Origin: Acidimicrobiia bacterium
GTDB lineage: Bacteria > Acidobacteriota > Vicinamibacteria > Vicinamibacterales > UBA2999
NCBI GenBank assembly: GCA_016871275.1
Contig: VFZG01000023.1
Location: 1-52,355, forward strand
Length of the DNA: 52,355 bases
Direction: 5' to 3'
In this document: one piece after another, positions 1 through 52,355 of the stretch
Layout of the letters: every line of letters starts with the position of its first letter
How positions within the stretch are numbered: position 1 is the stretch's first letter
The notes under the pieces: generated by a model
The model's database searches: none
Told to the model about the DNA's origin: nothing
Seen by the model: the letters and a program-made list of their open reading frames with translations, nothing else
Made by a program: the position numbers and the translations under genes

Positions 1-60
1 TGCCGCCACTGGAAAGATCGCAACCGCACAGCGCTAGGTCAGGCAGATTCCGGGACTTGA

Positions 61-100
61 GAAAAACAGGGGGATGCGGGCATTACCCGCATCCCCCTGT
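61..100 (-). terminator. Rho-independent terminator of rpoC
   Basis: A perfect 15-bp stem (arms 66-80 and 86-100, loop CATTA) lies 18 bases past the rpoC stop codon. On the minus strand it is followed at once by five T residues. It closes the tuf-secE-rplKAJL-rpoBC transcript. Bases 1-60 beyond it hold nothing I recognise. Confidence 0.93.
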
Positions 101-118
101 TGTCGAAGCGTACCGGAG

Positions 119-8658
<8,540 letters not shown>

Positions 8659-8684
8659 GCGTAGCTCGAGGTTCCCCGTAGGTG

Positions 8685-8726
8685 AAAAAACGTCCGGCGG
8701 ACGCCGAGGGATCGCCCCCGGTGTCC
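8685..8726 (-). promoter_or_regulatory. Attenuator-like pair of alternative hairpins between rplL and rpoB
   Basis: Read on the minus strand, a 12-position stem (8726-8715 with 8710-8699, one mismatch and one G-U pair) is followed by a short perfect hairpin. That hairpin has the 5-bp stem CGTCC/GGACG with loop GCC (8703-8691) and then six T residues (8690-8685). The 3' arm of the large stem and the 5' arm of the small one use the same five bases, so the two folds exclude each other. The small hairpin plus T6 has the form of a weak intrinsic terminator. Partial termination between rplL and rpoB is known in E. coli, but that this element does the same is inference. Confidence 0.5.
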
Positions 8727-8759
8727 GTCACCAACAACTTGCTGTCCGAGCGGGTCGAG

Positions 8760-9155
8760 CTACTTGACTTCGACCTTGGCGCCGGCTTCCTCGAACTTCT
8801 TCTTGATCGAAGCCGCTTCATCCTTGGAGACGCCTTCCTTGATTGGCTTGGGCGCGCCCTCAACGAGGTCCTTCGCTTCCTTGAGGCCGAGGCTGGTGAC
8901 TTCGCGGACCACCTTGATGACGTTGATCTTGGCTGCACCGACGTCGGTCAAGGTGACGGTGAACTCGGTCTGCTCTTCCGCCGGAGCGGCGGCGCCGCCG
9001 CCGGCCGCCGCGCCGCCCATCGGCATTGCCATCGGCATTGCCGCTGCGGCCGACACGCCGAGCTCGGACTCCAGGGCCTTGACGAGCTGCGACAGCTCCA
9101 TCACGCTGATGCCCTTGATGTAATCGATCACCTGCTGCTGGTTCACTTCGGCCAT
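8760..9155 (-). CDS. rplL: 50S ribosomal protein L7/L12
   Basis: bL12 forms the flexible ribosomal stalk that recruits translation factors. The protein is 131 aa, slightly longer than usual. Residues 1-35 are the dimerisation domain. A flexible Ala/Gly/Met-rich hinge follows, with the repeated words MPMAMPMG. The globular C-terminal domain has the characteristic [19 protein letters not shown] segment. A GGGAG Shine-Dalgarno lies 7-8 bases before the ATG. The gene is downstream of rplJ, and their products form the L10-L12 stalk complex. The spacer to rplJ is filled with short tandem repeats. Confidence 0.97.
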
Positions 9156-9195
9156 TGCTGTGCTCCCTTTAAAAAGCTCTCTATCGCTGTCAGGT

Positions 9196-9253
9196 CTACG
9201 GGCTGCGGGCTGCGGGCCAGAGCCGTAGCCCGTAGCCGGTCGCCCGTAAGCCC
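9196..9253. repeat. Intergenic heptamer repeats, partly inverted
   Basis: The rplJ-rplL spacer is built from imperfect 7-base words. GGGCTGC is repeated in the left half and GTAGCCC-like copies in the right half, so the halves can pair with each other. There is no coding capacity. Similar spacers made of other words occur at 12103, 26877 and 48723. Confidence 0.6.
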
Positions 9254-9266
9254 AAACAATTCTTCG

Positions 9267-9788
9267 CTACGCCCGCTTCTTCTCCGCCTGCACGAGCACG
9301 CTCATCAGGTCTCTCGGCACCGCGTTCAGCACGCGCACCAGGTTCACCATCGGCGCCTGGAGGAGGAAGAGGAGCTTCGCATACAGTTCCGGCTTGCCCG
9401 GCATGGTCGCCAGGGCCGCCACCTCGCTGCCCTTGATCGCCTGCCCCTGCACCACCGCCGCCTTGATCTGCAGCGTCGGCGCGTTCTTCATGAACGCGGT
9501 CAGCGTCTTCGCGAGCTGAACCGGGTCTTCCCTGGTGTAGGCCACTGCCGTCATGCCTTCGAAGTGCGATGACAGCGATTCGAACGAGGTGCCCTTCAGC
9601 GCGCGCCTGGCCAGCGAGTTCTTGACGACCTTGTAGGTGGCCTTCGCCTTGCGCAACTCGCTGCGCAGCTGGGTCACCTGGGGCACGTTGATGCCCTTGT
9701 AATCGATCAGGATCGCCACGTCGTGGCCGCCGAAGGCCCCTTCGAGCGATTGCAGTTCCGCGGTCTTGTCTGCTTTTGTGACAGCCAT
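9267..9788 (-). CDS. rplJ: 50S ribosomal protein L10
   Basis: uL10 anchors the L7/L12 dimers to the ribosomal stalk base. The protein is 173 aa, normal for the family. The N-terminal RNA-binding domain is recognisable from the [11 protein letters not shown] and [13 protein letters not shown] segments. A C-terminal helix binds L12. The gene begins 14 bases after the rplA stop. This leaves no room for the long L10-binding leader that autoregulates rplJL in E. coli, so such feedback would have to act elsewhere. A Shine-Dalgarno-like AGGGGA precedes the start. Confidence 0.97.
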
Positions 9789-9802
9789 GGGTCAGTCGTC
9801 CC

Positions 9803-10510
9803 CTACTTCTTGGCAGCGGACGCTTCCAGGTGCGTCTCGTCGATCTTCACGCCCGGTCCCATTGTCGAGGACACGGTGATGCTCTTGAGATACTTGCCCT
9901 TGGCCGCCGCCGGCTTGGCCTTGACGATGCTGTCGATCAGCGCCGAAGCGTTGTCCACCAGGTTCTGCGGCGGGAACGAAATCTTGCCGACCGGCGCGTG
10001 CACGATGCCGGTCTTGTCGACGCGGAATTCCACCTTGCCGGCCTTGATCTCGTTGACCGCCTGCGTGACGTTCGGGGTCACAGTGCCGGTCTTCGGGTTG
10101 GGCATCAGGCCGCGCGGGCCGAGCACCTTGCCGAGCTTGCCGACCGCGCGCATCATGTCGGGGGTCGCCACCACCGCATCGAAGTCCTGCCAGCCGCCGT
10201 TGATCTTGTCGACCAGCTCTTCGCCGCCGACGTGATCGGCGCCGGCCGCCTCGGCTTCCTTCTGCTTGTCGGGGCCGGCAATGACCAGCACCTTCTTCGA
10301 CTTGCCAAGGCCGTGCGGCAGGACCACCGTGCCGCGGACCATCTGGTCGGCATGCTTGGGGTCGACGCCGAGCCGAATCGACACGGCGACGGTCTCGTCG
10401 AACTTCGCGAACTTGATCTTCTGCACCAGCGGCAGCGCTTCGGAAATCAGGTACGGGCGGTTCTCCACCTGCCCTTTCGCCGTCGTGTACTTCTTGCCGT
10501 GAGTGCTCAT
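9803..10510 (-). CDS. rplA: 50S ribosomal protein L1
   Basis: uL1 forms the mobile L1 stalk at the ribosomal E site, and in many bacteria it represses its own operon. The protein is 235 aa, full length. The [17 protein letters not shown] segment near residue 125 is diagnostic. The ATG at 10510 overlaps the rplK stop as ATGA (four shared bases), so translation is coupled to rplK. The reading frame stays open upstream across rplK, but those residues are antisense-frame noise, and the family N-terminus starts at MSTHGKKY. Confidence 0.97.
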
Positions 10511-10932
10511 GACACCACATCCAAACCCATCGAGCGCGCCGTGCCCGCCACGGTGCGCACCGCCGACTCCATCGAATCGCAGTTCAAGTCGGGCATCTTC
10601 TGCTTGGCGATCTCCTCGACCTGCTTCATCGTCACCGAGCCGACCTTGTTCTTGTTCGGCACCGCGGAGCCGACCGCGATGTTGGCGGCCTTCTTCAGCA
10701 GCACCGACGCCGGCGGCGTCTTGGTGATGAAGGTGTAGGAGCGGTCCGAGTAGATCGTCACCACCGCCGGGATGATCAGGCCGTCGTCCTTCGCGGTCTT
10801 CGCATTGAAGGCCTTGACGAAGTCCATGATGTTCACGCCGTGCGGACCGAGCGCGGTGCCGACCGGGGGCGCCGGCGTGGCCTTGCCGCCGGGAATCTGG
10901 AGCTTCACCATTGCCTGAACCTTTTTTGCCAT
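10507..10932 (-). CDS. rplK: 50S ribosomal protein L11
   Basis: uL11 sits at the GTPase-associated centre of the 50S subunit and is the thiostrepton/RelA-linked protein. The length of 141 aa is exactly typical. The [13 protein letters not shown] loop (proline-rich, thiostrepton site) and the C-terminal 23S rRNA-binding domain with GTARSMGL are both present. It starts on the ATG at 10932, sharing one base with the nusG stop (TAATG), and overlaps rplA by four bases. It therefore belongs to a tightly coupled nusG-rplK-rplA unit. Confidence 0.97.
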
Positions 10933-11474
10933 TACTGTTTCTCAACCTGCAGGAAATCCAGTTCCACGGGCGTGGCGCGACCGAAGATCGTCACCATCAC
11001 CTTCAACGTGTTCTTCTCGGGGTTCACGTCGTCCACCATGCCGTTGAAGCCGGTGAACGGCCCCTCGTTGATGCGGACCGTGTCACCCTTGTCGAACGAG
11101 TACTTCGGCTTCGGCTTTTCTGCGGCGGTCTTGACCTGCTCGAGGATCTGCTCGACTTCTTCCTTGCTGAGCGGCGTCGGCTTGGCGCCGGCGCCCACAA
11201 AGCCCGTGACCTTCGGCGTGTTCTTGACGACGTGCCACGCGTTGTCGGTCATGTGCATCTCGACCAGGATGTAGCCCGGGAAGAAGCGCTTCGACGACAC
11301 CACCTTCCGGCCGCCGCGCATCTCGACCACGTCCTCGGTCGGGATCAGAATCTCGCCAATCTCGTCGGCCAGCGCGTACGCCGTCTTGCGCTCCGCGAGC
11401 GACTCGGCCACCTTCTTCTCGAAGCCCGAGTAGGTGTGGACGATGTACCAGTTCTTGGTGGCCACGTCGGTCAT
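10932..11474 (-). CDS. nusG: Transcription termination/antitermination protein NusG
   Basis: NusG binds RNA polymerase through its NGN domain and Rho or ribosomal protein S10 through its KOW domain. The NGN part begins [14 protein letters not shown], and the C-terminal KOW domain carries [10 protein letters not shown]. The frame allows a start ten codons earlier. I chose the ATG at 11474 because it overlaps the secE stop by one base (TGATG) and gives a 180-aa protein with the usual N-terminus. The secE-nusG pair is near universal in this operon. Confidence 0.97.
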
Positions 11475-11728
11475 CACGCCGCTCCGAAGCGGTTGAACAG
11501 CCACTGCACCGCGTTGTTGATCAACAGATCGACGCCGAACAGGTAGAGGCCGAAGAACACCGACGTGAGAATCACGACGACGGTGGTGGCGTAGACCTCA
11601 CGCTGCGAGGGCCACGTGACCCGCTTCATCTCGTTGCGAACGTCCCGCAGGAACTCGCCGGTGCGACCATACCAGCCCAGCGGCCCGGTGGTGCGCTCTC
11701 CGGATTGTTCGATCGCTTCGGTGCTCAT
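11474..11728 (-). CDS. secE: Preprotein translocase subunit SecE
   Basis: SecE is the essential small clamp of the SecYEG channel in the inner membrane. The protein is 84 aa, the short single-span form. A soluble amphipathic helix contains the conserved [13 protein letters not shown] motif, followed by one hydrophobic segment, [20 protein letters not shown]. It ends with TGA overlapping the nusG ATG. It follows tRNA-Trp, with a large palindrome in the spacer. Confidence 0.95.
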
Positions 11729-11775
11729 CTCGTTCGTCCGTTCAATTCAACAACCAACCACCTGGGCAGTCCGGT

Positions 11776-11831
11776 TGGCCTGCCATCCGTAGCTCGCTTG
11801 CGTGTCCAGCGGAGCGAAGGATGGCAGGCCA
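11776..11831. repeat. Palindrome overlapping the 3' end of tRNA-Trp
   Basis: A perfect 13-bp inverted repeat (11776-11788 and 11819-11831) surrounds a 30-base spacer that can pair further. The right arm includes the last ten bases of tRNA-Trp, including its encoded CCA. Its core (AGCGAAGGATGGCAGGCC) matches the palindromes at 13463 and 13702 in outline, which suggests one repeat family. Confidence 0.75.
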
Positions 11832-11897
11832 GGAGGGAATCGAACCCCCAACCCCCGGTTTTGGAGACCGGTGCTCTGCCAATTGAGCTACTGGCCT
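11822..11897 (-). tRNA. tRNA-Trp (anticodon CCA)
   Basis: The 76-base transcript begins AGGCCAG and folds as a full cloverleaf. It has a 7-bp acceptor stem, the D arm GCTC/GAGC, and an anticodon arm CCGGT/ACCGG with loop CTCCAAA, giving anticodon CCA. The T arm is GGGGG/CCCTC. The CCA tail is encoded. It lies between rpmG and secE, a common location for tRNA-Trp in bacteria. A strong hairpin formed by its own 3' end and downstream bases could compete with the acceptor stem before processing. Confidence 0.97.
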
Positions 11898-11933
11898 ACG
11901 CCTGCGCCGCTCGTCTGCACACCGGTCGCAGAC

Positions 11934-12083
11934 TTACTTCTGCTCCTTGTGCGGTTGATGCTTCCGGCAGAATCGACAGAACTTCTTCATCTCGATTCGC
12001 TCGGTGGTCTTCTTCTTGTTCTTCGTCGTGCTGTAGTTGCGGCGCTTGCACTCCCCGCACGCCAGCTGAATGATGTCGCGCAT
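11934..12083 (-). CDS. rpmG: 50S ribosomal protein L33
   Basis: bL33 is a small protein near the ribosomal E site. The 49-aa protein begins [13 protein letters not shown] and ends in a Lys-rich tail. It carries the zinc-binding form with two pairs, C9-x2-C12 and C36-x2-C39 (CGEC and CRFC). It lies between tuf and tRNA-Trp, and rpmG next to secE is the ancestral arrangement. The ATG at 12083 is the only start giving the complete family N-terminus. Confidence 0.96.
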
Positions 12084-12102
12084 TGCAAAACCTCAAGGTC
12101 AT

Positions 12103-12145
12103 CGGGCGAACAGGCGAACGGGCGAACAGGGATTCCTGTCCGCCC
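12103..12145 (-). repeat. GGCGAAC repeats forming a hairpin between tuf and rpmG
   Basis: Three copies of the word GGCGAAC (12103-12130) are followed by a partial inverted copy. Read on the minus strand, 12145-12135 and 12130-12120 form an 11-bp stem with one G-U pair and a 4-base loop. The opposite strand would have a mismatch instead, so the fold suits the tuf-rpmG RNA. No T-run follows, so it is not a standard terminator. It could be an RNA-stability or processing element. Confidence 0.5.
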
Positions 12146-12170
12146 GCAGGCCCGGAGGCCCGACAGCCTG

Positions 12171-13370
<1,200 letters not shown>

Positions 13371-13462
13371 GACTCGCCTTCGCTCGCTTCGTTAAATCGA
13401 CGGCAGCCCCTTGCTGTCGTCGGATGTTGAGAACCCTTGCCCATCGAGCCGCAGTTGGCTTG

Positions 13463-13522
13463 CCAACCGTTGCTCGCACCGAAATCATGCAGTCCACCTG
13501 CGCCTGACGTCAGAGCGAAAGT

Positions 13523-13525
<3 letters not shown>
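13463..13525. repeat. Imperfect palindrome ending in the tRNA-Thr(GGU) CCA
   Basis: Arms 13463-13475 and 13513-13525 pair with two mismatches and one possible G-U pair. The right arm ends exactly on the encoded CCA of the tRNA. The left arm sits in a TTGGCTTGCCAACC context shared with the palindrome at 13702. Confidence 0.5.
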
Positions 13526-13598
<73 letters not shown>

Positions 13599-13701
13599 CT
13601 TCGCCTCGCTTGGACGCCTGGCTCGGCTGCGGCTGACACGTCAGCCCGCCTGCTCAGCGACACGACCTTTGCAACTCCTCTACCGGCGAGAGGCTGGCTT
13701 G

Positions 13702-13734
13702 CCAACCTTCGCTCGCGCAGCCAGCGAAGGTTGG
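13702..13734. repeat. Perfect palindrome ending in the tRNA-Gly CCA
   Basis: A perfect 12-bp inverted repeat (CCAACCTTCGCT at 13702-13713, its complement at 13723-13734, 9-base spacer) ends on the encoded CCA of tRNA-Gly. It is the best copy of the REP-like motif seen at three tRNA 3' ends in this cluster. Confidence 0.75.
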
Positions 13735-13806
13735 AGCGGGAGACGGGGATCGAACCCGCGACCAACAGCTTGGAAGGCTGTGACTCTACCACTGAGTTAC
13801 TCCCGC
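13732..13806 (-). tRNA. tRNA-Gly (anticodon UCC)
   Basis: The 75-base cloverleaf has acceptor stem GCGGGAG/CTCCCGC and an anticodon arm ACAGC/GCTGT with loop CTTCCAA, giving anticodon TCC. The T arm is GCGGG/CCCGT with TTCGATC. CCA is encoded. It takes the position of glyT in the E. coli tufB operon. The 3' CCA is also the end of a 12-bp palindrome. Confidence 0.97.
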
Positions 13807-13901
13807 CTTCGTCCCTTCGGGACTTCGGGACTTCGGCGGGCATGCCCGCTGTCCCGTTTCCTCGCTACTCGCCCTGCCGAACCTCATTCCAAACGGACAA
13901 T

Positions 13902-13985
13902 TGGGGAGTCAAGGATTCGAACCTTGGTAGCCACTGGGGCGACAGATTTACAGTCTGTTGCGATTGACCGCTCCGCCAACTCCCC
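13902..13985 (-). tRNA. tRNA-Tyr (anticodon GUA)
   Basis: This is an 84-base class II tRNA with a long variable arm. The acceptor stem is GGGGAGT/ACTCCCC and the anticodon arm ACAGA/TCTGT has loop CTGTAAA, giving GTA. The T arm contains GGTTCGAATCC. Unlike the other four tRNAs here, CCA is not encoded: discriminator A is followed by ATTG. The flanks extend the acceptor pairing by seven more base pairs (13896-13909 with 13979-13992), which is unusual. Confidence 0.96.
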
Positions 13986-14043
13986 AATTGTCTTTTTGGA
14001 TTCGCCGCCTGTATCCCGCTTATCCGTGCTGCGCGCTCAAACT

Positions 14044-14120
14044 TGGAGCTGGCGAAGGGATTTGAACCCCCGACCGGCTGATTACAAATCAGCTGCTCTA
14101 CCGGGCTGAGCTACGCCAGC
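14044..14120 (-). tRNA. tRNA-Thr (anticodon UGU)
   Basis: The 77-base cloverleaf has acceptor stem GCTGGCG/CGCCAGC and an anticodon arm GCTGA/TCAGC with loop TTTGTAA, giving TGT. The T arm GGGGG/CCCTT relies on two G-U pairs. CCA is encoded. It is the first gene after the promoter at 14136-14165 and corresponds to thrU of E. coli. Confidence 0.96.
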
Positions 14121-14135
14121 CTAAGCAAAAGGGCA

Positions 14136-14165
14136 ATTCTAGCACTAAGCGTGCCAGATTTACAA
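14136..14165 (-). promoter_or_regulatory. Promoter of the tRNA-tuf operon
   Basis: On the minus strand, TTGTAA (14165-14160) and TAGAAT (14141-14136) are separated by 18 bases, and the -10 box is extended by TGC. Transcription would start near 14129, nine bases before the tRNA-Thr 5' end. Position and match to the sigma-70 consensus make this the likely driver of the tRNA-tuf transcript. Confidence 0.75.
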
Positions 14166-14214
14166 ACGGAAGGGACACAACTCCTAACCTGTTCCGTGGT
14201 GTCAGCGTTGTCCG

Positions 14215-14233
14215 GCCCGTGCTGGGCACGGGC
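14215..14233 (-). terminator. Hairpin after rlmB, possible terminator
   Basis: A 7-bp perfect GC-rich stem (14215-14221 and 14227-14233, 5-base loop) lies 22 bases beyond the rlmB stop and upstream of the tRNA promoter. No T-run follows, so termination at this site would be weak or Rho-assisted. Confidence 0.35.
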
Positions 14234-14255
14234 GGCTTCGCCATCGAAATCCGGG

Positions 14256-14993
14256 CTATTCCGGCTTTCTCCCACGGCTTCGGACCCGGCGTTGCCGTAT
14301 CGCCTCATACAAGACGACGGCAGTCGCGACCGAAACATTGAGACTTCCCACGTGGCCAAGCATTGGAATGCCGACCACCTGGTCACACCGTTCCCTCACG
14401 AGCCGTCGCAGCCCGTGACCTTCAGCCCCCACGACGACGGCTGTTGGAAGGGTGAGATCCCATTCATAGTAAGCCATTTCCGCCCCGGCGTCGAGTCCTA
14501 CCGTCCATACGCCGGCCTTCTTGAGGTCCTCCAGCGACCGGGCGATGTTCACCACGTCGGCGACCGGCACGTGATTCACCGCTCCTGCCGAGGCCTTGGC
14601 CGCGGCGCCATCCAACGCCGCCGCCCGGCGCGTCTGGCGGACCACCCCCGACCCGCCGCACGCGTCAACGGTCCTTAGAATGGCGCCGACGTTCTGCGGA
14701 TCTTCCACCTCGTCCAGGACCACGATGAGCGGTGGGCCGTTCGCGGCGGCCGCGAGGTCTTCGAGCGTCGCCTCGGTCCGCCGTTCGACCTCGGCCACCA
14801 CGCCTTGATGCACCCCGCGCTTCGAGGCGCGATCGAGCTCGTCGCGGGTCACGAACCGGACCCGCACCGAGTGGCTGGCCGCTTCTTGCAACAGCTTCTG
14901 CAGGCGATCGTCGGCGCGCTGCGCGACCCAGATCTCCCTGGCGCGCTTGGCCTGGATGGCGTCGAGGACCGGATTGATCCCGTAGATGATCAA
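14256..14993 (-). CDS. rlmB: 23S rRNA (guanosine-2'-O-)-methyltransferase RlmB (SpoU/TrmH family)
   Basis: The enzyme transfers a methyl group from S-adenosylmethionine to a 2'-hydroxyl in 23S rRNA. The 245-aa protein has the small N-terminal substrate-binding domain, starting IIYGINPVLDAI, and the SPOUT knot domain. That domain carries its three motifs: DEVEDPQNVGAILRTVDACG, VVGAEGHGLRRLVRE and SLNVSVATAVVLYEA. The start is a TTG at 14993 with GGTGG five bases before it. RlmB is the best fit, but related 2'-O-methyltransferases cannot be excluded. It stands between gltX and the tRNA-tuf operon, as yacO/rlmB does in Bacillus. Confidence 0.9.
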   Translation of the reverse strand: MIIYGINPVLDAIQAKRAREIWVAQRADDRLQKLLQEAASHSVRVRFVTRDELDRASKRGVHQGVVAEVERRTEATLEDLAAAANGPPLIVVLDEVEDPQNVGAILRTVDACGGSGVVRQTRRAAALDGAAAKASAGAVNHVPVADVVNIARSLEDLKKAGVWTVGLDAGAEMAYYEWDLTLPTAVVVGAEGHGLRRLVRERCDQVVGIPMLGHVGSLNVSVATAVVLYEAIRQRRVRSRGRKPE

Positions 14994-15074
14994 CGGGCCA
15001 CCAGGCCGTCAGGAGCCACTACTTTTCCGATCGGTTCGATGCTCTTGATCATCTTGTCGTGCGGGAGCCTGCCG

Positions 15075-18062
15075 CTACTGTCCGCGCTTCACCAGTTCCG
15101 CCACGTCGTAGGCGCGGCCGTTGGCCACCACTTTCCTGACCTTGTAGGTGCTGGAAATATTCGCGAGCGGATCGCCGTCGATGGCAATCAGATCCGCCAG
15201 CTTCCCGGGCTCGATGGTGCCGCCGTCATACCCAAGCGCGATCGCCGGGTTGACCGTGGCGGTCTTCAGCGCATCGAACGTCGACATGCCGGCCATCACG
15301 TAGGACTTCAGTTCGCCGTGGAGGTTGATCCCGTTCGGCGTGTCGGTACCGGCGACCACAAGGCCGCCCGCCTTCATGACATCGAGCACCATCTTCCCGC
15401 TGCCGCCCCGGGGATCACCACCGCCGCCGGCGGCGGCGGTCACGGGCTGGGCGGCAACCTGCCGTTGAATCCACTGTGGATAGAGCCGGAAGCGCGGATC
15501 GTTCTTCAGCGCCAGATCGGCCTCGAACAACTCGCGCGTGCCGCCGCCGGAAATCATCGGGCAGAAGATGCGGCGGCTCTTGCCAAACAGCTGGACGACA
15601 TCTTCATAGGCCGTTTGCAGCGTGGCCATCTTCGGCGAATAGCCACGGCGGCTGGTCGCCGCGGTGTGCTCGGTGTTGTCGACACCAACCATCGCGGCCG
15701 GAAAGATCTCATGCGTGGCGACCGGGAGGCCGATGCTGTGCGCGAATTCAACCATGCGCTTCTGCTGCACGTCCGGCAGCCGGACGTAGCTCTTGATCAA
15801 GTCATGCTCGAGGACTTTGGCGCGTTGCAACTCCATTTCGAACTGGCTGACGCTGGAGATCGCGATGCCCATCTTGTAGTAGACGCGATTCCACTCCATC
15901 AGGTAGCCGGTACCGTAGACGCGCGGACCGGGCCGCACGCCCGCTTCGTTGGCCTCGCGATCCTCGACCGCTTCGTAGGGCGTGTTTCCCGGACTGCGCA
16001 CGGTGGTCACGCCAAACGACAGCCACGCACGTCCTTGCGAAGCGCCGAAGTCCTTCTGCAAATGCGAGTGGAACTCGGTCAGCCCCGGCATTACGGTCAG
16101 GTCTGACGCATCGACCACTTCGGCCTTCACATGGTTGGCCGCGGCGTGCGGCACCACCGACGTAATGCGGTTGCCGGTGACGATGATGTCGACGTGCGAG
16201 CGCAGCGTGGGCGACTTCATGTCGAGCAGCCGGCCGGCGTGCACCACCACGCGCGTCTTCGGAATCGCCGGCGTCCACGTCATGCTGAACGGCACGGTCC
16301 TGGTTTCGCCGCTCTCGATGTCGACAATGCGGAGTTGATCGAGCGACTGATACAGGATGTGCCGCGAGTCACCCTGCCAGCTTGGCGAGTGCGCACTGTC
16401 GGACGTGATGCGCCGCGGCGGTCCCAGCGGTTCGCCGTTCGCCGCGACCGGCCACACCGCCAGCACGCCTTCGTAGATCGCCGCCATCTTGCTGCCGTCG
16501 GGCGACCACACGGGTCCGGCGCCACCGCGTGAATCGATCGACAGCATCGGAATCGGGGCGTACCACTTCACATCCCCGCCGGTCGCGGCGATCGTCTGCA
16601 CCTGGTTGGTGCCCTCGCGGAACCGCACCGTCATCGGCGCGATGCCGGCGAGGGCGATGCGGGTGCCGTCGGCCGACCAGGTCGGCGTGCCGGGCTGCGG
16701 CAGCGACTCGTGAATCCGCCGGATGCGCCCTGATTCGATATCCAGAATCGACATCTCGGCGACGCGCCACATGCCGTCGACATTGAAGAACACGATCCGC
16801 CTGCCGTCCGGCGAGAACGAAGCGCCCTGCGGCTGCGTGGCGATGTTGGTCACCTTCTGACTCACACCCGTCTTGAAGTTGTGAATCCAGAGCTGCAGGT
16901 GCGCGCTGTCCTTATCCGACGAATAGACGAGCGAACTGCCGTCGGGCGACCACGACGGATCGGTGTCGAGCGCCGCGTCCTTGGTCAGGTTGACCGGGGA
17001 ACCGCCGGCGGCCGGCATCACGTAAATGTCGCCCACCGCCGCGAACGCGATCCGCGTCCCATCGGGTGAGATCACCGGCCGGACGATGCCGAGCGTCTTG
17101 CGCGGTGTCGCAGACGTGAAGTCGCGCCGCTTGCGCGCATACTCGGGATGGATCACCGGCATCGTGGCGGTGAACTCCACCGTTTGCAGGGGCAGGCCGG
17201 AGACCGAGCGGCGCCGGATCTTGCCGTCCGACACATACAGGTATTCCGACGAAGACGCCCAGGACGCCCGAAAGGCGAACACGTTCTCGCTGTCGGTGAC
17301 GGCCTGACCATCAATCTCGTACCGCGTCTGCTGTCCCTGCGTGACGTGGTACAACAGCTGCCCGGCCGGCCCCCAGGATGGCGCATCGACACGCGCACCC
17401 GTGACGCTGCGCAGGCGGCGATCGTCCAGCGTTCGGACATTCATGGCCCAGAGCGATTCGTAGTTGTCGCGCGACGTGGCGAACACGATTTCACTGTCAT
17501 CCGGCGACCAGCTGGGCATGAACTCTTCGCTGGCATGCTTGGTAATCTGCTTCAGTTCGTTGCTGCGCAGGTCGAGCGTCCAGATGTTGTAGTCGCTCCC
17601 CATCGCGTTGCCGCGATCGGACGAGAAGGCGATCCGGGTGCCGTCATGGGAGAAGATCGGCTCGCGGTCGTCAAAGGTGCCCCATGTCAGCTTGCGCTGA
17701 TTCGAGCCGTCGGGATTGATGGCCCAGATGTCGTAGCCGCCGTCGCGATACGCGAAGAACACGATCGTCCGCCCGTCCGGCGACCAGCGCGGCTGGCGCG
17801 CGTCGTTGAACACATCGGTAATGCGTTTCATGGCGCCGCCCGTGGCCGGCATCAGCCAGATGCTGCCCTGCATATCGGTCGCGATGGTGCGGCCGTCGGG
17901 GGCAATCGCCGCCGACATCGACGTGCCTTCACTCACCGTCACGTCGACTGGCGCCGCAACCGGCGGCGCGGCCGCGCGGCGAACAGCAGGCGGCTGCTGC
18001 GCCTGCCCAGCCAGGCCGGCAACCAGGGCGGAGAGCGTGAACGACATGAACTGGCGCGTCAT
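15075..18062 (-). CDS. Secreted TolB-propeller amidohydrolase
   Basis: This 995-aa exported protein starts at the ATG at 18062 with a short signal peptide (FTLSALVAGLAGQAQQ). About 600 residues of WD40/TolB-like beta-propeller repeats follow, recognisable by recurring SPDG motifs. The C-terminal third is a metal-dependent amidohydrolase: HSH in EFHSHLQKD for metal binding, a later H in PVATHEIF, and the catalytic Asp in VVAGTDTPNG, ending in the usual GKLADLIAIDGDPL segment. Such fusions are common in acidobacterial and related genomes, and their substrates (cyclic amides, peptides or esters) are unknown. The frame is open far upstream but without the family sequence. TAAGAT lies seven bases before the ATG, which suggests a leaderless transcript. 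Confidence 0.85.
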   Translation of the reverse strand: MTRQFMSFTLSALVAGLAGQAQQPPAVRRAAAPPVAAPVDVTVSEGTSMSAAIAPDGRTIATDMQGSIWLMPATGGAMKRITDVFNDARQPRWSPDGRTIVFFAYRDGGYDIWAINPDGSNQRKLTWGTFDDREPIFSHDGTRIAFSSDRGNAMGSDYNIWTLDLRSNELKQITKHASEEFMPSWSPDDSEIVFATSRDNYESLWAMNVRTLDDRRLRSVTGARVDAPSWGPAGQLLYHVTQGQQTRYEIDGQAVTDSENVFAFRASWASSSEYLYVSDGKIRRRSVSGLPLQTVEFTATMPVIHPEYARKRRDFTSATPRKTLGIVRPVISPDGTRIAFAAVGDIYVMPAAGGSPVNLTKDAALDTDPSWSPDGSSLVYSSDKDSAHLQLWIHNFKTGVSQKVTNIATQPQGASFSPDGRRIVFFNVDGMWRVAEMSILDIESGRIRRIHESLPQPGTPTWSADGTRIALAGIAPMTVRFREGTNQVQTIAATGGDVKWYAPIPMLSIDSRGGAGPVWSPDGSKMAAIYEGVLAVWPVAANGEPLGPPRRITSDSAHSPSWQGDSRHILYQSLDQLRIVDIESGETRTVPFSMTWTPAIPKTRVVVHAGRLLDMKSPTLRSHVDIIVTGNRITSVVPHAAANHVKAEVVDASDLTVMPGLTEFHSHLQKDFGASQGRAWLSFGVTTVRSPGNTPYEAVEDREANEAGVRPGPRVYGTGYLMEWNRVYYKMGIAISSVSQFEMELQRAKVLEHDLIKSYVRLPDVQQKRMVEFAHSIGLPVATHEIFPAAMVGVDNTEHTAATSRRGYSPKMATLQTAYEDVVQLFGKSRRIFCPMISGGGTRELFEADLALKNDPRFRLYPQWIQRQVAAQPVTAAAGGGGDPRGGSGKMVLDVMKAGGLVVAGTDTPNGINLHGELKSYVMAGMSTFDALKTATVNPAIALGYDGGTIEPGKLADLIAIDGDPLANISSTYKVRKVVANGRAYDVAELVKRGQ

Positions 18063-18188
18063 GGCGCGAATCTTATCCCGAACCGCCCAGCTGCGCCGGC
18101 GACGGTCCGTCGGGTGTACAAGGGAGCAGGCTGAGGACCACCCTGACAATACTCCAGGCCTGACGCTGCCGGCACGGCAGAGCAAAGA

Positions 18189-19010
18189 GTGAGCAAAATC
18201 CGCACGGGGGTCGTTGCCATCACCGCTCGTTGCTTGACGTTCGTCCTGGTCGCGTCGGCGCCGGCGCTCGCCCAGGAGGCCGCCATCCTCGGCTCCGCGG
18301 TTGACGGCACGAAAGCCGCCGTGCCGGGCGTCACCATGACCGCCACCGCCACCATGATCGATACCGGACGCGCGGCGGTGGCCGTCACCGACGAGCGGGG
18401 CGAATACCGCCTTCGCCACCTGGCGCCTGGCCGCTAATCCGTCCAAGCCGAATTGTCAGGGTTCACCACCGTCGTCGTGCCCGAGGTCGAATTGCTGGTC
18501 GGTCAAAATCATTCGCTGCCGCTGATGATGCAAGTGGCGGCGCTGCCTGAAACATTGACCGTGAACGGCGGCATTCGCTGGGATGCCGATGGAGGGGCGC
18601 TCGATCCGCCGCACATCACGACCAAGGGCTCGTTCAATCCGGCGGGCGGCGCGCCGTAGCCTGATATCGATCTGGGACCTGGCGATCTGCTCTACCCCGG
18701 CGACCTCCGTGACCTGGCGCCGCGTGGCGCCGCGTGGCGGCTTCACCTGGAACGCGGGTGGGAAAGGCACGCTGGTCGTGCGCGGCGGCAGCAGGCTGTA
18801 CTACAGCATCCCCGATTCGAACACCACCTTCAGCATTCAGTCGTTCAACGGCCCGATCAGCCGCTGGTCGATCGCCTGCGCGAGGGAGGCTACCGGGTGA
18901 TTCACGCCGGCCACCCTCCTGGACGGGCGCGATCACTGCCAGCTGTTTGAAGACTGCGACGGGCACTACAACGGCCGCGGTTATGCCGTGACCGCCGATA
19001 TTGTCGCCTC
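18189..19010 (+). pseudogene. Decayed Oar-like TonB-dependent receptor with carboxypeptidase-regulatory domain
   Basis: A GTG start at 18189 begins a signal peptide and a carboxypeptidase-like regulatory domain (AVTDERGEYRLRHLAPGR) typical of Oar/SusC-like outer-membrane receptors. An in-frame TAA stands at 18435, after which the same frame continues with receptor sequence (GFTTVVVPEVELLVGQN). The text then jumps to a barrel-like GGIRWD, so the plug and most of the barrel appear deleted. A second stop lies at 18657. The DLRDLAPR segment is still in the original frame, but a tandem 10-bp duplication (18715-18734) shifts it. Removing one unit restores DLRDLAPRGGFTWNAG. A further stop lies at 18898. 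The right end is uncertain. The remnant reaches the 3' end of gltX. Confidence 0.8.
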
Positions 19011-19015
19011 GTCGA

Positions 19016-20485
19016 TTACCGACGTCCTGCCACCGCGGCAGCGCGTTCCCGGCAACCCATGACGGGCGCAAGCCCGGACGCGGCGCCGAGATCTGCGGCG
19101 GTGTCGATGGCCGGCACGATCAAGTCGAGCTCCGGCCCGACGTGTGCCCCGGTGAGGATCACGCGGATCGGGTGAAACAGGTTCTTGCCCTTCAGGCCGG
19201 TGCGATCCTTCACGCGATTCGCCACCACGCGGAATTGTTCTGTGGCCGTCATGCGAGGCGCCGCGGCCAGCTCCTCGGCCAGCGCGGTCACGAGCGCCGG
19301 TTCGATCGCCTCGGTCGTCACGTCCTGCCGGAAGACCGACTCCAGTCGATCGGCCAGCTGCGGCAGACGATCGACCGACTGCGCCATCGCGGGCAGCACC
19401 GCGACCAGCCAGTGTCGGGCCGCTGCCGACAAGTCGCCGACGATCTGTCCGCGGTCGCGCAGGAATCGCTCGGCGAGCGTGGCCAGGCGCGCCGGCTCAC
19501 ACGCCTTCAGGTAATGGCGATTCACCCAGGCCAGCTTGTCCTCGTCGAACACTCCGGAGGCGTGCGATACGTTCTCGAGGCGGAAGCGGCGCGCGAGCTC
19601 GTCCGCTGGCAGGAGCTCTTCGTTCTGTCCTGGCGACCACCCGATCAGCGCGAGGTAGTTGACGAGCGCTTCCGGCAGGTAGCCCTTGTCGCGGAACTCC
19701 TTGACGGACGTGGCGCCATGCCGCTTCGACAACGGCGCGTGATCGGGCCCCATCACCAACGACAGGTGCGCAAAGCGCGGCTGCTGGTAGTCGAACGCTT
19801 CGTACAACAGGATCTGCCGAGGGGTATTCGAAATGTGATCCTCGCCGCGGATGACATGCGTCACCTTCATCAACGCGTCATCAATCACCACCGCGTAGTT
19901 GTAGGCGGGAATGCCGTCGGAGCGCACCAGCACCGGGTCGCCGATGACGTCGGTGTGAAACGTGACGTCGCCGCGGACGATGTCGTTGAAGGTGACGTTG
20001 CGGCCTTCGGGCACGCGGAGGCGGACCACCGCCCGTTCGCCGCCGGCTTTCCGGCGGCGGGCCTCCTCGAGCGGGATGTTCCGGCACGTCCCGGCATACT
20101 TCGGCGGCAGGCCGGCGGCAAGCTGCGACTGGCGATGCGCGTCCAGTGTGGCTTCGGCACAGAAGCAGTAGTAGCCCTTGCCCTCGGTCAGCAGCCGATT
20201 CATGTGATCGACATAGGACCGCATGCGCTCGGTCTGGCGGTAGGGCGGAAACGGGCCGCCGACCTCCACGCCCTCATCCCACTGCAGCCCCATCCAGCGC
20301 AGGTCTTCGAGAATGGCCTGCTCGGACGCCTTGGTCGAGCGTTCGAAGTCGGTGTCTTCGATACGCAGAATGAAGGTGCCCTGCTGCCCGCGGGCCAGCA
20401 ACCAGTTGAACAAGGCCGTTCTGGCGTTGCCGACGTGCAATTGGCCGGTTGGTGACGGCGCGAAACGAACTCTCATTAGCAGCAT
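19016..20485 (-). CDS. gltX: Glutamyl-tRNA synthetase
   Basis: The class I synthetase charges tRNA-Glu with glutamate. The 489-aa protein has the HIGH-like motif HVGN near residue 18, the conserved LRIEDTDFERS segment, VIRGEDHISNTP, and the KMSKS-like LSKRHG. The C-terminal anticodon-binding helical domain ends with KGKNLFHPIRVILTG, as in the family. The first ATG (20485) and a second one three codons later (20476) are both possible, and I kept the longer. The final residues read into the decayed receptor on the other strand, and the stop at 19016 may differ from the ancestral one. ispDF and gltX are neighbours here, as in Bacillus. Confidence 0.95.
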   Translation of the reverse strand: MLLMRVRFAPSPTGQLHVGNARTALFNWLLARGQQGTFILRIEDTDFERSTKASEQAILEDLRWMGLQWDEGVEVGGPFPPYRQTERMRSYVDHMNRLLTEGKGYYCFCAEATLDAHRQSQLAAGLPPKYAGTCRNIPLEEARRRKAGGERAVVRLRVPEGRNVTFNDIVRGDVTFHTDVIGDPVLVRSDGIPAYNYAVVIDDALMKVTHVIRGEDHISNTPRQILLYEAFDYQQPRFAHLSLVMGPDHAPLSKRHGATSVKEFRDKGYLPEALVNYLALIGWSPGQNEELLPADELARRFRLENVSHASGVFDEDKLAWVNRHYLKACEPARLATLAERFLRDRGQIVGDLSAAARHWLVAVLPAMAQSVDRLPQLADRLESVFRQDVTTEAIEPALVTALAEELAAAPRMTATEQFRVVANRVKDRTGLKGKNLFHPIRVILTGAHVGPELDLIVPAIDTAADLGAASGLAPVMGCRERAAAVAGRR

Positions 20486-20536
20486 CGGATCTTACCAGCT
20501 ATGTCGTATGCTTCCCGTGACCTGGAGGGTCAATAC

Positions 20537-21088
20537 ATGAAACGAATCATCCTTGTAGGCGGTGGCGCCCTGGCCCTGACGGCAGGTGTGCTGGCACAAA
20601 CCCCGGCGGGCAACTTCGATGCGTCTTTGGCGGCCGCACCGGCCAACATGCGTGACGGCGCGATGGTGATCAAGTGGAAGGCCGACGGGACGTACGACAC
20701 GCTGCGTCCCGGCACCAACCGGCTGATGTGCTACGACCAGGCGGGCGACGCCGGCGAGCAGCCGGTCTCGTCGCAGTGCACCAGCATCGGCAATCTCGAA
20801 CGCGTCAAGCAGAACAAGATCTACGAAGCGAAGATTGCCGATCGGAAGGAGCGCGAAGCGGCGTTTACGGAAATGGAAAAGGCCGGCACCCGCGTGAAGC
20901 CGGAATTCGGCTCGGTGTTCTACACCAGGCAGGGCAAGGACGCGGCGACCGCGCGGCTCCACGTCACCATCGCGGTGCCGAACGCGACCACCGCAACGAT
21001 TGGCTTACCCGACAACAACAAGATGGGCGGCGCGTGGATCATGGGCGCGGGCACGACCGGCGCGCACATCATGACGCCGGGGTCCTAG
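20537..21088 (+). CDS. Exported protein of unknown function
   Basis: The 183-aa product begins with a clear signal peptide (MKRIILVGGGALALTAGVLAQ). I do not recognise the mature part. It contains two cysteines that could form a disulfide (MCYDQ and SSQCTS), a lysine- and glutamate-rich middle helix (QNKIYEAKIADRKEREAAF), and a Gly/Thr-rich end. I chose the ATG at 20537 because GGAGGGT lies six bases before it and because the signal peptide starts there. An upstream in-frame start adds only non-hydrophobic residues. It is divergent from gltX and its stop shares the bases CTAG with the ispDF stop. Confidence 0.75.
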   Translation: MKRIILVGGGALALTAGVLAQTPAGNFDASLAAAPANMRDGAMVIKWKADGTYDTLRPGTNRLMCYDQAGDAGEQPVSSQCTSIGNLERVKQNKIYEAKIADRKEREAAFTEMEKAGTRVKPEFGSVFYTRQGKDAATARLHVTIAVPNATTATIGLPDNNKMGGAWIMGAGTTGAHIMTPGS

Positions 21089-22251
21089 GACTTCTGCAGC
21101 AGCGCCACCGCGTGGCACGCCATTGATTCACCGCGTCCCATGCTGTCGACGCCTTCGTTGGTTTTGCCCTTGATGCTGACGGCGCTCAAGTCGACCTCGA
21201 GCGCCGCAGCCAGCTTCGCGCGCATCGCGTCGAGATAGGGCAGCAGCTTCGGCCGCTGCGCGATCACCGTCACATCCACGTTCGACACGCGATAGCCCGC
21301 GCCGTGGACTTTCGCGACCGCGGCGGTCAGCAGCGCGATGCTGTCGGCGTCCTTCCACGTCGCATCCGTGTCTGGGAACATGCGGCCGATGTCGCCGGCG
21401 CCGGCGGCGCCGAGAATCGCATCGGTGACCGCGTGGCACACGATGTCGGCGTCTGAATGGCCGCTCAAGCCGAGCGCGAAGTCGATACGTACGCCTGCCA
21501 GGATCAGCGGCCGGCCCGCGACCAGCGTGTGGAGATCGTAGCCGTTGCCAATTCGCACGTGTGGCGTCCGCGGACCGGCCGCCTGAGCGGCGGCCAAATC
21601 ATCTGGGGTGGTGATCTTGATGTTGCGCCGATCGCCCTCGACGACGTGAACCGGCATGCCCAGGCGCTCGACCAGCATCGCCTCGTCGGTCGCGTCTACG
21701 TCCCTGCCTTCGCTGAGGGCCCGCGCCAGCACGTCGCGCCGGAACGCCTGCGGCGTCTGGGCCAGGAACACTGTGTCCCGCGGGATGGTGCCGCGAATCA
21801 GCCGCGAGCCGTCGGCGTTGGCCTCACCGGTGTGCTTCACGGTGTCGCGCGTGGCAATGGCGGCGATGGCCGCGCCGTACGCCTTCGCGCCGTCGATCAC
21901 GCGGCCAATCACCGCTGCGGTCACGAACGGCCGGGCGGCATCGTGAATCAGGATCACGTCGGACTGCGTCGAGGTCTTCGCAAACGCGTTGGCCACCGAA
22001 TCCTGCCGGCGCGCGCCACCGGTCGTGAAGACGATCGGCCTGGCGATTGCCGCGCGCAGCCGCGTCGATTCAGCGTCGAGGCGATCCTCGGGCAGCGCCA
22101 CCACGATCTCGTTGATGCGCGCGTGGTCGGCCAGCGCGGCCACGCTCAGTTCGAGAATCGATCGGCCGCCGATGTCGAGAAACTGCTTCGGCCGATCGGC
22201 GCCAAGGCGCAGTCCCCGGCCGCCGGCGGCAACGATCGCGGCGACGTGCAT
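21085..22251 (-). CDS. ispDF: Bifunctional IspD/IspF of the MEP isoprenoid pathway
   Basis: One 388-aa protein joins two MEP-pathway enzymes. Residues 1-225 are IspD, 2-C-methyl-D-erythritol 4-phosphate cytidylyltransferase: AAIVAAGGRGLRLG, KQF, HDAARPFV near residue 103, and TDEA. Residues 232-388 are IspF, the 2,4-cyclodiphosphate synthase: metal ligands D239, H241 and H273, and the C-terminal KGKTNEGVDSMGRGE. IspE, the enzyme that acts between them, is not fused. I chose the ATG at 22251 because it matches the family N-terminus. A GTG three codons earlier is possible. Fused ispDF genes are known from several proteobacteria and acidobacteria. The gene ends head-to-tail against the unknown exported protein. 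Confidence 0.95.
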   Translation of the reverse strand: MHVAAIVAAGGRGLRLGADRPKQFLDIGGRSILELSVAALADHARINEIVVALPEDRLDAESTRLRAAIARPIVFTTGGARRQDSVANAFAKTSTQSDVILIHDAARPFVTAAVIGRVIDGAKAYGAAIAAIATRDTVKHTGEANADGSRLIRGTIPRDTVFLAQTPQAFRRDVLARALSEGRDVDATDEAMLVERLGMPVHVVEGDRRNIKITTPDDLAAAQAAGPRTPHVRIGNGYDLHTLVAGRPLILAGVRIDFALGLSGHSDADIVCHAVTDAILGAAGAGDIGRMFPDTDATWKDADSIALLTAAVAKVHGAGYRVSNVDVTVIAQRPKLLPYLDAMRAKLAAALEVDLSAVSIKGKTNEGVDSMGRGESMACHAVALLQKS

Positions 22252-22280
22252 ATCAGACACCGAAGAGTATCACCCCGCGT

Positions 22281-22386
22281 TTGTAACGGGGACTGACCCC
22301 ACCACCACCCGATTCGCGGCAATTTTTGCCACACGACGCAGAAATTGCGACAAAATGCGGGGTTGAGGGGTCAGTCCCCGTTACAA
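22281..22386. mobile_element. 106-bp MITE/REPIN-like element with perfect 20-bp terminal inverted repeats
   Basis: The ends, 22281-22300 and 22367-22386, are perfect inverted copies of a 20-base sequence containing GGGGACTGACCCC. The 66-base centre has its own AT-richer inverted words (GCAATTT/AAATTGC) and no coding potential. GGGGTCAGTCCCC-type palindromes are familiar as REP elements mobilised in trans by IS200-like REP-associated tyrosine transposases, but that link is from memory, not shown here. The element fills the divergent ispDF-thiolase spacer and ends one base before the thiolase ATG. Confidence 0.8.
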
Positions 22387-22387
22387 C

Positions 22388-23572
22388 ATGCGTGACGCCG
22401 TCATCGTTGCGAGCAGCAGGACGCCGCTCGCCAAGTCCCACCGCGGATCGTTCAACATCACCCGGCCAGACGATCTGGCCGCGCACTGCATCACCGACGT
22501 CCTGCGGAAAGCGCCTGGGGTTGCGCCGGCGGATGTCGAGGAAGTCATTCTCGGTTGCGGCCAGCCGCACGGACCGCAGGGACATAATGTCGCCCGGGTG
22601 GCGGCACTGCGCGCCGGGCTGCCGATCACGACCGCGGGGCTGACGGTCAACCGCTTCTGCAACTCGGGGCTGCAGGCGATTGCACAGGCGGCCCACATGA
22701 TCCTGCTCGAGGGCGCCGAGGTCGTGATTGGCGGCGGCGTCGAGTCGATCACGATGATGCAGCGCGACAACTCCCCGAACCCGGTCGTCAAGGAACAGCA
22801 TCCCGGCCTCTACCTGGTGATGGGTGATACCGCGGAGGTCGTCGCCAAGCGCTACAATCTCTCGCGGCTCGCGCAGGACGAGTACTCGCTGATCAGCCAG
22901 CAACGTGTTGCCCAGGCGCAGCAGAGCGGATTTTTCGCGGGCGAGATTGCGCCGATCCAGGTGCGGCGCGCCATCCTCGACAAGAAGACCGGCGAGAAGG
23001 TCAGCGAACAGGACGCGCGCGTTGAGCGCGACGAGTGCAACCGCGCTGACACCACGCTCGAAGGACTGCAGAAGCTGGCGCCGGTATTCGACACCACGAG
23101 CGGCCACGGGAGTGTCACCGCCGGTAATTCGTCACAACTGTCGGACGGCGCGTCAGCGACGCTGGTAATGTCGAGCGATCGCGCGAAGGCGCTCGGACTC
23201 ACACCGCTGCTGGTATTCCGCGGCTACGCGGTCGCCGGCTGCGAGCCTGATGAAATGGGCATCGGCCCGGTCTACGCCGTGCCGAAGCTTTTGAAGAAGC
23301 ACGGTTTGAAGGCCGACGATATCGATGTGTGGGAATTGAACGAAGCGTTCGCGTCGCAGGTGATCTACTGCCGCGACAAGATCGGCATCCCGATGGATCG
23401 CCTGAACCCCAACGGCGGCTCGATCGCGATCGGTCACCCGTTCGGCATGACCGGTTCGCGACTGGTCGGCACCATCGCCAACCAGATGCAGCGCACCAAC
23501 GCGCGCTACGGCGTCGTCACGATGTGCGTCGGCGGTGGCCAGGGCGCTGCGGCGCTCTTCGAGCGCGCGTGA
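22388..23572 (+). CDS. Acetyl-CoA C-acyltransferase (thiolase)
   Basis: A 394-aa thiolase catalyses the last step of beta-oxidation or the reverse condensation. The nucleophile C91 is in NRFCNSG, H350 in IGHPFGMTG, and the second cysteine C380 in CVGGGQGAAALFE, so the triad is complete. The N-terminus MRDAVIVASSRTP fits the family exactly, so the ATG at 22388 is very likely right. It directly abuts the palindromic element, and no Shine-Dalgarno lies at a normal distance (the nearest GAGGGG is about 17 bases upstream, inside the element). It is convergent with the FadJ-type gene whose multifunctional product makes its substrate. FadA, AtoB or PaaJ assignment cannot be made from sequence alone. 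Confidence 0.93.
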   Translation: MRDAVIVASSRTPLAKSHRGSFNITRPDDLAAHCITDVLRKAPGVAPADVEEVILGCGQPHGPQGHNVARVAALRAGLPITTAGLTVNRFCNSGLQAIAQAAHMILLEGAEVVIGGGVESITMMQRDNSPNPVVKEQHPGLYLVMGDTAEVVAKRYNLSRLAQDEYSLISQQRVAQAQQSGFFAGEIAPIQVRRAILDKKTGEKVSEQDARVERDECNRADTTLEGLQKLAPVFDTTSGHGSVTAGNSSQLSDGASATLVMSSDRAKALGLTPLLVFRGYAVAGCEPDEMGIGPVYAVPKLLKKHGLKADDIDVWELNEAFASQVIYCRDKIGIPMDRLNPNGGSIAIGHPFGMTGSRLVGTIANQMQRTNARYGVVTMCVGGGQGAAALFERA

Positions 23573-23596
23573 GCGGCAGGTGCCGCCGCTGGCCGG

Positions 23597-25705
23597 CTAG
23601 TTGAACGACTTCCCTTCGGCGGCCAGCTTCTCCAGCAGCGCTGCGGGCTGCCAGTAGTCGCCACACTGCTCGCGATACTGCTTCACCCGCGCCAGCACGG
23701 TCGGCAACCCAATCGCATCGGCATAGAACATCGGCCCGCCGACGTGGCGTGGATACCCAAAGCCGTAGCAGTAGACCGCATCGATGTCGCTGGCGCGGGT
23801 CGCATAGCCCTCTTCAAGGACACGCGCGCCCTCATTCGCAAGCGCGGTCATGATGCGCGCGATGATCTCTTCGTCCTTGACGGCGCGGCGTGTGATGCCG
23901 CGCGTGGCGGCCTCTTCGGCCGCGATTTGATCGACCAGCGGATCGTGGATGCGATTGCGGCTGCCCGCCTCGTACTTGTACCAACCCGCGCCGGTCTTCT
24001 GCCCGTAACGGCCCATCTCGTACAGGCGATCGGGCACCGCTGATTGCGGGCCCTCCGCACGCGTTTTGCCGATCGACTTCAGGAACTGCCGAATGCGCCA
24101 GCCGACGTCGATACCGGCGATGTCCTGCATGCCGAACGGACCGACCGGCATGCCGAACTCGGTCATGGCGTTGTCGATCTGCGGCACGGTGGCGCCTTCT
24201 TCGAGCAACAGCAGCGCCTCACGCATGTAATACGCGAGCATCCGGTTGGCGACGAACGCGAAACAGTTGCCGACCACGACGCCAACCTTGCCGAGCCGCT
24301 TGGCAAGCGCGAGCGACGTGGCGATCGCCTCCTTGCTGGTTTCCTTGCCGCGGACGATCTCCAGCAGCTTCATCACGTTAGCCGGCGAGAAGAAGTGATG
24401 CCCAATCACCTGCCGCGGGCGCCCGCTGGCCTTCGCAAACTCGTCGATGTCGAGCGTCGAGGTGTTCGACGCCAGGATGGACGACGGCCTGGTGATGCGG
24501 CCGAGGTCCGCGAAGATCTGCTTCTTGAGGTTCATGTCCTCGAACGCCGCCTCGACGACGATGTCGACGTGCTCGAAGCCGTCGTAGGCCGTCGTCGGCG
24601 TGATCAGCGACAGCGTTCTGGCCATCGCCTCGGCGGTCATCTTGCCTTTCGCGACCGTGGACTCGTAGTTCTTCCGAATGGTCGCCATGCCCTTCAAGAC
24701 CGCCGCATCGTCCACGTCTTTGAGGAGCACCGGGATGCCGGCATTGGCATAGGCCATGGCGATGCCGCCGCCCATCGTTCCCGCGCCAATCACCGCCGCC
24801 CGCTCGATCTTCGTCACCGGCGTGTCCTTCGGCACGTCCGGCACCTTCGCGGCCTCGCGGTCGGCAAAGAACATGTGCCGCAGCGCGCGGGACTCGTGAG
24901 ACATCACGCAGTCGGCGAACAGTTCGCGCTCGCGCAGGGAGCCGCCCTCGAAGTCGAGCGTGAACGCGCCCTCAATGGCATCAACCGCCGTGAACGGCGC
25001 CTTCACTCCGCGAGCCGTCTTCGCAAGTGCCGCCCGGGCCGCCGCGCAGGCCGCGATTCCGGCGTCACGACTGGCGATCCTCTCTGAGCGCTCGCGCGTT
25101 TTCCTGATGGCTCCGACCTTCGACTGTGCGAATGCGATCGCATCGTCACGCAGGCTGGGACCGGTGATCTGATCGACAATGCCGGCGGCCAGTGCCTGCT
25201 GGGCCGCCACCGGCTTGCCCGCCGTGCACATGTCGATCGCCATCGCGGCGCCGCACAAGCGCGGCAGCCGCTGCGTGCCGCCGGCGCCCGGAATGATGCC
25301 GAGCAGTACCTCCGGCTGCCCGACCTTCGCGTCCGGCGCCATCACCCGGTAGTGGAATGACATCGCCACTTCGAGGCCGCCGCCGAGCGCGGTGCCATGA
25401 ATCGCCGCGACCGTCGGCTTGGTGGCATCTTCGATGCGCATCAGGCGCGCGTGGATGCTCTCCGAACGCTCGAGCGACTGCTCGCGGTTCTTGATGGTGG
25501 CGAAAATCCTGATGTCGGCGCCGGCGATGAAGGTGGAACCCGAGCCGATCAGCACGATCGCGTCGATGCCGGCGTCGGCGCATCCGCGCGCGACCGCCGC
25601 CTCGATGGCTTCCGGCACGCCGGGCCCGAGCGCATTGACCGGAGGGTTGTCGACCGTGAGGACCGCCACGCGGTCCCGGACTTCGTAACGAATCAGTTCA
25701 GGCAT
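23597..25705 (-). CDS. 3-hydroxyacyl-CoA dehydrogenase/enoyl-CoA hydratase (FadJ/FadB-like)
   Basis: This 702-aa multifunctional enzyme hydrates enoyl-CoA and oxidises the resulting 3-hydroxyacyl-CoA. The N-terminal crotonase domain has both catalytic glutamates, E112 in GGGLE and E132 in QPE, with the usual 20-residue spacing. The NAD-binding domain starts near residue 309 with AVIGAGTMGGG, and GHHFFSPANVMKLLEI carries the catalytic histidine. Two C-terminal dehydrogenase domains follow. The ATG at 25705 is one base after the stop of the transporter-binding protein. It is the last gene of the minus-strand operon that starts with the acyl-CoA dehydrogenase at 32349. With the thiolase next door, the beta-oxidation spiral is complete. 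Confidence 0.94.
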   Translation of the reverse strand: MPELIRYEVRDRVAVLTVDNPPVNALGPGVPEAIEAAVARGCADAGIDAIVLIGSGSTFIAGADIRIFATIKNREQSLERSESIHARLMRIEDATKPTVAAIHGTALGGGLEVAMSFHYRVMAPDAKVGQPEVLLGIIPGAGGTQRLPRLCGAAMAIDMCTAGKPVAAQQALAAGIVDQITGPSLRDDAIAFAQSKVGAIRKTRERSERIASRDAGIAACAAARAALAKTARGVKAPFTAVDAIEGAFTLDFEGGSLRERELFADCVMSHESRALRHMFFADREAAKVPDVPKDTPVTKIERAAVIGAGTMGGGIAMAYANAGIPVLLKDVDDAAVLKGMATIRKNYESTVAKGKMTAEAMARTLSLITPTTAYDGFEHVDIVVEAAFEDMNLKKQIFADLGRITRPSSILASNTSTLDIDEFAKASGRPRQVIGHHFFSPANVMKLLEIVRGKETSKEAIATSLALAKRLGKVGVVVGNCFAFVANRMLAYYMREALLLLEEGATVPQIDNAMTEFGMPVGPFGMQDIAGIDVGWRIRQFLKSIGKTRAEGPQSAVPDRLYEMGRYGQKTGAGWYKYEAGSRNRIHDPLVDQIAAEEAATRGITRRAVKDEEIIARIMTALANEGARVLEEGYATRASDIDAVYCYGFGYPRHVGGPMFYADAIGLPTVLARVKQYREQCGDYWQPAALLEKLAAEGKSFN

Positions 25706-25706
25706 G

Positions 25707-26873
25707 TCAGTCGATGTTGGGAAGCTTGAGCGGCAGGAACTTGCCGCCGACAATGTGTGCGGCAATCGTGGTCTGGCGCAAATGCCCCTGTGGGCTGACG
25801 CCGTACAACTCGGACGGCTTGAACTCGTCCGGCAAGGTCGATGCGGCCTCGTCGGCCTTGGCGTGAATCGCCTTGGCGTCGGTGGTGGTGCCGGCCAGCT
25901 CCATCGCGCGCGCCAGGATACGCAGCGCACCGTAGGTCAGGCTGACTTCGCGCGGCGGGTCGCGATCTTCACCCTTCTTCTGCCGGTACTTCTCAACGAA
26001 CCGCGCCGCGCGGAAGTCCGGATGATGCACCATCGGCATGACGCCGACGGCGTTCTCGAGCATCGCCATCGGCACCAGGGTATTCATCTCCTCGAATTTC
26101 GCCTGATCCATGACCACGAATCCACCGTTGAAACCCTGCTCGCGGGCGGCCTTGATCACCAGCGCGGTGGCTTGCGACGGCCCGCCGACGAACAGCACAT
26201 CCGGCTTCTCCGACAGCGCCTTGCTGACCACGCTCGAGAAATCGGTGGTGGTGTTGTAGTCGATCTCGTTGTTGGTCAGCAGCGTGCCGCCCTTGCCTTC
26301 CCACACCGCCGAGAATCCCTTGGTCCACTGTTTCGCGTAGGCGTGAGCACCGGGGATGCGCCCGAGCCGCTTGCCGTGATTGGCCATCATGGTGTCCGCG
26401 AACGCCTCGAAGTAGATGACGTACTTCGGCGGAATCATCAGCGTCAGCGGGTTGCCGTTCTCGACCACCTGGGGTTCGCTCGTGTAGGCGCCGACGATGA
26501 AGGGCGGGTTCGTGGCGTTGAAGCCCTGAATCGCCAGAATGCCGCCGCTGTGCGGGCAGAAGACGACCGGCGAACCGTACTGATGGACCAGGCGTTTGGC
26601 GTTGGTGGCCGACTCGTTCGGAAAGTAGCGATCGTCGAGCGGCTGCACGGTGAAGGTCACCTTGTTGCCGTTGACGGTGATGCCGCCGCTGTCGTTGATG
26701 TCGGCGATCGCCATCTCGATGCCGTCGAGCACGTTGCGCCCGTAGAGCGCGGCGCCGCCGCTCAACGGACCGGTGAACCCAATCGTGACCGTCTCAGGGC
26801 CACCGTCATTCGTCGCGGCGCACCCGGACACGAGGGCCGCGACGACAATGGCGGCGAGAGTTCTGATGTGCAT
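25707..26873 (-). CDS. ABC transporter substrate-binding lipoprotein (branched-chain amino acid/HAAT type)
   Basis: The 388-aa protein is a periplasmic-binding lipoprotein. The signal peptide ends in the lipobox LVSGC with C18 as the lipidated residue. The mature protein starts with VTIGFTGPLSGGAALYG, the LivK/LivJ-type fold (Peripla_BP_6). It supplies the LivHMGF-like membrane and ATPase genes directly upstream. Its place between those genes and fadJ suggests that the ligand is a carboxylic or amino acid fed into beta-oxidation rather than leucine for protein synthesis. This is inference, and the ligand cannot be read from the sequence. The start at 26873 follows a 38-base spacer full of short repeats. 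Confidence 0.9.
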   Translation of the reverse strand: MHIRTLAAIVVAALVSGCAATNDGGPETVTIGFTGPLSGGAALYGRNVLDGIEMAIADINDSGGITVNGNKVTFTVQPLDDRYFPNESATNAKRLVHQYGSPVVFCPHSGGILAIQGFNATNPPFIVGAYTSEPQVVENGNPLTLMIPPKYVIYFEAFADTMMANHGKRLGRIPGAHAYAKQWTKGFSAVWEGKGGTLLTNNEIDYNTTTDFSSVVSKALSEKPDVLFVGGPSQATALVIKAAREQGFNGGFVVMDQAKFEEMNTLVPMAMLENAVGVMPMVHHPDFRAARFVEKYRQKKGEDRDPPREVSLTYGALRILARAMELAGTTTDAKAIHAKADEAASTLPDEFKPSELYGVSPQGHLRQTTIAAHIVGGKFLPLKLPNID

Positions 26874-26876
26874 GTA

Positions 26877-26919
26877 AGCCCCTAAGCCTTGCGCCCGTAA
26901 GCCCTACGCCCCTACGCCC
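26877..26919. repeat. Short tandem repeats of the GTAAGCCC / CCCTACG type
   Basis: The livF-to-binding-protein spacer is composed of imperfect 7- to 8-base words (TAAGCCCC, GTAAGCC, CTACGCCC), and the last one includes the livF stop codon. The words resemble those at 48723 and, more loosely, at 9196. No other function is visible. Confidence 0.55.
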
Positions 26920-27619
26920 CCATGTACGCCCGACGGACCTCGTCGTGCTGCATCAGTTCGGCCGCGGGACCATGGAGCACGAGGCGACCGCCTTCGAGCA
27001 CGTAGCCGCGGTGCGCGATCTCGAGCGCGGCGTAGGCATTCTGTTCCGACAGCAGCACCATTGTACCGGTGCGATTGATGGCCGCAACCGCCTCGAGCAC
27101 CTGCGCCACGACCTTCGGCGCGAGGCTGACCGACGGTTCATCGAGCAGCAGAATCTTTGGCTCGGCCATCAGCGCCCTGCCGACCGAGACCATCTGCTGC
27201 TGGCCACCGCTCAACGCGCCCGCGGGATCGTTCATCCGGCCCGACAGCGGCGGGAACAACTCCAGCACCCTCGCCAGGCGCCGTTGGATCTCGGCCTTGT
27301 CGTGGCAGCGATAGGCGCCGAGCCGGAGGTTGGTCCCGACCGACAGCTCAGGAAACAGCTTGCGTCCTTCCGGACAATGCGACAGACCGGAATCGACAAT
27401 CGCGCGCGGGCTCAACGACGACAGCTCCTGGCCCGCCCACTCAATGCGCGAGCCGCGGTCCGCCGGCGTCAGGCCGCTGACGGCGCGGAAGATCGTCGTC
27501 TTGCCGGCGCCATTGGCGCCAAGCAGCACGACCAGCTCGCCGGGACGGACTTCGAAGGAGACCTCCCGAACAGCCTGGAAGCTGCCGTACGACACGGTGA
27601 GGGCCGACACCTTCAGCAT
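26912..27619 (-). CDS. ABC transporter ATP-binding protein, LivF type
   Basis: The 235-aa ATPase is one of the two that power the HAAT-type importer. Walker A is LLGANGAGKTT, the signature is LSGGQQQ, and Walker B is ILLLDEPSVSLAP, all intact. The C-terminus RRAYMGA is the usual LivF end. The ATG at 27619 overlaps the livG stop by one base (TGATG), so the pair is translationally coupled. The two ATPases are expected to work as a heterodimer under LivH and LivM. Confidence 0.92.
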   Translation of the reverse strand: MLKVSALTVSYGSFQAVREVSFEVRPGELVVLLGANGAGKTTIFRAVSGLTPADRGSRIEWAGQELSSLSPRAIVDSGLSHCPEGRKLFPELSVGTNLRLGAYRCHDKAEIQRRLARVLELFPPLSGRMNDPAGALSGGQQQMVSVGRALMAEPKILLLDEPSVSLAPKVVAQVLEAVAAINRTGTMVLLSEQNAYAALEIAHRGYVLEGGRLVLHGPAAELMQHDEVRRAYMGA

Positions 27620-28377
27620 CAGTGGCGCCCCAGGTAGGCATCCAGCACAGCCGGATCGGTGCGAATCTCATCCGGCGTGCCCTGCGCGATCTTCCTGCCG
27701 TAGTCGAGCACCATGATGCGCTGGCACAACTGCATCACCACCTGCATCTGGTGCTCGATCAGCAGCACGGTGACGCCGGCGGCGGCAATCTCTTCGATCA
27801 GGCTGATCAGACCACGCGTCTGCTCGGCGTTGATGCCTGCTGACGGCTCATCCAGCAGCAGCAGGCGCGGCTTCGCGACCAGCGCGAGCGCGATCGCCAG
27901 GCGCTTCTGCTGCTCCTGCGTGAGATCCTGGGCACGGCGCCCGGCGAAGGCGTCCAGCCCGACGAACGCGAGCGCGTCACGAGACGCGGCGCGGGCCTCA
28001 CCTTCTTCTCGCGTCAAGCGGCCCGTCCGCAACAGCGCGTCGAGCACCCCCGACTTGGTGCGCTGGCGATAACCCACCAGGACGTTGTCGACAGCCGTGG
28101 CATCCGCAAACAACGTCGTGGCCTGGAACGTGCGCGCTACGCCAAGACGCGCGACCTGATGCGCAGCCAGAGCGGTGACGTCGCGTCCATCGAACAGGAT
28201 GCGGCCGCTCGAGGCCGGCAGCGCACGGCTGATCAAATTGAAGAACGTGGTCTTGCCGGCGCCGTTCGGGCCGATGATGCCGGTAATCGATCCCGATGCG
28301 ACCGAGAAGTCCACGCGGTCCACGGCGCGCAGGCCGCCGAACGATTTGCTGAGCTGATGCGCCTCGACCAGCATCAT
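27619..28377 (-). CDS. ABC transporter ATP-binding protein, LivG type
   Basis: The 252-aa ATPase has Walker A GIIGPNGAGKTT, a signature region reading LTQEQQKRLA in place of the usual glycine-containing LSGGQ-like sequence, and Walker B LLLLDEPSAGI. The degenerate signature still has the QQ(K/R) RL part seen in LivG proteins. Two adjacent ATG codons (28377 and 28374) are available. The first overlaps the livM stop as ATGA. The C-terminal DAYLGRH is characteristic of LivG. Confidence 0.92.
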   Translation of the reverse strand: MMLVEAHQLSKSFGGLRAVDRVDFSVASGSITGIIGPNGAGKTTFFNLISRALPASSGRILFDGRDVTALAAHQVARLGVARTFQATTLFADATAVDNVLVGYRQRTKSGVLDALLRTGRLTREEGEARAASRDALAFVGLDAFAGRRAQDLTQEQQKRLAIALALVAKPRLLLLDEPSAGINAEQTRGLISLIEEIAAAGVTVLLIEHQMQVVMQLCQRIMVLDYGRKIAQGTPDEIRTDPAVLDAYLGRH

Positions 28378-29318
28378 GACGGCTTGACCTCGCTCACGCG
28401 CTGCCGCATCAGCGATCGCGCCGCGCCCGCCAGGCCGGCCGGCATGAAGAGGATCAGCAGCACCAGCGCCAGGCCGAAGATGATCATCTGGTAGTGCTGC
28501 AGGACGGCGAGCACCTGCGACAGCCCATAGACAATGAACGTGCCGGCCACCGGACCGGCGAGCGAGCCGATGCCGCCGACCATGACGTAGAGCAGCGTGT
28601 TGAACGTCATTTCGACGTTGGCCGACTCCGGCCCTAGAAAGCCGATGAAGCCGGCAAACAATCCGCCGGCCAATCCGGCGAGCGAGGCCGAGATCGTGAA
28701 GGCCAGCCGTTTGGCCGCCATCACGTCCACCCCGACCGCAGCCGCCAGCGGTTCACTTTCGCGCACCGCCATCAGCGTGCGGCCGACCGGCGATCGCACC
28801 AGCCGTGAAATCGCGAGCACGGTGATCACGAGGAAGAACAGCGCCAGGTACGATCGGGCGAGGGTCGAGTCGAAGCTGATCGGCCCGATGGGCCCAGGCC
28901 CGGGAATGCCGATCACCCCGATGTGGCCGCGCGTCAGCGACTCCCACTTCTGGATCACCAGGTGGATGATGATCCCGACCGCCATGGTGAAGATCGCGAA
29001 GTAATGACCCTTGCTGCGCAGGCAGATCGAACCGATCGCATAGCCCGACACCGCGCAGAGCGCGACACCGGCGGGCAGGCCGATCCAGAACGAGATACCG
29101 GCCTTGGTCGCGAGCAGCGCGAGCGCATAGGCACCGATGCCGAAGAATCCGGAATGGGCCAGCGACAGCTGGCCGGCGAGCCCGAGAATGACGTTGAGGC
29201 CGCACGCCGAGATTGCGAACACGTATCCCTGCGTCAGGATCTGCAGGTAGTACTCGTTGGGCAACAGCAACGGCACGATCACGGCGGCGAGCAGCGCGGC
29301 CCACGGCAACAGGTGCAT
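28374..29318 (-). CDS. ABC transporter permease, LivM type
   Basis: The 314-aa integral membrane protein has about eight or nine hydrophobic spans and the family segments GLAGQLSLAHSGFFGIGAYA and MVGGIGSLAGPVAGT. It forms the translocation pore with the LivH-type protein. The reading frame is open far upstream across livH, but the family N-terminus and a two-base gap to livH support the ATG at 29318. It overlaps livG by four bases (ATGA). Confidence 0.92.
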   Translation of the reverse strand: MHLLPWAALLAAVIVPLLLPNEYYLQILTQGYVFAISACGLNVILGLAGQLSLAHSGFFGIGAYALALLATKAGISFWIGLPAGVALCAVSGYAIGSICLRSKGHYFAIFTMAVGIIIHLVIQKWESLTRGHIGVIGIPGPGPIGPISFDSTLARSYLALFFLVITVLAISRLVRSPVGRTLMAVRESEPLAAAVGVDVMAAKRLAFTISASLAGLAGGLFAGFIGFLGPESANVEMTFNTLLYVMVGGIGSLAGPVAGTFIVYGLSQVLAVLQHYQMIIFGLALVLLILFMPAGLAGAARSLMRQRVSEVKPS

Positions 29319-29320
29319 CG

Positions 29321-30181
29321 TCACACCGCTGCCTTGAACAGGCCCGCCGGCCTGAACGTGAAGACCAGCGCCAGCACGACAAAGGCAATCAAATCCTGGT
29401 AGGTGGCCGACACGTAGGTGCCGCCAAGGCTTTCCGCCAGCGCCAGCAGGTAGCCGCCGATCAACGCACCGGTGACGCTGCCCATGCCGCCGAGCACGAC
29501 GATGACGAACGCCTTCAAGGTCACGACCGTGCCCATCGCGGGATAGACCAGGCTGATCGGCGCGATCAATGCGCCGGCAACGGCGGCCAGCGCCGCCGAA
29601 ATCGCAAACGTGGCCATCGCCACGCGGCCGGTGTCGATGCCGACCAGCAGCGCCGCTTCCGGATTCTGCGCCGTCGCGCGAATCGCCGCGCCCGCCGTGG
29701 TGCGCGTCAGGAATACCAGCAGCGCCATCATCGACGCCGCCGCGGCCCCCAGCAGAATCAGACGATGCGCGGCGACCGGCAGGCCGAACAACGACACGAT
29801 TCCGCCGTAGGGCGTATCGGTGTGACGGAATTCCGGACCCCAGATGTTCTGCGCCACGGCCTCGAGCAGCAGCATCACACCGAGCGCCGCGATCATCGAG
29901 TTCAGCGGGGGCGCGTGGCGCAGCGGTCGAAACACGCTCCGCTCGAGCACCGCGCCGGCGATGGCGAGCGTGACCACCGCGATGGCCATCGCGATCCAGT
30001 AGTGAACGCCGGCTCGCATCACCAGCGCGTACGACAGGTAGGCGCCGAACATGAACAACTGGCCATGGGCGAAATTCGGCACGTTCATGGTGCCGTAGAT
30101 CAAGGTCAGGCCGAGCGCGACCAGGCTGTAGACGCTGCCGGTCACGAGCCCGTTGAGAATCTGCTGCGCGAAGAGTTCCAT
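29321..30181 (-). CDS. ABC transporter permease, LivH type
   Basis: The 286-aa membrane protein starts ELFAQQILNGLVTGSVYSLVALGLTLIYG in two recognisable blocks and contains GGMGSVTGALIGGY near the C-terminus, both LivH hallmarks. It has about eight spans. It follows the MaoC hydratase by three bases and precedes livM by two, so transporter and beta-oxidation enzymes are made from one message. Confidence 0.92.
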   Translation of the reverse strand: MELFAQQILNGLVTGSVYSLVALGLTLIYGTMNVPNFAHGQLFMFGAYLSYALVMRAGVHYWIAMAIAVVTLAIAGAVLERSVFRPLRHAPPLNSMIAALGVMLLLEAVAQNIWGPEFRHTDTPYGGIVSLFGLPVAAHRLILLGAAAASMMALLVFLTRTTAGAAIRATAQNPEAALLVGIDTGRVAMATFAISAALAAVAGALIAPISLVYPAMGTVVTLKAFVIVVLGGMGSVTGALIGGYLLALAESLGGTYVSATYQDLIAFVVLALVFTFRPAGLFKAAV

Positions 30182-30184
30182 CGG

Positions 30185-30624
30185 CTAGTGGTAGTAGCGA
30201 ACGAGCCACTCCGCCGCACAGCACGGCTTCTCCGAGCCGTCACGCTCGATGACGATGCGCCATGTCGCCTGCACGCCACCGTCGACGTCGTCCACGGCCA
30301 GCAACGTGCAACGGCCGCGGACCCGCGATCCGCACGGCAGCGGCGCAGGGAACCTGACCTTGTTGAGACCGTAATTGACGCCCATCCGCGCGCCGTCGAT
30401 GGCGCCGGCGGCGTCACGCAGCAGCCGGCTGGCGAGAGCGAGCGTGTAGAACCCGTGCGCAATCGTGCCGCCGTACTGCGAGTCGCGCGCGGCGCGGTCG
30501 GAGTCGACGTGAATCCACTGGCGATCGCCGGTGATGTCGGCAAACGCCGTGACCTGCTCCTGCGTCACCTCGCGCCACGGCGACACCATCTCCCGTCCGA
30601 TGACGTCGTTCAGCCGATCGACGG

Positions 30625-30628
<4 letters not shown>
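30185..30628 (-). CDS. MaoC-like (R)-specific enoyl-CoA hydratase
   Basis: The 147-aa hot-dog-fold protein has the hydratase-2 catalytic motif D-x4-H at D35 and H40 (GDRQWIH) followed by HGFYTLALAS, the typical MaoC/NodN pattern. It should hydrate enoyl-CoA to the (R)-3-hydroxyacyl form, or act on a branched or hydroxylated acyl-CoA. FadJ in the same operon makes the (S) isomer, so this enzyme may serve a special intermediate. The start overlaps the acyl-CoA dehydrogenase stop as ATGA. Confidence 0.87.
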
Positions 30629-32349
<1,721 letters not shown>

Positions 32350-32435
32350 GGGGTGGCAACGATAGCATCGAGGTCCGCAATGCGACAACGCTCAATCGGT
32401 GTAAGCTCTTGTGCCTGTCCCGAGGATCCGTCCGC

Positions 32436-33212
32436 ATGCGCCCTGTATCGGAACTCTTCACCCTCACCGGCCGCGTCGCCATTGTCACCGGCGGCTCGCG
32501 GGGTCTCGGCGAGGAAATGGCCGAAGGCCTGGCCGAAGCCGGCGCGTCGTTGATGCTGTGCGCCCGCCGCGAACAGTGGCTGACGCCCACCCTGGAGTCG
32601 TTCCGCACGCGCGGCTTCACGGTGGATGGCATGGTCTGCGACGTCTCGAACCCCGAGCAGGTGCAGGCGGTGGTCGATCGCACGATCGCCACCTACCGGC
32701 AGGTGGACATCCTCGTCAACAACGCGGGCGTGAGCTGGGGCGAGGCACCGGAGACCATGCCGCTCGACAAGTGGCAGAAGGTGATCGACATCAACCTGAC
32801 CGGGGCGTTCCTGTTTTCGCAGGCGGCCGGCCGGGAGATGCTGAAGCGCCGCTATGGCCGGATCATCAACATCGCCTCGATTGCCGGCCTGCACGCCTCG
32901 ACGACGGGCGCGCACTATGCGGGCTACGCCGCGAGCAAGGCCGGGCTGATGGGACTCACACGCGAACTGGCGGGCACGTGGGGGCGCCAGGGGATTCGCG
33001 TCAATGCGATCGCGCCGGGTTTCTTCCATTCCCGGCTCGCCGACCCGGCCATCGTCCACGCCGAACCGGGCATCAAGGCCACCAGTCCCATTCCACGCGT
33101 CGGCGATGCCGGCGAGTTGAAGGGCGTCGCCGTCTTCCTGGCGTCTGACGCCTCGAACTACATCACCGGGCAGACCATCGTGGTCGACGGCGGACGCACG
33201 ATCGCCGGATGA
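32436..33212 (+). CDS. Short-chain dehydrogenase/reductase
   Basis: The 258-aa classical SDR has the cofactor motif TGGSRGLG (residues 18-25), NNAG (95-98), catalytic S148 and Y164-x3-K168. It ends [16 protein letters not shown] as in the FabG/gluconate-5-dehydrogenase-like group. I chose the ATG at 32436 because GAGGA lies nine bases before it. An earlier start is possible. It is the first gene of a three-gene operon with an acyl-CoA synthetase and an ACAD10/11-type dehydrogenase. In the levulinate (lva) pathway an SDR in such company reduces a 4-ketoacyl-CoA to a 4-hydroxyacyl-CoA, but other roles are possible. Confidence 0.9.
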   Translation: MRPVSELFTLTGRVAIVTGGSRGLGEEMAEGLAEAGASLMLCARREQWLTPTLESFRTRGFTVDGMVCDVSNPEQVQAVVDRTIATYRQVDILVNNAGVSWGEAPETMPLDKWQKVIDINLTGAFLFSQAAGREMLKRRYGRIINIASIAGLHASTTGAHYAGYAASKAGLMGLTRELAGTWGRQGIRVNAIAPGFFHSRLADPAIVHAEPGIKATSPIPRVGDAGELKGVAVFLASDASNYITGQTIVVDGGRTIAG

Positions 33213-34891
33213 AGACCGACTCTCCGACGCCGCTCAAGGCAGGGCGTCCCCGTCCGTGGCTGGAGCACTACGACTACTGGGTGCCGCGCCACGCCAACTA
33301 TCCGCGACGCCCGTTGTACGAGATCCTCCGGCGGACCGCCGCTGAAAGCCGTGAGCTGACGGCGACGTCGTTCCTGGGCGCCGATCTGACGTTTGGCGAG
33401 CTGAAGGACGACGCCGATCGACTCGCGACGTCGCTCGCCCGGCTCGGCATCACCAAGGGCGATCGCATCGGCGTGATGCTGCCGAATTGCCCGCAGTATC
33501 CGATCGCGGTCTTCGCGATCCTGCGGCTCGGCGCCATCGTCGTCAACGTGAACCCGGCCTACACGCCGCCTGAGGTCGCCTTCATCACGCGCGACTCCGG
33601 TCTGCGTCTGCTGATCACGCTCGACCGCCTGGTGCCGGCGGTCACGCCGCTCGCCGGAACGACGGCGCTGCAGACGATCGTCATCACGTCGCTGACCGAG
33701 TTTTCACCCGCAGCCAACGCGCCGGCAGCAATGGCCGGAACGCTCAGGTTTCAGGACCTGATCGCCGAATCGACGATCGACTTGCCACGCGTGGAGATCG
33801 ATCCGGAAGAAGACCTTGCGGTCCTGCAGTACACCGGCGGCACGACCGGTGTGCCGAAGGCGGCGATGCTCACGCACTGCAACATCTTTGCCAACACCAT
33901 CCAGACCGAGCTGTGGCATCACCGCAGCGTCGAGCGCGGCCGCGATCGGTTCCTGATGGTGATTCCGTATTTCCACATCTACGGCCTGACGGTCGGCATG
34001 ATGCGTGGCGTGTGGCAAGGCGCGCAGCAGATCCTGATCCCGCAATACGACGTCGAGATGGTGCTGGCGGCGCTGCGCGACTACCAGCCGACCTACTTCC
34101 CCGCGGTGCCGACCATTTTCGTGTCCCTGCTCAACCATCCGAAGTTACGCGAGTTCCATCTCGATCGGGTGTGCACGTTCAACAGCGGATCCGCGCCGAT
34201 CGCGATGGACGTGCTCGAGCAGTTCGAGCGCGCCATCAATGTGCCGCTCAACCAGGGATACGGCCTGTCGGAAGCATCGCCGGTCACGCATTCCACGCCG
34301 CACCTGGCAAAACGCCAGCCGGCCAGCATTGGCCTGCCGATGCCCGACACCGACGTCAAGATCGTCGATCTCGAGACCGGCATCCGCGAATTGCCGCTCG
34401 GCGAAGCCGGCGAGCTGTGCGTCTCGGGACCACAGGTCATGAAGGGCTACTGGAATCGTCCTGATGAAACGGCAATCGCGCTGCGGACCGATGCCGACGG
34501 AGTAGTGTGGCTGCACACCGGCGACGTCGCGCGCCTTGATGAAGACGGCTTCACCTACATCGTGCAGCGCAAGAAGGACATGATCATCGTGGACGGCTAC
34601 AACGTCTATCCGTCTGACGTCGAGGCCGCGATCCACTCCCACCCCGCGGTCATGGAAGTGGCAGTGATCGGCGTGCCGCATGCCTACCACGGCGAGGTGG
34701 TGCGCGCCGCGGTGGTGCTGAAGCCGGGCCAGACGGTCACTCCCGCCGAGCTCGAGGCGCATTGCGCCAGCCGGCTGACCGAGTACAAGAGACCCCGCTC
34801 CATCGAGATCAGAGACAGCCTGCCGAAGACTGCGGTCGGCAAGGTGTTGTACACGAAGCTGCGTGAAGAGGCGGCCGCCCAGCATGTTTGA
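33209..34891 (+). CDS. Acyl-CoA synthetase (class I adenylate-forming enzyme)
   Basis: The 560-aa enzyme activates a carboxylic acid to its CoA ester through an acyl-adenylate. The ATP-binding P-loop [10 protein letters not shown] spans residues 208-217, the A5 motif [10 protein letters not shown] is present, and the A8 hinge is [20 protein letters not shown]. The catalytic lysine is in the C-terminal PKTAVGK. It resembles long-chain and 4-coumarate-type ligases, and its chain length cannot be assigned. Start and SDR stop overlap as ATGA, and its end overlaps the next gene by eight bases. Confidence 0.93.
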
Positions 34892-36080
34892 GCCCTCACC
34901 ACAATCGCGCGAGCTGCGCGAGCGATTGATCGCGTTCTTCGATCGCTACATCGCTCCCAACGAGGCGTTGTTTCACGAACAGATCGCCCAGCAGCGATGG
35001 CAGGTGCCGCCAATCGTCGAGGAATTGAAGGTCAAGGCGCGCGCCGATGGGCTATGGAACCTGTTCCTTCCCGACAGCGAGCACGGCGCAGGACTCACCA
35101 ACCTGGAATACGCGCCGCTGTGCGAAGTGATGGGACGATCGCCGGGCTTTGGCCCCGAGGTCTTCAACTGCTCCGCGCCGGATACCGGCAACATGGAGGT
35201 GCTCGCCCGCTATGGCACCAAGACGCAGCAGGATCAGTGGCTGACACCGCTGCTCGAGGGCCGTATCCGCTCGTGCTTTTCGATGACCGAGCCGGCGGTG
35301 GCATCCTCCGATGCCACCAACATCCGCTCCACGATCGTCCGCGACGGCGACGACTACGTGATCAACGGACACAAGTGGTGGATCTCCGGCGCCGGCGATC
35401 CCCGCTGCAAGATCTCCATCTTCATGGGCCTGAGCAATCCCGACGCGCCCACCCACCAGCGGCAGTCGATGATCCTCGTCCCGATGGATGCCAGGGGCGT
35501 GACCATCAAGCGGATGATGCACGTCTTCGGCTATGACGATGCGCCGCATGGGCATGCGGAGATCCTCTACGAGAACGTGCGCGTGCCGGCGGGCCACATG
35601 CTGCTGGGCGAAGGCCGCGGCTTCGAGATCGCGCAGGGACGGCTCGGGCCGGGGCGCATCCATCACTGCATGCGGCTGATTGGCGTGGCCGAGCGGGCGC
35701 TCGACACCATGCGCCAACGGGTCACGTCGCGCGTGGCGTTTGGCAAGACGCTGGCCGAACAGGGCACCATTCGCCGCGACATCGCGCAGTCGCGCATCGA
35801 GATCGATCAGGCCAGGCTGCTGACGCTGCGCGCGGCGCACTTGATGGATACCGTCGGCAACAAGGCGGCGCGCGCGGAGATTGCGATGATCAAGGTGGTG
35901 GCGCCGAACGTCGCGCTCGCCGTGCTCGATCGCGCCATTCAGGCGCATGGCGCGGCCGGCGTCAGCCAGGACACCTTCCTGGCGCACGCGTGGGCCGGCT
36001 CACGAACGCTTCGCCTCGCCGACGGACCCGATGAAGTACACCTGGAAGCGATCGCGAAGATTGAGTTGAAGAAAAGCTAG
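34884..36080 (+). CDS. ACAD10/11-type acyl-CoA dehydrogenase
   Basis: The 398-aa protein belongs to the ACAD10/ACAD11 branch of acyl-CoA dehydrogenases. It has the signature [14 protein letters not shown] (residues 134-147) and, at the usual catalytic-base position, D380 in LADGPDEVH instead of the glutamate of normal enzymes. In this branch the enzyme works with an APH-fold kinase: a 4-hydroxyacyl-CoA is phosphorylated and the phosphate is then eliminated to give an enoyl-CoA. In animals both parts are fused. Here the kinase is a separate gene at 36665-37729. The ATG at 34884 fits the family N-terminus and overlaps the synthetase stop. Confidence 0.9.
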
Positions 36081-36652
36081 GAGCCCCAGGGTGGCGGCGG
36101 CGCATCGACCGGCTTCGTCAGGTCGAACTCGACCCGAAACAGCCGTCCAGGTCTCGACAACTCGTAGGCCAGCATCCTGCCCGGGTGAATCTCCATGGCC
36201 CAGGTGTTGGTGTTCGAGACCTCGCGCTTTTCACGCGTGAACAGCGCCTTCGACTCGTCGTCGACGGGAAACTCCTGGCGTGTCGAGGTCCCGGCGGCAA
36301 CCGACTCGCCGCCGTACATCGTGAAGACGTCCGGGCTGCCGTCCTGGTGGCGATGGTCGTGCTTGAACCGCAGGCGGTCGCCGAGCCGCGTGATGACGAA
36401 CGTGCGCGACCGATCCTCGCCGACGTGAAACGGCACCAGCGCGCGATCCGCCGTGCAGGTGCGGACATGGATCACCAGCCGCTGGCCTTCGAAGGCATCG
36501 TTGGGCTGCGCCGGCGTGTTGGCAACAATGCGGCCGGCGAAGGCCTTGCCGCACAGCGTCGACAGCGCATCGAAGAATCGTTCCGCCGGCGCCCGCCCGG
36601 CCTGCTCGACCATCGCCAGCGCCACCAGCAGTGTCAGTGTCTTGATCGTCAT
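36077..36652 (-). CDS. Exported protein of unknown function
   Basis: This 191-aa protein has an N-terminal signal peptide ([17 protein letters not shown]) and a two-cysteine mature part ([16 protein letters not shown]). Conserved-looking features are [16 protein letters not shown], with a cluster of histidines, and the C-terminal [17 protein letters not shown] recall similar hypothetical secreted proteins in Acidobacteria and Proteobacteria but know no function. It is not LvaB-like, since that partner is small and cytosolic. It shares the stop bases CTAG with the ACAD10/11-type gene and starts 12 bases after the APH kinase stop, so it is likely cotranscribed with the kinase. Confidence 0.75.
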
Positions 36653-36664
36653 TCGAGTCTCCAG

Positions 36665-37729
36665 TCACGCGGTGGTCAGGGGGTTCGCCGCGATGTCCCA
36701 CGCCCGTTCGGCGATCAGGCGCGTCGCGGCGCCACGTTGCAGGGCATAACTCGATGCGGCATTGCCTTGCAACCCGCGGGCGTAGACGCCCTGGAGGATG
36801 CTGGCCAGCCTGAACATTGAAAACGCCAGGTAGAAATTCCAGTTCGGCACGCCGTCACGACCGGTGCGCCGGCAATAGGCCGCGACGTACAACGCTTCAT
36901 CGGGCATGCCGGCGCGTTCGGGATCGACATCTTCCTGTCGGCCCAGCGCTTCCGCCGGCAGGTGATACGTCAGACAGTTGTAGGCCAGATCCGCAAGCGG
37001 ATGCCCGAGCGTTGACAGCTCCCAGTCGACGATCGCGACGATGCGCGGCTCGGTGGGATGAAACAGCAGATTCTCGACGCGGTAGTCGCCGTGCACGATC
37101 GCCGTTTCGTCGCCGGGCGGGATGTGCGCCGGCAGCCACTCCATCAGGCGATCGATCGCGGGAATCTCACCGGTCTTCGCGGCCACGTACTGCTGACTCC
37201 ATCGACCAATCTGCCGCGCGTAGTAGTTGCCGGGCTTGCCGTAGTCGCTGAGGCCGACCGCGGCCACGTCAACGCGGTGCAGCCGCGCCAGCACGTCGGC
37301 CATGTCGTCGTACATCGCCGCACGGTCGGAGGCGGTGACACCCGGCAAGTGCGGCTGCCGGAACACCCGTCCCGCAACGCACGCCATCACGAAGAACGGC
37401 GTGCCGATCACGCGATCGTCATGGCACATCAGCCGGGTCGGCGGCACGGGCACCTGGCCGGCCAGCGCGGTCATCACCCGGTACTCGCGCTCAACGGCGT
37501 GCGCCGACGGCAGCAACTGGCCGGGGGGCTTCTTGCGCAACACGTAGTCGCCGCTGGCGGCATGCAGGAAATAGGTAGGGTTGGATTGTCCGCCCTCGAA
37601 TTGGCGAATCTCGACTGGACCTCGAAAACCGGCGAGGTGATCCGCCAGGTAGCGCTCGAGCGACGACGCGTCGATCTCGTGACCCTTTCGAACGGTGGTG
37701 GTCTGTCTCAGGACCTCCGCGCTGCTCAT
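36665..37729 (-). CDS. APH-family kinase of the ACAD10/11 (LvaA-like) type
   Basis: The 354-aa protein has the aminoglycoside-phosphotransferase fold: ATP-binding region FEGGQSNPTYFL and YVLRKKPPG, catalytic loop HGDYRVEN with H213, D215 and N220, and metal ligand D235 in VDWELSTLGHPLADLAYN. That last segment is the hallmark of the acyl-CoA-linked kinases found at the N-terminus of ACAD10 and ACAD11, not of antibiotic-resistance enzymes. The likely substrate is a 4-hydroxyacyl-CoA. It faces its presumed dehydrogenase partner across one small gene. No antibiotic-resistance role is suggested by the motif or context. Confidence 0.9.
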   Translation of the reverse strand: MSSAEVLRQTTTVRKGHEIDASSLERYLADHLAGFRGPVEIRQFEGGQSNPTYFLHAASGDYVLRKKPPGQLLPSAHAVEREYRVMTALAGQVPVPPTRLMCHDDRVIGTPFFVMACVAGRVFRQPHLPGVTASDRAAMYDDMADVLARLHRVDVAAVGLSDYGKPGNYYARQIGRWSQQYVAAKTGEIPAIDRLMEWLPAHIPPGDETAIVHGDYRVENLLFHPTEPRIVAIVDWELSTLGHPLADLAYNCLTYHLPAEALGRQEDVDPERAGMPDEALYVAAYCRRTGRDGVPNWNFYLAFSMFRLASILQGVYARGLQGNAASSYALQRGAATRLIAERAWDIAANPLTTA

Positions 37730-37743
37730 CGCGGCTGAAATGT

Positions 37744-37749
37744 TACTAT
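37744..37749 (+). promoter_or_regulatory. Candidate extended -10 box for a leaderless transcript
   Basis: TGT followed by TACTAT ends seven bases before the ATG of the DUF6351 gene at 37757. An extended -10 box at this distance would start transcription on or next to the start codon. No convincing -35 box or Shine-Dalgarno is seen. Confidence 0.4.
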
Positions 37750-37756
37750 CCCGCGC

Positions 37757-39793
37757 ATGAAGACGACAGAATGGGTAGGGGCAGCGGCGCTCGTCGTCGC
37801 GGTCAGCTGGCCAGCGGTCGAGTCACGTGCCGCCCTCGAGATTCGCACGTTGTCGTCGCGGCCCGACCTGGTCAGCGGCGGTGACACCTTGGTCGCCATC
37901 AAGGCGCCGGCCGGCACGCCTGCCGATCAACTGAGCGTCACGCTGAACGGCATGGACGTCACGCCGCGCTTCACGTTCGATGCCGCCAGCGGCGAGTTCC
38001 GCGGGTTGGTCGAGGGCCTGCGGCCCGGCCCGAATCGGCTGATGGCGACGACGCGAAAGCCGCGCGCCGAAGCCGGCCTCACGGTGACCAACCATGCGAT
38101 CACCGGACCCATCCTGTCAGGCGCACACATCACGCCGTATGAATGCGGCACCGAAGCCTCCGGCCTCGGGCCGGCGCTCGATGCCAACTGCTCCGCTCCC
38201 CGGAAGACGTGGCAGCTCTACCGATCGACGGACAACACCTTCAAGCTGCTCACCGCTCCGTCGGGTCCGCCTCCGGCGGACCTGGCGACCACGACCACCA
38301 CCGACGGCAGGTCGGTGCCGTACATCGTCCGCGTGGAATCTGGTGTGATCAACCGCGCGATCTACCAGTTCGCGGTCCTCGACGACCTGGCGAGCTGGAA
38401 TCGCAAGGTGGTGGTGTCGTTCGGCGGCAGCTCGGGCACGCAGTACATCCAGGGCGTGATGGCGCCGCCTCCGGGCGGGGGCGCGCTCAACCACCAGGCG
38501 CTGTCGAAGGGTTTCGGCTACCTGATTTCGTCGGAGCTCGTGAACGGCCGGCGCGGCAACGGCGTGCTGCAGGGCGAGACGCTGATGATGATCAAGGAGT
38601 ACCTGATCGAGCGCTACGGTGTGCCGAAGTTCGTCATCGGCAGCGGCGGCTCCGGCGGCGCCATCCAGCAGCTGGTGATCACGCAGATGTATCCGGGACT
38701 GCTCGACGGGCTGATGCCAGGCCTGACTTTCCCGGATTCGAGTCTCCACACTATAGACAGCATCCTGCTGACCAACCTGTGGCCGAAGCTGGACAAGGCG
38801 GTGTGGACACAGGAGAAGATCACCGCCGTCGAAGGGTTCACACCGGGCACCGCACGGGCGTGGAACACCGCCTACGGCCGGCTGGGCGTGCCGACCAACG
38901 CCGCCGGTTGCGCGCTCGCCGACAAGACATTGGTGTTCGATCCGGTGACGAATCCCAAGGGCGCGCGGTGCACGACGCAGGACATTCGCGTCAACATCTA
39001 CGGACGCGACCCCAAGACCGGCTGGGCGCGGCGGCCGACCGACAACGTCGGCATCCAGTACGGCCTCGGCGCCCTGAACGCCGGCCAGATTACCGTCGAC
39101 GAATTTCTCGAGGTCAACGAGCAGGTCGGCGGCACCGACATCAACGGCCGGGTGGTCGCCGAGCGGACCGAGGGCGATCTGATCGCGCTGAAGAACATGT
39201 ACGAGAGCGGCTTGAAGGCATCCTACAACGCCGCGCTCGGCCACGTGCCAATCATGATGTCGCGCATCTATACCGACAACCGCGGCGATATTCACGATCG
39301 CCAGCGAGACTTCGTGGTTCGAGCACGACTGGAGCGCGCCAACGGCCGCTCGGACAACTCGGTGATCTGGATTGGCTCGACGACGGCGGCCACCAACACG
39401 CTCGACACCATGAACGCGTGGCTCGACGCCATGGCGGCGGATCCCGCGCCGCTGTCGATCGACAAGGTCGTTCGGCACAAGCCGGCCGATGCCGTCGATA
39501 CGTGCTGGGACGCGTCCGGCAACAAGATCGTGGAGCCGGCCAGCTTCACCGCGGCCAACCAATGCAACGCGCTCTACCCGGTGCACAGTGAGCCGCGGCT
39601 GGTCGCGGGCGCGCCGCTGACCAACGACGTGATGAAGTGCCAGCTGAAGCCGATCGACTTCCGCGACTACCGCGTCGCGTTCACCGACGCGCAGCAGGCG
39701 CGCGCCAGGCGCGTGTTCTCCACCGGCGTGTGCGACTTCACGAAGCCCGGAGTGGCACAGGTGCCAATCAAGGGGACGTACCGGAAATACTAG
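37757..39793 (+). CDS. Secreted DUF6351-type putative alpha/beta-hydrolase
   Basis: The 678-aa protein has a signal peptide, a short N-terminal beta domain (LSSRPDLVSGGDTLVAI), and a large catalytic-looking region. The segment FVIGSGGSGGAIQQL with S299 resembles a nucleophile elbow. Cysteines in pairs suggest disulfides, consistent with export. I recognise the family as DUF6351, which in other bacteria sits near steroid, tannin or aromatic hydrolases, but no substrate is established. It is divergent from the APH kinase by 27 bases and convergent with the amidase by 10 bases. Confidence 0.75.
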   Translation: MKTTEWVGAAALVVAVSWPAVESRAALEIRTLSSRPDLVSGGDTLVAIKAPAGTPADQLSVTLNGMDVTPRFTFDAASGEFRGLVEGLRPGPNRLMATTRKPRAEAGLTVTNHAITGPILSGAHITPYECGTEASGLGPALDANCSAPRKTWQLYRSTDNTFKLLTAPSGPPPADLATTTTTDGRSVPYIVRVESGVINRAIYQFAVLDDLASWNRKVVVSFGGSSGTQYIQGVMAPPPGGGALNHQALSKGFGYLISSELVNGRRGNGVLQGETLMMIKEYLIERYGVPKFVIGSGGSGGAIQQLVITQMYPGLLDGLMPGLTFPDSSLHTIDSILLTNLWPKLDKAVWTQEKITAVEGFTPGTARAWNTAYGRLGVPTNAAGCALADKTLVFDPVTNPKGARCTTQDIRVNIYGRDPKTGWARRPTDNVGIQYGLGALNAGQITVDEFLEVNEQVGGTDINGRVVAERTEGDLIALKNMYESGLKASYNAALGHVPIMMSRIYTDNRGDIHDRQRDFVVRARLERANGRSDNSVIWIGSTTAATNTLDTMNAWLDAMAADPAPLSIDKVVRHKPADAVDTCWDASGNKIVEPASFTAANQCNALYPVHSEPRLVAGAPLTNDVMKCQLKPIDFRDYRVAFTDAQQARARRVFSTGVCDFTKPGVAQVPIKGTYRKY

Positions 39794-39803
39794 TGCCAGG
39801 TGC

Positions 39804-41402
39804 TTAGGGGACGGCGATGGTCTCTCCAGGGCGCAGCGGCGTGTGTACCGGGAGGCGGCGGGCCTTGGTTGCCTGCTCGAAGCTGTAGCCAATGGCCAGC
39901 AGGCGCGCCTCACTGAACGCCGGGCCGACGAACGAAATGCCGACCGGCAGGTCGTCGGTCGTGAATCCGGCCGGGACAATCAGGTCCGGGAATCCAGACA
40001 GGTTGGCGAGGTTCGACCCGGATCCGGCGGCGCCGCCAGGCACTTCGGCCGGAGCAGCGATCATGGCCGGCCGCCGTGACGCGGTCGGATAGACGATGGC
40101 GTCCAGCTTCTCCGCCGTCAGCACGCCGGTGAGGATGGCTCGCACCAGCGGCAGCGCGTGATCGCGCACCGTGGTGTACTGATAGTCGTTGATCGTGCCG
40201 CTGTTGGATTCACGCACCATCAGCGACCAGCGGCCCGGATTCGGGCTGGCACCGTCGGGGCGCGGCGCGTTCACCCGCCGCGCGCGATCGATCAGATCCG
40301 CAATGGTCTTGGGATATTTCGCATCGAGGGTCTTCAGGTAGTCGGCGATCTGCACGACGAACTCGGGGTAGCGAATCGCGTTGTAGTACTCGCCTTTCGC
40401 TTCGAGCAGCCAGCGCGGCAGCCGGACGTCAACGATCGTCGCCCCCTGCTTGCGCATGGCATCGATCGACGCCTCCATGACCCAGTCCACGTCGCCGTCC
40501 TGGCCCATGAAGTCCCGCGCGATGCCAAGTCGTGCGCCCTTCAGGGCATCCGTCCTGAGCGCTTGCGTGTAATCGGCGCTGGCGCGTCCAGTGCCCGCCG
40601 TTGTGGCCGCGTCGGCAGGATCGACGCCGGCGATCACGCTCAGCATCGCGGCGACGTCGTAGACGTGACGCGCCATGGGACCCACGGTGTCGAAGGCCAG
40701 CGCCAGCGGGATCACGCCGTCCCGGCTCACCAGCCCCATGGTGGTCTTCAACCCGGCAATGCCGTTCGCGGTCGACGGCCCTCGCACCGATCCGCCCGTA
40801 TCCGTCCCAAGTCCCGCCATCGCAAAGGCCGCGGCCAGCGAGGCGCCGGTGCCGCCAGACGATCCGGACGGCGAACGCGTCAGGTCGTGCGGGTTCAGAA
40901 TCTGGCCACCCAGCGAGCTGTGCGCCACACCGGACGCAAACTCCGACAGGTTCACCTTCGCCACAATCACCGCGCCCGCCGCGCGCAGCTTCTTCACCAC
41001 GAAGGCATCGTCCGGAGGGATTGAGCCTTCGAGCAGCACGGAACCACCGGTGGTCGCCATGTCCGCGGTATCGATGTTGTCCTTGAGGACAATGGGCACA
41101 CCGTGGAGCGGCGAGCGTGGTCCCTTGCTCTTGCGCTCGGCGTCCATGGCCCGCGCCTGCTCGAGGGCTTTCGGATTGACGGCAATCACCGAGCGGAGGG
41201 CCGGCCCCTTGCGGTCGTAGGCGTCGATGCGCGCCAGGAACATCTGGGTCAGTCGCTCCGACGTCAGCGAGCCCTTCGCCAACGCCGCATTGACGTCGGC
41301 GATGGTCGCCGCATCCAGGTCCAGTGTTTTCTGGGCCGCCGGCGAGGCTGCGAACACGGCCAGGGCCAGCGCCACGATCGACGTCCGACTGATGGTCTTC
41401 AT
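39804..41402 (-). CDS. Secreted amidase (amidase signature family)
   Basis: The 532-aa amidase hydrolyses an amide bond with the Ser-cisSer-Lys triad. K107 is in VLKDNIDT, the cis-Ser is S182 in GSSGG, and the nucleophile is S205 in TDTGGSVRGPS. The spacing matches fatty-acid-amide-hydrolase-type enzymes. A signal peptide (TSIVALALAVFAASPAAQ) sends it to the periplasm, whereas GatA-type subunits are cytosolic, so this is not the tRNA amidotransferase. It is divergent from the S9 peptidase across 23 bases. Confidence 0.9.
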   Translation of the reverse strand: MKTISRTSIVALALAVFAASPAAQKTLDLDAATIADVNAALAKGSLTSERLTQMFLARIDAYDRKGPALRSVIAVNPKALEQARAMDAERKSKGPRSPLHGVPIVLKDNIDTADMATTGGSVLLEGSIPPDDAFVVKKLRAAGAVIVAKVNLSEFASGVAHSSLGGQILNPHDLTRSPSGSSGGTGASLAAAFAMAGLGTDTGGSVRGPSTANGIAGLKTTMGLVSRDGVIPLALAFDTVGPMARHVYDVAAMLSVIAGVDPADAATTAGTGRASADYTQALRTDALKGARLGIARDFMGQDGDVDWVMEASIDAMRKQGATIVDVRLPRWLLEAKGEYYNAIRYPEFVVQIADYLKTLDAKYPKTIADLIDRARRVNAPRPDGASPNPGRWSLMVRESNSGTINDYQYTTVRDHALPLVRAILTGVLTAEKLDAIVYPTASRRPAMIAAPAEVPGGAAGSGSNLANLSGFPDLIVPAGFTTDDLPVGISFVGPAFSEARLLAIGYSFEQATKARRLPVHTPLRPGETIAVP

Positions 41403-41425
41403 GGGGCCTGATAGTATCTCGGCTC
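41403..41425. promoter_or_regulatory. Divergent spacer with overlapping -10 boxes
   Basis: The 23 bases between the amidase and S9 peptidase start codons contain one ATAGTAT core. It reads as TAGTAT (41412-41417) toward the peptidase and TACTAT (41416-41411) toward the amidase. Each box is eight bases from its start codon. No Shine-Dalgarno fits either gene, so both may be leaderless. Confidence 0.45.
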
Positions 41426-43597
41426 ATGACACGCATCACCAGATTCGCCGGAACCGTAGCCGCGCTCGCCTGTTCGGCGACGCTGTCAGGCCAGAATGCC
41501 GCGCCGTCGCTGTCGATCGACACGCTGCTGGCGACGCCGTTCCCCACCGATCTGGTGGCGGCGCCGGCCGGCGGCGCGTTCGCCTGGGTGTCGAGCCACA
41601 GCGGTGCGCACAACATCCTCATCGCCGATCCGGTGCCAGGCACCGGACCCTTCGCCGGGCGCAGCGATCGCCGGTGGCGCGCGGTCACGACCTACACCGG
41701 CGACGATGGGTTGTGGATCACCGATCTCAACTTCACGAGCGATGCGCAGACGCTCGTGTACGTGCGCGGTGATGGGGCAAATCGCCAGGGCGAGTCGCCC
41801 AATCCCGCGCAACTGCAAGACGGCACCGAGCAGGCTGTGTTTGCGGTGCCAGCCGCGGGCGGTGCGCCGAAGAAGCTGGGCGTCGGCAACGGCCCGGTGC
41901 CATCGCCGCGCTCGTCACGCGTGGCTTGGGTGTCACGCGGACAAATCTGGAGTGTCGATCTGGCCACCACCGAACCGGGTGCTCGCCTGGTGAACGCACG
42001 CGGTGGCGCCGCCGGCCTGGCATGGTCGCCGGACGGCTCGATGCTCGCCTTCAGCAGCAATCGAGGCACGCACAGCTACATCGGCGTGTTCACGCTGGCA
42101 ACGCGCGAGTTGCGGTACATCGATCCGTCGCTCGATCGCGACACCAACCCGGTGTGGTCGCTCGATGGCTCGCGCCTCGCATGGATTCGCCAGTTCGCCG
42201 CGCCACGGCCGCGGATGTTCTCGCCGCGGCGGGAAGCGGACGAGCCGTGGTCGCTGCGGGTCGCCGACGTGACGTCCGGCCAGGCGAAGCAGGTGTGGAA
42301 GGCCGACCCAGGGTACGGCAGCGCATTCCAGGGCGTTGTATCCGACAGCCAGCTGTACTGGGCGGCCGGTGATCGGCTGGTGTTCCCGTGGGAGAAGGAC
42401 GGTTGGGTGCACCTCTACTCGGTGCCCGCGACGGGCGGCACAGCAGCGCTGCTCACGCCCGGCAACTTCGAGGTCGAGTACGTGAACATCGCGCTCGACC
42501 GGACGCGCATGATCTACAACTCGAACCAGGACGACATCGATCGCCGCCACATCTGGACGGTCGCAGTCGACGGCTCGAGCAAGCCGGTAGGTAACGCCAC
42601 GAGATCGAACGGCAGCGAGTGGCAGCCGGTCTTCACCAGCGACGGCTTGATCGCCGCACTCCATGCCGACGCGCTGATGCCGCCGCACGCCATGCTGATC
42701 TGGCCGCAGGACGGGCACGCGCACAGCCTGCTCGACAACATGCTGCCGGCCGGTTTCGATCCGGCGGCGCTGGTGACGCCGCAATCGGTGACGATCACCG
42801 CGACCGACGGCCTGCCGATTCCGACGCAATTGTTCCTGCCGAAGAATCTCACAGCCGGTGAGCGGCGGCCGGCCATCATCTTCTTTCACGGCGGCTCGCG
42901 CCGGCAGATGCTGACCACGTGGCACTACAACTACTACTACCGCAACGCCTACGCGATGAATCAGTGGCTCGCCAGCCAGGGCTACATCGTGCTGTCGGTG
43001 AACTATCGGAGCGGCATCGGCTACGGCCTCGAATTCCGCGAAGCGCTCAACTACGGCGCATCGGGGGGCGCGGAGTTCAACGACGTGATGGGCGCGGGGT
43101 TGTACTTGAAGGGCCGCGCGGACGTCGATCCGGCGCGCATTGGACTCTGGGGTGGATCGTACGGCGGCTATCTCACCGCGATGGGCCTGTCGCGCGCGTC
43201 GGACCTGTTCGCGGCCGGCGTCGACTTTCACGGCGTGCATGACTGGAACCAGGGCATTCGGACCTTCATCCCCGAGTACAACGTGCTCGACGATCCGGAC
43301 TTCTCACGGCGGGCCTTCGCCTCCTCGCCCATGGCCACGGTCGACGGGTGGAAGTCGCCGGTATTGCTGATTCACGGAGACGACGACCGCAACGTGTCGT
43401 ACATCGAGTCGATTAACCTGATCACCGCGCTGCGCAAGCGCAACGTCGACGTCGAACAGCTGGTGTTCCCGGATGAGGTGCACGACTTCCTGCGGCACCA
43501 GAACTGGGTGCGAGGCTACAAAGCGGCCGCGGATTTCTTCAACCGTCGCCTCAAGACGCAGGCGCGCTCGACACGGAACCAGAACCGCCAAGAATGA
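41426..43597 (+). CDS. Secreted S9-family prolyl oligopeptidase-like peptidase
   Basis: The 723-aa protein starts with a signal peptide and an N-terminal beta-propeller carrying SPDG-like repeats. It ends in an alpha/beta-hydrolase domain with the complete triad: S578 in GLWGGSYGGYL, D654 in HGDDDRNV and H686 in DEVHDF. This is the S9 (dipeptidyl/acylaminoacyl peptidase) arrangement, expected to cut short peptides in the periplasm. It is divergent from the amidase. The last 47 bases overlap the B3/4-domain gene on the other strand. Confidence 0.92.
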   Translation: MTRITRFAGTVAALACSATLSGQNAAPSLSIDTLLATPFPTDLVAAPAGGAFAWVSSHSGAHNILIADPVPGTGPFAGRSDRRWRAVTTYTGDDGLWITDLNFTSDAQTLVYVRGDGANRQGESPNPAQLQDGTEQAVFAVPAAGGAPKKLGVGNGPVPSPRSSRVAWVSRGQIWSVDLATTEPGARLVNARGGAAGLAWSPDGSMLAFSSNRGTHSYIGVFTLATRELRYIDPSLDRDTNPVWSLDGSRLAWIRQFAAPRPRMFSPRREADEPWSLRVADVTSGQAKQVWKADPGYGSAFQGVVSDSQLYWAAGDRLVFPWEKDGWVHLYSVPATGGTAALLTPGNFEVEYVNIALDRTRMIYNSNQDDIDRRHIWTVAVDGSSKPVGNATRSNGSEWQPVFTSDGLIAALHADALMPPHAMLIWPQDGHAHSLLDNMLPAGFDPAALVTPQSVTITATDGLPIPTQLFLPKNLTAGERRPAIIFFHGGSRRQMLTTWHYNYYYRNAYAMNQWLASQGYIVLSVNYRSGIGYGLEFREALNYGASGGAEFNDVMGAGLYLKGRADVDPARIGLWGGSYGGYLTAMGLSRASDLFAAGVDFHGVHDWNQGIRTFIPEYNVLDDPDFSRRAFASSPMATVDGWKSPVLLIHGDDDRNVSYIESINLITALRKRNVDVEQLVFPDEVHDFLRHQNWVRGYKAAADFFNRRLKTQARSTRNQNRQE

Positions 43598-44192
43598 GCG
43601 CCAGGCGCTGCCCGGTCGCCTGTAGCAGGCGATCGAGCTGTGCCTGCGGAATCTCAATCGGCGCATAGATCACCACCAGCAACGCCGTCGTCGCGGTCGT
43701 CACCATCGTGCGCGCTGAGTCCGAGGTGGGGTTGCCAAACGCGCCGATGCTGTCGGCCACGGTGATCCTGCCGCCTACGTTGACCTCGTCCTTGCGAATG
43801 CCGGGATACGACTCACCGTCCGCCCCCAGCCGCATCGTCACCGGGCCGCTGATGTTCGACGCGTCGTAGAGGCCGTACGGCAGCTGATACTCCAGCGAGC
43901 ACCAGTTGACGACGTCCACCGCGGAGTTGATGCGGGGAATGGTGTCGCCCTTGCGCACGCGGCGCAGCAATGCTTCGTTCGACGGACGTGTCCTGGTGGG
44001 ATCGATCCCGACTCGCTTGTACATCGTCCGCACCGCCGCCGATTCGGCCGGCGGCGCCATCCGTACCCTCGCTTCGGCCTCGGCCAGCAGAGCATCAAGC
44101 CGGTGCTCGTGCGCCACGACGGTGGCGCCGGTCCACCACATCACGGCGGGCCGGACGATCGAGGCGAGCTGTGGCGCGAGCGTAAAGGTCAT
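43551..44192 (-). CDS. B3/B4 tRNA-binding-domain protein
   Basis: The 213-aa protein matches the stand-alone B3/B4 domain of the phenylalanyl-tRNA synthetase beta subunit: YKRVGIDPTRTRPSNEALLRR, NSAVDVVNW and GGRITVADSIGAFGNPTSDS. Such proteins are thought to help proofread mischarged tRNA or bind tRNA, though their roles are mostly untested. The ATG at 44192 overlaps the plsC stop as ATGA, so both are cotranslated. A longer open frame upstream lacks family sequence. The 3' end overlaps the S9 peptidase by 47 bases. Confidence 0.87.
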   Translation of the reverse strand: MTFTLAPQLASIVRPAVMWWTGATVVAHEHRLDALLAEAEARVRMAPPAESAAVRTMYKRVGIDPTRTRPSNEALLRRVRKGDTIPRINSAVDVVNWCSLEYQLPYGLYDASNISGPVTMRLGADGESYPGIRKDEVNVGGRITVADSIGAFGNPTSDSARTMVTTATTALLVVIYAPIEIPQAQLDRLLQATGQRLALILGGSGSVSSAPAS

Positions 44193-44881
44193 GGGCGCGC
44201 GCGGGCGGCCTCGGCTTCGACGCTGGGACGAATGACGTCGCGCACGCGATCGGCCAGGGCACGCACATCCTGCGTGTCCGGCTGCTCGGTCGCAACGGTC
44301 TCGATCGGCTCGTGCACGATCAGCTCGACATGCGCGGGCCTGGTGGTGAGCTCGCCCTTCTTCATCACGTGCCGGCTGCCAATCACCGAAATCGGCACGA
44401 GCGGCAGGCCGGCTTGCATGGCCAGCATGATGCTGCCACCCTTGAACCTGCCCAGGTAGCCGTCCGCGCTGCGCGTGCCCTCGGGAAAGATGATCAGCGA
44501 CAGTCCGTTGGCGGTCAGCCGGCTGGCCCAGCCGATGATGCCGGCGCGATCGGGCTTGCTGCGATCGACCAACAGGTGGCCGGTTCGCTTCAAGTGCGGC
44601 CCCAGCATGGGAAAGCTGCCCAGCGACTCCTTGGCGATGATGCGCAACTGGAACGGGATGTGCCAGAACAGACACGGGATATCGTAGATGCTCTGGTGAT
44701 TCGCGACGAACACGTAGGTCCTGCCCGGCACGAGGCGCTCGAGTCCCCGGACGGTGACCTCCACGCCGGTCGTCGCGAGAATCAGCCACGACCACACCCG
44801 CGCGCAGTTGTGCGCGAAGTAGCCCCGGCGACCGAAGAAGCTCGACGTGATCGAGGCAATGCCCAGCACGATCGTGTACAC
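44189..44881 (-). CDS. plsC: 1-acyl-sn-glycerol-3-phosphate acyltransferase
   Basis: The 230-aa membrane enzyme adds the second fatty acid to lysophosphatidic acid. The catalytic motif is NHQSIYD and the acyl-acceptor motif is FPEGTRS, both intact, and a hydrophobic N-terminal segment anchors it. The first standard start in frame is the GTG at 44881, but the frame stays open with hydrophobic residues (WLIPAIG) back to the yacL stop, and a CTG at 44932 lies one base after that stop. The true start may be further upstream. The C-terminus overlaps the B3/4 gene by four bases. Confidence 0.88.
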   Translation of the reverse strand: MYTIVLGIASITSSFFGRRGYFAHNCARVWSWLILATTGVEVTVRGLERLVPGRTYVFVANHQSIYDIPCLFWHIPFQLRIIAKESLGSFPMLGPHLKRTGHLLVDRSKPDRAGIIGWASRLTANGLSLIIFPEGTRSADGYLGRFKGGSIMLAMQAGLPLVPISVIGSRHVMKKGELTTRPAHVELIVHEPIETVATEQPDTQDVRALADRVRDVIRPSVEAEAARARP

Positions 44882-44933
44882 GCCGATCGCCGGAATCAGC
44901 CAGCAGACCGTTCGAAACCCGTGGAATGACAGA

Positions 44934-46058
44934 CTACGTATCCTTGGCCACGACCGGCGTTGGTGAAACGACCGGCTGCGGCGACGCCACGGGCATTGGC
45001 ACGGCCAATGGCCGCGTCGACGGCGCAGGCGCCTGCGCGCCTGGATCGAGGAAGCGGCCGAAGATCATCTTGCCGGCGGTCGTCTGCAACACGCTGGTGA
45101 CGACGACGTCAATGGTCTTGCCAATCAGCTTGCGGGCGTTATCCACCACCACCATCGTGCCGTCGTCGAGATAGGCGACGCCCTGGTTGTACTCCTTGCC
45201 TTCCTTGAGGATGAACACCTTCATCAGCTCGCCCGGCAGCACCACCGGCTTCAGCGCGTTGGCGAGCTCGTTGATGTTGAGCACGTCCACGCCGCGCAGC
45301 TGCGCGACCTTGTTGAGGTTGAAGTCGTTGGTGACGATCTTGCCATTGAGCTTGCGCGCCAACTCGATCAGCTTCAGGTCGACTTCGCGCACGTCGGCGA
45401 AGTCCACGTCCGAAATCACGACCTCGACGCCTTGCATTTTCTGGACCTTCTGCAGGATGTCCAGGCCGCGCCGGCCGCGGTTGCGTTTCATCGAGTCCGA
45501 GGAATCGGCGACCAGCTGCAGCTCCTTGAGCACGAACTGCGGAATGACCAGCGCGCCGTCGATGAAGCCGGTCTCCACCAGGTCGGCGACGCGGCCGTCG
45601 ATGATCACCGACGTATCGAGAATCTTGTAGTGGCGTTCGGCCGAATCGTTGCGGAACAGCGAAATCAATCGCGCCGGCTCGAGCCACTCACCTCTCAGCG
45701 CGCCAATCACCAGGCCAAGGTAGGGAAACACCAGCAGGATGAAGCTGTGCAGGAATGCGACACGCTGATCGCCGTGGTCGATCCAGAACAGCGCCTCGGA
45801 GATACCCTTGGCCAGCAGCAGGCCGGCGGCGCCGCCGATCAGCGCGCCGAGCATGTGGGTGACGGCGGTGTTGCGCAACTGCCACTCGAAGACCACCGAC
45901 ACCACGCCAAGGCCGGCGCCGAACGCGATATTGAGCAGGGGATTGGAACCCAGGCCGAGGGGATGCAGCAGATACGCGGAGTACGCGACCGCCCCAACCA
46001 ACATGATTCGCGCGAGTATGAACCAGGCCATATATGAACTAAGCCGCGCGCGCTGCAT
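44934..46058 (-). CDS. Membrane PIN/TRAM-domain protein (YacL-like)
   Basis: The protein has four or so N-terminal membrane spans, then a PIN ribonuclease-like domain (ILDTSVIIDGRVADL, with later acidic residues in IVTNDFNLNKVAQ), then a TRAM-like beta domain (NQGVAYLDDGTMVVV), and ends in a Pro-rich tail. This is the YacL/YacP-neighbour family, located next to radA and ispD in many bacteria. A role in RNA cleavage is suggested by the folds but not proven. Possible starts are GTG 46091, ATG 46058 and ATG 46031, and I chose 46058 because a CATATATAT -10-like stretch lies about 20 bases before it. Confidence 0.87.
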   Translation of the reverse strand: MQRARLSSYMAWFILARIMLVGAVAYSAYLLHPLGLGSNPLLNIAFGAGLGVVSVVFEWQLRNTAVTHMLGALIGGAAGLLLAKGISEALFWIDHGDQRVAFLHSFILLVFPYLGLVIGALRGEWLEPARLISLFRNDSAERHYKILDTSVIIDGRVADLVETGFIDGALVIPQFVLKELQLVADSSDSMKRNRGRRGLDILQKVQKMQGVEVVISDVDFADVREVDLKLIELARKLNGKIVTNDFNLNKVAQLRGVDVLNINELANALKPVVLPGELMKVFILKEGKEYNQGVAYLDDGTMVVVDNARKLIGKTIDVVVTSVLQTTAGKMIFGRFLDPGAQAPAPSTRPLAVPMPVASPQPVVSPTPVVAKDT

Positions 46059-46115
46059 AAGGGGCGCCCGCGGCGGATATATATGGCCCACCTTAGAGCC
46101 GGCAGGGCAAGTCCG

Positions 46116-47495
46116 TCAACTCAGAAGCACGTCCAGCGCCTCGCCGACCGAGCGTACGCCGACGAGTTCAGCTTTGCCCATCTCTTCACTCGCCTCCATG
46201 TTCGACGCCGGCAGGACGATGCGGGTGAACCCCATTTGTTCGGCCTCGCGGATGCGGAGGTTGGCCTGGGCGACGCCACGGACTTCCCCGCCGAGGCCGA
46301 CTTCGCCAAACACCGCGGTGCCCTGGGGGATGGGCCGGTTGCGCGTGCTCGAGGCGACGGCGGCCACGATGCCCAGATCGACCGCGGGCTCCTCAATGCT
46401 CATGCCGCCGGCGATATTGACGAAGACGTCGTCCGACACGAGGTGCAACCCGGCTCGCTTTTCAAGCACGGCCAGCAACAAGGAGAGACGGTTCTGATCG
46501 ATGCCGACGGCCATGCGCCGCGACTGGCCGTAACTGCTGGTGCTGACCAGCGCCTGGACTTCAACGAGCAGCGGTCGTGTGCCCTCGAGACAACACAGCA
46601 CCGCCGATCCTGGAGACGCCGTCGGCCGCTCGGCCAGGAACAGCGCCGACGGATTCGGCACCGGCCTGAGTCCCGCGCCGGTCATCTCGAACACGCCAAG
46701 CTCGCTGACGGCGCCAAACCGGTTCTTCACCGCGCGCACGACGCGATGTGAGTGATGACGTTCGCCCTCGAAGTAGAGCACCGTGTCGACCACGTGCTCG
46801 AGGGCCTTCGGACCGGCGATGTTGCCGTCTTTGGTGACGTGGCCGACGAGGAAGGTCGGAATGTTGTGGCCCTTGGCGGTGAACAGCAACTGCGTGGCCG
46901 CCTCGCGCACCTGCCCAATGCTGCCGGGCGCGGACTGGAACTTCAGCGAGAACACGGTCTGCACCGAGTCCACGATCATCAGCGCGGGCTTGACACGGCC
47001 GATTTCCTCGAGAATGCGCTCGATGCAGGTTTCTGCCAGCAGGTAGAGCGGCGCATCGCCGACCCCAAGCCGATCGCCGCGCGCCTTGATCTGGTGTTCG
47101 GACTCTTCGCCCGATGCGTACAGCACCGGGCCAACGGCGTTCGCGAAGTTCGCCGCGGCCTGCAGCAGCAACGTGGACTTGCCAATGCCTGGTTCGCCGC
47201 CCAGCAGCACCAGCGAGCCGGGCACGATGCCGCCGCCAAGCACGCGATCGAATTCGCCAATGCCGGTGGTGATGCGATCGGCCTTCGACGCCTCGATCTC
47301 CGCGTACTTCTTCGCGCCCGGAGCCTGGCTGCCAGGCATCGCGTAGCGATGCGTTGTCGGGCCACCCATCGCGCCTTCGAACGGGCGCTCCTCGACAAAC
47401 GAGCTCCACGCGCCGCAGTCGTCGCACTTGCCCTGCCATTTGGGCCGCTGCACGCCGCATTCCTGACAGACGAAGACCGGCTTAGCTGCTTTCAT
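46116..47495 (-). CDS. radA: DNA repair protein RadA
   Basis: RadA is a RecA-like, hexameric branch-migration helicase in recombination. The 459-aa protein has the N-terminal zinc finger C10-x2-C13 and C24-x2-C27, Walker A GGEPGIGKST (residues 99-108), the RadA-specific KNRFG motif near residue 257, and a C-terminal Lon-like domain. The order radA-yacL is conserved. A convincing promoter precedes it, with the -10 box eight bases from the ATG. Confidence 0.96.
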   Translation of the reverse strand: MKAAKPVFVCQECGVQRPKWQGKCDDCGAWSSFVEERPFEGAMGGPTTHRYAMPGSQAPGAKKYAEIEASKADRITTGIGEFDRVLGGGIVPGSLVLLGGEPGIGKSTLLLQAAANFANAVGPVLYASGEESEHQIKARGDRLGVGDAPLYLLAETCIERILEEIGRVKPALMIVDSVQTVFSLKFQSAPGSIGQVREAATQLLFTAKGHNIPTFLVGHVTKDGNIAGPKALEHVVDTVLYFEGERHHSHRVVRAVKNRFGAVSELGVFEMTGAGLRPVPNPSALFLAERPTASPGSAVLCCLEGTRPLLVEVQALVSTSSYGQSRRMAVGIDQNRLSLLLAVLEKRAGLHLVSDDVFVNIAGGMSIEEPAVDLGIVAAVASSTRNRPIPQGTAVFGEVGLGGEVRGVAQANLRIREAEQMGFTRIVLPASNMEASEEMGKAELVGVRSVGEALDVLLS

Positions 47496-47503
47496 CGCTG
47501 CTC

Positions 47504-47532
47504 AACATACCGCCATGGAGACATGGTGTCAC
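47504..47532 (-). promoter_or_regulatory. Promoter of radA, probably leaderless
   Basis: On the minus strand, GTGACA (47532-47527, one base off the -35 consensus), a 17-base spacer and TATGTT (47509-47504) form a recognisable sigma-70 promoter. The -10 box ends eight bases before the radA ATG, so transcription would start about at the start codon. It lies in the alr-radA gap. Confidence 0.55.
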
Positions 47533-47547
47533 GGCGCGCCTGTCGTA

Positions 47548-48702
47548 TTAGACGTAGCAACGCTCGACTCTCGAACCGAGACGGCACAGGATTTCGTACG
47601 GAATCGTGCCGATCCAGTCGGCCATCTCCCGCGCATCGATCGCTTTGTCGCCCTGCATGCCGAGAAGCACCACTTCATCGCCGGTGCCGACGCCCTCGAT
47701 GTCCGTGACGTCGGCGGTGAGCATGTCCATGCTCACTGCGCCGACGATCTTCGCGCGCCGGCCGCGGACCAGGACGAAGCCGTGATCCCCCAGCCGTCGG
47801 TCCAGACCATCAGCGTAGCCGGCAGGAATGACAGCCAAGGTCACGGGACGGTCGGCGGTGAAGCGCCCGCCGTACCCCACGGTCTCCCCAACTCTCACGC
47901 CCTTTACGGCAACGATGCGGCTGGTGAGCGACATGACGGGCTTCAAGGGCATGGTCGAGCCGAGCGGCGCCGGCACCAGGCCGTAGAGCAACAGACCGGG
48001 GCGGACGAAATCGAACCACACCCGGGAATCGCGAAGCAGCGCCGCCGAATTCGCCGCATGACGCACGCGGGGCCCGGCGCCGAGCTCGTCGAGTGTCCGG
48101 CACGCCGTCTCGAATCGCGTGCGCTGCATCTCGAACAGCGTGTGCCCGGGCTCATCGGCTGTTCCGAAATGCGTATGCACAGCCTCCAGCGCAAGGTTCG
48201 CGCTGTCGAGCAGCTCCGGCAGCGTGCGGTGCAGGTTGTCGTGGCGGAAGCCGAGCCGGTTCATGCCGGTATCGATCTTGAGGTGATAGCGCAGCGTCGC
48301 GCCCCGCTTCGCGGCTCCGGACTGCAAGGCGTGCCCCGCGGCCGGGCTCGAGATCGTGGGTGTCAGGTCGAAATCGAATACGCCATCGAGATCGCTGACG
48401 CTCAAAGCGCCAAACACGAGAATCGGAACCCGGATACCCGATGTTCGAAGATCGACGCCTTCCTCGATGTCGGCCACGGCAAGCATCGTCGCGCCCGCCG
48501 TTTCCAGCGCGGCCGCGACTCGACGCGCGCCATGGCCATAGGCATTGGCCTTGACGACGGCGATGGTTCCTGGCGCTATGGCGGGACCGCCACGGCCGGC
48601 GCTGCGATTCAGACCTGATTCGTTGGCGAGATAGGCGTCGATCGCCTTGAAGTTGGATTCGAGGGCGCCGAGGTCGACCCGCGCCGTCGTGCAACGCACC
48701 AC
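47548..48702 (-). CDS. alr: Alanine racemase
   Basis: The PLP enzyme makes D-alanine for peptidoglycan. The 384-aa protein has K51 in VVKANAYGHG, which binds PLP, and Y277 in VGYGGRF as second catalytic residue. The rest of the (beta/alpha)8 barrel and the C-terminal beta domain are family-like. The start is a GTG at 48702. A second GTG follows it. TCTAAT ends six bases before it. It comes after dnaB, from which it is separated by a fold-back repeat. Confidence 0.95.
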   Translation of the reverse strand: MVRCTTARVDLGALESNFKAIDAYLANESGLNRSAGRGGPAIAPGTIAVVKANAYGHGARRVAAALETAGATMLAVADIEEGVDLRTSGIRVPILVFGALSVSDLDGVFDFDLTPTISSPAAGHALQSGAAKRGATLRYHLKIDTGMNRLGFRHDNLHRTLPELLDSANLALEAVHTHFGTADEPGHTLFEMQRTRFETACRTLDELGAGPRVRHAANSAALLRDSRVWFDFVRPGLLLYGLVPAPLGSTMPLKPVMSLTSRIVAVKGVRVGETVGYGGRFTADRPVTLAVIPAGYADGLDRRLGDHGFVLVRGRRAKIVGAVSMDMLTADVTDIEGVGTGDEVVLLGMQGDKAIDAREMADWIGTIPYEILCRLGSRVERCYV

Positions 48703-48722
48703 TGGGTGATTAGAACACAGCG

Positions 48723-48783
48723 GGGTTAGGGGCTTAGGGGCTTAGGGCTTAGAGAAGTCGTGCGTTAAGCCCCTAGGCCCCTA
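48723..48783. repeat. Fold-back block of TTAGGGGC / TAAGCCCC octamers
   Basis: Two or three copies of TTAGGGGC on the left and three copies of TAAGCCCC-like words on the right can pair into a long hairpin with only a few mismatches and a loop of about 15 bases. It follows the dnaB stop and precedes the alr start. It could end dnaB transcription or stabilise RNA, but there is no T-run. Confidence 0.65.
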
Positions 48784-48788
48784 AGCCC

Positions 48789-50159
48789 CTATTCACCCTG
48801 TTCAAGCCCGCCGAGGGCCAGGTTGCCAAACCGCGTCTGCTCGCGGATGAAGGCGAGCTTCACGGTGCCGGTGGGGCCGTTACGCTGCTTGGCGACGATG
48901 ATTTCGGCGATGCCGTCGGAGTCCGACGGCTGGTCGTCCTGCTTGTACATCTCCTCGCGGAAGATCAGCATCACCACGTCGGCATCCTGCTCGAGGGCGC
49001 CGGATTCGCGGAGGTCGGAGAGCATCGGCCGTTTGTCGGAGCGCGCTTCGGGGGCGCGCGACAACTGCGACAGCACGATAATCGGCACGTTCAGTTCCTT
49101 GGCCAGGCCCTTCAGCGAGCGCGAGATCGACGCCAGTTCGAGCGTGCGGTTCTCGAACCGGCCGCGGCCGGTCATCAGCTGGATATAGTCGATCGCCAGC
49201 ACGCTCAAGCCGTGCTCGGCCTTGAGGCGCCGCGCCTTGGCGCGCATCTCGAGCGCGCCGATGCCGGCGGTATCGTCCACGAACAGCCGCGCCTCGCTCA
49301 GCGTCTCCATGGCGTGCGTGATCTGCCCGTATTCCTTCTGGCCAATCTGGCCGCTCATCAGGCGATACATGTCGATCTTCGCTTCCGCTGCGAGGATGCG
49401 CATGAACAGCGACTCTTTCGACATTTCGAGCGAGAAGAAGCCGGCCACGCCGCCGTGCGTCGCGACGTGCTGGCAGATGTTCATCACCAGGCTGGTCTTG
49501 CCCATCGACGGGCGGGCCGCGACGATGACCAGGTCACCGGGCTGCAGGCCGCGCGTCTTGCGGTCGATGTCGTCGAACCCGGTCGGCGTGCCGGTGATGA
49601 ACGTCTTGTGCTCGAACAGCTTCTCGATCTTGGGGAAGCTCTCGCGCACCAGCGTCGACATCGGCACGAAGCCGGCCTTGATGCGGTCTTCGGCCACCGA
49701 GAAGATGGCGCTCTCTGCTTCGTCGAGAATCAGGTCGGCTTCCTGGTCGGCGTCGTAGGCGGTGCCGAGGATCTTGTTCGCCGAGAAGATCAACGCGCGC
49801 AGCGTCGCCTTTTCCTTGACGATCTGCGCGTAATACTCGACGTTGGTCGACCGCGGCACGCCGTCGACCAGCGAGGCGATGTAGGCCGGGCCGCCCACTT
49901 CTTCCAAGTCGCCGGCGCGCTCCAGCTCCTCCTTCAGCGTCACCAGGTCGATCGGCTGGCTGCGCTCCGACAGCTCGCTCATCCGCTCGAAGATGCGGCG
50001 GTGCGCGTCGCGGAAGAAGACACGCGCGTCGATGATCGCCGCCGCCACATTGAAGGTGTCGTTGTCGATCAGGATGGCGCCCAGCACCGATCGCTCGGCC
50101 TCGAGGTTGTGCGGGAGCGTGCGTGACTGTGCAGGTGCGGTTGCGGTTTCGGGCGCCAT
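48789..50159 (-). CDS. dnaB: Replicative DNA helicase DnaB
   Basis: The 456-aa hexameric helicase unwinds DNA at the fork. The N-terminal primase-interacting domain starts PHNLEAERSVLGAIL. The RecA-like domain has Walker A ARPSMGKTS, Walker B LAIDYIQLM and the DnaB motif LSRAPEARSDKRPMLSDLRESG as recognisable blocks. No intein or insertion is present. A CATAAT -10-like box lies 17 bases before the ATG, just after the rplI terminator, so it likely has its own promoter. rplI-dnaB is a conserved neighbourhood. Confidence 0.97.
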   Translation of the reverse strand: MAPETATAPAQSRTLPHNLEAERSVLGAILIDNDTFNVAAAIIDARVFFRDAHRRIFERMSELSERSQPIDLVTLKEELERAGDLEEVGGPAYIASLVDGVPRSTNVEYYAQIVKEKATLRALIFSANKILGTAYDADQEADLILDEAESAIFSVAEDRIKAGFVPMSTLVRESFPKIEKLFEHKTFITGTPTGFDDIDRKTRGLQPGDLVIVAARPSMGKTSLVMNICQHVATHGGVAGFFSLEMSKESLFMRILAAEAKIDMYRLMSGQIGQKEYGQITHAMETLSEARLFVDDTAGIGALEMRAKARRLKAEHGLSVLAIDYIQLMTGRGRFENRTLELASISRSLKGLAKELNVPIIVLSQLSRAPEARSDKRPMLSDLRESGALEQDADVVMLIFREEMYKQDDQPSDSDGIAEIIVAKQRNGPTGTVKLAFIREQTRFGNLALGGLEQGE

Positions 50160-50186
50160 GGTGAGCGGGAACTGGAATTATGAAGC

Positions 50187-50225
50187 AAAAAGAAAAGGCC
50201 AGGCCCAGTGATCTGCGCCTGGCCT
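50187..50225 (-). terminator. Rho-independent terminator after rplI
   Basis: On the minus strand, AGGCCAGGC (50225-50217) pairs perfectly with GCCTGGCCT (50204-50196), a 9-bp GC-rich stem followed by a T-rich run (TTTTCTTTTT). It ends the rplY-pth-rpsF-rpsR-rplI operon. Confidence 0.9.
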
Positions 50226-50254
50226 CCAAGATTCTTCTTGGGGCGATCGCCCTG

Positions 50255-50701
50255 CTACTCTTCCTTGACGACGATGATCTTGAGCTGCGCCGTCACGTCG
50301 CGATGCAGCTTGACGGGCACGTGCGCTTCGCCTAGTGTTCGCAGCGCATCCGGCAACAAGATCTTGCGGCGATCGATGTCGAAGCCCTTCGCCTTCAGAA
50401 GGTCTGCGATGTCGTTGTTGGTCACCGACCCGTACATCGTGTCGTTGTCGCCCACCTTGCGCGCCACCTGCAGGTCCAGCGCGACCAGGCGGTCGGCGAG
50501 GGCTTCGGCCGCCACGCGCTCTTCGCTTTCGCGCGCCTCGGCAATCTTGCGCTCGCGCACGATCCACTGCTTGTTGGCGTCGGTGGCCGGCAAGGCCAGC
50601 TGGCGCGGCAGCAGGTAGTTGCGGGCGTAGCCGTCGGCGACCTTCACCACTTCGCCGCGCTTGCCCAGGTTGTCGACGTGGTCACGGAGAATGACTTCCA
50701 T
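50255..50701 (-). CDS. rplI: 50S ribosomal protein L9
   Basis: bL9 is an elongated protein with two RNA-binding domains joined by a long helix. The 148-aa product starts MEVILRDHVDNLGKRGE, the classic N-terminal signature, and continues through VKVADGYARNYLLPRQLA. The central helix is charged and the C-terminal domain is intact. I chose the ATG at 50701 over earlier open-frame starts that lack family sequence. It follows rpsR by 14 bases. Confidence 0.97.
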   Translation of the reverse strand: MEVILRDHVDNLGKRGEVVKVADGYARNYLLPRQLALPATDANKQWIVRERKIAEARESEERVAAEALADRLVALDLQVARKVGDNDTMYGSVTNNDIADLLKAKGFDIDRRKILLPDALRTLGEAHVPVKLHRDVTAQLKIIVVKEE

Positions 50702-50715
50702 GTTCCTGCGCTCCC

Positions 50716-51021
50716 TTAGTCGGCCGCGTACGGCAGCAACGCGAGCTGACGCGCACGGACGATGGCGACGCGCAAGCCACGCTGATGCTTCGCGCACGTG
50801 CCGGAAATCCGCCGCGGCAACACCTTGCCGCGCTCGGGGACGAAGCCGCTCAGCAGCTTGACGTCCTTGTAGTTGATGTCGTCGATCTTGTCCGCGCAGA
50901 ACTTGCAGACCTTACGACGACGGAAAAAGCCGCCGCCCCGCTGGCGCGGGCCCTTGCCGTGTTTGTCGCCGGCCTTGCCTCGGGCGCCGGGACCACTCTT
51001 TTTGGGACCACCAAATGCCAT
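50716..51021 (-). CDS. rpsR: 30S ribosomal protein S18
   Basis: bS18 binds S6 in the 30S platform. The 101-aa protein has a long Gly/Lys/Arg-rich N-terminal extension and the conserved block [34 protein letters not shown] and TCAKHQR. The CxxC pair plus a later cysteine mark the zinc-binding form. I chose the ATG at 51021 because GGAGG lies ten bases before it. A GTG at 51030 overlapping the rpsF stop is too close to that site. Confidence 0.95.
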
Positions 51022-51026
51022 GATGC

Positions 51027-51494
51027 TCACGCCTCCATGTCGGCGCCATCGAACATCATGTCGCCTGAATCATCGTCGTTATCGCCCTGCGGGCCCTCAC
51101 CCGGCTGCCGGTCGGGCGGCAGGCCGCGCGCCAAGCGGCGGCGCCGCGACTCTTCGGTGCGCTTGCTGCGGGCACGCTCCGCCTTGATCGTCGACTCGTC
51201 GACCCGGACGATCAGGTGACGCAGCAGGCCTTCGGTCACCTTCAGGCGGCGATCGATTTCCTTCATCAGCTCGCCGCTGCCGGTGATCACTTCGAGGACG
51301 TAGAAGCCCTCTTTGTGCTTGCCGATTTCGTAGGCCAGCTTGCGGCGGCCCCAGGGCAGCGCATGTTCGGTCTTGTCGATGGTGCCGCCCAGGCGCTCGA
51401 CGATGTCCGCGACCTGCTTGTGCATGTCGTTGACTTCGTCTTCGCTGGCGTCCGGCTTCAGGACGTAAATCAGTTCGTAGCTACGCTTGCTCAT
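51027..51494 (-). CDS. rpsF: 30S ribosomal protein S6
   Basis: bS6 pairs with S18 on the 30S subunit. The 155-aa protein starts with [16 protein letters not shown], and [18 protein letters not shown] is characteristic. The C-terminal tail of about 55 residues is basic and then acidic ([11 protein letters not shown]), longer than in E. coli before modification. GGGAG lies four to five bases before the ATG. It is followed five bases later by rpsR. Confidence 0.96.
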
Positions 51495-51542
51495 ACTGCT
51501 CCCTTATGGATACCGTCGATCTTCGGACGGCAGCCCGCCGAT

Positions 51543-52130
51543 TCATTCGGGGGGCAAGGTTTCGTTCGCTGCGTTGAACGCGTTCATCACGCGCTCGATG
51601 CCGTCGGAGAGAAACACCTCCGCGGCATCGGCGGCGCGCAGCACCGCCGCCGAAACCGTGTCGCGCTCGTCCGCCTCGAAGCGGCCGAGCACGTGATCCG
51701 CGAGATCGCGGTGATAGTCGCCGCGCCCCACCCCCACGCGCATGCGCGGAAACGCCTGCGTCGCGAGCGACTGAATGATCGACTTCAGCCCGTTGTGCCC
51801 GCCGGCGCCGCCGTCACGCCGCGCGCGCAACCGCCCCAGCGGCAGCGCCACATCGTCGGTGACGATGAGGATGTCCGCCGGGTCGATCTTGTAGAACCCC
51901 ATCAGCGCCTGAACCGGCTGCCCGCTGAGGTTCATGTAGGTCAGCGGCTTGGAGAGGATGACCGGCTCGTCGCCGCGCGTCATCCTGACCTGCAGCGCGT
52001 CGAATTTCTCGCGCCACTGACCGTCCACTCGCCACCGTTCCGCCAGCGCATCGACGACCTTGAAGCCGACGTTGTGCCGCGTATCTCGGTATTCCGCCCC
52101 TGGGTTTCCGAGACCCACGATCAGTTTCAT
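51543..52130 (-). CDS. pth: Peptidyl-tRNA hydrolase
   Basis: Pth releases tRNA from stalled peptidyl-tRNA. The 195-aa protein has the N-terminal MKLIVGLGNPGAEYRDTRHNVGF in recognisable form, with catalytic H19, the acidic pair near residue 92 (VTDD), and GGAGGHNGLKSI. The ATG at 52130 starts at the family N-terminus. The longer open frame upstream is the end of the L25 gene read in another frame. rplY-pth is a common gene pair. Confidence 0.95.
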   Translation of the reverse strand: MKLIVGLGNPGAEYRDTRHNVGFKVVDALAERWRVDGQWREKFDALQVRMTRGDEPVILSKPLTYMNLSGQPVQALMGFYKIDPADILIVTDDVALPLGRLRARRDGGAGGHNGLKSIIQSLATQAFPRMRVGVGRGDYHRDLADHVLGRFEADERDTVSAAVLRAADAAEVFLSDGIERVMNAFNAANETLPPE

Positions 52131-52155
52131 GTCGGATCCCGGAGCCTGGACTCCG

Positions 52156-52355
52156 TTACTTCTTCGGAGCCTCGCCTTCCTTGTCGGTCTTGCCCTTCCT
52201 GATGACTTCGGGCTCGGCCGCCAGGCCAACCGCGGCCGCGGGAGCCGCCGTGCCGGCCGCTGCGGCGGCCGCGGGAGCCGCCGCGCCGTCGGCGCCAGGC
52301 GCCGCCGGCGCCTCCTCGACCACCTTGATGACCACGACGTGCACGATCATCATGT
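52156..52355 (-). CDS. rplY: 50S ribosomal protein L25 (Ctc/TL5 type), 3' part
   Basis: Only the C-terminal 65 or so residues lie in the window, and the gene starts beyond the right edge. The visible end, HVVVIKVVEEAPAAPG followed by an Ala/Pro-rich linker and the PEVIRKGKTDKEG tail, is the typical end of the two-domain L25/Ctc proteins. Its position before pth supports this. The internal methionines are not the start. Confidence 0.8.
   Translation of the reverse strand, partial: MMIVHVVVIKVVEEAPAAPGADGAAAPAAAAAAGTAAPAAAVGLAAEPEVIRKGKTDKEGEAPKK

Follow-up and report, generated by a model that had tools for sequence, protein, structure and literature searches.

Gene organization of the locus

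The stretch of DNA analyzed here (the window; 52,355 nucleotides) contains an SDR oxidoreductase gene (32436..33212, + strand; Pfam adh_short_C2, 5e-60) that opens a + strand run. It is followed by genes for an AMP-forming acyl-CoA synthetase (ACS; 33209..34891, +; AMP-binding, 7e-93) and an ACAD10/11-type acyl-CoA dehydrogenase (ACAD; 34863..36080, +; 405 aa, or 398 aa if read from 34884; C-terminal domain, 5e-36). These three genes form a single overlapping run, in which SDR and ACS share 4 bases, and an APH-fold kinase gene of the ACAD10/11 clade (36665..37729; APH, 7e-55) faces the run from the - strand; the ACAD and kinase were assigned from PDB matches, residues and trees. A preliminary description had spoken of four adjacent genes. 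All four are present with Pfam support, but the kinase gene lies on the opposite strand and converges on the others. The same SDR-ACS-ACAD-kinase set was found in a genome of the same genus (L010 in G006) at 75–88% identity, so with the strong Pfam E-values a chance assembly is no issue. The SDR, which presumably converts between oxo and hydroxy forms of the acyl chain or acyl-CoA, is 72–88% identical and beside the ACAD or kinase in G002, G003, G004, G006 and G007. The ACS adjoins the ACAD at 75–79% identity in G001, G003, G006 and G007; its best NCBIfam models were long-chain-fatty-acid CoA ligases, every one below cut-off.

Between the ACAD and the kinase lies the exported protein of the preliminary description (36077..36652, -), its export judged by eye from the N-terminus; it was assigned to no family and had no match in Pfam or NCBIfam. 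Convergent kinase and ACAD genes flank the same slot in G000, G004 and G006, and likewise in G001, where the kinase is cut by the contig end. The slot contents differ in G001, G004 and G006, being a RES-Xre pair or PQQ-repeat and creatininase genes, and the exported protein was therefore judged to lie outside the module. A role as a third subunit was ruled out, as only 2 of the 42 other genomes of the family have a homologue, the G007 copy is on a contig separate from the G007 ACAD and kinase, and the slot is otherwise filled.

Divergent from the kinase is a DUF6351 tannase-like hydrolase gene (37757..39793, +; PF19878, 3e-224), also within about 5 kb in G001 and G006 (L124, L125). On the other side, a FadE/VLCAD-type acyl-CoA dehydrogenase (30625..32388, -; NCBIfam NF058590, 644 bits against a cut-off of 600) is the first gene of a divergent operon for beta-oxidation and import, and its divergent pairing with ACS-ACAD recurs in G007 (L118). 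The linked beta-oxidation genes and importer described earlier were recovered: a MaoC-like enoyl-CoA hydratase (30185..30628, -; MaoC_dehydratas, 1e-23), a Liv-type ABC importer assigned by Pfam (25707..30181, -), a FadB-like hydratase/3-hydroxyacyl-CoA dehydrogenase (23597..25930, -; 3HCDH_N, 2e-60; ECH_1, 9e-35) and a thiolase (22388..23572, +; Thiolase_N, 1e-59; Thiolase_C, 6e-47). The importer consists of two permeases (29321-30181 and 28374-29324; 3e-46 and 7e-44), two ATPases (27619-28377 and 26912-27619) and a binding protein (25707-26873), all on the - strand.

The dehydrogenase and the kinase

PDB matches of the window ACAD were 4hr3, 8v3u (ACAD11) and 2wbi (ACAD11), at 1e-137 to 4e-131, and it is 54.6% identical to the dehydrogenase domain of mouse ACAD11 (BLAST). 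The SSDATN signature was located at residues 148-153, and D387 is the Asp reported in place of the usual catalytic Glu; in the same alignment column, FadE of the window has Glu. D387 aligns with D753, and this column holds Asp in 84 of 87 rows, the exceptions being FadE, L037 and L128. In L128 and L037, a frameshift or misalignment may be the cause. The phosphate-holding residues are R260 and, within the HCMR motif at 268-271, H268 and R271. At the R260 and H268 columns, 86 of 87 rows have R and H, respectively, with FadE as the sole exception; the R271 column holds R in 85 of 87 rows and is non-discriminating, because FadE is among them. Those ACAD residues at which a substitution abolished or weakened activity, according to the available part of PMC12440821, are conserved in the window ACAD. 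Before counting, we excluded ACAD hits below 150 bits, hits that covered fewer than 230 residues of the query, frames containing stops, re-fetched duplicates of one locus and ACAD rows shorter than 340 aa. In the tree built from 59 of 91 rows, the window ACAD and ACAD11 share a 49-row clade (100/100).

For the kinase, PDB matches were 3dxp (2e-115) and ACAD11 8v3v (4e-90), and identity to the mouse ACAD11 kinase domain was about 43–44% (BLAST 43.2%). The ACAD-type segment WELSTLGHPLADLAYN is present as reported. Its key residues are R81, E82, R172, D215, N220 and D235, of which D215, N220, R172 and R81-E82 match D220, N225, R176 and the Arg beside the alpha-C Glu in ACAD11. The last of these is numbered R86 in the accessible text of PMC12440821 and is residue 84 in the sequence copy used here. 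The catalytic and CoA-contact residues that this text ties to 4-hydroxyacyl-CoA phosphorylation are thus kept in the window kinase. In a tree of 61 hand-picked rows, the window kinase groups with ACAD11 in a set of 17 rows (100/99). This grouping emerged in the second tree, after a change of rows; in the first, with 66 hand-picked rows, no supported set of at most half the rows held ACAD11. No fused kinase-ACAD was found among 146 extracted kinase frames, and none of the kinase ORFs exceeded 460 aa. No kinase domain was seen in the 786-aa ACAD frame of G019, which probably arose by a frameshift into an open GC-rich frame.

From these residues and trees, the window kinase is predicted to be a 4-hydroxyacyl-CoA kinase, and the ACAD is predicted to eliminate phosphate from 4-phosphoacyl-CoA to give 2-enoyl-CoA. 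The pair is a clear member of the known ACAD10/11 enzyme family.

Linkage in other genomes and the levulinate operon

Of 43 family genomes, 9 have both kinase and ACAD, one has only the ACAD, one only the kinase and 32 have neither (Fisher 1.7e-7, ignoring relatedness and with two kinase clades on the kinase side). Within the genus, G000, G001, G004 and G006 have the ACAD10/11-lineage kinase, and G002, G003 and G007 have one of a third clade (about 36% identical). Several findings count against the preferred reading. G007 has an 85% identical ACAD without a same-clade kinase, and an ACAD (at least 200 bits) lies within 5 kb in only 27 of 80 kinase loci, many with short flanks. When five kinase-bearing genomes were searched whole, four contained a strongly matching ACAD (at 1e-138 or better), the linkage being known beforehand in three of them; the ACADs of the fifth (G043) are only 41–43% identical and fall outside the ACAD11 clade. 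Among Pseudomonadales, 7 of 11 inspected loci have an ACAD (about 68% identity to that of the window) that adjoins a LysR-like regulator and has no kinase within 1.5 kb, an arrangement confirmed by Pfam in one locus.

The preliminary description had also called the pair Lva-like, and one alternative is that the locus is a true levulinate operon (LvaABCDE family) from which LvaB was lost and to which the exported protein was added. Its enzyme classes are equal, and the window ACAD and LvaC-type proteins have the Arg, HCMR and Asp residues in common. The lva-type reference was operon L293, identified by gene order together with the LvaA/C/D/R identity pattern quoted in the available part of PMC6692424; the LvaA-type rows are not the P. 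putida sequence. In the comparison with L293, the window kinase and the LvaA-type protein share 25% identity (264 residues aligned), and the ACAD, SDR and ACS are 36%, 38% and 29% identical to LvaC-, LvaD- and LvaE-type, respectively. In the phylogeny proposed earlier, both proteins lie inside ACAD11 clades with lva-type proteins outside: the kinase tree has a 100/100 split from the LvaA-type clade with the window on the ACAD11 side, and L228/L229 lie outside the 49-row ACAD clade (the LvaC-type protein of L293 is about 79% identical to that of L228). L293 carries DUF6285, which occupies the LvaB position in lva-type operons, a PrpR-type sigma-54 regulator and a DUF485/symporter pair. A Pfam scan of the window genes between 19016 and 50159 found neither the regulator nor the DUF485/symporter pair (the called gene 44189-44881 was scanned only within another frame). 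The lack of an LvaB-like partner extends from the window, where a second DUF6285 profile found none, to the whole assembly, where the best PF19802 match was 13 bits (E 0.5; cut-off 28.1). Membership in the Lva operon was ruled out on these grounds; the trees largely refute it, leaving this explanation very little probability. The kept residues and the trees support the split ACAD10/11 pair, and kinship with the Lva enzymes as such is not supported: the chemistry is Lva-like and the family ACAD10/11. As a side observation, the available part of PMC11342911 gives LvaC as 62% identical to ACAD10 and 56% to ACAD11, at odds with the 36% identity (53% positives) to mouse ACAD11 of the LvaC-type protein found here; if 56/62% means identity, LvaC itself might be nearer to ACAD11 than the rows used here.

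An ordinary acyl-CoA dehydrogenase beside an unrelated APH-type kinase would fit labels drawn from sequence, as Pfam gives only APH and Acyl-CoA_dh, and for neither protein was any NCBIfam model above cut-off. The replacement of the catalytic Glu by Asp, the HCMR motif, the clade placement and the genome co-occurrence make such a pairing extremely improbable. The same phosphorylation-elimination chemistry could instead act on another hydroxylated acyl-CoA (ring-derived, branched, or with a C3 or C5 hydroxyl), and the DUF6351 hydrolase, amidase neighbours and Liv-type importer are compatible with more than one natural substrate. Against this, the phosphate-binding residues are identical to those of ACAD11, and in the experiments covered by the available part of PMC11342911, ACAD10-bearing cells phosphorylated 4-hydroxyhexanoate, and neither 5- nor 6-hydroxyhexanoate yielded a phosphorylated product; we consider this alternative unlikely. 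A split bacterial ACAD10/11-type module acting on 4-hydroxyacyl-CoA by phosphorylation-elimination is the reading we hold to be very probable.

Proposed pathway and comparison with known systems

In the 4-hydroxyacyl-CoA pathway, the Liv-type importer may take up the acid, and the synthetase would form the CoA thioester of an acid whose C4 oxygen is present already or arises via SDR reduction. Alternatively, upstream beta-oxidation could shorten an even-position hydroxy acid to the 4-hydroxy stage. The kinase, by means of Asp215, would phosphorylate the 4-hydroxyl while Arg81 and Arg172 hold CoA. The dehydrogenase would then receive the 4-phosphoacyl-CoA. With Asp387 and FAD acting on the alpha and beta carbons, Arg260, His268 and Arg271 would hold the leaving phosphate, and 2-enoyl-CoA would form with no net oxidation. 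MaoC, FadB, thiolase and FadE of the divergent operon could then carry out normal beta-oxidation. The analysis establishes the genes, their family and clade, the residues and the conserved neighbourhood. We infer every activity from orthology to mouse, human and bacterial proteins that have been assayed; the 4-hydroxyacyl-CoA substrate is well grounded, and the SDR direction, chain length and importer substrate are proposed more weakly. Levulinate was dropped as the specific substrate, as nothing favours it over other 4-hydroxy acids.

The closest solved structures, kinase 3dxp and ACAD 4hr3, which we take to be bacterial proteins, are separate polypeptides as in the window; 3dxp is 51% identical to the window kinase, and both were deposited as putative acyl-CoA dehydrogenase. 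Plasmid clusters of Bosea (L141) and Terrarubrum (L137) resemble the window in having an ACAD10/11-type ACAD, a phosphotransferase, an SDR, a Liv-type ABC importer and beta-oxidation genes, but their gene order is unlike that of the window; the Terrarubrum kinase is 54% identical and the Bosea kinase is longer-branched. Animals fuse the related kinase and dehydrogenase as ACAD10 and ACAD11, feeding 4-hydroxy fatty acids into fat breakdown. The mammalian proteins, as described in the available parts of PMC12440821 and PMC11342911 and in PDB 8v3u, 8v3v and 2wbi, share with the window both domains, the active-site and CoA-contact residues and the predicted chemistry, whereas the window has two separate convergent genes, no HAD domain and bacterial neighbours. 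It is as a split homologue only, like other bacterial pairs, that we file the window pair under the ACAD10/11 type. A Burkholderia orthologue can stand in for each ACAD10 domain in vitro, according to the available part of PMC11342911. A well-resolved, assayable pair of this type is now placed in a bacterial genus and set apart from the levulinate operon, an easy confusion.

The Pseudomonas lvaRABCDEFG operon shares with the window its kinase, ACAD, SDR and synthetase classes and the phosphorylation-elimination logic, but it has another kinase clade with DUF6285 (LvaB), another ACAD branch and its own regulator and symporter. DUF6285 goes with a separate kinase clade without the two CoA-contacting arginines: kinases linked to it have Arg at neither site (31/31), and the other kinases have Arg at both (67/67), with DUF6285 in none of their 58 loci. 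The missing LvaB is thus explained, and the comparison suggests why a small helper protein is needed in the levulinate operon and may not be here. As LvaB-type DUF6285 is fused to or adjoins kinases without these arginines, it may supply the CoA contact. We tentatively propose that these are ancient, separate lineages of bacterial 4-hydroxyacyl-CoA kinases, exchanged around a conserved ACAD-SDR core. The ACAD10/11 lineage would be self-sufficient, gripping CoA with two arginines, and the LvaA lineage would have lost (or never had) them and would rely on DUF6285 (LvaB), either fused or as a partner, to recognize the substrate or CoA. The role of the 12-kDa LvaB for LvaA, open in the levulinate literature, thereby becomes directly testable.

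Layout of the locus and the slot between the facing genes

The window genome, an assembly of 3.96 Mb in 124 contigs, carries an SDR-ACS-ACAD run with overlapping ends at 32436-36080 on the + strand. The kinase gene (36665-37729) lies on the opposite strand, convergent with this run, and a 191-aa exported protein is encoded between the acyl-CoA dehydrogenase (ACAD, 34863-36080) and the kinase. Pfam assigned SDR, AMP-binding, Acyl-CoA_dh and APH, and the genes of the module proposed in the preliminary description were confirmed as real. The DUF6351 tannase-like hydrolase at 37757-39793 adjoins the kinase, and G001 and G006, two genomes of the same genus, also have such a gene at a distance of up to about 5 kb.

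The exported protein had no match in the Pfam scan. Of the 42 other family genomes, two have homologues. That of G007 lies on a contig separate from its ACAD and kinase, and G031 has five copies of the family (L113-L117), two of them in tandem. A RES-Xre toxin-antitoxin pair fills the slot between the convergent ACAD and kinase in the same-genus genomes G004 (L126:9181-10303) and G006 (L125:8412-9513), with Pfam RES values of 3e-27 and 2e-33, and in G001 the slot is occupied by genes for a PQQ-repeat protein and a protein of the creatininase family. The gap between the two convergent genes appears to tolerate insertions.

Family of the kinase and dehydrogenase

In a PDB sequence search, the window ACAD was nearest to 4hr3 and ACAD11 (8v3u, 2wbi), with ACAD11-type matches at 4e-131 and the next best other ACAD at 6e-37, and the kinase was nearest to 3dxp and the ACAD11 kinase domain. 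Alignment showed that residues named as catalytic in PMC12440821 are kept in the ACAD (D387, R260 and HCMR 268-271, where the R271 column is non-discriminating, the window FadE also having Arg there) and in the kinase (D215, N220, R172 and R81-E82). That paper reports that ACAD activity was hit hardest by non-conservative substitution of R626, H634 or R637, and that R637 to Lys was only partially disruptive.

The phylogeny proposed with the preliminary description was built from hand-picked rows, and its branches are long. In the ACAD tree (59 rows), the window ACAD and its genus relatives fell within a 49-row clade (support 100/100) that includes mouse ACAD11, and the levulinate (lva)-type ACADs of loci L228 and L229 fell outside it. 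In the kinase tree (61 rows), the window kinase, 3dxp and ACAD11 formed a 17-row clade (100/99), and a 100/100 split separated the 28 rows on the window side from 33 LvaA-type kinases linked to DUF6285. A second clade of nine rows (100/99) held the kinases of G002, G003, G007 and G018 together with those of several clusters from Pseudomonadales and from plasmids; an earlier 66-row tree also set this clade apart (13 rows, 99/98) and placed ACAD11 in no supported set, among sets of up to half of the rows. The mechanism in the earlier reading stood; its Lva label should give way to ACAD10/11.

The same-genus genomes G002, G003 and G007 use the other kinase clade, about 36% identical to the window kinase. 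In G002 and G003 (L120:5932-9391 and L121:785-4272), it is accompanied by an ACAD of 74-76% identity, by a MaoC-like gene (by Pfam in G002, by likeness in G003) and by the SDR, and in G007 (L119:5719-7556) by the SDR alone.

Neighbourhood and predicted reaction

By orthology, the kinase would form 4-phosphoacyl-CoA, and the ACAD would eliminate phosphate from it to give 2-enoyl-CoA; the phosphorylation and elimination described earlier were read correctly. The synthetase is long-chain-like, with every model below the cut-off, and FadE is VLCAD-type; these families suggest that the natural acids are longer than levulinate. Such acids could be, for example, even-position hydroxy fatty acids trimmed until the hydroxyl stands at C4, or the products of gamma-lactones whose rings are opened extracellularly.

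Divergent from the SDR run, a - strand run encodes FadE and MaoC, then the two permeases, two ATPases and binding protein of an importer, and then a FadB-like protein; a thiolase gene lies past the FadB-like end. In G007, ACAD-ACS is likewise paired divergently with FadE-MaoC-permease (MaoC by Pfam, the permease on the strength of a weak match of 29%), and the SDR and a different kinase are located elsewhere. Bosea and Terrarubrum plasmids carry similar gene mixtures.

Among the 43 family genomes, nine had both kinase and ACAD, one ACAD only, one kinase only and 32 neither. An ACAD lay within 5 kb in only 27 of 80 kinase loci, which counts against obligatory linkage. One of five kinase-bearing genomes searched whole (G043) had distant ACADs only, and a kinase was missing within 1.5 kb of the ACAD in 7 of 11 Pseudomonadales loci inspected. 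A histidine phosphatase recurs beside such kinases (L133, L134, L138, L139, L140, L189, L191, L193 and L194; annotated as such in five of the records, assigned by Pfam in L189 and recognised by eye in the others) and might recycle stalled 4-phosphoacyl-CoA.

DUF6285 at the LvaB position

As a control, lva-type clusters were taken from genomes related to a Pseudomonadales record (probably Pseudomonadaceae) and recognised by gene order and identity pattern, no named LvaA sequence being among the rows. Locus L293 has the order PrpR-N/sigma-54 regulator, kinase, small protein, ACAD, SDR, synthetase, DUF485 protein and sodium:solute symporter; a second form, L228, carries a histidine phosphatase. 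Identities between the forms were 57% (kinase), 79% (ACAD), 64% (SDR) and 52% (regulator), in agreement, as is the gene order, with PMC6692424, which gives 59, 78, 67 and 52% for P. citronellolis versus P. putida. The small protein at the LvaB position was DUF6285 in all three clusters tested (L291-L293) and in L228. In the P. citronellolis-like L228 cluster, the DUF6285 gene (L228:7018-7392) has the LvaA-type kinase on one side and the histidine phosphatase on the other. According to PMC6692424, the strain studied there has no homologue of lvaB; one may have been overlooked as a small or diverged ORF. A literature search by the name DUF6285 found no mention.

DUF6285 was present in 37 of 244 genomes sampled from the order of G043, and a kinase was present at all 30 DUF6285 loci fetched. 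At ten of these (L234, L236, L237, L238 and L240-L245), both share a single open frame of 462-493 aa and appear fused. Because an ACAD stretch lay within 1.5 kb at 18 of the 30 loci, some DUF6285-linked kinases need not act on a 4-hydroxyacyl substrate. A profile made from DUF6285 stretches retrieved all 30 positives and had no match in the 58 loci of the other kinases compared below (five of 61 kinase rows have fewer than 600 bases on one side) or within the window. The distant lvaB homologue sought in the window genome was likewise not found: the genome-wide profile search gave no DUF6285 above the cut-off.

Simulation placed kinase R86 and R176 at CoA, according to PMC12440821. Arg occurred at neither CoA-contact column in the 32 DUF6285-linked rows (31 distinct, L197 repeating L252) and at both in all 67 other kinases, which were collected for their resemblance to the window kinase and kinases related to it; the alignment near the second Arg is uncertain between clades, and Arg presence tracks one deep split, so this is a single evolutionary contrast rather than 98 independent ones. 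According to PMC11342911, whose main text does not use the word LvaB, LvaE-made substrate is used by the kinase domain of ACAD10 and by an LvaA orthologue from Burkholderia.

In summary, the missing LvaB and the intervening exported protein, both puzzles of the preliminary description, have simple explanations, and one testable point about LvaB emerges as a by-product. The window pair belongs to a known kind, ACAD10/11 rather than Lva.
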